Part shown: piece by piece, positions 1 through 64,000 of the stretch
Position numbering within the stretch: position 1 is the first letter of the stretch
How the letters are laid out: each line of letters starts with the position of its first letter
NCBI GenBank assembly: GCA_015956445.1
Contig: WIUZ02000008.1
Span: 868,001 to 932,000 of the forward strand
Source of the DNA: Thelephora terrestris
Taxonomy: Eukaryota; Basidiomycota; Agaricomycetes; Thelephorales; Thelephoraceae
Reading direction: 5' to 3'
Length of the DNA: 64,000 bases
Program-made: the position numbers and the translations under genes
The notes under the pieces: generated by a model
Seen by the model: the letters and a program-made list of their open reading frames with translations, nothing else
Database searches by the model: none
What the model was told of the DNA's origin: nothing

Positions 1-1662
1 TCTTCTCCGCCGTCGACCTTCACCTCGGAGAAGATCACGAACACCGGAATAGGGCCCTCGATTTCTTCGATAGGGTCAGAGAAGATTCCACCTTTGCAAG
101 AAAGATCAAGAAGCTAAGGCTACATTGGTCGTGTGAGGAGGGCGATACTTTCGATCTCATGGCTCGTGAGTCGTGCTCTTGCCGCGCTATGGCTTCGTAT
201 TGATCATCAAGTCAGGGATATTCCGCACGGTACTTCCAGAGTTCAGTACCCTTCGAGAGTTCCAGTGGATCGGGTATCCGGAGCTACGGGCTGACATGGT
301 TCAAGCAGTCTTTGCACACCACCCGAACGTCCAGTCTCTGGGTTTGATGTGCGTTTTTACTCTATTCACACACCCCCGGCAGGCTGACCTCATTGCACGA
401 ACAGCGGGTGGCACTTCGATGCGATAGGGATATCCTCGCTCAACAACCTCCACTCCTTGACGCTGAGAGCAGAAGACGACGATGGCTTGGCAGACATGGC
501 TGAGCTCCTGACCACACTCAACGCCAACTCGTCAACTCTCACTCATCTCTGCCTCTCTGCCTACCTCGCTCGACCGCATTCTTGGGATTCAGCATTCCAA
601 TCTCCGACCATTGACAATCTCACCAGGCTCGACCTCGTGGATACGGAGATCAGCCACTACGTGCTGAGGAGGGTAGTGACGTGTTCAGAACGATTGACCC
701 ATTTGACTCTTCACGGGACGTTCGAGGATCCTCGCGGTGCTGAGGTTCTGTTCGGGGCGGACCATCTGTTGGAGGGTCGCCACACCTTTCTCCGTACCTC
801 GAATCCTTCAGGTTCCTGGTTGTGGGTCACGATGATGACATGCCCCTCCATCGAGCTGTTGTACAGTTTGTAGGTCAGAGGAAACGGCTACGAAGGCTTG
901 ACTTGGGACGATGTCCTTGGGAACTCGTCGCCATGGTATTGCCGGAACTGGATGGGCTGCGAGCAGTGAGAGTGAGGATCGGGAGAGTTGTCGAAAGCGT
1001 CATTGACGCGCTGACGGAGGCGTTGAGTGAGCATCTCGTCGCACTTCACCTATGCGCAGTCGTTGCGGATAAGCCTGTTGTGAGTTCCCCGATCTCTCCG
1101 GCTGGTGTAACCCACAGACCGACTCTCTGCTTCTCAGGAATCCTACGTGAGCTACTTCAAGAAGTTCCACTCACTTTCAGTCCTCCATCTGGACACGATA
1201 AGCATTGGCACAGAAACCATGAAGCGACCACAACCAACCATATTGAACGAGAAAGAGTTGCGGAGGGAGACCGATAAGTGGATGAACGCGGCAAAGAAGG
1301 TCGCAGCTGCCCTCCAGAGCGTGGACTTCTTAGGGTGGCAGGGGGAACGCTACGTCGTCGCCCGACGCGACAATAATTCGGATGTTGCTCACCCTACATC
1401 GCACTCTCATCATCACTCATCCACCCACCCGCCGAGCAACACGCACTTGACCCACTCTCATGGACGTTCGGGCTCGATCCAAGGGTCTATCGGTAGGCGC
1501 AGTCAGGCGTCGGCTGACACGGATATTGAGTTGAAGGAACTCCCACCTCGTCGCAGGTTGGATACTGGATTCGGAGTGGACCTAGGAGGGCCGGATGGGT
1601 GTTGGCTAGAGAGGATAGATGTTCCCATCGACTATGAGTTAGTCGGTGGAGACGATACGTGA
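1..1662 (+). CDS. LRR/F-box-like protein, 3' part, cut by window edge
   Basis: A multi-exon gene enters from the left edge. The first in-frame stretch (about 2-167) reads as a leucine-rich segment containing KIKKLRLHW, followed by a donor-like GTGAGT. Further leucine-rich blocks follow at about 230-350, 457-770 and 790-1080, with repeats such as LTRLDLVDTEIS and LRRLDLGRCPWEL. The last exon (about 1140-1662) ends in a His/Ser-rich tail and TGA. The spacing of L-x-x-L segments is typical of the F-box/LRR-like proteins expanded in Agaricomycetes, which are adaptors of SCF ubiquitin ligases when an F-box is present. No F-box is visible, because the N-terminus lies outside the window. It converges on the exchanger gene. 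Exon borders are approximate and the substrate is unknown. Confidence 0.6.
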
Positions 1663-1985
1663 AATGTGTTTGGGGCCATCCTGTTTCAATACCTCCATAG
1701 TGATACCCGTGTTCACATTTTTGTATGGATTAGTGAGGTACACATTGTAAAAACACGCGATCTTCTGGCTTCGCAAGGTGTGAAAGCAATAGCTGAGGCA
1801 CTTTGGTTCAGCCGGGTTCTGCATACTGGGATCATATTCAAACCCGCACATGGCCTACTTTAAATGAACAAACTCATCCAGTGCTACGACAGGAAACAGC
1901 ACGAGTGCTACACGTCTTTCAATGAAAAGCCATCGCTACAGAATCGAGGCCTAGAGAGACGATTGGTGAAGACAGCTATAGATAC
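1663..1985. other. Convergent intergenic spacer
   Basis: 323 bp between the 3' ends of two converging genes. I see no gene, repeat or RNA structure in it. It presumably holds the two poly(A) regions. Confidence 0.5.
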
Positions 1986-4330
1986 CTACAACCCTCCACT
2001 GTGGGACCCATGCCCTTCACTATCCCTCCTCAACATCGGGCTTGAAAGGCCCCTCTCGAACCTCGCCTCATCCCTTATCGCCGGGCTCACCGGGCTCCTC
2101 CCCACATGTCCAGGAGTGCCTCTACCTCCTCCACCGAGATCGACCTCATCTCCTTCCTCTCCCTCATCCCCAGAATCCATCGGCGAATTCGCAAACGGAC
2201 TTCCTAACCCTGAATGTTGACTCCTCCGAGCTCTCCGAGCGTGGAACGTCCGACTAGCTGTCGCGTTTGAGAATAACGGGAGAAGATACCTCTCGTCGAG
2301 CTCCTGGAACCATTTTCCTTCTTCCACAACTGGAACAACCCCCTCGCCGCCACCGCTCCCTCTACGTCCTCTCGATTGACCTATCGAATCCGGATTCGTG
2401 TTTGAGCCTCCCGCAGTTTGTTCGGGCCCATGTTGGACGTTGGTTGTGGCCATCGGCAGGACTTCTCCATCCGAATCGTAAGATTCTGACGATGCTGCAG
2501 AGAAGACGTTTTGAGTCCCACCCGGAGTCGCTGTGGATTGTTGGTGTTGATATTGGTGATTGTAGGTTCGTGGTCCATGTCCGTAGTGTAGCCCGATCCT
2601 GCTCGCGCCGCGTTGTGGTGAATAGAACCCCCCAGACGAACGCCTGCTCCCCGAGCCCCTCCCACCATTCCTACCATACCATGCAGGGAGGGAAGTGAAC
2701 TCTTCGTCGCTGGAACTCGCAGTTTCGTCTTCTACTCCAGTTCTGATACCCAAGACCTCCAGCATGTGAGCGGTTGTCCCGCCGAACAGCACGACGGTGA
2801 GGACGACAACAACCAGCACCGTCGTCCTGAGAGGTTGGGCGTTGTCTCCGGGAAATCCAGCTGCGAGCGCAACACCGACCGCTCCCCTTAACCCCGCCCA
2901 AAACAACATCATTTGATACGAATGTGGGATCTCTTCAGTCCTCTGTCCCCTCGCGTGCTTATGGAAGAAGTTGATCATCTCGGAAAGAGGGAAGACAGCG
3001 GCATATCGGGTGAACGTAACGGCCACCAATGTGACGACGATGAAAAGAGGTTTCACGTAGTGGGTGACGGGCTCTGAGGAAGGTGCGCTCGTGAAGAGTG
3101 ACAGGCCGAGGTAGACGAATATGAAGTTCTCCGTGAGCTGAGCGAGGGTGGAAAATATATATTTGGTCGCGCGCTGGGTCCTTCGGGACATGGTATGGTA
3201 GGCGTAATGCTTGAGGGTGATTCCGCAGAAAAGGAGAGAGACGATGCCGGACATGCTGAGACCATTTGAGAGGAAGTAGCTCGTGTATGCGGCTAACGCA
3301 ACAAGACAGGTCTCGATGTGTGGGTAATGGTTGAGCGACGAGTGCTTCAGAAGAAGTGAGACGCCGAGTCCGAAAGCGACCCCAAGTGCCATAGAAACGC
3401 CAAAGGTGACCAAGAAAATGCCGATTCCATGGAAGATGGACAGTACGTGTATCTCAGAGCCGTGAAACTTGGTCAAAGTCCTGTGTACTTCGTTCAAAAC
3501 TGCGGCACCGCTTCTTCAGATTTACGAGAGGTACTCACTCGTACATGACGATGCTGACGGCGTCGTTAAGTAAACTCTCCCCAAAGATGATGGTGTAGAG
3601 TTTGGGGTCGACCTTATATTGGTTGAAGATAGCGAGGATGGTGACCGGATCCGTGGCTGATAGGGTAGAGCCGAAGACGAGACACTCTATCAGTCCCAAA
3701 TCAAGCGATTCTAAGCCAAGCATGGACCAAATGTACACGAGAATCCTGTTCTGTGAGTGGTAAGCAGGTGGGTGGTGTTGGGGCCATTGTTGGCACGCAC
3801 CCCACGCCGACGGCTGATATGAACGTTCCGAAAAACGCGAACGTCAATATCGATCCGAAGTTTCGAAAGAAGTTTTCCTGGACGGGAGACAAGTCAGGGC
3901 TGCGGGTAACGGAGGAGAGCCAAGTGAACGTACTTGCTTCAGTTCATAACCGGAGTTGAGGATAATCGGTGGAAGAAGCAGATTGAAGAACAGGGTGTGT
4001 TTGAATGTCTGGGGTAGTGGGGTAAGTCAAATCGAACGGAGCGAGGAGCGGCTCACATACCAGCATCTCCTTGATCATGTTTCCCGGTGCCAGCCTAACG
4101 ATGAGACCGACAAACATTCCGGCGAATATCGACACCAGCGTTTCATGGATCACACGGATTCGTTTGATTTGGAGGTAATAGGAGGTCCAGAGGGAGATGA
4201 TGAGGAGAAGGCAAACGAGGAAGAGAGACCAGGATGAGTAGTATTCTTCTTCTTCAGCCACGGGTTTGTCCGTTGGGACTGTAGTTGCCCAGACGTGGAC
4301 GTGCGTCGGAGAGAGTTGAGATCCATCCAT
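1986..4330 (-). CDS. Na+(K+)/H+ exchanger of the NHX/CPA1 family
   Basis: Five exons are readable: 4330-4061, 4008-3934, 3877-3801, 3745-3539 and 3480-1986, separated by canonical 52-58 nt introns. The start is the ATG at 4330 ([14 protein letters not shown]). The protein has about a dozen membrane segments. Diagnostic motifs are the [17 protein letters not shown] amiloride-site helix, [35 protein letters not shown], and [13 protein letters not shown] near the end of the transport domain. The ND pair in ESLLNDA is the ion-binding/proton-exchange site known for CPA1 exchangers. A long hydrophilic Ser/Gly-rich tail of about 230 residues follows, as expected for fungal endosomal/vacuolar NHX proteins, where it is cytosolic and regulatory. 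Expected role: exchange of luminal H+ for cytosolic Na+/K+, giving salt tolerance and luminal pH control. A tandem 38-bp repeat lies upstream. Confidence 0.93.
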
Positions 4331-4547
4331 TCTTCTGGCGCGTCTTTGGTGGCCGTGAGCGTGGGTCGGCTACCAATGTTGTCGATGACGAGGAGACGGA
4401 AGCGAGCTGATCGCAAGCGCTCAGCGATCTGTCGCCGTCGCGCAGTAGCCGACGGCCTGCTCTCAAGCAACACGAAATACTCGTGTAGGGGTGGTTAAGC
4501 ACAGCAGCGGCTGAAGCTTGAAGCCGTAGTTGCCGGTGAGCTAAACC

Positions 4548-4623
4548 GTTGACAGTCTTGCATTTCAGTATCTTCCAGCGAGAACGTTGACAGTCTTGCA
4601 TTTCACTGTCTCCCAGCGAGAAA
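4548..4623. repeat. Tandem 38-bp duplication upstream of the exchanger
   Basis: Two adjacent copies of a 38-bp unit starting GTTGACAGTCTTGCATTTCA and ending CCAGCGAGAA, with a few mismatches (4548-4585, 4586-4623). They lie 218-293 bp upstream of the exchanger ATG, in its promoter or 5'-UTR region. No known factor site is recognised. Confidence 0.85.
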
Positions 4624-4914
4624 TATACATCCACATCCGTTCATCTCCCAGGTTCTCCCCCTATCCATCGTCTGAAGTCGACAACCAATAGAAGACTAGT
4701 TGTAGAGGTTTCACACATTGAAAGTTGCAACTGCTGACAGGACCCCCGAATATATACAGGTGGGGATATTCCCGCAGAAAATATTTCGGACAGTCGAACT
4801 TGAGCGCTACCGTGGTACATCGAGACATTGCCATCTCCCAGGACTCCGGAAAATGAGAGAGGTTCGTCAATTCCCCAAGTAGATCTGACGGTCGGTCCCT
4901 CCCAGTCTGGAGCA

Positions 4915-4973
4915 TACAGTCGAATAGCTCTAACTGCATGACATCGGTCGCACGAAAATCCTATGCATTTAGA
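4915..4973. repeat. Left inverted end of the DIRS-like element
   Basis: The first 25 bases (TACAGTCGAATAGCTCTAAC and onward) match the reverse complement of 10539-10563 with one mismatch. A weaker match continues to an AAATCCTATGCAT block. Confidence 0.75.
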
Positions 4974-5295
4974 CAATTTATGCAGGGACAACGCGTGTGA
5001 CAAATACGTAACGTGTTGTGACTAACTCAAATGCGTGACCAACAAACCACAAGTCTTTGCGGTCGCTCTCGTGACCCAATGATTAGAGAGCCAAACATCA
5101 ATATATATTTGTAATGATGACATGGTAGAATGAGGAGTAGAGTGAGTAAACTGGGCGAAAGCCCTCGGGCTTCCAGGCCGAGGGAACCGGGTCTTCGAGA
5201 TCAGCTGCGTCACCCAAAGGTTAGGAGGTCTGTCGACGCGTGAGTCAGCTGTGGCTCGACGCCCGAGTTCCAGTCGAGAGGGCTTCGTCACTTAC

Positions 5296-7092
5296 TCAAC
5301 GAATGGGCGGCATGGCGTATCGCACAAAGGAGTCGTAGGCATTTGGGTTGGCTTGGATGTATGGGGCCATTATTTGAGCGTGTTTTCGTAGGTAGCCCCT
5401 GAACGCTTCACTTTGCCATCTGCCTTTGGCTTTGACGACATCAAAAGGCACTCCTCGCAGTAGATATTCCAGGGTTGAGCCGATTCGGATGCCGTGGCCA
5501 GAGAGCTTAGGTAGGTCCTTGCTTGTGACAATTTGGTTGATTCTGGTAAGGAAGATGGAACGTGTCATTGGGCGCAGTTTGTCGCCTTGTTTGTGGGAGA
5601 AGAGATGGCTGTCGGGAGGGGGGGCGTTGACTCTGATGTGGTTCTTCAAGGCGGTCAGCGGATCCGTGATTCCATCCTGCCTGGCCCAGAAGATCTCTTC
5701 TCCTTTCTCCTTTGCGACCTTAGTCCAGGGGATGAAGATGGTTGTTTGCTTCAGCTGGTTTCTATCCGGGATGTCGAACTTGATGTCAGAGGGTTTGACA
5801 TGAATAGAGGGGTCGAAGCCGTCGAGTTTGCGGACCGTGACTTCTCCCAGTCTGGCTGTGCCCCAGAAGGCGGTGGTGAGGCAGGCGAGAACCGCAGCGT
5901 CCTTCGAGTCGTTGGGGTCAAGGGCCTCACAGATCTTTGTGACATAATCCATGGTCCAGGCTTCCTTCTTCTTTTTCTTCGACTCTCTGGGTGCCCGCTT
6001 GTTGCCCGCTTCGAGAAGCGCTCTTATTTCGATCTCATTCACTTTCCATTCGATTCCGTGGATGATGTGCCAAGCGCGCACGCCATAGACGTAGTTTCTA
6101 ATTGCACTGCCTCCGTATGTTCCAATTAGCAGAGATATGAAGGAGGCGAGGACCGTTGAGTGAGCTGGGGCCCTGTGGCCTTCCTCTATTTCCTTGAGTT
6201 CGCAAAAATAGTGAAATGCGTACAGGCCTGCGCCGTAAACGCCTCTCGTGCTCGGGGCGTAGGCTTCGTCGAGGACGTCTTTGATCCTGGCCAGGTCTTC
6301 TTCGTCTATGTTCATCGGGGAGCCTTTTTCGTCTAGGGCGTGGCGTGGGTTTGGTGGCTTCCAGAGACGAAGTCGGTCTACCGACCTGCAGGCGGGGCGT
6401 AGTGGGGAGGGTTTTAAGGAGGGGAGTGAGAGATCATTTACGACGTTTGCAAGGAGTTCGGATGAGCGGGCGGCAGAGGACTTAAAGAGGGCCTCGAGCA
6501 GACGTGGGCGTTTCGTTTGTCTCGCCGGCTTGGTCGTCGGCGCAAGCGTTCGCTTGTTGCCGACGCCAGCGCTCTGTGTAGGACAGGTGCTCTTTTGGTT
6601 GTTGAGGAAGGCCGTCAGGAGGATGGCGCTCGCAGGGTTGGAGGGGAGAGTCGAAGTCGATGACGAAGTTCCTGATTTCTTCTGGGATCTCGATTGGTGG
6701 TAGGAGGAGGTGTCTTGGGGGGTACGCTCCCCTGGAGGGTCCATCTGCAGGGTTGTTGGAGGTGTGTATGTATCTGGTCGTGAGGATTGAGTTGTGCTCC
6801 TCCAGTAGCTTGTGAATCCTGCGGAAGATTCGGTTCGTTTCAGCATTTCTGCTTCTGCCGGCCCACCATCCTTCGACAATTCCCGTGTTGTCACCGAAGA
6901 TTTTGATTCCGGGGCACGGCTGATACTTGAGAATAGTTCGGACGAGTAGCTCCATGCCCACTGCTTCTGCCCAGCCGATGTCCCGCCCTGCTGTTTTCCA
7001 CCCGGGTAAGAGTCTCCAGGCGCGCCATTTGTTGCCGAGAGTGATGCCGATCCCAGTCGACGAGCTAGCATCGGAACACCCCCCGACGTCAT
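5296..7092 (-). CDS. Tyrosine recombinase of the DIRS-like element
   Basis: A 598-residue frame. A low-complexity Ser/Thr/Pro-rich N-terminal third precedes a SAM-like core-binding region (about residues 265-365) and the catalytic domain (about 380-590). Visible catalytic features are TARLGE (first Arg), the HGIR box (HxxR), GRW with a following YLRKH, and a late Tyr in APYIQ. In this order the recombinase inserts a circular DNA intermediate without target duplication. The N-terminal part overlaps the RNase H end of the neighbouring frame, a layout known in the family. Confidence 0.85.
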   Translation of the reverse strand: MTSGGVPMLARRLGSASLSATNGAPGDSYPGGKQQGGTSAGQKQWAWSYSSELFSSISRAPESKSSVTTRELSKDGGPAEAEMLKRTESSAGFTSYWRSTTQSSRPDTYTPPTTLQMDPPGERTPQDTSSYHQSRSQKKSGTSSSTSTLPSNPASAILLTAFLNNQKSTCPTQSAGVGNKRTLAPTTKPARQTKRPRLLEALFKSSAARSSELLANVVNDLSLPSLKPSPLRPACRSVDRLRLWKPPNPRHALDEKGSPMNIDEEDLARIKDVLDEAYAPSTRGVYGAGLYAFHYFCELKEIEEGHRAPAHSTVLASFISLLIGTYGGSAIRNYVYGVRAWHIIHGIEWKVNEIEIRALLEAGNKRAPRESKKKKKEAWTMDYVTKICEALDPNDSKDAAVLACLTTAFWGTARLGEVTVRKLDGFDPSIHVKPSDIKFDIPDRNQLKQTTIFIPWTKVAKEKGEEIFWARQDGITDPLTALKNHIRVNAPPPDSHLFSHKQGDKLRPMTRSIFLTRINQIVTSKDLPKLSGHGIRIGSTLEYLLRGVPFDVVKAKGRWQSEAFRGYLRKHAQIMAPYIQANPNAYDSFVRYAMPPIR

Positions 7093-8896
7093 GGAACTGC
7101 CGGTTGCCTGGGATTTCTCGGGAGAGGGAAGGTTGTGAGAGACGTTCTTGCCACCAGGTTAGGTCGTCGTTAAGGTGCTTGGGAGGGTGTCGAGGAGTGA
7201 ACGGACGCTCGTGACACGTCGCCATCATTTTTTCGAGGGTGGTTAGGTAAGCTCTACCTTGAGGCACCACATGGCAGGCGTAGAGCAGCTTTCCGTACAA
7301 TTTGCGAGCATCTTCAAGGTTGTGGGTTGGTCGGCTTTTCCATTCTGTGATGGCCTTAGAGTATTTCACTTTTTTCGTGTCTGGCAGCGCTACCGTCTTT
7401 TCCTCTAAGTCCCAGGCTAGACCTGCGAAGACGACCACTGAGCTGAAGGGTGTGTCTTTTGAGATTTCCCAAGGTATTCCCAGTGGCGCAGTGATTTCGT
7501 TGATTTCTTCAAAGCTGTATGGGTAGACGAGGCCATTCTCTTGGTACTCCCCAATGTCTAGTATTGGGCAAGATAAATCTTCGGCAAAATGTTCCATTCC
7601 TAGGTCTGCACGAGCTTTCCCTTTGTACCATAGGCGTCCACCTGTTTGTTGCCTGCCTCCGTTGTCGAGAATGATGCGTCGGCCACTGCTTCTCGCGACG
7701 TTGTATTGCGGGATTTTTTCTCGTGGGATTCTGACGAATAAGAAGTCGTCTACCCATTTTAGGATTGGGCCGATTCCCCTTGCTCGCATTACATCTGCCA
7801 GCGCGTCTCCGAAGAGGCCAAATAGTCCGCCTGCCGTAGCTCCTCCGAAGCAGTTACTCGTGTTGAGTGCGAATAAGGATGGGTCGTTTGAGATCCGAAC
7901 TACGACCCCGGCCCATTGGCTTTCGTGTAAGGGAATTATCCGGTACGCTTCTGCTATGTCTCGAGTAGCCGCTTGCGCGCCGTGCGGGAGCCCTTGGATG
8001 AGTGTGCACATGGTCCGGAAGGTGCCCCAAGTGCATGGGAAGTCATCTGAGTTTAGCTGGGAGTTGATTGAGGGGATGGGGAGGTTTGTATGGGGGTAGG
8101 ATAGATTCTGGATGAGGCGATATTTACCAGGCTTTCCAGCCTTAGGAACGAGCGACAGCGGAGAAGATTGGAAGGGGCCTAAGTATCTTCCTTTATTAAA
8201 TTCTGATTGTATTATATCATGGAAAGCGTCTGATAAATCTTCCGTAGAATGTTTATTAAGTGGGATGAAGGAGTGATATATTCGTGGGATGCCTGCGAAG
8301 GCGCCGTGTCGTATGAACTTGGGTATCAGCGGGTACTTTGACAGGAGATGTGATGAGGCGAGGGCGCTATGCCACTGATCAGCGGCGAGCGGTGTGAGAG
8401 GGGTTTGCCTTCTCTGCAAGATGGCATTCCTGAGCACCGTGAGACGACTCGCCACATCCCGAGCACTCGTGGATGTGACGAGAGGCTTTTTCGGTGCAAC
8501 CAACGGTTTGATTCCAGTTGATGCAGAGGGCTTGACCAGCCTTGTCAATGAGGCGGCCGTCTTCCGATCTGGTGCATCGGGATTTGTGTGCTTCGTCCCA
8601 GAGGGTGGGAGCCTGACACTGCCTGATGGGCATGTCGTGTTTCTTGCGGCTGAGGCATACTGGGCACGCGGGGAGGGTTGACGTCTCCGGTTCGTAGCCG
8701 CGCTTCCGAAATGTTCGGTTTGGACGTTTGTCCTTCGGGGACCTTGATCTCGAGGATCTCGTTCTACCCGAGCCTCAGTCTCGTCGCGGTGCTCGACCCC
8801 TATCCCTATAACCATCATGCGAACCATACGTGTCCCTGTTAGCCATGATCTCCACCTGTGGAAGGGTGGTATCAGCCAGGGTACGAAGGTTGACAT
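6482..8896 (-). CDS. Reverse transcriptase-RNase H of the DIRS-like element
   Basis: An 804-residue frame. Reverse transcriptase motifs run from KAGKPGKYRLIQNLSYP through ATRDIAEAYRIIPL to the active-site loop WVDDFLF. The RNase H domain shows the acidic residues of GGCSDASSSTGIGITL, WAEAVGMELL and FGDNTGIVEGW, and ends with NNPADGPSRG, a block typical of DIRS-order RNase H. A Cys/His cluster resembling a zinc knuckle is visible near 8450-8550 in an alternative frame. The product would copy element RNA into DNA and degrade the RNA strand. Confidence 0.87.
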   Translation of the reverse strand: MSTFVPWLIPPFHRWRSWLTGTRMVRMMVIGIGVEHRDETEARVERDPRDQGPRRTNVQTEHFGSAATNRRRQPSPRAQYASAARNTTCPSGSVRLPPSGTKHTNPDAPDRKTAASLTRLVKPSASTGIKPLVAPKKPLVTSTSARDVASRLTVLRNAILQRRQTPLTPLAADQWHSALASSHLLSKYPLIPKFIRHGAFAGIPRIYHSFIPLNKHSTEDLSDAFHDIIQSEFNKGRYLGPFQSSPLSLVPKAGKPGKYRLIQNLSYPHTNLPIPSINSQLNSDDFPCTWGTFRTMCTLIQGLPHGAQAATRDIAEAYRIIPLHESQWAGVVVRISNDPSLFALNTSNCFGGATAGGLFGLFGDALADVMRARGIGPILKWVDDFLFVRIPREKIPQYNVARSSGRRIILDNGGRQQTGGRLWYKGKARADLGMEHFAEDLSCPILDIGEYQENGLVYPYSFEEINEITAPLGIPWEISKDTPFSSVVVFAGLAWDLEEKTVALPDTKKVKYSKAITEWKSRPTHNLEDARKLYGKLLYACHVVPQGRAYLTTLEKMMATCHERPFTPRHPPKHLNDDLTWWQERLSQPSLSREIPGNRQFHDVGGCSDASSSTGIGITLGNKWRAWRLLPGWKTAGRDIGWAEAVGMELLVRTILKYQPCPGIKIFGDNTGIVEGWWAGRSRNAETNRIFRRIHKLLEEHNSILTTRYIHTSNNPADGPSRGAYPPRHLLLPPIEIPEEIRNFVIDFDSPLQPCERHPPDGLPQQPKEHLSYTERWRRQQANACADDQAGETNETPTSARGPL

Positions 8897-9842
8897 GGGG
8901 TGGTGGGCGTTGCATGGTGGGGGAGACGTAGGAGGACACGAGGTAGTTGCGTTGCGTTGCGTAGCGTTGCAGAAGTGGGGGGGGGGGGGGATTGGAGTGC
9001 GCGTAGGGTTGATTCGTTAGCTGAAGATTCCTCTGCGACCGGCATTGGGAGAGGCGGCTTACCTGTCTCTGAAGCGCTTCGTGATCGTGGTCTCTGATCT
9101 GATTCTCGAGGTCGGTGAGTAGGTTTTGGTTGATGCGGCTGGGGTTAAAGGGCTTGTCTCCAGCTTTCAGCATTTCGTGCCACTGCCTGCGGACTACTGC
9201 ATGGTAGAGGATCAGTGCTCTTGGGTTCTTGCCATCCGCCTTAAGGCTTTCAAGGTTGATGTAGAATTCGGCGAACGACTGCGTGCTTCCCTGGGGCCAG
9301 CCAGCTTGATTTGCGGTAGCGATGAAGGTGTGCCTTGCGGTCATGAGCTGTTCCCAGGTTAAGTGTTCGTCTATGATGGCTTTCTTGGAGGGTTTGGCGG
9401 AGTCGACCGGCTGGAAGGTGACGCCCGTTTCGGTGTTGAGTATGCTAAAGGCTGCGGACGCGGTGGGGATGGCCTGGCTTCCTTCCTTGCATCCCTCTGT
9501 GGTAAAGTACCAGAGGTCGATGTATTCCATTGCTTTGATCTTATTGATCGCGAACCTGAGGGGTCTATTGGGAACTTTGTCGCCGATCATTGCATCTTGA
9601 TCGAGGTCCGGAAAGGTTGTCTTCTCCATCGCGGGAGGTTGTTGGCCAGGCACGGGAGAGGAAGGGGGAAGTGGTTGTGGTGGGGGTTGAGCCTCTTCTA
9701 AAAGATTCTGAAGAGCGTTGTTCCACATTGTTTCCAATCTTGCAGCGGCTTCGTCGGCAGAGCATTGGAGGCGGTCCATTATTGTCTGTCTCATTTGCTC
9801 AAGGCCTTCGCCATTCAGAGGTACGTTTGCCGGCTCCGGCAT
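8775..9842 (-). CDS. Gag-like protein of the DIRS-like element
   Basis: A 355-residue frame at the 5' end of the element, starting MPEPANVPLNGEGLEQ. It has a helical N-terminal stretch, a Pro/Gln-rich linker, and a middle domain with hydrophobic positions in ALILYHAVVRRQWHEML. It has no enzymatic motif. Its position upstream of the reverse transcriptase and its short overlap with that frame point to a nucleocapsid-type role. Assignment rests on context more than on sequence. Confidence 0.6.
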   Translation of the reverse strand: MPEPANVPLNGEGLEQMRQTIMDRLQCSADEAAARLETMWNNALQNLLEEAQPPPQPLPPSSPVPGQQPPAMEKTTFPDLDQDAMIGDKVPNRPLRFAINKIKAMEYIDLWYFTTEGCKEGSQAIPTASAAFSILNTETGVTFQPVDSAKPSKKAIIDEHLTWEQLMTARHTFIATANQAGWPQGSTQSFAEFYINLESLKADGKNPRALILYHAVVRRQWHEMLKAGDKPFNPSRINQNLLTDLENQIRDHDHEALQRQVSRLSQCRSQRNLQLTNQPYAHSNPPPPPLLQRYATQRNYLVSSYVSPTMQRPPPHVNLRTLADTTLPQVEIMANRDTYGSHDGYRDRGRAPRRD

Positions 9843-10504
9843 GCCTTGGAACTAAGACTTGTTGCCAGGAGGCTGATGTGTAACGGGGTAGTTTCGGGGA
9901 AGACGAGGATTGATTGGTGCGGCGTGAGAAGGAATTATGAGGAACGACTGAGGTGAGAGTTTGGGTGGAGTGAAACGGAATGAAAAGGTGTTGGAAACGG
10001 AGGTTTGAACGAAGAAAAGAAAACTGAGGATGGCGAAGGAGAGGAACGGAGAGCAATGAGATGGTGGTGTTCTCGGAAGAGAGACACGTGCCGGATCACA
10101 TTCCGCGGCGCAAAGACATTACTCTCTTGCTTCGATCGTGCCTCCCTCCGCCGAGACTGCCAATCCAGCATTCTACATCTCGTCGTGTAATTTCACCTTG
10201 TGCCAGCAGCTTTGAGGGCAGGGCCCCTTAAGTTATGGTTGGGAAATTTAGGGCGAACGGCTAATTTTGTTTATTTATTCAATTGCATAGTCGCTTTTGC
10301 ATTGTTCCAACTTGCCACCTGGTCCCGGTCATTGTATATCTCTTCCACTAGTAAAAATGACAGCGTGGTCTGATGTCAGATGGTTGTAAGCGAGGTGGCC
10401 TACCTGCATAAATGGCTGACAGAAGGCATCTCAAGGTCTATGCATTATGCATTATGCATTATTTCTAAGCGCCCCCCTGTACCACCATTGTTCTGGCCGA
10501 AATC
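9843..10504. other. Non-coding 5' region of the DIRS-like element
   Basis: Lies between the gag-like start and the right inverted end. It has no convincing coding frame. A triple repeat of ATGCATT units sits at 10440-10463. It presumably holds promoter and leader. Confidence 0.5.
10440..10463. repeat. Short tandem ATGCATT repeat
   Basis: Three adjacent copies of an 8-mer (GCATTATG type) followed by TTTCTAAG. Further isolated ATGCAT/TGCATA words lie nearer the element end. Confidence 0.8.
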
Positions 10505-10563
10505 CGATGCATTTTAGGATTTATGCAATAAGATACTATGCAATTAGAGCTATTCGACTGTAC
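10505..10563. repeat. Right inverted end of the DIRS-like element
   Basis: Reverse complement of the left end. The block TTAGAGCTATTCGACTGTA ends at 10563. Confidence 0.75.
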
Positions 10564-10771
10564 TTGCCCAAGCAAACAACAGATTCTAGGGTCTCTCGGA
10601 ATGATCACCGTTCAAGTCGACATAAATGCCTACGGGGTCAGCCCCATTTCAATGCTCAAGAAGTGTAAATTCCTTTTTATTCATACAATGACATTAAAAA
10701 TCGTGTAGCGTTCGTCAAGAAATATCACCAAGAATTCAAAAATCGTCCAGCGAGACCTCCGTGCTTCATTT

Positions 10772-12950
10772 TCACTCCATCTTGACTCCATCCTTGTGAA
10801 GGCCGATCACAAGGTGTCGTTCCATCAGCTTGCGGTTCAAAGCGATCAAATCCTGGTTGTCACTCTCGTCCCAGTACTCGGTCGGGCCCCACAAATCCCA
10901 GAACTTCTGCTGATAGTCGGGGAGGTTGAGGGCAAGGTATTGGTCGACGGCGCGCCACGCGCTGTCAAGAGCACCTGCAACCCAACTGTGGATAAAATTT
11001 CGATCAGAATTGCATTCAACGAATCGAGAGGGGATAAACGTACGCATGGCAGGTACTGGTCGCCTCACCAGCGAAGAAGAGTTTGCCTCGAGCAGCAGGC
11101 TGAAGCATCTCGCTGTAGACATCGTTCGTGTCGTAAACACCGGGGCCGAAGAACGCAAATGCACCTGAAATAACCAGTTAGAAAAGTCGGAGCAGTCACC
11201 GGAAAACGAGAGCACGAACCCATTGTGAGCGGATTGTGCAGCCAATCCCAAGCAAAGTAGTCTCCCTCAGTGTAGAATGACTTGAGCCAATCGACCGTCA
11301 CACCATGGACAGCGGCCAAGTCGCGGAAGATCAACTCGAGAAGTTCCGGCCTAGCGGTTCCGTCACTGTTGATGAGCGCACCCATTCGCTCGGCGTCTTG
11401 AGTCCAAGTGTAGCTCACGATGAGCACTTTAGACATGTTTTGTGGTTGTGCACCTGCAGGATACGAAGGGTACACGCTGTATTACCACAGTAAGACTCAT
11501 TCAGTAATCGCCGATGATCACAGAAGTATACACGACTCACACCGTGCGGATCGGTAGATCGGTAAAGCTCTGACCACCGTGGATCGGCATCGGAAGCGCA
11601 GTCTCCCACCATGGAGTGCTGAACTTCATTCCGACCTTGACCGATGGCCCATACTGGAGCTCGCGAATGGCGCTCCACTGCGCGTAATTGTCGTTGATGT
11701 TGACTCCAGTGAGATCCATAAGGCTGAGGCGCGGCAATGGGACGGTAGAAATGATGGCGGAGTATTCCCGTGGGCTCTGAGTCCCGTTGATCGAAAGCCT
11801 CATGACTTCCTTCGTGGGGTCGCGAGAAATGGCGGTGACCGGGCTCAGGAACTCGGTATCTTGTTGCGCTTGCGGCGAGAGGGACTTGAACATCGCCTGA
11901 GGGAGCGTCGAAGATCCTCCGCTACGGACCAAAGTGCGTCAGTGGAATGCGCATGTTGTTAGAAACGGCTACTACGTACTCAAAGCAGTACCAACCCTGG
12001 CTCGGGTCTGACTTCGGTTGCTCAGGACCAGGAAGGGGTGTGCTGGGCCAGTTGAAGGCCAAGCTCTCGATGATAGCTGCGATACCACTACGTTAGGACA
12101 AGAAATCCACGAAAGGTGTCCAATCACTCACTCTCCGTAAAGGCCCTGTCGTACCATCCGGTGGACTTGTCGATGGTCTCACACCAGTTGATGTCATCAG
12201 CGCTCGTACCGTTCTGGAACATATAACTTCTCGTCGAGAAGTTGTTGGTCTGCTCGAAAAGAACATCCATCGCGGACGCCATGTCCGGTGTTCCCGCAGG
12301 TGACGTCCTGAACAAGTCACGGAATGGCTGAAGCACTTCCTCAACCTTGGTAGACACCCCTTGAGGGGTCCTCAAGCTTGAGTCGGTGACGTAGCTAGAA
12401 ACACTGAAGGGGTCGTCGGTTACGGAGGGGACCTGGTTACTGGCGCGGGCGTTGTTGTAAAGCAACCAGGTATTCGCCGAGGGTGCGATCATTTGCAAGA
12501 TGTAGGGAATGAGCGTGAGCTTCAGGTTCCTATTCTTGGCGAGGTCGAAGGTCCGCTTCATGAACGGAGTATCTGGGAACCGCATGGCTCCAACGTCCTA
12601 GGCAAAAGGTCAGGACTCAGTGTGAATCCCAGATGAACATTGCTTACGTAGTAGTCGTAAGGGCCGCCGTTGGGGAAGTGGTAGGTGAAAAGTCGTCCAC
12701 CGACACGTCCTGGAGCATCGGCATCGATAAGGTGGTAGTCGATCCCCAAAGACTCGAAGATCATGGCGGTGTATAAACCGGCGGTGCCAGTACCGATAAC
12801 ACCAACGGGTAAATCAGGCGAGGGAGCTGGGTTCTGGAGGACCGGCGTAACGGTCGAGAGGTCAACATTAGGGATATGCTGGTGCCGGTCATGGTACGCG
12901 GTGAGCAAATGACGACCGCGGTACGCGTAGACGTTAGGGTCGGAAGTCAT
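10772..12950 (-). CDS. FAD-dependent amine oxidase / L-amino-acid oxidase-like
   Basis: A multi-exon flavoprotein starting at the ATG at 12950 (MTSDPNVYAYRGRHLL). The first exon carries the Rossmann dinucleotide-binding motif GVIGTGTAGLYTA and the following acidic strand, then GRVGGRLFTYHF, the second FAD contact of the monoamine-oxidase fold. Further exons lie at about 12598-12130, 12080-11985, 11935-11540, 11475-11220, 11165-11050 and 10990-10772, with short introns. The last exons contain LFFAGEATS and WVAGALDSAWRA, the C-terminal FAD-covering motif of flavin amine oxidases. Length (about 600 residues) and layout fit fungal LAAO-like enzymes, which deaminate an amino acid or amine to the oxo acid or aldehyde with release of NH3 and H2O2. 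No signal peptide is obvious. The substrate cannot be read from sequence. A TATA-like box lies upstream. Confidence 0.88.
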
Positions 12951-13004
12951 TGCGTGAGGGAGGAGAAGCAGTGAGCTGCTGATTACCCCAGAAACTCACA
13001 CTGA

Positions 13005-13013
13005 CCTTTATAT
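13005..13013 (-). promoter_or_regulatory. TATA-like box of the oxidase gene
   Basis: On the minus strand this reads ATATAAAGG, about 55-65 bp upstream of the oxidase ATG. That distance suits a core promoter with a short leader. Confidence 0.5.
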
Positions 13014-14937
13014 CGCGTCGAAAAGCAGCACGAGGCCAGTGGTTCCCGTGCAAGTGAAGCGTTTTACTGGCAGTGCCGACGCCGTCACTTGGCATCGAGA
13101 GCGCCTTAGCGTCGAACGTGCGATGGAATTATCAAAAACCCGATGCATGGAAGGCCACTTTGGGTCGAAGGGAGGCTCCGTATAGCGACAGCGTCTTGGA
13201 AGAAGAACCTCCTGACAGCCCCGAGAAACCGCCTAGAGCGCACGTAGACGTTTCGCTTAGTGTGCAGGAGGCGGGTCCAAGGCATACAGAACCTAGGGCG
13301 TTGGTGGGAAGGCAATCAGATACGGAGGTAGTTCTCATCCGTTGGTGGGCAGGCAAGCCCAGATGGGGAAGTTGACGTCCTCGACTTATCTTCGGAACAA
13401 TGTACGCCGTGCCAAGTCGCTCTTGAAAATTTGATCGGCCCGTCATCGGCACTCACGACTTCGATCAAACAGTGTAACGTGCGGGGAATGCTTCCATTCA
13501 GCAGGATAGGGGACTCGTCTCCACGCGCAACATACAAAACGAATCACAAAATGAAATCACGATGCGAGACCGGTCTAAAATATTCCTTGGCCAGCGCTGA
13601 TCGTCAGACTCGACCCGGACTGCAAAGAAAAAGGGAATGGGGGTGAGGTCAGTCGAGGAGGCTCCGTATCCTTACACAGGAGGCCAAAACCCCGTTGAAG
13701 GCATGGAACCACACGGGAGTGTGGCCGAGAGCTTCCAGAAAACTTTCTTGCAAGGATTGTCATCTGACGCGATTCTTTCTCGCCGCTTGACGCGCGTGAT
13801 TGTCGCTGCCAGCTTCCATGTATCTTTGTCCGACAATTGGGGTTCAGAATCAGCCGGATATGTAACGAGGGTAAGGACATGAAGTCACCAGGTCTCTTGC
13901 TCCACTTCTACTAGACAGCTTCTGAGCCTCTTGCTCGTTTGTTTGCATTGTTGGGTGAAAAGGTTGTTCCTGCGAAATGTCGGTTCTGCGTTCGGCAGAA
14001 ATTAAGAAGAGCATACAACCACATCCCGGAAACCGGAAACCTCGAACTTTCCCGCGTATCCATAGTCTGGTTATGAGTGTGCAGCACACGTACGCGACGG
14101 ACCAGATGAATTACGTTCCGCGTCTCGGAGCCTAGATCTTTCGAAGGTCGGACGGACTCTGCCTCATTCTGTTATTCGTGCTTGACCCTGTGACTGGTCA
14201 GCGTCAAAACAAGCATGTTCTCTCAGATAATAAACGGACTGAGATGGGTCGCCGCTCAAAAAATTCTCGGGGAATGTCAAGCCAAGTAAACGGCCGAAGT
14301 TACGTCAAACTACCGTCATTTGACGGTGAAGGAGTCTCTTCTCTGGGGTTGAACGTTGATGTGGGCTAAGACCGACGAGTGACGGAACGGGAGGTCGATC
14401 CGGATCAAAACCGAATTCAACGGATTAATACATGTTTGAGCTTGAAAAAGTTTCAGTTCTGGGCGCATTTTGGTGAGTGATCAGAGGGTCCGAGTCTGGC
14501 GATGGCCACAACCTAACCGGCAATATACGCAGTTTAAACCCCCGCCTCCCAACGCACGATTGTCATTGTGGCTTGCACGAATAGATCTCAAGACGGAGTG
14601 AGATATGTAGGCAGAGGCCACACGAGCCAGCATGCAGACGGGCACTTTTCCTGACGTACAGGATAGAATCGTTAGCGCGATGAGCGACATTGCCCACGCC
14701 CGGCTCAGGGATCCAGAGAAATGCGAGTATGTACTATATGTACATACCGAATCACGCTGGCGGTCTACGACGGTCTCGCTTGACCTTGACCTCTTGATTC
14801 CCCTCCCGCTTAGCACCTGGGTCGACCTTTCGTTTTTCCCCGGAGCTCCGCCGGTGTCCGTTGTGCGCTTCGCGGTCATCCCCTTCTATCCAGCGCAGAT
14901 GATCCCGAGCCAATGCGTCACTTAGGTGTTGTGTATA
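13014..14937. other. Intergenic region with no recognised gene
   Basis: About 1.9 kb between the oxidase promoter and the outer mobile element. Short open frames on both strands have no recognisable motif, splice pattern or family resemblance. I see no structured RNA or long repeat. Confidence 0.5.
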
Positions 14938-14945
14938 CTTGAAAC

Positions 14946-14986
14946 CAGGGGGTGCGCGGCAGCGCACCCGGGGACACGCAACTGTC
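14946..14986. repeat. Left TIR of the composite element
   Basis: 41 bp, identical in inverse to the right TIR. It contains a perfect 7-bp stem GGTGCGC/GCGCACC around a GGCA loop. Confidence 0.9.
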
Positions 14987-15148
14987 AAAACCCCCGTGGA
15001 CCCCGGAACTACCCCCCACCTGTCCAAGTTTGGGACGTGTCCCCCCACCCCCTCCATAAGTAGTAATTTCGGCCAAACAAATGATAACAAGAATTAATGT
15101 CCGACAAATTTCCAAAACAGAATGACAGTAAAACGGCGATGGTGGAAG

Positions 15149-18100
15149 CTACTGGTATCGACTATTCTTCCTAGCACCACCGACAGATGAAGCAGATGAG
15201 GCTCGTGCACGCTTGTCACCAGTTGTTACCTCTTCAAGATCATCAGAATTCATCACGTTGTGTGTCTCCCGAAACAACCCCATCCCTTCCAACGCAACTT
15301 TCATGGACTCCGTCTCCTTGAGTGAGATATGGATTTGAGAAAGAAAGTCGAGCGGGATTTTCTCCCCGGGGTGCTGAGTTGCCATGTGTACAACCGCATT
15401 ATATTTCCAAATGAAATGATCGTCCTGCAACGGAAGGCAGAAAGGGCAGGATATTGGTACGTTCATGCATGGGGATGACTTTGTCGAATTCTTCACCTGC
15501 TCGTAATTGAAAGACGTGAATGCATATCGACAATCGGAGATGATTTTGACATGGTTGTTCCTTGTTCGATCGAGCTTGGTGGCGCAACCTTCCGCACCAC
15601 AGAAACCGCAGGGTTCCACTCCGAGCTAATTACACATTGAGCAGTTGGGAGATGTGGAACACATAAATCACACCTCAATTGGGTTCCGTTCGACCTCACC
15701 ACATATATGACGAAGGATGTGTTGTCCAATGTGTCTGCGCATGCTTCCCAGAACGTAGTTCTTGCAACAAAGTAGGCACGTAATCTTGGTATTTTGTTGT
15801 ATGATTCCTGCATGGGGCACTGTCACGAGGTTGTCCAGAAAGAAGTGTTCGTCGTCTGAAAATCAGATGTAAGGAAAGGGAACTGCACGAGCAAGAGTAG
15901 AGATTACTCACCATCGCTCGATCGGTACGGCAACTCATTAATAGACAATGAGGTGAGAACCTTGAGGGCCTCATCGAGATGCGCCGGGTATTGTTCCTCC
16001 ACGAGTCCCCACAACTGAGAGAGCGATTCATCGAGCAGACCCTCCTCGAAAGCCCACGTAAATGGTTGCGGTGGCTGATTGTGCACGAGTGATGAGTCAC
16101 AGAGTGTTGGACAGAGTGGAATGATGAGCCATGCAGGGAACGAAAACGAAGATCGCTTGACTGTCAACTTGGAGTTTGATGATTTTGTTTTACCAGAATT
16201 TGTCAGATAGTTGAGAGACCATGCCCAGGAAGAGTTGTCGGGATCGTCGGCGCATCGCAAGGGGTGAATTTCCAGAACCTCTCCAGTGACCGTGAGATCT
16301 CCAGTTCTCTGCTCAAGCATCTCCATAGCAACGCGATCGATACGAGATTTCTTGTGTACGAATCCAACGATGTGAATGACCACAAGGCAGACTCGTTGGC
16401 CAAGACGAACGAGGGTAGCAGCGAGGTCCCCAACAATGACAGAATTGTCACCACTAAGGACGTCTGTGATATTTGGGTTCCGTGCCTCACGAAGGGACTC
16501 GAGGGTGACGCCCCTTGCACGGAGTGTCCTCTCAACAACCTTCTTGGCACGGTGACCACCTCGTAGGTAGGAAGCCACAACAGAGCCTTTGTAGTATTGT
16601 TTTCTGTCTGGGCCGTCAATGAATAGCGTAGCAGGAGGGGATTGGGATGGTTGATCAGGTGAATTGGAGAGAAAATCCTCAAGGTTAACGTTCGCGGCAC
16701 GGGCGGTCATGCCGGTCGTTTCGTCGGTTTCTTCGTTCTCGTCATCCAGTGTCGTGATGTCAGCAGGGTCTGATGTGTTGGCGCCATGTTGGGGGGTGTC
16801 GATGTCGTCATGATGCTCGTATTCAGCAAGGGAGTCAGTTGTTGATGTCCCAACATACTTTCCCTCAGGCCGCAAAAGGTCTGCCTTAGTTTTGGGGTTC
16901 CGAAAGAGTTTGTTGAAGTCGGTGGCAGCTTGTTCTCCGAAGTAGTTCACAAGGACCTTGTTTGCTTCGTTCTGTGCCGTGACCCACAAAGCCTGGATGT
17001 TGACAGATCCAGAGATGACATTTCCGAGGCAAGACTTTGGATTGACGTGATCGACTCCAGTTGCATTGGTTAGGTTCAATCGCCTGTGGCCGCGATTGAG
17101 TTCAGGGTTACGAAGGAAGATGCTGTTGATTGTAGATGCCGTTGCAAGTTTCTGTGATAATTGGAGGAGGTCAAAGTTGCGGCTATGGTCCTGTGTCCGT
17201 ACATCACTGAAAACTTGCTCCAGTCGATCAGTCCCGTCGAGAATGATGTAGAAATTTTGGGTCGAGTCAAGTATTTGCTGTTTGGCAAGTGAGAAAATGA
17301 TATTCTTGACAATGGCTTGTGTATCGGCATAGAGTGCTCCGGTCATGAAAGAGTTTCCGTGTCGAATCCAACAAATGCAAATGAGGTGCGCGTATTTGAC
17401 CAACGAGATAATCTGTTGTTCGAGGGATAGGTTGACATCGATGAACGGGTAGAGGAAGCTGGAAATGACCTCTCTGAGGAAGTGGAATCGACGGAGATCA
17501 GCCTGTTCAGATGGGGGTAGGTGATCGAGGGGGATTTGACGAAGATCACAGATTGCCTGGAGAAGTGCAACGGCCTTTGGGACATTCTGCTTGTCGGCAG
17601 GGTCAAGGAGCTGACACGCCTTGTTTTCCGGGATCCCACGTAATTCCACAAGAAAGCGAAGGAGTTGATGACGATTGCAAACACCATCCCAGACCTGAAA
17701 CCCATCGCGTGCACGGATTTGTGTTGCAAAACCTAACAGACCCGGTGAGTTTTGTGAAAGATAATTCAGGTGCAAAGACGTATGTTTGAAAGCATGCTTG
17801 TAGTCTGCAGTCATCGTGATATCTCCGGGACCAGTATGAAGATTTATTCCAGCGAGACGTGACAACTTCAATCCAAGAGAAGAGGAACCCTGGACCTCGT
17901 GGTCCATGCAGAGTTGGAACCGACTGTTCCGGAGAGATGCTTCCCCGTCACTTGCAACTGACCAGATCGGGCCATTGCAAGCTGCACCATACGGGTCAGA
18001 TTCCCAAGCTGTAATAACCCGCCGTAACCACACCGCACAATGCTCACCGGTCTCGCTGCCACACTTGGTTGAGACAACGAGCGGGATTGCTTGATAATGG

Positions 18101-18909
18101 TCCTGCCGGTGAGCAGCAATTGCTACAACGGATGCCTCAGAGCCAAAGTGTAGAGAGGGGTCTTCGCAGTGAACAAGGTCTGCAAGGTATTCAATAGCGG
18201 CCATCCCGGTGATGCGGCGGTCCACTCCAGCACTGTGTTCGCGGCAGAATCCAACAACCTCGTTAGTTTCTCGGTTGTAACACCCTCTCTCGTCAACCGC
18301 AACTCCGTCAATCAACAGAGAATGCCCACATCTTGGAAGCAGAGGTCGCTGCTCTGGGCAAAAAAACGAGGCAATATTTGATGAGACCTCATCGGCGGTA
18401 GGAACTGATCCAGAAGGAAGAAGGCGGGGGATAGCACGATGGTTTGTGATAGTCCGATAGGCAGGGAGGCCATGCGAACGACAGAGAGCATAGAGGAGCT
18501 TGGGTCCACCGAGTGATTTGGCGAGGAAAGCGATGTCAAGTTCTCGTTCGGAATAGTTGCCACGTGCATTGTATAATCCATCTATGGCCTGTTCGACACG
18601 TATGATGATTGCGGCAACGCTGCAGCCACGTTTGAGTGCAACCCCGAGAACACATTTGAGTCGCTTGACATCATTCAATGCGAGGATCTTGAGGAGACGT
18701 TGGTGGTCGTTCACATTACGTTGTTTTGTGGTAAGCTGGCGGGATAGCGCTGCATTCTATTGCAATTGTAAGCGCAATGTATTTATATCCTGGTGATTTT
18801 AATTACCTTCAAACGTGCTTCATTAAGCATCTTCCTCAGTGACTTGGGGATTCCGGAAAGCTGACGAAACGCAAGCAGGTGGTATGGGGTATGGGGTGGA
18901 GCATACTGT
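15149..18909 (-). CDS. Transposase-like protein, catalytic body and C-terminal zinc fingers
   Basis: The long exon (18756-15912) encodes about 950 residues of a protein family that I recognise as multicopy in Agaricomycete genomes. A short upstream exon (18909-18807) is joined by a 50-nt intron. Two 3' introns (15911-15856, 15673-15626) lead to the stop at 15149. Candidate catalytic acidic residues lie in SLLIDGVAVDER, WSVASDGEASLRN and TADYKHAFKH, a D...D...D/H layout reminiscent of P-element/THAP9-type RNase H-fold transposases. The C-terminal exons carry Cys/His clusters CLLCC...RRHIGQH, CGFCGAEGC and CPFC...HMATQH, probable zinc fingers. The N-terminal part lies beyond the palindrome at 22475-22567 and 29611-30342. 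The disruption implies that this copy is inactive. Other possibility: a captured host protein rather than the element's own transposase. Confidence 0.65.
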
Positions 18910-19273
18910 GCTCGCTCAGCTGTGGTAGTTACATTACTGAGTAAAGTGTGATAACTGGTCAGATTTCACCCTCAAAGTTATCATGATAACTTTGAGTACT
19001 GCTCAACCCATACTCACCCACTGTTTTGGGTTGATGGGAGAGGTCCCAATTAGGCAGGTGCCGAGGGTGTGGATTGCCTGGGAGTCTGGGTGGGTTTCCT
19101 TTTTGGGAATATCCCAGAAAGGAAATATTGATGGCTTATGTAAGCAATGATGGGAAACAGAATAGATGGAATGTCTATAAAAGGAAATACTATAAAAGGA
19201 AATACCATAAGAGGAAATTTGATGGATTACATAATGGGATCATGTGACTTCCTAAAAAGGAAATTTTACCTGG

Positions 19274-19470
19274 TATGTTATTTTTACCAAATATGTTATT
19301 TTTACCAAATATGTTATTTTTACCAAATATGTTATTTTTACCAAATATGTTATTTTTACCAAATATGTTATTTTTACCAAATATGTTATTTTTACCAAAT
19401 ATGTTATTTTTACCAAATATGTTATTTTTACCAAATATGCTATTTTTACCAAATATTCTATTTTTTACCA
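19274..19470. repeat. 18-bp minisatellite, left arm of TE1
   Basis: About eleven head-to-tail copies of TATGTTATTTTTACCAAA, the last two degenerate. The mirrored array on the right arm has about seven copies (22000-22120). Confidence 0.95.
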
Positions 19471-19804
19471 GATTTGTTATTTTTCTAACTACAGCAATTT
19501 CTAAGTATGAGAACTTCTAAATAGCATAATTTTCAAGGATAGTCACCTTTCAATAAGTTGATTTTCCAACATTACAATTGGAAGGTCTTCATTTCAATGA
19601 GATTTATGTAAACTTTTCTTTGCCTTTTCTACCATATGATAGAATATGGTTCTGTTTGTAGTCATGACCTAACCTAACCTAAACCGACCCTAACTCAACT
19701 TGATTTTGTTTTATCTTATCTCACCTAACCCCTAATCTAATCTAATCTATAAGTGTTTCATCTAATCTACCCAAAATAGTCCACCTGACCTAACCTAACC
19801 TACA

Positions 19805-20020
19805 GTAAATCCAACCCACTGTAAATGTAATCTACCATAAACATAATCTACGGTAAACATAGTCTACAGTAAACGTAGTCTACGGCAAACGTAGTCTACA
19901 GCAAACGTAGTCTACGGTAAACTTAATCTACTGTAAACGTACTCTACCGTAAACATAATCTACCGTAAACATAATCTACCGTAAACATAATCTACCGTAA
20001 ACATAATCTACCTTAAACTT
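19805..20020. repeat. 16-bp array, left arm of TE1
   Basis: Degenerate tandem copies of the type GTAAACATAATCTACC / GTAAACGTAGTCTACG. The mirrored array lies at about 21360-21650 and is longer, mostly through extra GTAGAGTACGTTTACG-type copies. Confidence 0.9.
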
Positions 20021-20260
20021 AACCTAAACCTAACCTAACCTAAACCTAACCTAACCTAAACCTAACCTAACCTAAACCTAACCTAACCTAACCTAACCTA
20101 AACCTAACCTAACCTAACCTAAACCTAACCTAACCTAACCTACCGTCAACGTAAACCTAACCTGACCTAACCTACCCTAAACCTAACCTACTCTACACCT
20201 AACCTACCCTAAACCTAACCTGTCCCAAACATAAACCTAACCTACCCTAAACCCCACCCT
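20020..20260. repeat. CCTAA/CCTAAA telomere-like array, left arm of TE1
   Basis: Mixed pentamer and hexamer repeats (CCTAACCTAACCTAAACC type). They are mirrored as TTAGG/TTTAGG at about 21160-21370. This is not the canonical fungal TTAGGG. Confidence 0.9.
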
Positions 20261-21159
20261 ACAGTAGTCCACCTAACCTTACCTGACCCTGTTCTAAAGT
20301 AGCCTTACCCAACCCAATATGGTCTACTCGACCTAACCTAACTAAATCTATCTGGCCCTGACCTGACCTAACCTGATCTAACCCAGCCTAGCATAACCTA
20401 ACCTAATCTGCAAAAATGTGAACCTAGCTCAACCTATCCTCACCCAGCCCATTAGTATGTAACTTGGTTTATGGGAACACAGGATGAACCACACACTTCC
20501 AAACTACAAGCTGACAATTGCTCAAGTGCATCTACTTTGCTGGACCTACAAGCCAGTGGACCTATAAGCCTATATGCCCACAAACCCATGGGGACCTATA
20601 CTCAGTACATGTGACAAGCCATATTCTGTTCCAGACTGCAACCTGACTGCAACCCAAACTTGTCCACCTAGCTGGACCTATTAGCCAGTTGGTGTATTAT
20701 GGGCCTACAGATCTGTAAGGGTTTGAGTTGATGAGTCCATTAGCCTGCAGGGTGAAAGGGCTTGGGTTGCAGCCAGGTTGCAGTCTGGAACAGAATATGG
20801 CTTGTCACATGTACTGAGTATAGGTCCCCATGGGTTTGTGGGCATATAGGCTTATAGGTCCACTGGCTTGTAGGTCCAGCAAAGTAGATGCACTTGAGCA
20901 ATTGTCAGCTTGTAGTTTGGAAGTGTGTGGTTCATCCTGTGTTCCCATAAACCAAGTTACATACTAATGGGCTGGGTGAGGATAGGTTGAGCTAGGTTCA
21001 CATTTTTGCAGATTAGGTTAGGTTATGCTAGGCTGGGTTAGATCAGGTTAGGTCAGGTCAGGGCCAGATAGATTTAGTTAGGTTAGGTCGAGTAGACCAT
21101 ATTGGGTTGGGTAAGGCTACTTTAGAACAGGGTCAGGTAAGGTTAGGTGGACTACTGTA

Positions 21160-22120
21160 GGGTGGGGTTTAGGGTAGGTTAGGTTTATGTTTGGGACAGG
21201 TTAGGTTTAGGGTAGGTTAGGTGTAGAGTAGGTTAGGTTTAGGGTAGGTTAGGTCAGGTTAGGTTTACGTTGACGGTAGGTTAGGTTAGGTTAGGTTTAG
21301 GTTAGGTTAGGTTAGGTTTAGGTTAGGTTAGGTTAGGTTTAGGTTAGGTTAGGTTTAGGTTAAGTTTAAGGTAGATTATGTTTACGGTAGATTATGTTTA
21401 CGGTAGATTATGTTTACGGTAGATTATGTTTACGGTAGAGTACGTTTACGGTAGAGTACGTTTACGGTAGAGTACGTTTACGGTAGAGTACGTTTACGGT
21501 AGAGTACATTTACGGTAGAGTACGTTTACAGTAGATTAAGTTTACCGTAGACTACGTTTGCTGTAGACTACGTTTGCCGTAGACTACGTTTACTGTAGAC
21601 TATGTTTACCGTAGATTATGTTTATGGTAGATTACATTTACAGTGGGTTGGATTTACTGTAGGTTAGGTTAGGTCAGGTGGACTATTTTGGGTAGATTAG
21701 ATGAAACACTTATAGATTAGATTAGATTAGGGGTTAGGTGAGATAAGATAAAACAAATCAAGTTGAGTTAGGGTCGGTTTAGGTTAGGTTAGGTCATGAC
21801 TACAAACAGAACCATATTCTATCATATGGTAGAAAAGGCAAAGAAAAGTTTACATAAATCTCATTGAAATGAAGACCTTCCAATTGTAATGTTGGAAAAT
21901 CAACTTATTGAAAGGTGACTATCCTTGAAAATTATGCTATTTAGAAGTTCTCATACTTAGAAATTGCTGTAGTTAGAAAAATAACAAATCTGGTAAAAAA
22001 TAGAATATTTGGTAAAAATAGCATATTTGGTAAAAATAGCATATTTGGTAAAAATAACATATTTGGTAAAAATAACATATTTGGTAAAAATAACATATTT
22101 GGTAAAAATAACATACCAGG
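21160..22120. repeat. Mirrored repeat arrays, right arm of TE1
   Basis: Inverse counterpart of the left-arm arrays: TTAGGT repeats, then the 16-bp array, then about seven copies of the 18-bp unit near 22000-22120. Confidence 0.9.
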
Positions 22121-22474
22121 TAAAATTTCCTTTTTAGGAAGTCACATGATCCCATTATGTAATCCATCAAATTTCCTCTTATGGTATTTCCTTTTATAGT
22201 ATTTCCTTTTATAGACATTCCATCTATTCTGTTTCCCATCATTGCTTACATAAGCCATCAATATTTCCTTTCTGGGATATTCCCAAAAAGGAAACCCACC
22301 CAGACTCCCAGGCAATCCACACCCTCGGCACCTGCCTAATTGGGACCTCTCCCATCAACCCAAAACAGTGGGTGAGTATGGGTTGAGCAGTACTCAAAGT
22401 TATCATGATAACTTTGAGAGTGAAATCTGACCAGTTATCACACTTTACTCAGTAAAAGTTAACTACCACTAGTG

Positions 22475-22567
22475 GCTCGCTTCTCGATGATCTTGTACGC
22501 ATCACATTGCGGAATCCATAAACATTGATGGCAGATGCTTCCGTGGCCGCTGAAGCCGATAACCCCA
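22475..22567 (-). CDS. Short coding remnant of the transposase-like gene between two insertions
   Basis: About 93 bp stranded between TE1 and the 7-kb insert. It stays open in the frame of the downstream exon and encodes a CHQC dyad followed by a basic helix (KIIEKRA). In the family as I know it, a C-x2-C pair sits at this spot, just before the APHTP block that begins the next piece across TE1. Confidence 0.6.
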
Positions 22568-24179
22568 AGGCAGTGTCAGCGTGCTGAATTTTTAACCTCT
22601 TTTTAAACCATTTTCACACCCAACTTTCGCCCACTTTCTTTATCTATACCCCTTTCTTATCTTATCACTTCCCTTATCACGACTCACACGCCATCAAGAG
22701 ACGCAGACAAAGGCACAGATGACATTACACACGGACGCGCACACGACAAACAGACAACGGAGTTGAATCCGCCCGGACTCTATGGACGAGGACTAAGGAG
22801 TACAAACCCTAGTTGTCAAGACCTGGTCTGCCAGTACTCCTCAGCACTGGCAATCTCCTCCTCCGTCCCCTCCGAGACATTCTCGTCGATTTCCTCGTCG
22901 ACCATCTCGACGACCCGAGCCTCCTCCAGACGATGAGCTGCGACCAGCTGAACCTCGGCGCGAAGGCGGTTCCTCGCTGAATCGACCGTAGTCTGATCCA
23001 GAGTCCTCTGGACTGACCAGCCCTCCACTCTCTCGGTCAGTTGAGTCACCAGGCGAACGGCCTCCGCTGCACGCTGGACCGACAAGAGCGTAAGGTTCGT
23101 CAATCCGTTCACGTCGACGGACTCCACCGGAATCAACTCGCCGCGATCCACGCGACACTGCAACATCGTTGCGTCGGAATAGGACGGTGGACTCAATGTC
23201 TCCACCCTGGCGGACAGCGTCTGGATTACTGGGCCGCATGCGATGGGCTGGACGAAGCGCCCCACAATAAGGAACCCATCGACGAGCACGGATAGAACGT
23301 TGCCCACGCACCGGCGAGATCGACGGAGGCGGAACCGGAACGGCCACCTCGTTCTCCCCCGCATACTCCAACTCCGGAGAACTACTAACCGGGTTGACGG
23401 CAGTCTCTTCGGACGTCTCGCGGACGACCTCCTCTCCGCCGTCAGTATGCGCGGGTGTGCGGTACGACCCATCGGAAGCTAAAAAGGGATGTCAGTGGAC
23501 AAGACAAATATGTCAACCGACATCCCACCTATGGGAGAAGCCATCCGATCAGGAATCGACTCGTCGCCGGACTCGTCGCGAACCGCAGCCACCGAACGAG
23601 TGCGGCAATGGCACAACCGCTCGCTCATGGACTCGACCCGAGCACCCAGCAACGGCAAGGCGTCGTCCAACGTATCGACCTAGAAGTGGCGTGAGCTCTC
23701 TTGGATGAAGACCAGGAGAAGTCGCACCAACCTTAGTGTCGAGCTCATTCAGAGCCCTTCGGTGACGATTCAGCCGTCGGTCGACCTCGATCAGGTCCCG
23801 CTGAATGGTGTCGTCCCGTTCCTTCAATGACTCCACCAATCGATTGTGTTCCTCGCGCATCGCTAGCATCTCACTCTCGAACGTCACGCGGAGTGTATCG
23901 TTCATCAGAAGAAGTGTTTTCTTCATGTCCAACAATAGCTGCAGCTGAGAAAATATATTTCTCCTAGTTAACAAGCTACCTCAGAAATAAATTTCTTCCA
24001 GTTAAGCCTAAGATTTACATTTGTTATCTTGTGGCATGCCACAATTGTAAATGTGCAATCCCAACCCAACCTATAGCCCATCGTCTCGGTCCAGTGACTG
24101 AGGTGGATCCGTTGTTTTGGAGAGGGTAGTTCCAAATTGGGCTGGTGCCGACAGTATGGGTCTGCTGAGCATTGGGGGC

Positions 24180-24780
24180 TGCTTACATAATAATTGATGG
24201 CTTATATAAGGAGGTCATGTGACTTACCAAAAAGGAGATTTTTGATGGCTTACATAAGCAGATCACATGACTGAAAAAAGTGGATGTTGCTTATATAATC
24301 AGATCATGTGACTGTCCAAAAAGGGAAAGTTTTGATGGCTTACATAAGCAACTCAAAAATGATTTTGGCATTGAATTTCCTTTTTGGGAAATTCTGATGG
24401 CTGACATAAGCAGGTCATGTGACTGAAAAAAGTGGGTATTGCTTATGTAATCAGGTCATGTGATTGACCAAAAAAGGAAAGTTTTGATGGCTTACATAAG
24501 CGTCTCAAAAATGCTTTTGGAGGGGTCTTTCCTAAAAAGGAAATTCCTTTTTAGGATATATTTGATGGATTACCAAAAAAGGAAAGTTTTGATGGCTTAC
24601 ATAAGCAGCACAAAAATGCTTTTGGCAAAAATTACCAAAAAGGGAAATTTCCTTTTTAGGAAAGACTTTCCAAAAAAGGAAATTTTGATGGCTTACATAA
24701 GCAACTCAAAATTGCTTTTCGAAAAAATTACCAAAAAAGGAAATTTCCTAAAAAGGAAATTTTATGCTAAAAAGCTCGGA
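24180..24780. repeat. GATGGCTTACATAAGC motif array, left arm of TE2
   Basis: About seven spaced copies of GATGGCTTACATAAGC (some TATATAAG or TGACATAAG), alternating with GTCATGTGAC-type palindromes and self-complementary AAAAGGAAATTTCCTTTT blocks. Mirrored at about 27240-27810. Confidence 0.9.
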
Positions 24781-25135
24781 AAAATCCCAAAAAATAACAA
24801 GAAAATTCCCACAGGTCTAGAAAGTGCCCAAAATGGTCAATTAATTCCCAAAATATCGAAAAAATGGTTTTTCTGGCTGGATAAATCCGGAAAAATTCCG
24901 AAAAAATTACCAAAAATTCCAGAATATGTATAAATATTTTATAAAAATTATTCTATCTTTTTTAGTCCATTAAATAGCCCACAATTTCGATATTAATGTA
25001 TTTTCTGCCCCTAAAAATTCCCAAAAAATAAATGAAAGTTGAAAAATAAAAATAAATTTATAGTCTTCATTATATCATAAAGTACAGACCTGTTTGTGGT
25101 CATAATCTACCCCCAAAACCAGTCATAGAATTAAC

Positions 25136-25440
25136 CTAACCTAACCCTAACCCTAAACCTAAACCTAAACCTGCCCTAAACCTAACCTAACCTAACCCAA
25201 CCTAAACCTAACCTAACCTAACCTGACCTAACCTAAATCTGCCCTAAACCTAACCTGCCCTAAACCTAACCTGCCCTAAACCTAACCTGCCCTAAACCTA
25301 ACCTAACCTAACCTAACCTAACCTAACCTAACCTAACATAACACAACCCTGAACCTAAACCTAACCTAAACCTAAACATAAACCTAAACCTAACCTAAAC
25401 CTGACCTAGCACAAAGCCTAAATCTAAACCTAACCTGGCC
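25136..25440. repeat. CCTAA/CCTAAA telomere-like array, left arm of TE2
   Basis: Long run of CCTAACCTAA and CCTAAACCTGCC units, followed by TTATC repeats to about 25500. Mirrored at about 26475-26880. Confidence 0.9.
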
Positions 25441-26474
25441 TTATCTTATCTTATCTTATTTTATCTTATCTTATCTTATCATGTCTTATCTTATCATGTC
25501 TTACCCAACCTAAACCTAACCTAACCTAACCCAGCCTAGCCTAACATGACATAGTCCACTCAAATTAGTCCACCACAGATCACCCAACCTAACCTGAAGT
25601 GGCCCACCTGACCAGTCTGAGGCAACTTGATTTGATCTTATCTAATCAGCTGCTATCTTATCTAACCTTAATTCATATACCCTAGCTAACCAACATCTAA
25701 CCCAATCTCACCTGGCTCACCAGCACATAACTGGGCTACAGAAACGCACTGCGAGCTGCACCATCCATATCCTATGTCCAATCGTCACTCAAGCACAAAA
25801 ACTGTGGTGGACCTACAAGTCAGTGGACCCATAAGCCCACAGGCCCACAGCTATAGACTGCTCACTCAGTGTTGACATTTGTTATCCAACCTCATCCACA
25901 TACCACCCTCACCCTGCAGTCTGTACCAGACTGCAACTTCATCACTACTGAAATTCAACCACCTGGCTGAACTTGCAAGCCAGATTGATATAGACTACCA
26001 GTTATGCATCCATGGATTTGTAGGCCTGAGAGTACATGAGTTCAGCCAGGTGGTTGAACTTGAGTTGTGGTGAGGTTGTAGTCTGGCACAGAACACAGGG
26101 TGAGGGTGGCATGTGGATGAGGTTGGATAACAAATGTCAACACTGAGTGAGCAGTCTATAGCTGTGGGCCTGTGGGCTTATGGGTCCACTGACTTGTAGG
26201 TCCACCACAGTTTTTGTGCTTGAGTGACGATTGGACATAGGATATGGATGGTGCAGCTCGCAGTGCGTTTCTGTAGCCCAGTTATGTGCTGGTGAGCCAG
26301 GTGAGATTGGGTTAGATGTTGGTTAGCTAGGGTATATGAATTAAGGTTAGATAAGATAGCAGCTGATTAGATAAGATCAAATCAAGTTGCATCAGGCTAG
26401 GTCAGGTGGACCACTTTAGGTTAGGTTGAGTGATCTGTGGTGGACTAATTTGAGTGGACTATGTCATGTTAGGC

Positions 26475-27810
26475 TAGGCTGGGTTAGGTTAGGTTAGGTT
26501 TAGGTTGGGTAAGACATGATAAGATAAGACATGATAAGATAAGATAAGATAAAATAAGATAAGATAAGATAAGGCCAGGTTAGGTTTAGATTTAGGCTTT
26601 GTGCTAGGTCAGGTTTAGGTTAGGTTTAGGTTTATGTTTAGGTTTAGGTTAGGTTTAGGTTCAGGGTTGTGTTATGTTAGGTTAGGTTAGGTTAGGTTAG
26701 GTTAGGTTAGGTTAGGTTTAGGGCAGGTTAGGTTTAGGGCAGGTTAGGTTTAGGGCAGGTTAGGTTTAGGGCAGATTTAGGTTAGGTCAGGTTAGGTTAG
26801 GTTAGGTTTAGGTTGGGTTAGGTTAGGTTAGGTTTAGGGCAGGTTTAGGTTTAGGTTTAGGGTTAGGGTTAGGTTAGGTTAATTCTATGACTGGTTTTGG
26901 GGGTAGATTATGACCACAAACAGGTCTGTACTTTATGATATAATGAAGACTATAAATTTATTTTTATTTTTCAACTTTCATTTATTTTTTGGGAATTTTT
27001 AGGGGCAGAAAATACATTAATATCGAAATTGTGGGCTATTTAATGGACTAAAAAAGATAGAATAATTTTTATAAAATATTTATACATATTCTGGAATTTT
27101 TGGTAATTTTTTCGGAATTTTTCCGGATTTATCCAGCCAGAAAAACCATTTTTTCGATATTTTGGGAATTAATTGACCATTTTGGGCACTTTCTAGACCT
27201 GTGGGAATTTTCTTGTTATTTTTTGGGATTTTTCCGAGCTTTTTAGCATAAAATTTCCTTTTTAGGAAATTTCCTTTTTGGTAATTTTTTCGAAAAGCAA
27301 TTTTGAGTTGCTTATGTAAGCCATCAAAATTTCCTTTTTTGGAAAGTCTTTCCTAAAAAGGAAATTTCCCTTTTTGGTAATTTTTGCCAAAAGCATTTTT
27401 GTGCTGCTTATGTAAGCCATCAAAACTTTCCTTTTTTGGTAATCCATCAAATATATCCTAAAAAGGAATTTCCTTTTTAGGAAAGACCCCTCCAAAAGCA
27501 TTTTTGAGACGCTTATGTAAGCCATCAAAACTTTCCTTTTTGGTCAATCACATGACCTGATTACATAAGCAATACCCACTTTTTTCAGTCACATGACCTG
27601 CTTATGTCAGCCATCAGAATTTCCCAAAAAGGAAATTCAATGCCAAAATCATTTTTGAGTTGCTTATGTAAGCCATCAAAACTTTCCCTTTTTGGACAGT
27701 CACATGATCTGATTATATAAGCAACATCCACTTTTTTCAGTCATGTGATCTGCTTATGTAAGCCATCAAAAATCTCCTTTTTGGTAAGTCACATGACCTC
27801 CTTATATAAG
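26475..27810. repeat. Mirrored arrays, right arm of TE2
   Basis: Inverse counterparts of the TTATC, CCTAA and GATGGCTTACATAAGC arrays of the left arm. Confidence 0.9.
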
Positions 27811-28686
27811 CCATCAATTATTATGTAAGCAGCCCCCAATGCTCAGCAGACCCATACTGTCGGCACCAGCCCAATTTGGAACTACCCTCTCCAAAACAAC
27901 GGATCCACCTCAGTCACTGGACCGAGACGATGGGCTATAGGTTGGGTTGGGATTGCACATTTACAATTGTGGCATGCCACAAGATAACAAATGTAAATCT
28001 TAGGCTTAACTGGAGAAATATATTTTCTCAGCTGCAGCTGCTGATGTCCAACGCCTCTGAGTACATCCTACGGGCGTCGTCCTTCGCTTCCTTCACCTCG
28101 CGCTTCAGTCGCTCATTCTACAGCCAATCAGTGTTATCCCACAAGCGGGATGCACAGATCGACTCACCGCTTTCTGTTCCGTCCGCAGAAGGAACCAAAG
28201 GCGGTGACCAACAGCAGCTGTGTAGTGTTGGGAACGAGTCGCCCCCGGCCACCTTCCTTCGCCATTCCCCAAGTCGTAGATCCCCATTCGCAGGAGCCCC
28301 CACAACGACGAAGCCACCGGAGTCTCATACGGCATGCGTAACTCGGTGTTGAACGTTACCCCTCGCATCGACTCTTGCAGCTTGTGGTCGATCAAGTTGT
28401 GATACCACAACTCGTCGTCCATGGTCAGATAGCTGGGAGGCTTGACGATCGTCGCCTCCAGTTGTCGAGCATCCACCTTGTCGGCCGTTGCGAAGATCTG
28501 CAAATGCGATGTCAGTTGTTGCCAGCAAAACGGCGACACGTGACGTCGCACCTCGCGATAGCTGGGGTACGCCACATTGGCGTTGGGCAGGAAGTAACTC
28601 TTGTTCTGTACGGACCGAGGATCCGCAGACTCGATGGTAGCAGTGCTGTTCTCAGCACGGAAGACACGGTCGGAAATCATGGGCAT

Positions 28687-29602
28687 GATGAATGGTTGGT
28701 TGGTGGAAGTGTTGGTTTGGAAGAAGGGAGTTTGATGGACCCAACGGCCGGTTCGCGCTACGCTTTATCCGACCATCGACAGCGCTCACGTCCTATTTGC
28801 CATTGGATCGGACCATCGTTTCACCGGTCCAAACTCCCCATACATTCGTCCTCAACATTCAAGCCCCACTCAGTCTTTCGTTGTCCCGTTCGGACGAGCT
28901 GACGCGTCGTCCTCTTATTGGTCAGTCTTCACATGTGATATTATCCTTTGTCATTCCTTTCCCACACGACGTCATGACCCCTTTCTTATTCTCTCATGAA
29001 CCCCGACCCATTAGTCATTCCTTTATTATTTCTATTCTATAACCCGGGCCGCTTACTGTTCTAGCTTACTCTCGGCCCTTCTCTGCTCTGAGTTATTATT
29101 AGATAGGGTTATCTATGTCCCGGCCGCTCCCCTATATAGGTACCAGTAGAGTAGCTGAGGACTCCCCATCTTTGATATCTCGGGAAGTCCTCTTCTCCTT
29201 GCAGCATCGGTGTATTTGCTGTAGGCCACTGAAGAGCTTATCGAGTAACTCTCTGAACACGTTCGCTCTCCTCTCTCTCTCAGCCTTGCGTTAAGAATCG
29301 GCGAACGCGCTTACGAAAAGGAGTTCCTCGCCGCTCTCTTAATCAAGCACCAGTTTGAGGCGCCATCCTCGGGCTCTTGTATCCGCCCTCAGAAGACGAT
29401 AGGGGTTTACCTGATAGAGGCTCGGCACTCCTGCTGTGAATTCGGACAACCTACCGGAGAACGCTCATCCATCGTGTTTGGACCACGTAGACTTTGGGTG
29501 GATATAGGGAAGTCGTTCCCCCTTTGCCCCATTGTTTCTTGTTGGTTGGAGTTGCGACTCACCAACAGCACTGGTACCTGAAGGGCGAAGAGTGGCCCTG
29601 AC
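28687..29602. promoter_or_regulatory. Upstream region of the coiled-coil gene with promoter-like words
   Basis: No coding frame. On the minus strand CCAAT lies at 28917-28921, about 230 bp upstream of the coiled-coil ATG. On the plus strand CCCTATATAGG lies at about 29129-29139, followed by pyrimidine-rich runs. That pattern also resembles an LTR promoter, so a solo LTR fragment is possible but its ends are not visible. Confidence 0.3.
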
Positions 29603-29610
29603 AGGCAGTG

Positions 29611-30408
29611 CTTTGAACGTAAACAAAGGTGTGATGGAGGGCGGAAATCGATGATATCCCATGGATGGTTCACAAACGAGTGACTCGGGAAGGGGTATGT
29701 CTCCCAAATCGTGCCTGGTGTCCACTGAATTAAAACACCAGAACATGGAAGAGACGTGGCCTCATGGGGCCGAGGCGAATATAGGATGATTGTTGAAGAT
29801 GGAAGGCCATCAGACGGCGGGTCGACAGAAATGGCAGGATTCGTGCCGACGCAACCCGCGGCGACAGTCGGTTGGACAGAAGTGGGCGGACGAGTGTTGA
29901 CGTCTGATCCAGCATCAAAAAATGATGAGGTGAGAGGGGAAGTTGGTGAATTCGTTGGACTGGGGGTAGGGGAGAGAGACGGATGGAGGGGACCTCCAAT
30001 GATAAGAGGAGAAAGAGAGGCAGATCGATGCCTTCCACTTGATGCCGTGGTCATTGAGGGCACAGCTGAGAGCAGCGTTGTCTGCCCTGACAATCTGGAT
30101 GCAGATTTGAGGTTTTTCTTGTGGCAGGATGCGACGTGCAGGTCATAAGAGTGGAGAGAACCGTTCCTGCCGAGTCCAATAACCTTCGAGCAGATCTCGC
30201 AAGGACGACCATGTCCCATCGTGCCATCCCGCAGAAGTTTAGGAACGACGGGGTAGGATACCACAGAGGGGTTCGTGTTGAAAACCGAGACATGGATTCC
30301 TGACGACGAGCCATTAGAAGGGTCAATACGACTGGAGGACATTGTGGTAGGTCTGATAGGAATGGGTGAACCTGAGTCTTTTATCCGAATTTCCACCACA
30401 CAGAGCAT
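29611..30408 (-). CDS. N-terminal part of the transposase-like gene
   Basis: Open frame with candidate starts at 30408 (MLCVVEIRIKDSG) and 30342 (MSSSRIDPSNGSS). It carries a Cys/His cluster CEICSKVIGLGRNG...HVASCHKK, a probable BED- or C2HC-type DNA-binding finger, then a long Ser/Pro/Thr-rich linker. After that comes GVLIQWTPGTIWETYPF and a C-terminal LCLRSKHC, the conserved N-terminal block of the mushroom family described for 15149-18909. The block breaks at the AGGCAGTG octamer and the frame resumes on the other side of the 7-kb insert. Beyond 29611 the frame runs on into unrelated insert sequence to 29407. Confidence 0.6.
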
Positions 30409-30556
30409 GTCACCTAGTCCACCTGGCAATGGAAACACGAGTTCGTTGACCAAGAGTGAAGTATCCGATGGACGGGATGATAAGGAAGCGAGGAGTTAGA
30501 GGTAAAGAAGGGGACGAACCACCCTTCCGTTTTAGGCAATGCGGGTTTCACCGCTT

Positions 30557-30910
30557 TGTTGAGCAGGTAGAGCATAATACTATACTACTACATGGATACT
30601 CTAATCCTTACCTGAAGGGGAGAGGTTTATAGTTGCTAGTGGGGGAGAGAGAGAGAGAAGCGATTGATTGATCTATCTACACATGAGGGGTATATATATC
30701 TATCTACTCTATTAACGTCACAACTGTATAGTGTGACTGATGCAGGGTCCGTGCGGCGGCTTAAGGCACGCGCGCGTCATACCGATCGATCGGGTCACTG
30801 ATGTGACACCGTCCCTTCGGGTCGCTTATTCAGCACTCCCCGGCATCGGCTCTCGCATGAAGCGGTGGAGCCGGTTGACCCGTTGCCGGGCACAGACCTC
30901 CGGTTCAACA
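30557..30910 (-). repeat. Copia 3' LTR
   Basis: 354 bp, TGTTGAG...TTCAACA. It matches 36278-36631 almost perfectly and includes a TATATATATC box and a GA-rich tract. Confidence 0.95.
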
Positions 30911-30986
30911 CTCCCCCTTACTAAGTACAACTCCCTGTATAACTTCATTGGTGGGAATTGGACTGTAGTAAGTTGGAGGTATGTGT

Positions 30987-33900
30987 TCAGAAGAATTCAA
31001 GGCCTAGGGCATCTCTGAATTTCTTGAGTTTGACGACCCCAAGGTTCTTTGTCAGGAGATCTGCGGGATTGTCATCCCCGGGAATGAAATACACTACCAC
31101 GCGTCCATCATTGATGACCTCGCGGATATAATGGTAGCGGATATCGATATGTTTCGACCTCTTTTCAGTAACCGGGTTTGAGGCGATAAAGATCGAACCT
31201 TGGTTATCTCCGCAGATTGGGATGGCTTTAAGGTCATAGCCGAGCTCCCCCAGAAGGGTATGCATCCAGACTACTTGGCGGCTACAATCAGAGAGCGCCA
31301 TGTATTCAGCCTCAGTGGACGACAGCGCAATGGTTTTCTGCGCTCTTGAGGTCCATGAGATGAGCCCTTTTGCCATCCGGACAAAGTATCCACTTTGGGA
31401 TCGTCTCTGAGTGGGGTCCGAAGCCCAGTCTGAGTCGGTACAGGCTGAGATACCTTCCCGTGAGTCTCCGTCGTATGTTAATCGGTATTTTGAAGTCCCG
31501 ATTAAGTAGCGGCAGATATACAGCGCTTTTTCAACGTGCTCTTTCGACGGGTTTGCAGCATATTGCGCAAGTTTAGTGACCGCGAAGGCAATATCTGGTC
31601 GGGTACCTAGCATGAGGTATAGTAAGGAACCAATTATGGTTTGGAACCTGCTTCGTCTTTCCGGGCATGCTACCTCTGTTGACGGAGTCGGTACATACCC
31701 GGCCGGGAGAGGGGTTGCTGCAACCTTTGCGTTTTGCATTCCACATCGCTCAAGGACCGTTTGGAGGTAAGCGCACTGATCTATAGAGATCTTGCTGCCA
31801 TGTCTGGTGATCCTCATACGTAGGAAGTCGGTTAAGTCTCCTAAATCCCTGGTTTCCCATACTTTCATAAATTCCCCCTTGAGCTGCTCTGTAAGCGCTG
31901 TGTGGGGGCCAGTAAAGATGGCGTCATCTACGTAGATTAACGCTATTACGAATCTTCCATCTTTATCTTGGTAAATGAAGATTCCGACATCTGAGCTCAA
32001 GGATTTGAATCCGAGCTTTTCCATGGACCGTTTCAGGGCTCGCCACCATGCGAGCCCGGCTTGTTTCAGTCCGTAGAGGGCACGCTTTAAGCGGAGAACA
32101 TGGGTCTCTTTTCCTGGAGCTACGAATCCCTCGGGTTGTTCCATGTATATTTCCTCGTCGAGTTCGCCGTATAGGTACGCATTTCGAACATCAAGTCCTT
32201 TAAGGACCCATCCTCCGAGGGCAGCCATTGCGAATATTAGGCGCACTGTCTCGAATCGGACAACGGGGGAGAACACGGCATCGTAGTCCATTCCCTCAAC
32301 CTGTGAGAAGCCTTTCGCTACTAAGCGGGCTTTCTTGCGACCATCTGGTTTCTGGTCGAATACCCAGCGGTTTTTGATAACCTTGCGGCCTCGAGGGCGC
32401 TCTACCAGGTCGTATACTTTGCGCCTGCGAAGAGCTTCCAACTCTTCGTTGCAGGCTGTCCTCCATTCCTCGAGTTCTGCCTGTGGTAGTGTGGCGATGT
32501 CTCGGTATTTCCATTCTTTTGGAGTTTTTTCGCCAGCGGTTGGTGAGACGGCTTTTGAAATTAAGAGGTTTTGGAGTTCTACTCCCCCTTCCCGGCATAG
32601 CCTAGCCAGAAGTGCGCCTGTGTCTTCTTCAGGGGTGGTAAACCCCGATGGCTCAATGGATTGTTCCACTTCATTTTCAGACTCTGACGCTTCTTCTATC
32701 TCTTCCTCAGCGGAGGATTCTCTCTCCGGAAGGGGCTGAGAGCTAGGTCCGGGAACTGGTATTGCTCCTGAACTTCGCCCACGCCTAGGTGCTACGGAGA
32801 AATCTCCAACAACCTTCTTCCAATCCTTCATACGCCGAGTAGACTTTATTATTTCTACCGGATGTTTACTTCCGTAAACATTGCCGGGCTTGGCCGGTAC
32901 TTTCCGCTCGCGCCCAGACTTCCGTTGTTTGATGGGTGACGGAGGCATGATTGGAGCGGGTGGTGCATCCTCAGGGTCAGAATCGGAGCTAGAGCTGGGA
33001 GTAGGTGACCTTGGCGGCTCCGGAGTGGGCGCTCTAGGTTGCACCGGTGTTTGTGACCGTGGTCCGGGCTCAATAGCACGTTCCTTGCCTTTTGAGGAAG
33101 GTTTGGGGGTAGGTTTAGGGCGCGCTGAGGGTGCTGCGTCATCTCCCTCTTGTCCTCCTGGAAGGGGACACTGGCAGTCACCGTCCTTGTGACAGTGATG
33201 ACTGGGTAGGGGTGGTGCAGTAGATTGCAGCCGTGTGTTACGCCGTGTACTGGCAGTTGGGCACTTAGGAAAATGCAACTCATCGAAGGTGGCTTGAGCA
33301 GCGGAGAAGATAATATTGTTAGGTCCGCGCATAAAGATCCATCCCTTTCCTCCTGGGTGGGTACCCAGGTAGGTCATCAACTCCGATCGGGGTGCGAGTT
33401 TGTTTATCCGTACTTCTTCCGGGATGAAGACGTAGGCTCCGCAGCCGAGAACTCGAAGATGATCAACCGAAGGCTTACTTCCATTTAATAGTTGGAATGG
33501 GGTCTGCCAATTTAGGCGACGGTTCGGCGTTCGGTTGTAAACGTGAGTTGCGTGATCAAGGGCGAATTCCCACCAAGACTGAGGGAGGCAAGCCTGCAAT
33601 CTCATGGATTCTGCTTTATCCATCAATGTTCGAATGATCCTTTCCGCGCGACCGTTTTGTTGGTGTGCATGCGGGATAGATTGGAGGATCTCAATCCCTT
33701 TTTCCTTGAGCATCGTTGTAAATGTTAGGGACGTGTATTCCCCCCCAGCATCGGACATCCATCGGCGTACTTTCTTCTGGTACTTGGTCTCAACCATGGC
33801 CAGGAAGTGCCTGGTAGCCACGAGTGCAGCGTCTTTAGTGCGCAAATTCATGGTCCAGGCGTGTGAGGTATAGTCGTCATAGAAGACGATTGAGTACTTG

Positions 33901-35900
33901 TATTTGCGATAGGATTCAATGGGGAAGGTTTTTAGATCCGAGTGGATTAGCTCGAAAGGGGCAGTGGCTCTGGTGCTGGATGGGGGAAAGGTTTTATTGG
34001 TCATCTTTCCTTGCGCACATCCAGTACAGAGGTGCTCTCTTGGGACTTCGACATGAGGAAAATCCTTGATATGTTTTCCGGCCTTTTGGATCACTTCTCT
34101 AGAAGGGTGGGCCAGGCGGCGGTGCATGATTTCAAAGTCAGCATCGTATATGGTTTCAATCTTGGCAGCAGTAAGTTGCGCCCCGAGGAGAGTTCTGATG
34201 ATGTAAATACTATCATCCTCGGTTCGAGGGTGGAAGGTAAGAAACTCGGTTTCTTCTTCGTAGAGTGAGATTTCGCGAGCACTCCCCCTCGAGAAGAGTC
34301 CGCTTTTGAGGAACTGGCCAAGAGATAATAGCCTATGGGATATTTCAGGAACAAAATAGACGGGGTTCAGCCTAACAGCTTTTTCGTCTACATAGAGGAT
34401 CACTGTCCCTTTACCGATGATGGTTGTGAAAGTAGTCGCAGTCCTTAGAGGAATGGGCTCGATTGCCTCGTATTCAACAAAATCATTCATATCGAAGGTA
34501 AAGTGCCGGGATGCACCAGAATCGAGCATCCACACAGCTTCAGTTTCACTCAGGGCGGACAAGGTTAAACAAGTGTATTCGGAAGCTACTACTGAAGACC
34601 TAGTCTTATCTTCAGCCGCTGTGGAGTCGTTAGTATCGTTACTCAACACTTGAACGCTTGTTTCATACCTTCCGCCAGACGGGCCGGCAACCGACACGGG
34701 GGACCCAACAACCATCTCATCTCCTGACCATCCCAGGCTCACCTCATCCTCGCTTGGCGGGGTACGCGCCTTTTTGCGAGGTCGAGGGTCGACCGTCTGC
34801 TCGCAGGAGCGTTCCAGTCGCTTGAGGGTCTCAATCGTGGGCGTGACGCCTAGTCGTGCTGAAAGATCCCTTGCCTTCTGGACGGAGGGGTAGAAGGAAG
34901 GGGTCCCTGCACCTTCACGATGGACCGGGAGGGAGCGTATGGGAAAGGCTGCCATAGAGGCGAAGCCGTAGTCGGTGGCTGACATACCGGAACCAGACGC
35001 AACTGGAGGTTGAGGGGGGACGGGAGAGGGTATGGGGGGTTCCTCAGACTGTTGTGCCTGCTGTTGGAACCTTCCTCGGCCCCCTCGGTTTCCTCGGCGG
35101 TTACGCCCGCGTCCGCCCTGGCCCTGGGACTGATCCCCGCCGTGCTGTTGCTGCTGGAAATTGGGATTTCCGGGAGTGCGCTGTACGTTGGACAGCCTCT
35201 GTGCCTGCTGTCTACCTTTGCCATTGGATGTTTGCTCCCATGCGAGGAGGATCGACCGCCGAAGACCGTCTACATCTAGCTTGGTAAGATCCTCCGTCTG
35301 GCATATGGCCTGTGGGATGTTATTGTACGACGGAGGAAGCTTTGACATGAGCATCATTGCTTTGATGAAGGGGGGGATGACGGCGTCTTCCCCGTTGCTC
35401 TCAAGTCGGCCGATGTGGGAAGCAAACTTGTCTAAGGCGGGCGTGGGGTCTTGTCCCTCAAGGATCCTGACCTCCATCGCATGTTTGAATTCCAGGTAGA
35501 TTCCGATGATCCCTGGCTTTCCATACTCTTTCTCGATTGCTTTGAGAAGGGCGGCAGCGCTGGTCTCAGCTCGGTACTTGTACTGGATATCCGGGACAAG
35601 GCGCAGGAGGATGTTGCCGAGGGCTTTGTCATTTGCCTCAGCCCATGCGTCTACTTCGTCTTGGTTATCAGTGCCTTCCTGTGCCCGAGTCAATAGATTG
35701 TTCTCGGCATCATAGGTGGCTTCTATTTTTGGCCATACCTCGAGGGTAGGTTCCTTCTTCTGGATCGTTCTCCATTGTCCTTGCGACATCAAATATGAGC
35801 GCATTGGTCCAGCCCATTGTTGGTAGTTGGGACCGGAGAGGACGGGGACGAGGGAAGTGAGTTGAGAAGACATTTGTTTTGGGAGGTGGAAGTCCTGCAA
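30987..35900 (-). CDS. Copia gag-pol polyprotein
   Basis: About 1,637 residues. The UBN2-type gag N-terminus has LVPVLSGPNYQQW. A Gln/Gly/Arg-rich linker follows, then the aspartic protease motif MLDSGASRHF, the GAG-pre-integrase HRRLAHPSREVI with a Cys pair LCTGC, and the integrase core with IHSDLKTF and the later catalytic acidic residues. A Pro/Ser-rich linker leads to reverse transcriptase with LKGLDVRNAYLYGELDEEIY and the YVDDAIFTG active site. RNase H carries DSDWASDPTQRRSQSGY, ALSSTEAEYMAL and a terminal HIDIRYHYIRE...NPADLLTK block. Order and motifs are those of Ty1/Copia elements. Confidence 0.96.
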   Translation of the reverse strand: MQDFHLPKQMSSQLTSLVPVLSGPNYQQWAGPMRSYLMSQGQWRTIQKKEPTLEVWPKIEATYDAENNLLTRAQEGTDNQDEVDAWAEANDKALGNILLRLVPDIQYKYRAETSAAALLKAIEKEYGKPGIIGIYLEFKHAMEVRILEGQDPTPALDKFASHIGRLESNGEDAVIPPFIKAMMLMSKLPPSYNNIPQAICQTEDLTKLDVDGLRRSILLAWEQTSNGKGRQQAQRLSNVQRTPGNPNFQQQQHGGDQSQGQGGRGRNRRGNRGGRGRFQQQAQQSEEPPIPSPVPPQPPVASGSGMSATDYGFASMAAFPIRSLPVHREGAGTPSFYPSVQKARDLSARLGVTPTIETLKRLERSCEQTVDPRPRKKARTPPSEDEVSLGWSGDEMVVGSPVSVAGPSGGRYETSVQVLSNDTNDSTAAEDKTRSSVVASEYTCLTLSALSETEAVWMLDSGASRHFTFDMNDFVEYEAIEPIPLRTATTFTTIIGKGTVILYVDEKAVRLNPVYFVPEISHRLLSLGQFLKSGLFSRGSAREISLYEEETEFLTFHPRTEDDSIYIIRTLLGAQLTAAKIETIYDADFEIMHRRLAHPSREVIQKAGKHIKDFPHVEVPREHLCTGCAQGKMTNKTFPPSSTRATAPFELIHSDLKTFPIESYRKYKYSIVFYDDYTSHAWTMNLRTKDAALVATRHFLAMVETKYQKKVRRWMSDAGGEYTSLTFTTMLKEKGIEILQSIPHAHQQNGRAERIIRTLMDKAESMRLQACLPQSWWEFALDHATHVYNRTPNRRLNWQTPFQLLNGSKPSVDHLRVLGCGAYVFIPEEVRINKLAPRSELMTYLGTHPGGKGWIFMRGPNNIIFSAAQATFDELHFPKCPTASTRRNTRLQSTAPPLPSHHCHKDGDCQCPLPGGQEGDDAAPSARPKPTPKPSSKGKERAIEPGPRSQTPVQPRAPTPEPPRSPTPSSSSDSDPEDAPPAPIMPPSPIKQRKSGRERKVPAKPGNVYGSKHPVEIIKSTRRMKDWKKVVGDFSVAPRRGRSSGAIPVPGPSSQPLPERESSAEEEIEEASESENEVEQSIEPSGFTTPEEDTGALLARLCREGGVELQNLLISKAVSPTAGEKTPKEWKYRDIATLPQAELEEWRTACNEELEALRRRKVYDLVERPRGRKVIKNRWVFDQKPDGRKKARLVAKGFSQVEGMDYDAVFSPVVRFETVRLIFAMAALGGWVLKGLDVRNAYLYGELDEEIYMEQPEGFVAPGKETHVLRLKRALYGLKQAGLAWWRALKRSMEKLGFKSLSSDVGIFIYQDKDGRFVIALIYVDDAIFTGPHTALTEQLKGEFMKVWETRDLGDLTDFLRMRITRHGSKISIDQCAYLQTVLERCGMQNAKVAATPLPAGYVPTPSTEVACPERRSRFQTIIGSLLYLMLGTRPDIAFAVTKLAQYAANPSKEHVEKALYICRYLIGTSKYRLTYDGDSREGISACTDSDWASDPTQRRSQSGYFVRMAKGLISWTSRAQKTIALSSTEAEYMALSDCSRQVVWMHTLLGELGYDLKAIPICGDNQGSIFIASNPVTEKRSKHIDIRYHYIREVINDGRVVVYFIPGDDNPADLLTKNLGVVKLKKFRDALGLEFF

Positions 35901-36277
35901 CCAATAACAAGTTTCATCAGTTATTGTACGCTTTTCTTTTATGCTAGAAGCAAGTGAAAGGGGAAGAAGCAGCCTTTCCCTTCAGGGATTACTTTGGTGA
36001 AGAGCTTTATCGCATATTGCCTCATTCCACACCGTCGGCAGATGTTAATCGACTACCCTCCCCTGTGGGGTCTACGAATGTGTGTTGTGCTCAGCTTTGG
36101 CTAGTCACTGTTTCATCCCCTCTTGGGGTTTTGACTTTTTGTTCTAAGTCCCCTTCCTACGCAGTGGGTAGCGCAGTGGCAGCCATTAAGGCGCACTAAG
36201 GTAAGATTTAGAGCCTGTCCACAGCGCAGCCACAGGGGCGCAGCTTGGGACACAGGGCATAGCCCGGGCTCATAACC

Positions 36278-36631
36278 TGTTGAGCAGGTAGAGCATAATA
36301 CTATACTACTACATGGATACTCTAATCCTTACCTGAAGGGGAGAGGTTTATAGTTGCTAGTGGGGGAGAGAGAGAGAGAAGCGATTGATTGATCTATCTA
36401 CACATGAGGGGTATATATATCTATCTACTCTATTAACGTCACAACTGTATAGTGTGACTGATGCAGGGTCCGTGCGGCGGCTTAAGGCACGCGCGCGTCA
36501 TACCGATCGATCGGGTCACTGATGTGACACCGTCCCTTCGGGTCGCTTATTCAGCACTCCCCGGCATCGGCTCTCGCATGAAGCAGTGGAGCCGGTTGAC
36601 CCGTTGCCGGGCACAGACCTCCGGTTCAACA
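36278..36631 (-). repeat. Copia 5' LTR
   Basis: 354 bp, nearly identical to the 3' LTR. A primer-binding region is expected just inside it, at about 36250-36277. Confidence 0.95.
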
Positions 36632-36828
36632 CGCTTCACCCAGAACCGTCAGCCGTGTCACATTGAAGTGTAGGAGTAAAATATATGTTTCAAGTATTAC
36701 TACAATTTTATCTGCGAAACCATCGCTGCAGACTGCACAGGGAAGTCAGTAGCTAATACCCCCTGCGTTTTTGGCCCGATCACCCAAATCAGGGACCCCG
36801 GACACCAGGGTGGGGGGGGGTCCCTTGG

Positions 36829-36869
36829 GACAGTTGCGTGTCCCCGGGTGCGCTGCCGCGCACCCCCTG
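36829..36869. repeat. Right TIR of the composite element
   Basis: 41-bp inverse of 14946-14986, followed directly by the CTTGAAAC duplication. Confidence 0.9.
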
Positions 36870-36877
36870 CTTGAAAC

Positions 36878-38892
36878 CGGGATAAAAGCGATTCCAAATC
36901 GACACGAAAATAGGGCCTTTCAGCCCCTTCCCTTATGACCGCGGATAAGTACTGTAATCCCGAGTCGGAGTCAAGCTTCAGACCCCCGCGTAGTATTCCC
37001 TTCCGTTACCTCCTTCAGACTTTTGTGATATGTGGTGCCGGCGCTGGTCTTAGTAGACGTGTTCCACATGTCATGCAGAGCATCTATGGGAACAGTCTGC
37101 AAACAGCGGGTACTCGGGCTGTAGACTAGATGTGAGTCACAGCAAAGGGGTTCTGAATCGACATCCAATGAAAGTAGTCTTGAGTGATGTGCACCATGAT
37201 CTATGTTTCCTACAAGCTACGGAGTATTTCATGGCTACAAACATTTTATTCATCACAGGGGCGTGCGGTAAGTATATGCCAATATGTTGCGATAGTTGTG
37301 TACCGTTGCACGACAGGCGATGGTGGTGATGCCCATGTCATTCGGCGCTCTTCCATGCGTTTGACTGCTACTTTCGTCGCTTCAGTCTGTTTGATCAAAG
37401 CCGTTGATATAAGTGCGAAGCCACAGCCGCATCTTTCTAGGAGCCAGGCCATACCTCGCACATAAAATTTCGAATGAGAGGCAAGCAATCATCACAATCG
37501 CGATCATGTCCTATTACCAACGCCATGAGTGGCGAGCGGGCTTCATCAGGCGAGGGAAATGCAAGACTCGAGGCTTACAGTCGAGGAAAGAAGAGTCATA
37601 AACTTTTCATCGCAGTTTTTATGTCATAACTTAAGGAGAACACGTGTAGCTTGTGCAGGAGATGCCGTTACGGTGAGTGAGCGAAGCGGAATAATCTATC
37701 TGAAACCGTGAGTAATGTTTCGGAAGCAGGTGAATGGCAAGTGATAGAGCAATGGAAGTTGGTATGTCCTGCCGCCCAAGTAAGTCTAAAGTGCGGTTGG
37801 GCCGACAAGGCGGAGACTTCCGCAAGCCTACCGGATATATTCCTCGTGATGGTATAATGACGAGCCATTGAGCTCACATCCTGGCAGAGAGACGTAGAGC
37901 TTGCCAAATGTGGCAGGTAGTAACGCGGACCCTGAACGGACAAAGGCATCTGTGAACGGAGAGCCTCCTGATTCAAGTCAATGGCCCTTTCGTACTCAGA
38001 GGCGACAAGTGAGTACGTTGCGTTATGAATGACACGAGAGCGAGGGAGTTTGTCAACAACAGCAAGGCCTCAATCCGGAAGAAGGCTCTGACGTCGATAC
38101 TGAGACCGAATGAATAGGAAGCAGCGTGAACGCCGCGTGGAGACGATTGCCAGTGTCTCTATGCCCCCGCGTGGGATACAAACACAAAATTTGCTTGGTC
38201 TTGGGGTAAAACGCTGAATTCGACACAGATCTTCCGTGAAGGGCTTCTGCAGTGGACACGAGACCAGATCTCGAGAGAGGTTTGAGACGGCCGGACCGGG
38301 CCGTCACGAGCATAGAGAGCCTCCGATTGCCACGATCGAGGTCTGAATCCCGTCGACGTCAACCGTTCTGTTTGGCGATCCGCTCGTTCAGGTCGGGACC
38401 ACCAGCCCTCCCCGTTTATCTAGCCAGACGGGGGCATCGACACACCTCTCATCTCGCCTTCTCTTTTATTCGGGTGCTACTTTCCCCATCATCAATCCTT
38501 CAACGACTTCTTTCGCCTCTGAGCAAAGCAGGCCGGACAGCTAACCCGTCCATACCTTCCGCTGTACTGCTCTCTTTCAAGACACTGTACCTTCAGACAT
38601 TGGTCCAATGTCCGGGGGTGAAGGTGGGGCGCACGAGAGAAAACGTAGGCCATTCTCAAAAGCTCCACTGCCACAGAACATAAGGTAGTGTGGCCTTTCA
38701 CCAAGAGAAGGGCGAACGGGAAACTCCTGAGACGTTTGATCCCGCGTAATGACCGGGAATAGAAATGTCGTCGACTCGTGCTGCCCAGATATCGTGGCGG
38801 TACTCAACTTGTCTCGTCGCTACCAAGCGTATAACAGCCCTCCACCTCGTCAAGCTATTTCCAGCTATTTCCGCGCCCGCTAAAGCAACCCC
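36878..38892. other. Intergenic region with no recognised gene
   Basis: About 2.0 kb between the composite element and the first NACHT gene. Only short frames without motifs. The last 110 bp resemble the region before the second NACHT gene, so the duplication includes the proximal promoter or 5'-UTR. Confidence 0.5.
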
Positions 38893-41800
38893 ATGTTCAA
38901 GAAGCGACGTTCAACGAGTTTTGAGGCCACTGGGAGTAATCAAAATCCGGGCAGCGGGCGTGGGTTATTCATATTCGGCTGAAATACAGCGATTTGACGG
39001 ATTTGTGTCTGCTAGGAACGAAGCAGAGAATCAGCGATTGCGCGAAAACGCTCCTCGATACCGCGAAAGAGTCCGCAGATGTGTGTATTCCTCTCAAGCC
39101 CATCCTTGGAGGAGTGAGCGCTCTCGTCAAGCATTATGAGGTGATCGCCGAGCCAATAATCATTACCCGAAGCTGACGAGGTCTGCACACAGCAATTTGA
39201 AGATGTCAAGGAAAAGGTTGAAGAATTGATACCTTTGTTGAATAGGTTCAAACAAGATATCGCCACTGCGACGGTTGAAGGAGACCCCGAGGAGACAAAT
39301 CGGCGCCTGGGCTTGATTAGGTAAATCCGTGCTGCGAACGATGCCGATCATGACCAACGCAACTCTAGAAAATTCAAAGAGATCGAAGACTTATCCGAGA
39401 AGCTGTCAGCAAAGGGTTCCATCACTCGATTCGTCGACAGAGGGGAGGACTCCAAACTGGTGGCAAGGCTCATCGAGCGATTCCGAGAGACCATTCTTTA
39501 CTATCAAGTCGGTTATTATTATTACCCACAGTCGGGCATTGTTGACGGCGGGGCCAGATCTCTCAACAGCAAGGGATCTATCGTCAAATTAATCATCTCA
39601 CAGTGAGATTACTCCATCTTGTCCACGTATTTGGCACCAACTGACCTGTTTCCAAGTCGTCGTTCGGTACACTCTTGAAGCTTCAGGAGGTAACTCGCTC
39701 CTGGCAGCCTGCTTGTCACTGCACTCGCTCACAAATGAACAGAAACCTCTAGCAGTGAGGATCAAGCTGGAATCCGTCGTAGCGCAGTTGAATAGACTTA
39801 GGGATGCCCCCTGGAAAGAGCTCCAGCATGAGCGGTGGGCGAAGCTGTTCGAGTAAGGAGCTAAAATAACCCATCGACGGGCGTGCTAATTCCCCTGCTC
39901 AGTGATCTCAGACCCATCAAGGACAAGGCAACGTGCTTCTACGAGCACTTGATGGCCGAGGGGTACGTCGAGGGCGAAGGGGACATTGTAGCTGTATCCG
40001 AATTAGCGGAAGGCCTCCGGGATGTCCTCCTTGGGTACCAGGTCCGTATCCGGGAGCCGGTGCAACGATCTGATTACTAAAATTGGTGCTTGGACAGACG
40101 GTGCAACAGCAGGAGATTTACAATCAGAATTGTAGGCTGATAGTAAGTTACACAGCTATTTCTCTAAAAATGTGACTGGCCTAAATGTATTTCTAGGACG
40201 CAGGTTAGACTTTGTTCCCCGGTTTCTCACTGACCGACTCACACGTCTTTGCAGCTGACCTGTTGGTGTTGAACAACTGTCTTCGTGCACGAGGAGCTGA
40301 ATATCGTCACGGCGACCGCCGTGGTTGCCTCAAAGGAACTCGAGACACCGTGCTCGCCGAGATCGAGTCATGGGCCAAGGACTTCACCAAGTCTCCTGTC
40401 TTCTGGCTGAACGGGCTTGCCGGAACCGGGAAATCTACGATCGCTCAAACCATTTCCGAGCGTGTCTTCGCTGAAGCCCGCCTCGGAGCGTCCTTCTTTT
40501 GCTCACGCGACTTTGAGGACCGCAGCAATCTCCGCTCCATATTCCCCACCATTGCCTTCCAGCTGGCACACAAATACCCCGACTTTCGATCCCACCTCGT
40601 CCCCCTCCTACGGTCGAATCCCGATGTTGCACACGAGCCGCTTTACAGCCAGATGCAGAAGTTGGTCGCAGAGCCGCTTCGTGAAACGGGGATTTCGACG
40701 GTGATCGTGATCGACGCCCTCGACGAATGTAAGGACGATGAGCCATCCTCTGCGATCCTATCTGTTCTGGGGCGGTTCGTCGGGGACATCCCCAAAGTCA
40801 AGTTCTTCATCACTGGCAGGCCTGAGCCCAGGATCAGGACCGGATTTCGCCTTCCTCTCCTCGTGGACTCGACCAATGTCTTCGTGCTTCACGACGTTCA
40901 CCCCTCCCTAATCAACAACGACATACGGCTTTACCTAAAGCACGAACTTTCTGAACTCGCACAGCGGCGTCGGCTAGAGCGATGGCCAAGTGATGAACAC
41001 ATCGACCTGTTGTGTCATCGAGCCGCTGGCTTCTTTGTCTATGCTGTTGCGACCGTCAAGTTCTTGAGTAGTACCATTCACCTCCCAAAAAAACAACTAG
41101 GCGTCATCTTGAAGCTTCCGGAAAGCACAGCACCCGAGGGCAAGACACGGTACAACCCGAACACCACACTCGACTCCCTGTACACATCAATCCTCGAAGC
41201 GGCTATCAGCGATGCGGACCCCGAAGTGGATTCCAGGGTCCGAACTACCATTGGCACAATCATTTTGGCTGTAAACCCCCTTCCACCCCTGGCCATCGCG
41301 GAGCTGATGAGTCTGGACCCCGAGGAGGTCATCCTATTCCTCACATGCATACAGTCACTGCTTTCCATGGGCGAGGATCCCAACCAGCCTATCAAACCCT
41401 TCCACAAGTCGTTTCCAGACTTCATCGTCGATCCCTCTCGTTGTGCCAACCCAAGGTTTCGCATCTCCCCAGAGCACCTACACCATGAACTCGTAACAAA
41501 CTGCCTGAGAATAATGAACGATGGGTTAGAACAGAACCTTCTATCGCTCCCTGCATATTCCTTAAATTCGGAGGTGAAAGATCTACAGACCAGAATCAAC
41601 AACCGGATTGGGATCGCCTTGCAGTATGCCTGCCAGTCCTGGCATAGCCATCTTGTCGAGACCAGGGAGGGTATCACAGGTGTCATCTCCTATCTGACTA
41701 TTTTCCTGAAGAATAATTTCCTAGCCTGGTTGGAGGTACTTAGTGTCCTTGGGGAAGTAGGGGGAGCCGCCGTTGGATTGGAAAAGCTGATGACCTGGTT

Positions 41801-43694
41801 ACAGAAGGTTTGGTTCTCTTCTCTCTATTGTCACATCCGACGCTAAAGTAGCTCAAATTAGGTCTTCCAGGATGATAGCCTTCTGGACATCGCCCAAGAC
41901 TGTTTCAATTTTGTGACAAAGTTCTTCGAACCCATCAAAGTCTCCGCCACCCACGTTTACCACTCTGCGCTGGAACTATGTCCTATGTCGTCTATTGTCC
42001 GAGGGCTGTACTCCCACCGGTGCCAACCCCTTGATCCCTCCCCAAGAGTCGTCATCGGAGCTCCTCGCTCGTGGAACCAGGCGATATCCATATCCAACAA
42101 GGATCGCGAACACGGATTCTGCATCTGGTCACCATGTGGTCGGTTTGTTGCGACGCAGACAGCAGAAGCAGTCGAGATCCGGGATCAACTCACGTTCCAA
42201 TTACTCAACACCCTACAACCTGCAGAAGCGACCCATCCGCTGACGGGCCCACTTGCCTATTTACCCGATGGATGTTCCCTTGCCTGTGTCGCTGGAACCT
42301 CCGTTGTGATCTGGGACATACAGACAGGTGGAGTGGCCAAAGAGTTTGAGTGTGGCTTCAAAAGTACCTCAATGGTGTGGTCATTGGATGGAGGAAAGAT
42401 TGGATTCTTCGACTCCCAGAAGAATGTCTACACATACGACCTCGCTTCGAGTACGATACTATCCCACGAAAAATCCTGGTCGGAAGGTAACCAATACCTT
42501 TGGGCACAAGAAAAGTCTTTCGGGATCCTCACAGTGGTGCCAGGCAGTTCCAATTCCCCGACTAGAATCGAATTCTTCGAGGTTGGACGCACTCTTGTCA
42601 GGACCCAATCATTATCCACGTGGAACTGTTCCATGACCGAATCTCAATACATTCCAGAGGTCTCCTACTCCCCGGTCACTCGTCGTTTCTCTGTTTCTTC
42701 TGATCGTACGCTCCACGTCTTTGATCTGGAGAGTCGCTTTTTAGACGAAGTTGGTCTCTACACTTTTCACTGCTTCTCTTCCGATGGAACACTTTTTGCT
42801 GCTGCCACCACATATGATATTCGTGTTTGGAGGCTTCGTAAAGATAGAGGGACTCGCTCTTCCGTGATATGGAAGAGATTCTACTGTCCGGGCCCGACCC
42901 TTTTCCTTCAATTCTCCCCAACTCAATTTTCGATCCTGGGCCATGTTAAGGGGATTTTCCACGGGTGGCGTTTGCATGACCGTCCCACTCCCACAACCGA
43001 CCGTCTATTCCATGCAGGACTTCCCCACTCCCGGAATTATGTTGCAGTTGCCTACAAGTCGGAAAGCACTGTCACGATCATCAACCTCCGTTCACGGGCC
43101 CCTTCTCGGTTGATCGAAACCGGTGTGGAGATAGAGGCTTTGGTCGTCACCGGCAACGTACTTTTGGTGTTGGGTTGGCAAAAAGTTGTTGGCTGGTTGC
43201 TTACGGAAGAGGGACTGGTAGGCGGGGTATCCGATGGTAGGAATGCCGGCCCTGGTGACAGCATTTGGGCCGTGTCACTATCTCATTCTGAATACGCACC
43301 GATCTTCAAGGTCGAAGGCCAGGTTGGGATGATTGCACCCGACAGAGATTCTCCGAGATATTTCATCTATCACACAGAGACTGGGAAGGTTCTCCCGCCT
43401 GACCAAGTGCCTCAACATTCCAGCAGTCCTGGAAAAACCCTTGGACATGTACCCTGGAATCAGGACTCTCTTGGCTTCCACAATCTTTCCCAACAGAAAT
43501 CTTCCCCAGAAAGCAGCTGGCAGACCTTAGAGGTCACGTGGGTGAGGGATCCAGAAGGGAAACACAGGCTATGGTTACCTGTCGAGTGGAGGTCATCGTG
43601 GGTTCCCATGGAATGGCGCCAGGGCATTGCAACACAGCTTGGCTTTGTTGGCATTGAACTTGTTATCCTCAAGTTTTGGTTAGGATCCCTCTAG
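38893..43694 (+). CDS. NACHT-WD40 (STAND NTPase), copy 1
   Basis: Start MFKKRRSTSFEATG at 38893. Several short exons follow (39017-39139, 39200-39320, 39365-39510, then small ones to about 40210) encoding a helical N-terminal region with QRISDCAKTLLDTAKESAD and FEDVKEKVEELIPLL. A large exon (about 40255-41810) holds the NACHT domain: P-loop GLAGTGKSTIAQ, Walker B VIVIDALDECKDD and sensor FFITGRPEPRIR, then helical repeats. An intron (41811-41866) leads to the last exon, with degenerate WD40-like blades (HGFCIWSPCGRFVATQ, SVVIWDIQTGG). STAND proteins of this layout are signal-sensing switches: ligand binding by the repeats opens NTP-driven oligomerisation, linked in fungi to non-self recognition and programmed cell death. 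The effector N-terminus is not a type I recognise. Confidence 0.88.
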
Positions 43695-45011
43695 TTCCGT
43701 TAGTTCCACTCAGCTGAAAAATCTTCTCTTCAGGCGTTAAGAAGGTCGCTGTCATTCCCCTCACCTCAACCCTAGAAACCCACTTTTTCCTATGTTCTGC
43801 ACTCCGACATCCCAATAAATTCCAAAAAAACTGTGATGCATCTCTCGCCCGAGCGATTCTTTGGTCGGATTGCGGAAAGTGACTTGACCAAGGGATGCTG
43901 CAGGTCCAAAAGGGTGTGATAGATTCAATGTCGAAGATCAAGTTTCCGGCGGATGCAGCGTCTCATTCAGGTCACGTAACGGCGTTAAGCGCGTGTCTTC
44001 CCCGCTGGGGGCAATCGCCCAGCCGAAGGAAGACGTTCTGGCGAGCTGGGCGAATGTCGGGCACTCACCTCGGCTCCTTTTCACCCGTCTCAAAAAACGA
44101 ATGATCCTGCGCTGACTAACGTGCTCGTTGCCCTCTGGTGTCATGTTGATGGTACTACGTTTATGCTCATAAGATCCTCGTCCGCGTCAGCGACCGTATT
44201 ACAGTGTAGCCAAAGATCACCTCGTGGAGGTCGCGGTTTTGAACGGAAAGCGGGTCAGCGTCAACGACAGGGAGAATGGAACTTGTGATATGGATTCAAA
44301 GTATCTTCACGGACGTTCCTCTGGAATGGACCGAGCAGCTTTCGGATGTTGGATTGGTCTTGCGTTACCGCCGTGGGCGTCAACTTTTACCCCACACCCA
44401 CTGCCAATGGGGTAGGTCTCTACTCATCGAAAGCCGGGTTGATATCCCCCACTTAGGCTTCCGGTGCATCCAATCGAGAAGAGAGGGGGGCTTCGTTTGA
44501 ATACTCGGCTAGCGAGTTTTCCTGTTATGAGTGCGGACAAACCCTTCGGTATCCACCGGGTCGCGAGACTCTAGAAATGCCGGGCAGGACAGCGCCTCCC
44601 TTTGATATGAGAGTAGAATCTTGTATTTGCCAGGATTACTCCACGATGTCGCTTTTGCCCACCTCCAATACAAGGAAGCATCGTGTCCCATACATCTGGG
44701 GGCTCTAAGACTTTCATAATAACAGAAAATCGCGGTCTCGGAAGAGCGGAGCAGGATTCCCTCGAGGAGGTCAAGCGCGAAGCCCCTGAGTTGGTCCCAA
44801 CGGTGTGACACTTGCACACAGCCACATGCCACTTCTCCTGTCATCGTTTCATCCACAGCACAAATCAATCGACGACGTTTCGGCTCCAAGGAGATTAGGC
44901 CTCAAAACAGATCAGATCGGAAACCCAGCATACAGCCCATTGAAGGCTCAAGACAAATTTATTTAGTTCAGAAAAAAATTCGCAGCAATTGCCAAAGCCA
45001 CCTTCTAAATC
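43695..45011. other. Intergenic region between NACHT copy 1 and the F-box gene
   Basis: No convincing gene. The first 200 bp or so match the region after NACHT copy 2 (54230-54440, for example GAAACCCACTTT and AAAGTGACTTG), marking the right limit of the tandem duplication. The rest shows only short frames. Confidence 0.5.
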
Positions 45012-46595
45012 CTACAGACAAACCTCCAAGGGACGATACGATTCTAGACATTTATCAGTGATTTCAAGCTCCTGGACCAGGGCCTTGAACCTATAAGTCA
45101 CCGGCCGACACATATGACAGGGACCGTCAATCAGGAGCGAGCTGAGTTGGTTTCCAGAAGCCATGCGACGAGACAGGTATTCGATGAGAGGGAACCAGTT
45201 GCCGCTATTCAGAGAAGGCCGTTCAAGGAAAATGTGGTGCAAGGAAGGGGGGAACGATAGGCCTTGGTCCAGTGTCGAGAACACTGTGGACAGCGGGACC
45301 CGATAAAGGTTTAATGTCTTCAGGTTCGGCAGCTGAACGCGCAGATCCTTCATGGCTCCAAGGCTCGTGGACGTTTGGAAGTAAACAACATGCTCCCGTG
45401 TCACGTACGCGACGAGATCCGAGGTAAGTCGCTCTTGCAGATACATAGGGGTTTGATCCAGCTGTAGAGTGAGCGTCACGAAAGAATACATCCGTGCCCT
45501 CATGGAGGGCGAGAGACAGAATTTTCGTGGACTGCCCACACCGAACACGATGCGACTACCAGGAGAGATGCAAAGTCCAAGTCCATTCCGAGATCTGCCG
45601 CGACGCCGGAGGTAGTCTCGTAGGAAAGGACCGATCGTTTGCGAGATGTCCGTGGCTTGACAATGAGACAGGCTGAGAGATAGCGCGTTCATCTTTCGGG
45701 GATATTCCAATCGACGCAGCAATCCAAACACTTGACCCATATTCCCATTCACCTCCAGTTCCATCAAGTGAGGCAGTGATACTTGACAGTCCCCATCGTC
45801 TTCATCGGCGGGGATTGCCTGAGTGTGAAGTCTGAGCTTCTCAAGATGGTCATTGGAAGCGAGAATCGAGAGAAATTGGGAAGTGATTGGCGTGGGCGAG
45901 TTTTCATCGAAGGAGAGATCTAGAGTGGTCAAAAGTGTTGTTCGTGGCAATAGATTGTCCCAGGACGAGACGATGCAGTTACTGAGATCTAGGTGCTGCA
46001 GTTTCAAGAGACAGGAGTATGCGAGGAAGGAGACGTCCAGCGGTGTATCATCTTCGCTCCACAAAATGAGCGACTCCAAGCTGCTGGTCTGGAGCCCACC
46101 ACCGATGGAGAGGAGCGGGGAGATGATGGAAGTTAGATGGCAATGCATATCGGTCCGAAGGTGGACCCGTCGTATGGTATCGCGTGTAGCCCTTTCCCTC
46201 AACACCATCTGTTGGGGTTCGCTGATACAGCCGAACAGGTGCATTGACCCGTCCAGAACGAGATCGAGCGGAGTCGCGACGCTAGAGCGAAGACACCGTT
46301 TCTTCCAGTCGAAGAAGTTGTTGCCCCAGAAAGTCCAAAGCCCGGGAGTCTGCGAGGCGACCTTGAACCAGTGATGACACACGAGGAGGAAATTGTATGA
46401 GACGTCCTCCATGTTATCAAGAGGTTCTTTGGGCGTGATGTTCCAACGGAATATGTTGCCGAGGACCTCAGGTGGGAGCGAGGATACGTTCAATAGCGAG
46501 TTGCGAGCGCGTTTGAGTTTGATTATCTCGTTTTCGTGTTCTTTGATCTGCTTCTCCAAAGCCAAGATGGAATCAATGTTGACCTGACGTTCCAT
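45012..46595 (-). CDS. F-box protein with leucine-rich region
   Basis: A single coding exon of about 527 residues. The start is set at MERQVNIDSILALE (46595), because a 53-nt intron (46649-46597) directly precedes it and upstream in-frame sequence hits a stop when spliced. A short coiled coil (ALEKQIKEHENEIIKLKRA) leads into the F-box SLPPEVLGNIFRWNITP...LVCHHWFKVASQTPGLW. Leucine-rich repeats such as LQHLDLSNCIVSSWDNLL and LTTLDLSFDEN follow. Such proteins bind Skp1 through the F-box and present substrates to an SCF ubiquitin ligase through the repeats; the substrate is unknown. It lies between the two NACHT genes on the opposite strand. A truncated copy lies at 58143-58951. Confidence 0.85.
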   Translation of the reverse strand: MERQVNIDSILALEKQIKEHENEIIKLKRARNSLLNVSSLPPEVLGNIFRWNITPKEPLDNMEDVSYNFLLVCHHWFKVASQTPGLWTFWGNNFFDWKKRCLRSSVATPLDLVLDGSMHLFGCISEPQQMVLRERATRDTIRRVHLRTDMHCHLTSIISPLLSIGGGLQTSSLESLILWSEDDTPLDVSFLAYSCLLKLQHLDLSNCIVSSWDNLLPRTTLLTTLDLSFDENSPTPITSQFLSILASNDHLEKLRLHTQAIPADEDDGDCQVSLPHLMELEVNGNMGQVFGLLRRLEYPRKMNALSLSLSHCQATDISQTIGPFLRDYLRRRGRSRNGLGLCISPGSRIVFGVGSPRKFCLSPSMRARMYSFVTLTLQLDQTPMYLQERLTSDLVAYVTREHVVYFQTSTSLGAMKDLRVQLPNLKTLNLYRVPLSTVFSTLDQGLSFPPSLHHIFLERPSLNSGNWFPLIEYLSRRMASGNQLSSLLIDGPCHMCRPVTYRFKALVQELEITDKCLESYRPLEVCL

Positions 46596-48077
46596 TCTGT
46601 TCCCAACCGCGTCAAAAGTGAAAAAAAAGTCATGGTGCGTGTTTCTTACGTTGAGTACGGTTGCTACTTGTGAGTTGGGAATTTGACGCGTCGTCGGAAT
46701 GAACCGGTGAGAAATCGTGTCTCGATGATGGTGGGAGAGGCAGAACGTAGGACAATCGACCATGGTTTCTGGTGCCGCGACGCAGAAGGGCATCCCGTTG
46801 GATCAACGTCCTTCGTTTTGTGCTAAATACTTCCTTGGGACCCTCGTCTCCAGTACCTGTTGTCGATTGACACTTTCCTCCCGTATTTTGAACAACGAGA
46901 TCGCCAATAATCGCTTCCTTCCTTCGTCCGCGAGCCTGTTTAGTCATTTCGGCGTCAAGGCGGGACCGTTGTCGCTCGACGTCGTCTCGCTACCACTGGT
47001 CATAGTCTCCGTTCTCGCGCGCATGCATAGTTCTCGCCTCATCGATACTTCTCAACCCAAAGTGCTTTCTTCGGATCTGGCGACCTACTCCTGAAAATGC
47101 GTGGATCTGCCCAAGTTTCCCAAGCTCACCGCGGTCAGAACGTACCTGCAGAACTCGAGATCCCGGTCTCCTTGTGGGATTCAGTACTTCCTCTGTTAAA
47201 CTCGCCCACCGTGCAGTTGCATTTTAAGCACCTTACTCGTGCTTGCTGTCTTCCCCGAAGGATGGCTGAAGTTCGTGACACGATCCCTGACGCAGATATT
47301 TCCAATTTCCATGTATCTACACTACGGGACAGACACATTGAATAGGTGGCAAATGAACGTTTTTCACGTCGACCTACAGGTCCAGTGCGTCACCGACTTG
47401 AGGGATCAAGACCACGCTTTCCCCACCCAAGGCGGAGTTTCTGCAAGGTGATTGAGGAAGACACTCTGAGGATGAACCAAGTTCCACCATGACACAAGTG
47501 ACTAGACGTACGAAGCGTCACTCAATCCCCCCCTCCCTCTGCCTAGTCCGGGGACTCAAACTTCGTAGACTCACCTCACTCGTGCAGCGGGAAGCAGGAG
47601 AGTTATGCAGCCCTCGCCACCCCATCGATTGAAGTGTAAGAATTGCGTCACCGAGTGACTCATCGGGCCGTAGGTAGTACAATAAGTCGCTCATACCATA
47701 TCTCATCGCAAATGTCTAAACCACCGTCGCACAACGAACCTGCCGAAAGAAAACTTAGAGACTGGTGTATGCATATGGTAGCGCGGGGTGCGCTCCGCAG
47801 AGATTACCGATGTTCACTGTTACAGATACAGCAGCGTCGCAAAAGACCATCACAAGCATGATGATTCATGTACTCTCGTCCATTTCCGGCCCTTGCATGC
47901 TGAGGCACGGTAAGCCCAAATAACCCGAACGAGAAAGCGAGATGTCTGCGGCCCACGGCGCCGACTAAGTAGGCTATGTTGCGGAGGAAACAAAAGTCAA
48001 GCTGCGGTAATGAGTTCACCATGTCGGAGCAGCCGTCATGACCGAGAAGTGACTGTTACCATAAGCCCGATGTCTAT
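46596..48077. other. Spacer between F-box and unknown gene, duplicated downstream
   Basis: Contains the F-box 5'-UTR intron and about 1.4 kb without recognised genes. Matching sequence reappears at 58952-61219, interrupted there by a 1.2-kb element. Shared words include ATAGTCTCCGT and ACTTCCTTG. Confidence 0.6.
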
Positions 48078-49222
48078 TTAGACCACAATGTTCAGCAGCA
48101 CGCTGTGGCACGTGTCCACAGAGTACGATGGGACTCCTGGGGTAACATCATACACGACCCTCCAGGTGATAAAATCGGGCCGGTAAACCTTCGCGCAGAG
48201 GAACCACTTGTCATGGTGTCCATGAACGGCGAGGTAAGGATGCTGCAGTCACAGTGCTTAATTTAGTAAAAGGGGATGGAAGAACGGGCAGTTCGTACCT
48301 ACAGGATGTTTACCGGATATGTCATTGCTGGGCTGAGAAAAGTTAACGATCAGCGGGGCTTTCATAACTATTAGTGAGCCACACACAACAGCACAAAATA
48401 TTCCAGCAGGAACTCGCTGAGGAGGGGTACTTCTTGTGAGAAAGACGACAGGTGATCCACCTGTGGCAGATACAGCAACACTACGCCCAGGACCGTTTGC
48501 TTCGATTCCCCCATTCGTCATCGTTAAACTCGGCCAATTGTTGGATGGCGATGAGTCCCATCTCTGCGGCATATCAGCTTTGGGTCCGATTCCATTTTCC
48601 CTTCAGACTCACTGCCCAGGTGTGGGTTGCAGAACCCGCCGTGGAACCAGTGATGGATAAGACCAGAGGGACACCGGTGGCGTTGCGGTTTTTGCTAGAA
48701 GGGTTCCACGCGGAGAGAGTGAGATTATCAAGGTTATCAATGACGTCCCCTCCCAATCCAGCACACCAGTCGCCAATGGCAGGGTTCGTTTGCATCACAA
48801 CAGGAAACGAGGTGGCGGACACGAGGGTAGCGCGACCCAACAAGATCGCAAGGGATTGAGGAACCATGCCAAGAAAACCTGAAGAAGATACATACCCAGT
48901 CCCGTTAGAAAAAGGTTTTGGGTGCGAGGGTACGGGGATGGCGCCGTTGAGAACTGGGCTCACTTTTAAGGCTTGGATTAAACCGCTCGGTCCTTCTGAC
49001 AACGTGCCACTGGCGGGTGTTTAAGAGGAGAAGGGTTCCCGTGGTGTCGGAACGTCGACGCGTGACGGCAGCGGATTTGCCCTGGATCAACCGATCAGTT
49101 GAACCCACAGCTGTTCCACCCAGATAACTTGCTGGGAACGTCAACTTTTCTTCTCCCTTCATACTCGTCTCAGCCCGCTTGATACTCACCGCACCATGGA
49201 CCCGTTTCGTTCGCGGAGGCAT
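48078..49222 (-). CDS. Unknown basidiomycete protein, beta-rich
   Basis: At least three exons. The middle exon (about 49005-48620) encodes SSSGFLGMVPQSLAILLGRA and GDWCAGLGGDVIDNLDNLTL. A 49-nt intron leads to NWPSLTMTNGGIEANGPG and VAVSATGGSPVVFLTRS. A last exon (about 48245-48078) ends in HPYLAVHGHHDKWFLCAKVY and SVLLNIVV, then TAA. A possible first exon starts MPPRTKRVHGA at 49222 with a GTGAGT donor, but the 5' structure is unresolved. Alternating hydrophobic and polar residues suggest a beta-sandwich. No signal peptide or catalytic motif is visible and the family is not recognised. It is divergent from NACHT copy 2, 250 bp away. The C-terminal part is duplicated at 61220-61650. Confidence 0.6.
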
Positions 49223-49471
49223 TTACAAAATCACACCTACGCCTTCACGCGTGCCCACGTTTTTACTGCTCGTCCAGAGAAAACGGGAGAGGAAGACAAA
49301 CGGGAAAACGAGACCCCCGAGTCCACCTGGAGTCTGGATCAGTTAGGGTCGGCGCAAACTTCTGCTGGTCACATGTCGTGGCTGTATACCTGGCCTATTA
49401 CGGCAGTGCCTATCGTACGGGCAACACTCCTCTATTTCCCACCAAGCTATCTCACAATTGCTAGCAGAGCC

Positions 49472-52400
49472 ATGCTTAGAAAGCGACGTCCAACAGCTTC
49501 TGGTACCCCTGGGGATAATCATGGTACGACTGGAGGTAAGCCTAGTATTCATCCCCGGCGAGACTAATCGACGAATCCGCATCTTCCAGCAAAGAAGCAA
49601 AGAGTCGTCAGTTGTGTGAAGATGCTGCTCGATATCGCGAAAGAGTCTGCAGATTGGTTCCCTCCCCTCAAGGCCGCCCTCGGAGGAGTGAATGCGCTCA
49701 TCAGCCATTTTGAGGTATTTGTTGAATCAGTGGCCGTCGCGCACAACTGAAGCGATCGCCCGCAGCAATTCAAAGACGTCAAGGATAAGATCCAGGAACT
49801 TTTACCGGAGTTGGATAGGCTCAAACAAAACTTCAGCACTGCAACGCTGGACGGAGATCCCGAGGAGAAAAATCGGCGCGAGGAATTGGTTAGGTGCGCA
49901 TCCGTCGATGTTCAGTTACCCCCCTCCAAACTGTCGTTCCAGAGCATTAGAACAGATCGAAGAAGAATCCAAGAACCTGTTGTCAAAGAACCCCTCCGCC
50001 CGTTTCGCGGACAAGGAGGAGGACTCAAAAGTAGTGGCAGGTCACATCGAGCGACTTCGAAAAGCCATAGTCTGCTATAAAGTAAGTTATTATTATTCCC
50101 CGCATCGAGTGTGGTTGACGGCCGGACTAGATTTCTCAACAGCAATCAATCTACCGTCAAATCACCCATCTCACAGTAAGACTACCCCTTGTTGTCGATA
50201 GGATGACTAGCAACTGACCTATTTCCTAGTCGTCGTTCGATACACTCTTGAAGCTCCAGGAGGTAACCTGCTGTGCCCCCTCGTCATCGTATCCGCTCAC
50301 GAATGATTAGAAACGTCCGGCAGTGACCGTCAAGCTAGAATCCATTGTGGCACAGTTGGGTAGACTCGAAGATGCCCCCTGGAAATCGGAGTTCCAGCAC
50401 GACCGATGGGTAAAGCTGTTCGAGTAAGCAACTAAATAACCCCACCGGCGGGCATGCTGATATCCCTTTCAGTGATCTCAGGCCCATCAAGGAAAAGGCG
50501 AAGGCGCTCCGCGAACGCGTAACAGCCGAGGGACACGCGAGTGATGAAGGGGACATTGTGGCCGTATCTAAATTGGCGGACGACCTCCGGGATATCCTCC
50601 TCGAGTACTGGGTTAGCATCCAGAACGCCGAAACAACCGTTTAGTCGCTGAAGCAGTAGTTTTTGGACAGATGGCTCAACAACAGGCAATTCATGATCAG
50701 AACTGTAGGCTGATAGTAAGTCACGAATCTAGTGCTCCAAAGACCCAACTGACCTAAATGTACTTCTAGGACGCAGGTCAGACTTTGTTACCCCGTTTCT
50801 CACCGCCTGACTCACCTCTTCGCAGCCGACTTGTTGGTGTTGAGCAACTGCCGTCGTGCACAAGGAGCCGAGTACTGTCACGGCGACCGTCGTGGTTGCC
50901 TCAAAGGGACGCGGGACACTGTGCTCAGTGAAATTGAAACATGGGCCGAGGACTTCGACAAGTCACCTGTCTTCTGGCTGAACGGGCTTGCCGGAACAGG
51001 GAAATCCACAATCGCTCAAACCATTTCCGAACGTCTCTTCGCTGAAGCCCGCCTCGGAGCGTCCTTCTTCTGCTCGCGCGACTTTGAGGACCGCAGCAAT
51101 CTCCGCTTCATACTCCCCACCCTGGCATTCCAGCTGGCACACAAATACTCCGACTTTCGATCCCACCTCGTCCCCCTCCTACGGTCGAATCCCGATGTCG
51201 TACACGAGTCGCTCTACAATCAAATGAAGAAGTTGATCGCGGAGCCGCTTCAGGCGGCGAACATTTCGACGGTGATCGTTATTGATGCCCTCGACGAATG
51301 CAAAGATGACGAACCGTCGTCTGCGGTCCTATCCGTTTTGGGGCGGTTCGTCGAGCGGATCCCCGAAGTCAAGTTCTTTATCACTGGCAGGCCCGAGCCC
51401 AGGATCAAGACCGGATTTCGTCTCCCTCTCCTCGTGGACTGGACCGATGTCTTTGTTCTTCACAACGTTCCTCTCTCCTTAGTCAACGACGACATACGGC
51501 TTTTCCTGAAGCATGAACTTTCGGAACTCGCACGGCGGCGTCAGCTAGAGCGGTGGCCAAGTGATGAACACGTTAACGTCTTGCGTGACAGAGCCGCTGG
51601 CCTCTTTGTGTATGCCGTTGCGACTGTTAAGTTCTTGGGTAGCAATATCCACCTCCCAAAAAATCGACTGGCTGTCATCTTGAAGCTTCCGGAAAGTACA
51701 ATCCCTGAGGGCAAGACACGGTTCAACCCGAACACCACACTCGATTCACTGTACACATCAATCCTCGAAGCGGCCATTGGCGAGGGGGACCCTGATGTCG
51801 ATTTCAAGGTCCGAACTACTGTTGGCGCCGTCGTCTTGGTTGTAAATCCCCTTCCACCACCCGCGATCGCGGAGCTCATGGATCTGGACTCCGAGGAGGT
51901 CATACTTTTCCTCACAAAGATACAGTCGCTGCTTGCCATAGGCGAAGATTTCAGCCAACCCGTAAAACCCTTCCACAGGTCATTTCCGGACTTCATCACC
52001 GATCCCTCTCGTTGCGCCAACTCAAGATTTTACATCTCCCCTGAATACCTACATTGCGAAATCGTGACGAACTGCCTGAGAGTAATGAACGACAGGCTGG
52101 AACAAAACCTTCTATCACTCCCTGAATATGCCTTAAACTCGGAGGTCGAGGATCTACAGTCCAGAATTGAGAATCGAGTTAGCAGCGCGTTGCAATATGC
52201 CTGCCGGTCCTGGCACAACCACCTCACCACTTCCAGGAGAGATTTTACCGATGTTACCACCTACCTACGCACTTTCCTGGAGAAGAATTTCCTAGCCTGG
52301 TTGGAGGTACTCAGTGTCCTTGGGGATGTAGGGGGAGCCGCCATTGGATTGGAAAAACTGATGAGCTGGCTACAAGAGGTTCGCTTCTGTGCTCTACATC

Positions 52401-54229
52401 ATGCCCCCCGACGCTAATGTAGCTCAAATCAGGTCTCCCAGGACGATACCCTTCTGAACACCGCCAGAGACTGCTTCAATTTTGTGACCAAGTTCTTCGA
52501 ACCCATCAATGTCTCCGCCACCCATATTTACCACTCCGCGCTGGAACTGTGCCCTATATCGTCGATCGTCCGAAGGTTGTACTACGAACGGTGCCGTACT
52601 GACACCTGCTTGCCAAGAGTTGTGGTCGGAGCCCCGGATTCGTGGGACCAGGCGGTATCCTTTTCCAACAAGGATCAATACGTCTCCTGCATTTGGTCAC
52701 CATGTGGTCTGTTTATTGCGGCGCAGACGCCAGAAACGGTTGAGATCCGGGATCAGCTCACCGCCGAACTACTCACCACCCTCCAACCCCCCGAAACCAT
52801 ATGTCTCAAAGGCCCACTTGCATATTCACCTGATGGGCGTTCGCTTGCCTGTGCCTCTGATACTTCGATTCTAATCTGGGATATTCAGACAGGTGGAGTC
52901 GCTGGAGAGATATGCTGCGGGTTTGAAACATCCTCGATGGTATGGTCACTGGATGGGAGTGAAATTGGGCTCATCGAATCCGGTGGGGTCGTGCATAGGC
53001 ATGACTTTACCTCAAACACAACATGGTCCCCCGGGAGGTTCTCGCCTGAAGACGTACTGTGCCTTGTGGCCCACGAAAAATCATTCCAGATCCTCGTGAC
53101 CCCAATTTCTCACGAATCTGATTCTGCCACAGTTGAGGTCTTCGAGTTTGGACACACTCTCACTATGATCCGCTCATTTGGTGTCAACCAAGCCGAGGGG
53201 TACCTTCTTCCCAGGCGGGTTTCCTACTCTCCAGCCACTCGTTGCTTTGCTTTCTCCATTAGTGGCAAGCTCCAAATCTTTGACAATCAGAATTCTTGCC
53301 ACACGGTGGAGCTCGCAATTCCCGGTGACTCAAATCTTTCCCCCCTCTTCTCTCCAGACGGGAGTCTTCTCGCCACCAGCAAGGATTCTGATGAAATCTT
53401 TATTTGGAAATACGCTTCCGGAAATTGGATGCAGTGGAAAAACATCAGGTGTGAGGATCTGGAGCATATTACTCAATTTTCCCCATCCCAATCGTCGATC
53501 CTGTGTATCCATGGGGATATCGTCCGTGGATTGCGTTTGGATGACGTTCCTTCCACTCCCGAAATCCGTCCTCAGTGGTGGATACGACTTTCCCGTTCCG
53601 GGAGTTACATCGCGACCGCCTACGAGTCTGAGGCGACTGTCACGATCATCGACCTCAATTCACGGCCCCCCCCTCGGTTGATCGACACGGGTGTGAAGAT
53701 AAAGGGTTTGGCCCTCACTGGCAACATTCTTTTGGTGTTGGGTCTGGATACAGTTGTGGGCTGGCTGCTCAGAGAAGGAGGGCGGGTAGGCGGGGTGTTC
53801 AGCGTTTGGACCATCCCAATAGCGCATTACAGAAACGGCCCGGAGTTCGCGGCTGAAGGCCACGTTGGAATGATCGGGCTCGGTGATCCTTCGAAAAATT
53901 TCATCTACGATACAAACACCGGGGATATCCTCCAGCCTGACAAAGCACCCGGAACTCACCGCGGTTATCGGTATTCCCTCCGACGGACATTTTGTGGTCA
54001 GGACTACCTTGATCTCCACAATATGCCTCCGTGTAATACTCCCCCCGAAGGCGGTTGGCAAACCACAAAAATTGCAGTACGTGATGGGTGGGTGAAGGAC
54101 CCAGAAGGGGGACATAGGTTATGGTTACCGGTCGAGTGGAGGGCATTCTGGGATCTCCTGGATTGGCGCCACGATATTGCTACACAGTTTAGCATTATCA
54201 CCGGGGAACCTGTTGTCGTCAAGTTCTAG
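49472..54229 (+). CDS. NACHT-WD40 (STAND NTPase), copy 2
   Basis: Paralogue of the 38893 gene with the same exon pattern, starting MLRKRRPTASGTPG. The N-terminal exons carry QFKDVKDKIQELLPELDRL and QIEEESKNLLSK. The large exon (about 50827-52380) has FWLNGLAGTGKSTIAQ, VIVIDALDECKDDEP and FFITGRPEPRIK. The last exon (about 52434-54229) holds WD40-like blades (SCIWSPCGLFIAAQ, SILIWDIQTGG). The NACHT exons are highly similar between the copies. The beta-propeller exons are clearly more divergent, with substitutions and small indels concentrated there, as expected when the sensor part evolves fastest. Expected role is the same as for copy 1. Confidence 0.88.
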
Positions 54230-55490
54230 TTAGAATCCCTCCGCCTTCTTTCGCTCTCATGCAACTGAAACAATTTCTGTCTTAGGCATTAAGACTGTCA
54301 ATTATGTCTCGCAAGTTGGGGCTGGAAACCCACTTTATCCTATATTGCGCGCTCCCAGTACTTTCTAGACAAACTCTAAACAAACGTCGATGCGTATTTT
54401 ACCCAACTCGCTCTTCGGTCGAATCGCAGAAAGTGACTTGGCAGGTGATACTATGGATTCAAATGGATACGATAGGTTTAGAATTGAAGGTCAAGTTGCT
54501 GGCCCATGGGAGAGGGGGTGAGGTGCTGGTAAACATGTGGGCTACGAGCGCCTACCATAGCGGAATGTGTGCAATCGGATAACTTCGAAGGAATCCTGGC
54601 CTCCATCAAAATTTTGTTGGGTCCCACCTCCAGTGCGTCGTGGCCAGAGGTATCCAAAAGTGGTCCGGAGATAATAGTGCGACGACCTCTACCACCGAAT
54701 TTGGGATACAATACACGGGAACTCGCAGCCCTGTCCCATGAACTGAACGAGAGGCGAGCGGTACCCTTAAATAATGAGCGAAAAGCGAGCAGAAGCATCC
54801 CATGGATCCTCCAGATTGAAGATATCTTTGGGAACGTCCTCCAAAGAAAAGGTGAAGACCCGGGAACGATGAAGACTCTACCCCTGACGATCGGACGTTG
54901 AAGTTGCGAAGCGGTGAGGTTTGTTCTTCAAGCTTAAAGTACAATTTCTACCCTGGTGACAGTAAGACGATGACGGTTTGAGAGCACGGAATGAGGCAAT
55001 CGGCGAGGCTGCCCTCGATTTTAATGGAATCGGGCGGGACTCCAGCCTCGAATTCAGAGCGAGGGGGGGGGTGGCTCCGATGCATGGGCAGGAGCTGAAA
55101 ATCGGGGATCCAAAGAGGAGAAATGTTGCAAAGTTCGTCGCGTCAGCGCTCAGCGGCTAAGCATTTAGCTATGAGTTACAATTATAGTTAGTGCCCGGCC
55201 CCTGGAGACTCGACGTTGGAAGAGAGCCTTGAAATGTCGTGGGCTGGTCGAGGTTCTAAGCGTACCCAGCACTCCTCCCAGCTTATCGTTGCGGGTATGG
55301 AGTTCACCTGCCTAGTCACGAGACGCGTGAACGTTCATTCAAACTCCATGTTCGTATGCCAGGCCTTCCATTCCCGTGATTATGCAAACACGTATACACC
55401 CGGAAAGACAGCGCGAGCCCAAATCTGGATACAAAATCACTCCTGCCAAACGTGCAAACTCTTCCACCATTGCCCGAGAAGATCTACAAT
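54230..55490. other. Intergenic region with no recognised gene
   Basis: The first 210 bp are the duplicated flank shared with 43695-43890. The remainder has short frames without motifs. Confidence 0.5.
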
Positions 55491-55679
55491 TGTATCCAGT
55501 CTCCACCATCGAAGGATGACATAGGAGAAAATGTCATATTGGACGGGGTATAATGTAAGGTAACGGTGAAGCGCGAAAGTGGTTGGTGATTTCGAGGGGA
55601 GATAGTAAAGTTGTCGGATGTACCAATAAGATGAAACGAAAAAAACAGGAAATCCAATGTCACAGCACGGTACCTTCGA

Positions 55680-58143
55680 CTCACAGAGTAATATGATGAA
55701 GAGACCGGTGACCGTGACAAAAGAGCGCCGGCGATGGTGCGAGCGTTGACCAAGATACCAGCAGCACCGCCGTTAATAAGGCCATTTGAAGTGCCACCAG
55801 CAGCCTGGACGGAGCCACTGAGGAAGGCAGCACCACATTTCTGATGTATGGCATTGTAAAGGTCGGTTTCGCCACCCAGGAGAGGGCTATTTCCGGTCCC
55901 GGGAGCGTAGGAGGTGTCAGACATGAATTGGATCTATTGGTTGAAGATATTGCGGGTGCAGGGCGTGCAGAGTTGAGCAGCGGCGAGGGAAGTTTGAAGT
56001 GCGAGGAAGACCAGGTTTAAGGCATTGAACTGTTGCACGTTGGGTATGATCACTTGTTCCTGAGCATAGCGATGGTTCTCGAAAGTGATAGGAACCCAAA
56101 GATTGTTTGTTGGAATTCTAGAGGACCATAAATAGATTCCAGTTGTTGTGAACTCCAGGCGGCTACAAACCGGTGGGGTTCATGACCTACATAGCTACTC
56201 TTTATATACTGTTTAATAGACCATGTGGCCGCTGTCGGACATGAGAACAACCATGTCATTATTTATGATAATTCACCACAACAAGATTAGATTAGATAAG
56301 ATAAGGACAAGAAATTCATGGAAAGTTACATAATGTTACAGAAAGTTCAGGAACATCCCAGAATGTGCCGGAACATCCTGGAACTTGCCGGAATGTTCTA
56401 GAAGGTGACGGAACGTCACACCCCATGTGACACCAGTCACGCTTTTGTGACATTATGTCACACTTGTGATGTCTGTCACACCATTAATTACCATAGAATA
56501 CAGTAGAAGGCCATAGAACGTTCTAGAATAATCTCACATGAAAAAGTATATAAAGAACTCACCCCCAGTTCTAAGGAAAGGCAACTTAACCATAACCTTT
56601 TACCCCTCTCTCTTTCTACCCAACAGCTGTTGGCCACTGGCCAGTAGTTGCCCCCTCTATCCCCTCTTCTCTCTATAACTCACCCTCTTTTACTCTATCC
56701 CTTTTCACCAAGACCCCTACTTTGCCTCACCTCCTTAGGCCTGAGTGGTTGAGTGATTTTCAGTAATCACATACCATTTTGAGCCCCACCTCTGTGTGAA
56801 TAAGTTCTAAGTTTGGACTTCTGAATAAGCTTAGTACACTTGACTCTGTGACGTAGCAATATCCTTATCTCTGTTAGTGCTGAAGGCAGACCCTTCAGGC
56901 AGAGAGTATTCTACCTCAGACTAGTGACTGACTAGGTGACAGACAGATTTAGTAATAGTACCACATTGGTATCCGACGTATCAGTATCTCAGACATATCA
57001 AGAAGTTTATCTTATCAAGACAGGTTCTCAAGTTTCAGCAGTATCAAGTTATCAGACGTATCTCAGCAGCATTTGGACGTACCTCAGCAGTATATTGACA
57101 GATCATCAAAACTACTCAGACATATCAGCACAGCCTCAGAAGTATTAGCATAGCCACCCCCTTAACACAGCCACAGCACAGCCACTTACACAGCCACAGT
57201 GCACAGCATTCTACACAGCCTTCTTCACAGCCTCATACACAGCCTCGATCATATCAGTTTCACACATCATTATCTCCATTCCCAATCATCAGCGTAGATC
57301 AGGAACCCCATTCTTATCAAGATCAGCAACCCCCTTTACATTCTCACTAGGTGTTTGGACCAGGGAATATACGTGCAGTAGTGATAAAGGTTACTGAACC
57401 CCTCTGAACACATCTGAAGGACCTACAACCTCCTTCAGTGAACTCATCAGGACAAGGAGCCGGAAAGTACGAAACCCTGCCCACCCTGTGGAGTTGATAG
57501 TCGGGATAACTGACTTCTCAACCAGCCTACTTAGTTGTTAACGCTTAGCTTCTAAGTAAACCAAGAAGGACTAGTAAGAGTTCTTATAGACCTCTTCACT
57601 ACAACCTCAGCCAACTCGACACCACGTGGCGGAAAGGCCATCCGTACAAAGAGAAATAAGGGAACAAAGAAACGAAAGAAACAACATCAGAAAAGGTGGC
57701 ACAAGATTATCGAAGTTATGTGAGGTTATTTGAAGTTATTTGAGGTTATTCCTTACCTAACTTTTTGACCTACATTAAACAATCACGAAATAACCGATGA
57801 AAAGGTGAATAAGGTGAAATAATCGACAAATAATGTCGCTGCCACCTATTCTGATGAAAGAGGATACATGGCTAACTACCGTGCGAGACATCGTGCCATT
57901 TTCCATTATCGTTGGCAGGGTCGGTGCCTGCCGAGCCGGCAGTTGAGAGGAGAGTATCGGTGGTGTTCAATGTTGATCCAACTTCGAGAACGCAGTAGTT
58001 ACCGCTGTCGCCCTTGGTGCAAACAGCCTGGGAGAACAGGAAGTGAACGTAGAGGACATCATAAGCATGTATCACGTCGGAGTTGGGGGAGGAGGTGAGT
58101 TCGTTGGAGCAGGTGGCGTAAAAGTTGGTGAGCTTGCTACGAA
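55680..58143 (-). pseudogene. DUF7729-type secreted protein, truncated and interrupted
   Basis: The 5' piece (58143-57877) reads LTNFYATCSNELTSS, IHAYDVLYVHFLFSQAVC and SGNYCVLEVGST, the Cys-rich core of the DUF7729 family of small secreted or membrane-anchored fungal proteins. It is cut off at 58143, where F-box sequence begins, so signal peptide and start are missing. A donor at 57876 and an acceptor at about 56121 bound an unusually long intron (about 1.76 kb) filled by an LTR-like unit. The 3' piece (56120-55680) reads VQQFNALNLVFLALQ, LCTPCTRNIFNQ and YNAIHQKCGAAFLSGSVQAAGG. An in-frame TAG lies between FNQ and IQFMSD. With no 5' end and an internal stop, this copy is most likely dead. 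The function of the family is unknown. Confidence 0.65.
56230..57850 (+). mobile_element. LTR-like sequence in an intron
   Basis: About 1.6 kb of non-coding sequence with a plus-strand TATATAAAGAAC box at about 56547, short repeats around GTGACA / TGTCAC (56400-56490), and pyrimidine-rich downstream sequence. This is the look of a long fungal LTR standing alone. Exact ends and a target duplication are not clear; weak inverted words (GTGGCCGC and, inverted, GTGGCAGC) lie near 56222 and 57849. The family is not assigned and the age appears old to intermediate. Confidence 0.4.
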
Positions 58144-58951
58144 TGACAGTGATGCTTGACGGTGCCCATCGTCCTCATCGGCGTCGCTTGAGTGTGAAGC
58201 TTGTGAAGTCTGAGCATCTGAACATGGTTAATAGAAGCGAGGATCAAGAGCGATTGGGGAGTGATTGCTGCGGGTGAGTTCTCATCAAAGGAGAGATCTA
58301 GGGTGGTCAAAAGTGTTTTCTGTGCCAATAGATTGTCCCAGGACGAGATGATGTATCAAGGTGCTGCAATTTCTGGAGACAGGAGTATGCGAGGAAGGAG
58401 ACGTCCAGCGATGACTGATCTTCGCTCCATAAAATGAGCGACTCCAAACTGCTGGTCTGGGCCCACTGCCGATGGCATCATGGAGAGGGGTTGGGAGATG
58501 ATGGAGGTTAGATGGCAATGTGTATCAGTCTGAAGGTGGAACCGTCGTATGGTATCGCGTGCAGCCCGTCCCTTCAACACCATCTGTCGGGGTTCGCTGA
58601 CACAGCCTAACAGGTGGGTTGACCCGTCCAGAACAAGATCGAGCGGCGACGCTAGAGCGAAGAAACCGTTTCTTCCAGTCAAAGAAGTTGTTGCCCCAGA
58701 AAGTCCAAAGCCCGGGAGTCTGTGAGGCGACCTTGAACCAGTGATGACACACGAGGAAGAAATTGTGTGAGACGTCCTCCAGGTTATCAGAGGGTTGTTT
58801 GGGCGTGATGTTCCGACGGAAGATGTTGCTGAGGACCTCAAGTGGGAGCGACAATACATTCAATAACGAGTTGCGAGCGCGTTTGGGTTTGATTATCGCA
58901 CTTTTGTGTTCTCTGATCTGCTTCTCCAAAGCCAGGAGACCTGACATTCCA
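58143..58951 (-). pseudogene. Truncated copy of the F-box gene
   Basis: Matches the first half of the F-box gene at 45012-46595. It has the coiled coil LALEKQIREHKSAIIKPKRA, the F-box SLPLEVLSNIFRRNITP...LVCHHWFKVASQTPGLW and LTTLDLSFDENSPAAIT. It then ends abruptly at 58143 at the point matching GDCQVS of the parent and fuses to DUF7729 sequence. Small indels shift the frame several times and the initiator region is altered. It is a dead fragment. Confidence 0.85.
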
Positions 58952-59108
58952 ATCAGTTTCCGACCGCGTCAAAAGTGAAAAAAAAAAGTCTTGGTACGTG
59001 TTTCTTACTTTGAGTAGGATTGCTACTTGTGAGTTGGGAATTTTATGTGTTGTTGGAAAGAACTGGTAGAGAGATCGTGTTTCAATGATGGTGGTATGAG
59101 ACGGACAT

Positions 59109-60300
59109 CAGCAAAACCAATCGGCGGCTGTGGCGCTGGAGCGGGCGTTTAGTTACCTCTTGATCGTCTGTTGCGCTGTTGCGCTGTGGTATCTGCTGGG
59201 ACTCTGTGATGCTGTAGCGCTGTGGCAGTTTATACTTTTCCCGCAACGGATCTGCCCGGAAGTTGCCGATACCTGGGAATCTGGACTTAGCAAATGCGAC
59301 ATGTCCTTTTCGTTCACTTCTCTCTCGATGGCAGGCCCCTCCCACACATTCCAAACCTCAAGGCTTCCCTGAATATTTAGTGTGCATGTATACATTTTAT
59401 TTCATCTGGCATATTGATTCACCGTGGGCCATAGGCCATTTGCTCATTCCACAGACCTCCGTTCAGCGTCTCCGTCAAATGCCCCTGCTCAACATCTCCA
59501 TCAAACACCTCTTTTCAATGTCTCCGTCGAATGTCTCCATCCAGCATCCCAATATCCCTGGCACCAAACATTCCTGTTCAAGACACCGCTGTTCTGTGTC
59601 TCCGTTGGACACCTCATTCACCCCACATATCCGTCCGGTATCTTTGGTCTCTCCGTTCAGCCTCTCCATTCAACACCTATGGTGTCTCTACGTGCTCACC
59701 GATGGTTCGCGTTCCTTGCCCCAGTGACGTACCTTAATGCCATTAGGGGGGATGTGAATACTAATGTCTGGACTGCCCTCTCAATCACCTCTCAATCACC
59801 CTCATCGCAAGCATCTGGCTGACTGCTCCGGTTCCCGGGCAAGGGAAAGGTAATCAATGCCCACCCTCTTTCAAAACTGTTTGCTGACTGATGATACCCA
59901 TAGCGCGCTTGCTCAGGATCTACTAAATGAAACCCTCACGGATTGCGCCTCCTTCAATATTTACCATACCACAACTCCCTCTTTTCGCCCAGGCACCTTT
60001 GTCCTTCAACTGAATTGGGCGACCCTACTATTATACAGGACAATTATTTAGAGTACCATACATGCTTTGAATATAGCTGATGCTTTTTTTATCAAAACCC
60101 GAGTCCGCCGCCCCCTGCTGAAAAAATCACCTAACCTTCGACATACGGCATACAACACCACAGGTGCCACAGCGACCCAGCAACCCTATTTAGCCGAGCC
60201 GCTGTGGCACTGTGACCGTCCTGTGGAGGGGGGGGATGTCCCTGTGACGATCGATTGCCACAGCACCACAGAGCCGCACAGCGGCCGATCGGTTTTGCTG
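59109..60300. mobile_element. 1.19-kb non-autonomous DNA element with TIRs
   Basis: Ends read CAGCAAAACCAATCGGC and, inverted, CAGCAAAACCGATCGGC. The source copy near 46744 lacks this block, so the borders are supported by an empty site. Only AT is shared immediately outside. Subterminal GCTGTGGC/GCGCTG words are repeated, and a degenerate CTCCGTC-type minisatellite lies at 59450-59700. No transposase frame, so MITE-like. Confidence 0.75.
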
Positions 60301-61219
60301 ATGGAGTTGGGACAATCGACCTGTTTCTGGTATGCATGACCTCACCTCCTCCTCTGCTCTGCGTCCGTCCAGATCGCTCTACCCACCCAGGATGACACGT
60401 ACCGGTAGACACGATGCCGAAGGGCATTCTGTTGGATCGACGCCCTTCAGTTTGCACTACTTCCTTGTGACCCTCACCTCTAGCTCCCGTTGTTGTCATA
60501 TCTTGAACAACGACATCACCGATTCGATCATCTAAGATCGAAACTTTGACTCTGAGGAGGAAAACCTTCATCGCTTCCTACCTTCATCTGCGAGTTTGTT
60601 TAGTTGGTTCGACATCAACGCGGGACTGTTGTCGCTTGCCGTTGTCTCGCTACCACTGGTCATAGTCTCCGTCTTCGCGTGCACGCATAGTTCTCGACAC
60701 AAGACACAAGTGACCCAACGTACGAAATTGTTCAATCACCCCCTACCTTCCCAACCAGCCCGAGGACTAAAAATCCATGGACCCACTTCCATCCTGGGGA
60801 ATCGCTCGCGGTGCCTCCAGATGACTTATCGGGCCGTAGGTAGTACGATGATTAACTCGTCCCAAATCTCGTAGTAAGCACAAACTTCTAAACCACCCTT
60901 GCACAACGAACCAGCAAATACATAGAGGTTGGTGTGTATGTATGGCAGCACTCCACAGAGATTGTCAATGTTCAATGCAGCCGTGTTGCAAAAGACCATC
61001 ACACGAACGATCATCCGTGCACTCTCCCCCATTTTCGGCCCTCCCATGCTGAGATATGGTAAGCCCCAAATAATTCAAACGAGAGAGCGAGACATCTGCG
61101 GCCCACGGCGCCAACCAAGGGGGCTATGTTGCGGAGGAAATGAAAGTCAAGCTGCGGTTATGAGTTCAGCGTGTCGGAGCAGCCATCATGACCGAGAAGT
61201 GACTGTTACCGTAAGCTAG

Positions 61220-61650
61220 TTAGACCACGATGTTCAGCAGCACGCTGTAGCACGTGTCCACGGAGTAGTCGTACGATGGGACTCCCGCGGTAACATCATA
61301 TACGACCCTCCAGGTGATCAAATTGGGTCGGTAAACCTTCGCGCAGAGGAACCACTTGTCATGGTGTCCATGAATGGCGAGGTAAGGATGCTGCAGTCAC
61401 AGTGCTTAATTTAGTAGAAGGGATAGAAGAACGAGCAGTTCGCGCTTACAGGATGTTTGCCGGATATGTCATTGCTGGGCTGGGAAGAGTCGATGATCAG
61501 AGGGGCCCTCATAGCATTCGGTGAGCCACCCACAACAGCACAGAATATTCCAGCAGGAACTCCCTGAGGAGGGGTACTTCTTGTGAGAAAGACGACAGGT
61601 GATCCACCTGTGGCAGATACAACAACACTCTGCCCAGGTCCATTTGTGTC
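61220..61650 (-). pseudogene. 3' fragment of the unknown beta-rich gene
   Basis: Matches the last two exons of the 48078-49222 gene: NGPGQSVVVSATGGSPVVF, QPSNDISGKHPV, then the HGHHDKWFLCAKVY exon and a stop at the same place. The 5' part is missing; similarity ends near 61650. Confidence 0.75.
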
Positions 61651-61751
61651 ACGAACACGTGACATAGTAGCCAAGATCATACAAATAGTTCAAGACATTG
61701 GTCTTATTCGCAACAGTAAAAGTACAAAGGCAACTAATATAAACTACAAAC

Positions 61752-62936
61752 TCAAACAAGAACAAACGGATCTACATCACAAGCGCAATCCTGAGAAAAG
61801 GGGCAACAATGAGCGAAGTGATGAGGGTTGTGTACGCTCTGAGGGCAGTACGAATATACTCGAGTCACCGGATCTACCCAGCACTCTCTGCACCCCAATA
61901 CATCGTGAAACATACTCTCATGCATCTCTTGCTTCACGTCCGACAAGGCCTCGCTCACTAATGCGAACCCATAACGGTCTTGGAGACCCGCCACTTCCAC
62001 CTTCAACTTCATCCAAACTTGCCGTGACTTGTCGGAGGGACGACAACGTTGACCAGAACGAGTCATCTGATTCTTGCGGGTCTTCTTCTTCTGGGACCTC
62101 TCCACCATCTGGCGAACTGGGGCAGGACTCCAGGGAGGGGATGGAGGGAGAGGAACACCCTGATCCTGGCGGTGGCAAAGGGATGACTGGGGACTTGCAA
62201 GGGGGGTCGGTGCAATAAGTCCCGTGACATTGGTGTCCGAAATATCGGAAGAGAGATGCCTGGAAAGGTCCCCAATGTTCCAAAGCAAAGTGAGAGAAGT
62301 GTCAGGGTTGTGGGCCTGCTTACTGTTTAAGGGACACTAGAGGATTAGCGGCTGGGTGAGGAGTGTCGAGTCGAACGTTGAATGGAGTTCCAGGAGTGGA
62401 AGTGAGAGGAGGAGGGATATCAAGCGAGAGCGGGGACTCGGATTGATATAGATGGAACGGCGAGTGGTAGTCTTGACAGAACTGACTCAGTTGCTGAATA
62501 AACGGATCGAAGTCGTGGTCACTAAGACGTTCAAAGCTCACGAGATATTCTAGAATGGAGTAAGGTAGTTCAGTTGGGATCTCCCACCACAAGACAATGA
62601 TGGCAGGGGAGTGGGTGTGAACGTTAGTAGTAAGGTGAATGCGGGGGTTGGGGAAGTAGAAGGCTGGACTTATACTGAAGTAGACGGTCGCTAGGACGCT
62701 CTCAGTAACGTCTGAGTTCCAAAGGAACTGATGGTCTGCTCCTAATAAGAAAGGGGGAGTTGTGACTCCGGAGTCGAGAGCTGCAAAGGGGCGATAATAA
62801 GGGAAATGGGTTAGTAAACCGGTGGTTCGGTTTACTTGAAGACTTCTGATGAGTTTATACTCCCAGACAGATCTTCTAGCGTCAGGTATAACTGGACGTT
62901 GAACTGGACTTGTAGAGGGGAACGGGTTAGGGGCTC
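61752..62936 (-). CDS. Unknown protein, two exons visible, 5' end missing
   Basis: The upstream exon (62936 to about 62325) is an open frame of about 200 codons without an in-frame ATG. It reads SPVQRPVIPDARRSVWEYKL, LLTHFPYYRPFAALDSG, FLLGADHQFLWNSDVTES and VLWWEIPTELPYSILEYLVS. A donor CA/GTAAGC and an acceptor TTTCCAG/G join it in phase to HLSSDISDTNVTGL. That second part is Pro/Ser-rich, then basic (RSQKKKTRKNQMTR), then Cys/His-rich (LGCRECWVDP, YCPQ, HHFAHCCPF), and stops at 61752. Stops lie directly upstream of 62936, where the TE3 palindrome seems to begin, so the gene is probably split by TE3. Family not recognised. Confidence 0.5.
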
Positions 62937-62940
62937 TGAA

Positions 62941-64000
62941 CAGTAGTCCTTATTAAAAACATTAATGTTTTAGGAGTTTTTGTCGCAAATTTGAATGATT
63001 TTTCTCATGAGTTTTTGAATGGCCTGAGGGGGGATATTTTACTCATAAAGTTTTAATGGAAATTATGGGGGGGACTGGGACCCAGCTTACTGGGCACTGG
63101 TGCTCCCAATTAGGCAGGTGCCGACAGTGTGGGTGGCCCGGGGGAGTGGATTGCTTATATAATAAAAATTGAAAAATTCAGGGAAATTCCAGAAAATTCT
63201 GAAAAAATTCCCACGGGTGTCAGGGAGGGCAGAAAATAAAAAATGGACTGTGGGAATTTCCGATCAAAATTTTCCTTTTTGGGAAATTTTGATGGCTTAC
63301 ATAAGCAACTCAAAAATGATTTTGATATTGAATTTCCTTTTTGGGAAATTTTGATGGCTGACATAAGCAGGTCATGTGACTGAAAAAAGTGGGTGTTGCT
63401 TATGTAATCAGGTCATGTGACCGACCAAAAAAGGAAAGTTTTGATGGCTTACATAAGCGTCTCAAAAATGCTTTTGGAGGGGTCTTTCCTAAAAAGGAAA
63501 TTCCTTTTTAGGAAATATTTGATGGATTACCAAAAAAGGAAATTTTGATGGCTTACATAAGCGGCTCAAAAACGCTTTTTGCAAAAATTACCAAAAAAGG
63601 AAATTTCCTTTTTAGGAAAGAGCTTCCAAAAAGGGAAATTTTGATGGCTTACATAAGCAACTCAAAAATTATTTTGGCAAAAATTACCAAAAAAGGAAAT
63701 TTCCTAAAAACGAAATTATATGCTAGAAAATTCGGAAAAATGCCAGAAAAATCCTAAAAAATACTGAAAAAATTCCCACATGTCTAGAAAGTGCCCAAAA
63801 TGGTAAATTATTCCCAGAAATATTCAAAAAATTGTTTTTCTGGCTGGAAAAATCAGGAAAAAATTCCAAAAATTCCAGAGTATAGATAAATATTTTATAA
63901 AAATTATTTCAATTTTTTTGGTCCATTGAATAGCCCATAATTTCAATATTAATATATTTTTTGCCCAAAAAATTCAGAAAAATCCCAAAAAAATTGATAA
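62941..64000. mobile_element. TE3: left arm of a third giant palindromic element, cut by window edge
   Basis: From 63104 the sequence CCAATTAGGCAGGTGCCGA followed by a GACAGTGTGG block matches the subterminal regions of TE1 and TE2. The rest (63280-64000) closely follows the left arm of TE2, with five GATGGCTTACATAAGC-type motifs, GTCATGTGAC words, AAAAGGAAATTTCC blocks and the AT-rich tail. The outer end is placed at CAGTAGTCC (62941) by analogy with the CAG ends of its relatives and with the start of the adjacent coding frame. It has no CCTAA array yet at 64000; that would follow outside. Confidence 0.75.

Follow-up and report, generated by a model that had tools for sequence, protein, structure and literature searches.

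TE1 occupies positions 18917–22474 of the window, by which we mean the whole 64,000-nucleotide stretch analysed, exactly where a preliminary description of this DNA had placed it. Inverted-repeat search and half-to-half alignment divided it into a left palindrome arm (18917–20675, + strand) and a right palindrome arm (20744–22474, − strand), two complementary arms of ∼1.75 kb around a 68-nt loop (20676–20743, delimited by the inverted-repeat search). A 7-bp target-site duplication, GCTCGCT, was read directly outside both ends (18910–18916 and 22475–22481). The L-type terminus CAGCTGTGGTAGTTA, which begins at 18917 (18917–18931, + strand), is common to element E, presented below, and to other KDZ-linked ends. 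The right end finishes at 22474 with TAACTACCACTAGTG, and comparison of tips among copies defined its R-type terminus as CACTAGTGGTAGTTA, on the reverse strand (22460–22474). The termini, CAGCT.. and CACTA.., are thus of the CA..TG type.

The inverted-repeat search paired 18934–19393 with 21996–22455 (460 nt, 99% complementary), 19323–19711 with 21750–22138 (97%), 19705–20107 with 21355–21757 (89%, in the tandem-array part) and 20053–20675 with 20744–21366 (97%), these innermost arms being separated by 68 nt. Global alignment of the halves gave 1705 aligned columns at 96.7% identity and 148 gap columns, the latter mainly in three runs of 72, 37 and 6. The earlier estimate that ∼97% of TE1 lies in two complementary arms is right for length, 98% of which falls within the arm limits, that is, all except the 68-nt loop. 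Strict pairing is slightly lower, identical pairs taking in 92.7% of the bases, because the tandem arrays differ in length between arms.

A perfect 26-bp palindrome containing TTATCATGATAA was found by repeat search near the L end (18971–18996), and a perfect palindrome of 26 bp near the R end (22393–22418). Tandem-repeat analysis resolved, all on the + strand, an 18-bp array of 11.7 copies (19274–19484), a 16-bp array of 12.4 copies (19828–20026) and an AACCT/AACCTAACCTAAACCT telomere-like array presenting its C-rich strand (20016–20250) in the left arm. The right arm carries a TTAGG-type telomere-like array presenting its G-rich strand (21169–21366), a 16-bp array of 17.9 copies (21356–21641) and an 18-bp array of 7.7 copies (21977–22115). 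With inverted arms forming most of the element and tandem repeats inside them, TE1 has foldback architecture. As previously proposed, no coding capacity was seen: only four ORFs of at least 60 aa are present, all running through the 18-bp repeat. Rfam gave no match for TE1, nor for 2.5 kb of contig C26.

A second foldback element, TE2, lies at 23933–28044; an empty site for it was found in TE1 copy L024. It has CA..TG-type tips (CAATAG.. and CAGCAG.., the window copy carrying an additional A on the right), AACCT/TTAGG arrays and a 7-bp duplication, TGTCCAA, at 23926–23932 and 28045–28051. Open frames beside TE1 and TE2 (15907–18756, 22819–23478, 22844–23491, 28108–28764 and 29410–30495) gave no match to Pfam.

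TE1 is a dispersed family

We recovered 18 two-ended copies of TE1, spanning 3.1–6.8 kb, at different places in the genome; this set leaves out L026, L027 and L030, for which one end was read, and L028, which has no TE1 end. A MITE is a short non-autonomous element of under ∼800 bp, and assignment of TE1 to this class was rejected on size. Nine copies are flanked by exact 7-bp duplications and one by a duplication with one mismatch, where a match at six or more of the seven bases has a chance probability of 0.0013 per copy if base frequencies are equal. All ten carry one L tip and one R tip. The remaining 8 of 18 copies do not have a duplication of their own; only two of these eight pair up, and cross-comparison of TE1 flanks returned five one-mismatch rows (three copy pairs), which is about chance level. 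The earlier view that TE1 had been mobilised, drawn from its defined ends and target duplication, is supported and extends to a family.

The exact end pattern, CAGCTGTGGTAGTT, is present at 27 sites in the genome. Searching with up to one mismatch gave 37 matches (27 exact) versus 42 for the reversed pattern, and with up to two mismatches in the 15-base end pattern at least 297 versus at least 1250. Since mismatched matches were not above chance, exact ends alone were counted.

Assembly is difficult here: contig C23 stops inside a TE1 copy, and the 500 bp to the left of that copy match the left flank of L016, on C12, at 99.6% identity. This would fit an artefact in which misassembly duplicated one arm in reverse. 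Existence of 18 two-ended copies, differences between arms in array length and tip sequence, 7-bp duplications in 10 copies and empty sites for TE2 and E refute such an origin for the family, single rearranged copies aside, and we give it next to no credence.

Element E, a probable link between TE1 and KDZ transposases

The preliminary description had envisaged autonomous relatives sharing ends beside a transposase, and the search for one succeeded. Element E (G000:C22:9847–22400; 12,554 bp, or 12.55 kb) starts with CACTAGAGGTAACTAACTTTTACTGAG and finishes with CTAACTACCACAGCTG between two copies of a 7-bp target duplication, CTCGCCC, and its inverted repeats align over 442 columns at 92.5% identity. 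Its empty site was found at C59:825910/825911, with 153/153 bases identical and a single CTCGCCC. Adjoining forward frames of E match the Pfam domains CxC2 (1.4e-35) and KDZ (6e-37 and 6.4e-8). Some KDZ-superfamily transposons in fungi carry TET/JBP genes. In intact KDZ transposons of Pleurotus, as far as the cited account describes them, CxC2 precedes KDZ (PMC7641404).

E and TE1 possess the same two distinct tips, L and R, and match only at their two ends, with 77–80% identity over ∼105 bp each (individual alignments: 80% over 105 columns, 79% over 102, 78% over 107 and 76% over 85). Over ∼80 bp both show the arrangement TGATAA..CATGATAAC; TGATAA motifs occur in 10/13 compared ends and are absent from the C7 end and from both TE2 tips. 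Because the terminal ∼105 bp alone match E, TE1 did not arise from it by simple deletion, and a closer partner may exist.

Further evidence came from the six exact CAGCTGTGGTAGTT sites outside TE1 copies: each has a KDZ match lying inward at a distance of up to 30 kb, and in five of the six the match is on the strand that points inward from the end. At a random point 0.044 would be expected, a figure that is too low since transposons cluster, and the 30-kb limit was chosen once the distances (4 to 29 kb) were known. The best three other loci matching the E transposase DNA, on C58 (76–82%), C23 (69–71%) and C13 (70%), all have E-like ends; this DNA search with the E gene did not return the KDZ matches close to the ends on C7 and C37. 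The transposase points toward the L end in E, and away from it on C58, C23 and C13.

Several candidates were set aside. The two CAGCTGCGGTAGTT sites on C3 and C19 were rejected as element ends, as the outer flanks that were read proved identical too; they lie inside a larger repeat, and the nearby KDZ genes were removed as evidence. A further end, K2, is present at C22:7014 and C59:815149 with the same first 60 bp and differing flanks, and was left out of the KDZ support because E, with its KDZ gene, sits inside the C22 copy of K2. Treatment of C22:7014–22400 as a single element was dropped for want of a common duplication.

TE1 does not itself encode a KDZ (PF18758) transposase, and so is at most a non-autonomous member of the KDZ superfamily, to which it is connected by termini held in common with E, a KDZ-encoding element with the same tips. 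Kyakuja elements of the KDZ superfamily in Agaricomycotina are characterised by 7-bp duplications and CA..TG termini and, as described for Laccaria, by the absence of terminal inverted repeats (PMC12730594). Duplications of 7 bp were found in TE1, E and TE2, and CA..TG termini in TE1; the KDZ domain is encoded by E. Published Kyakuja elements, to the extent of that description, are protein-coding and devoid of terminal inverted repeats, whereas E has repeats of 442 bp and TE1 is non-coding and consists almost wholly of them (PMC12730594). TE1 is best read as a non-autonomous KDZ-superfamily foldback that is Kyakuja-like in its 7-bp duplications and CA..TG ends. The cited account of KDZ1, KDZ2 and KDZ3 of Cryptococcus neoformans describes KDZ transposons of ∼9–11 kb with terminal inverted repeats of 139–241 bp (12.6 kb and 442 bp in E), which differ by duplications of 8 bp or 4–8 bp and by CxC1 in place of the CxC2 of E; it makes no mention of foldback relatives in the part available (PMC12810828).

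Another superfamily, such as hAT with 7-bp duplications, MULE or a P/Galileo-type element, could also have given rise to a foldback, its likeness to the E ends then being convergent. hAT7 families with 7-bp duplications occur in rust fungi, according to the cited survey (PMC12730594), and Galileo, of the P superfamily, combines 7-bp duplications with long repetitive inverted repeats in the account consulted (PMC2775673). However, among the three transposase profiles searched the genome gave just 3 matches to hAT (PF05699) and 2 to MULE (PF10551), which were rejected as mobilisers on these counts, versus 125 to KDZ; moreover, E and TE1 agree in their L and R tips and in the TGATAA..CATGATAAC arrangement. 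We consider an origin in another superfamily very unlikely.

We conclude, with a probability of roughly 0.87, that TE1 is a foldback transposon of the non-autonomous kind and is cross-mobilised by a Kyakuja-like transposase of the KDZ superfamily. The E-type enzyme, which combines a CxC2 cysteine cluster with a KDZ domain, would recognise a pair of unlike ends, L (CAGCTGTGGTAGTTA) and R (CACTAGWGGTARYTA), the subterminal TGATAA motifs being a putative part of its binding site; it would then excise TE1 and reinsert it with a 7-bp stagger. The earlier statement that no named fungal family has this architecture is weakened in that the ends go with KDZ transposons. A foldback form of a KDZ-type element was not found in the literature searched. 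A giant foldback element that had been unclassified is now tied to the KDZ superfamily.

Arm identity, tips and recombination

Arms within a copy are closely alike: the mean difference in three segments is 0.5%, 0.1% and 0.3% within copies and 2.8%, 4.6% and 2.4% between copies (18, 18 and 16 copies; the inner segment leaves out L018 and L024, in which not all arms matched at least 80% of it). Arms of L021 differ by 0% from each other and by 3.0%, 8.5% and 3.5% from the nearest other copy. A copy's own arms were strictly closest in only 6/18, 7/18 and 4/16 cases; in the remaining cases arms of recent sister copies are equally close or closer by a few sites. The greatest such reversals occur in the outer segment of L011 (2.8% within versus 1.6%) and of L014 (1.9% versus 0.8%).

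The tips behave differently from the arms. In 17/18 copies the L and R tips diverge within the outermost ∼24 bp; beyond this, as far as position 60, they are identical save for a single site in six of these copies. The sole L/L copy, L014, has no target duplication. Arm-to-arm gene conversion most simply accounts for homogenisation of the arms and would keep those of each copy nearly identical. Most simply again, the homogenised stretch would end ∼24 bp before the tips because products with two L or two R ends would be unable to transpose. Survival of this L/R asymmetry points at the sequence that the transposase must tell apart, and so makes KDZ end recognition testable.

Near-identity of the arms might instead date from birth of each copy out of a half-element, for instance if a hairpin intermediate were copied at each transposition, a view with which near-zero differences even within diverged copies and the two L-type ends of L014 and of the TE2 copy on C13 are consistent. 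Full hairpin copying should yield L/L or R/R ends, yet 17 of the 18 copies are L/R, and the window arms differ in tandem-array length; we therefore regard this route as unlikely and retain gene conversion in place.

Being palindromes, copies may recombine in either orientation. On C25 two copies have swapped duplications, L022 with CTCTACT/CCCCCTT and L023 with CCCCCTT/CTCTACT, and their inner arms match crosswise (L022 left with L023 right, L022 right with L023 left) at a distance of 0.000, otherwise 0.007. These arm data amount to ∼3 sites in a single segment; all four arms are identical in their outer and mid segments. The pair seems to record an inversion by ectopic recombination, as judged from sequence; a false inversion in the assembly could also produce the swap.

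Foldback lifestyles, silencing and telomere-like arrays

FB elements have tandem subrepeats in their arms and 9-bp duplications. Like Tetris and Tm1, they resemble TE1 in foldback architecture and, in the accounts cited, belong to superfamilies other than KDZ (PMC4079207, PMC3169594). Drosophila Galileo is described as having 7-bp duplications, long inverted repeats that are internally repetitive and near-identical within a copy, inversions with exchanged duplications, and chimeric copies; it belongs to the P superfamily and to another kingdom, and its likeness to TE1 is taken as convergent (PMC2775673, PMC3573991, PMC3688188). This suggests that the Galileo lifestyle, with 7-bp duplications, long repetitive near-identical arms and swapped-duplication inversions, evolved separately in a fungus, with a different transposase.

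Dicer processing of predicted TE1 hairpin transcripts, as proposed earlier, is no more than plausible; a profile search of the genome gave two matches to Dicer_dimer. A precedent for silencing by a hairpin transcript is the Mu killer locus of maize. TE1 hairpins might thus silence KDZ elements or other copies, the foldback form being kept for this host function, and 96.7% arm identity would suit such a role, which is compatible with KDZ mobilisation. It nonetheless appears quite improbable: copies retain L/R tips and target duplications, as expected under selection for transposition, and small RNAs could scarcely target the transposase gene, since identity to E is limited to the ends.

Wherever (TTAGGG)4 tracts are paired at most 10 kb apart, the C-rich tract lies left and the G-rich tract right, pointing outward (13/13 pairs). 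Telomeric repeats were absent from 20 contig-end stretches (12 contigs); C11 is the only contig ending in TTAGG repeats, over ∼930 bp. A bolder proposal, which we hold to be distinctly improbable as a whole, is that this fungus harbours an entire class of palindromic transposons that rewrite themselves and of which one family or more is driven by KDZ. Their cores would resemble a small linear chromosome, with C-rich telomere-type repeats left and G-rich TTAGG/TTAGGG repeats right, facing outward, and their arms would copy each other except for the terminal ∼24 bp, by which L and R are distinguished. Telomere proteins might bind the arrays, or the arrays might descend from an ancestor that was linear and capped by telomeres; the palindromes would act as orientation-independent recombination hot spots reshaping chromosomes.

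The link of TE2 to KDZ is weaker than that of TE1. Among its seven copies with both ends read, five have 7-bp duplications (the window copy and those on C45, C25, C14 and C59:778–781); those on C13 and C59:815–817 do not. The TE2 insertion disrupts another transposon, which has TGTCAG..CTGACA ends and a 5-bp duplication.

Structure and recurrence of TE1

The genome searched comprised 40.6 Mb in 60 contigs and resembles that of a mushroom-forming basidiomycete, judging by its 125 KDZ matches and by NACHT and WD40 proteins, an F-box-like match and a copia element. TE1, the foldback element at 18917-22474, consists of two arms separated by a 68-nt loop. Alignment of one half against the other gave 96.7% identity over 1705 columns, with 148 gap columns, most of them within tandem arrays. 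In each arm, from tip to loop, a 26-bp palindrome is followed by three arrays, of 18-bp, 16-bp and AACCT/TTAGG units. Open frames were translations of these repeats only. The preliminary description of TE1 as a palindromic element without coding capacity was thus confirmed.

A search of the genome with TE1 DNA returned at least 255 matches, a lower bound with 40 of 339 candidates scored. Twenty places were fetched, and 18 two-ended copies of 3.1 to 6.8 kb, including that of the window, could be read. An L tip at one end (CAGCTGTGGTAGTTAC) and an R tip at the other (CACTAGTGGTAGTTAAC) were present in 17/18 copies, the R tip of copy L024 having one base changed; L014 was the sole copy with two L tips. 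An exact 7-bp target duplication flanked nine of the 18, and that of L012 had one mismatch. The other eight (L010, L011, L013, L014, L016, L021, L022 and L023) lacked a duplication of their own, and among these L022 and L023 fitted one another exactly. With 18 two-ended copies, ten of them bearing an exact or near duplication, TE1 is real and mobile, as had been proposed, and also recurrent. The copies at the end of C23 (L026) and at C12:2820790 (L016) were preceded by a 500-bp left flank 99.6% alike, and C23 stops within its TE1 copy, a sign of either assembly breakage at palindromes or real duplication.

A KDZ-coding transposon with TE1-like ends

The exact CAGCTGTGGTAGTT sequence occurs at 27 sites in the genome, 21 of which lie in TE1 copies. 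All six others were read, and each had the tip of TE1 followed by different subterminal sequence. On their inner side, 6/6 of these sites had a KDZ match no more than 30 kb away; since this limit was picked once the distances were known, and since transposons cluster, the proximity counts as support and not as a formal test.

On contig C22, the sequence flanking the gene on its left, used as query, revealed a host repeat broken precisely at the start of an R-type end. The transposon found there, E (C22:9847-22400; 12,554 bp; duplication CTCGCCC), has inverted repeats 92.5% identical over 442 columns and encodes CxC2 and KDZ in its forward frames. The unbroken host repeat on C59 matched the joined flanks of E at 153/153 bases and contained a single CTCGCCC, which shows that E is a transposon and that its insertion was precise. 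E resembles TE1 at the ends only, with 77-80% identity over ∼105 bp. The earlier view that no named fungal family has this architecture is therefore weakened, the interpretation being right in part, and the search it had suggested, for autonomous relatives with TE1-type ends beside a transposase, yielded E, the candidate mobiliser of TE1. The other top-scoring loci for E transposase DNA, on C58, C23 and C13, all had E-like ends; KDZ matches close to the ends on C7 and C37 were not among the matches listed for this DNA. Seen from the L end, the transposase is not always on the same strand, E being opposite to C58, C23 and C13; internal flips between long TIRs could account for this.

In published accounts, Kyakuja elements have 7-bp duplications, CA..TG and no TIRs (PMC12730594), the duplications of Cryptococcus KDZ elements are 8 bp or 4-8 bp long, with TIRs of 139-241 bp and CxC1 (PMC12810828), and CxC2 precedes intact KDZ in Pleurotus (PMC7641404). 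Galileo provides a further comparison system (PMC2775673, PMC3573991 and PMC3688188). We consider it very probable (roughly 0.87) that TE1 belongs with the KDZ/Kyakuja elements, as a foldback variant that is non-coding and works like Galileo. The accessible parts of a Laccaria TE survey (PMC3411680) and a Marasmius paper (PMC9674265) contained nothing on foldback KDZ elements, and no Kyakuja or other KDZ foldback appeared among the papers listed from the literature searched, which covered few subscription papers, so that absence is no proof.

Homogenisation of arms and exchanged duplications

The arms were compared in three unique segments across TE1 copies (18, 18 and 16 copies). Mean differences between the arms of one copy were 0.5%, 0.1% and 0.3%, versus 2.8%, 4.6% and 2.4% between copies. 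The strongest case was L021, a diverged copy with identical arms in all three segments, whereas its nearest relative differed from it by 3.0%, 8.5% and 3.5%. Own arms were strictly closest in 6/18, 7/18 and 4/16 copies; because many TE1 copies are recent, another copy ties or wins by a few sites. L011 and L014 were clearly contrary in the outer segment, their own arms not being the closest. The first ∼24 bp kept the L versus R difference in 17/18 copies, and one extra difference inside the first 60 bp was present in 6/17 L/R copies. The own-arm and between-copy differences indicate that arms co-evolve within a copy, except for the first ∼24 bp. We read this as gene conversion stopped by a requirement for two unlike ends, L and R, a requirement suggested by the finding that the sole L/L copies of TE1 and of TE2, the second foldback of the window, lack a target duplication; the latter is a TE2-type copy on C13 with two L-type ends.

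L023 (C25:25992-29298) and L022 (C25:42027-45902) have exchanged target duplications. Their inner arms differed by 0.000 across copies versus 0.007 within, about 3 sites; in the outer and mid segments all four arms were identical and uninformative. This is the pattern used for Galileo inversions, which, in PMC2775673, are recognised by opposite orientation, exchanged duplications and chimeric copies. An assembly inversion on C25, a short contig of 128 kb, would look the same.

TE2, telomere-like arrays and other features

The tips of TE2 (23933-28044) are of the CA..TG type and come in two forms (CAATAGCTG and CAGCAGCTG). The element has a 7-bp duplication, and such duplications flanked 5/7 TE2-type copies with both ends read. 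Its host is a DNA transposon at 22574-29603 (TGTCAG..CTGACA ends, 5-bp duplication GGCAG), whose open frames gave no Pfam match; a TE2-free copy with duplication GTAGG lies inside L024 and keeps the empty site of TE2. TE2 tips are unlike those of TE1 and lack TGATAA, so duplication length and CA..TG constitute its entire link to KDZ. TE2-type foldbacks at C13:∼551615-559910 and C25:∼50075-57210 seem to lie inside KDZ transposase genes, and by eye their flanks resemble the QA.YMPG motif of E's frame. A third foldback, TE2-like, starts close to the right-hand end of the window (∼62300-64000). The C8 copy L030 is a composite, a TE1-type R end (∼120 bp) joined to matching flank and a foldback.

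The (TTAGG)7 pattern gave at least 1095 matches, overlapping matches counted. The 45 (TTAGGG)4 matches formed 32 tracts, none near a contig end: 13 pairs ≤10 kb apart and six singles, the order being C-rich then G-rich in 13/13 pairs. From sequence, foldbacks in this genome seem regularly to carry telomere-like repeats of outward polarity. Telomeric repeats were absent from 20/20 separately fetched contig-end stretches. Contig C11 (L028) terminates in almost uninterrupted (TTAGG)n over some 930 bp. This may be the telomere repeat of the species, which, if so, would be unusual among fungi. On C26, units some 10 kb long are repeated in tandem, and every unit contains an AACCT-type array like that of TE1 (C26, C30; L077); 2.5 kb of C26, part of which reads N, had no Rfam match.

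Elsewhere in the window, two alike NACHT (NPHP3_N) and WD40-type gene pairs, at 40209-43691 and 50753-54226, lie ∼10 kb apart, apparently by local duplication. Identical short motifs are repeated at 46987/60647 and 48458/61605.
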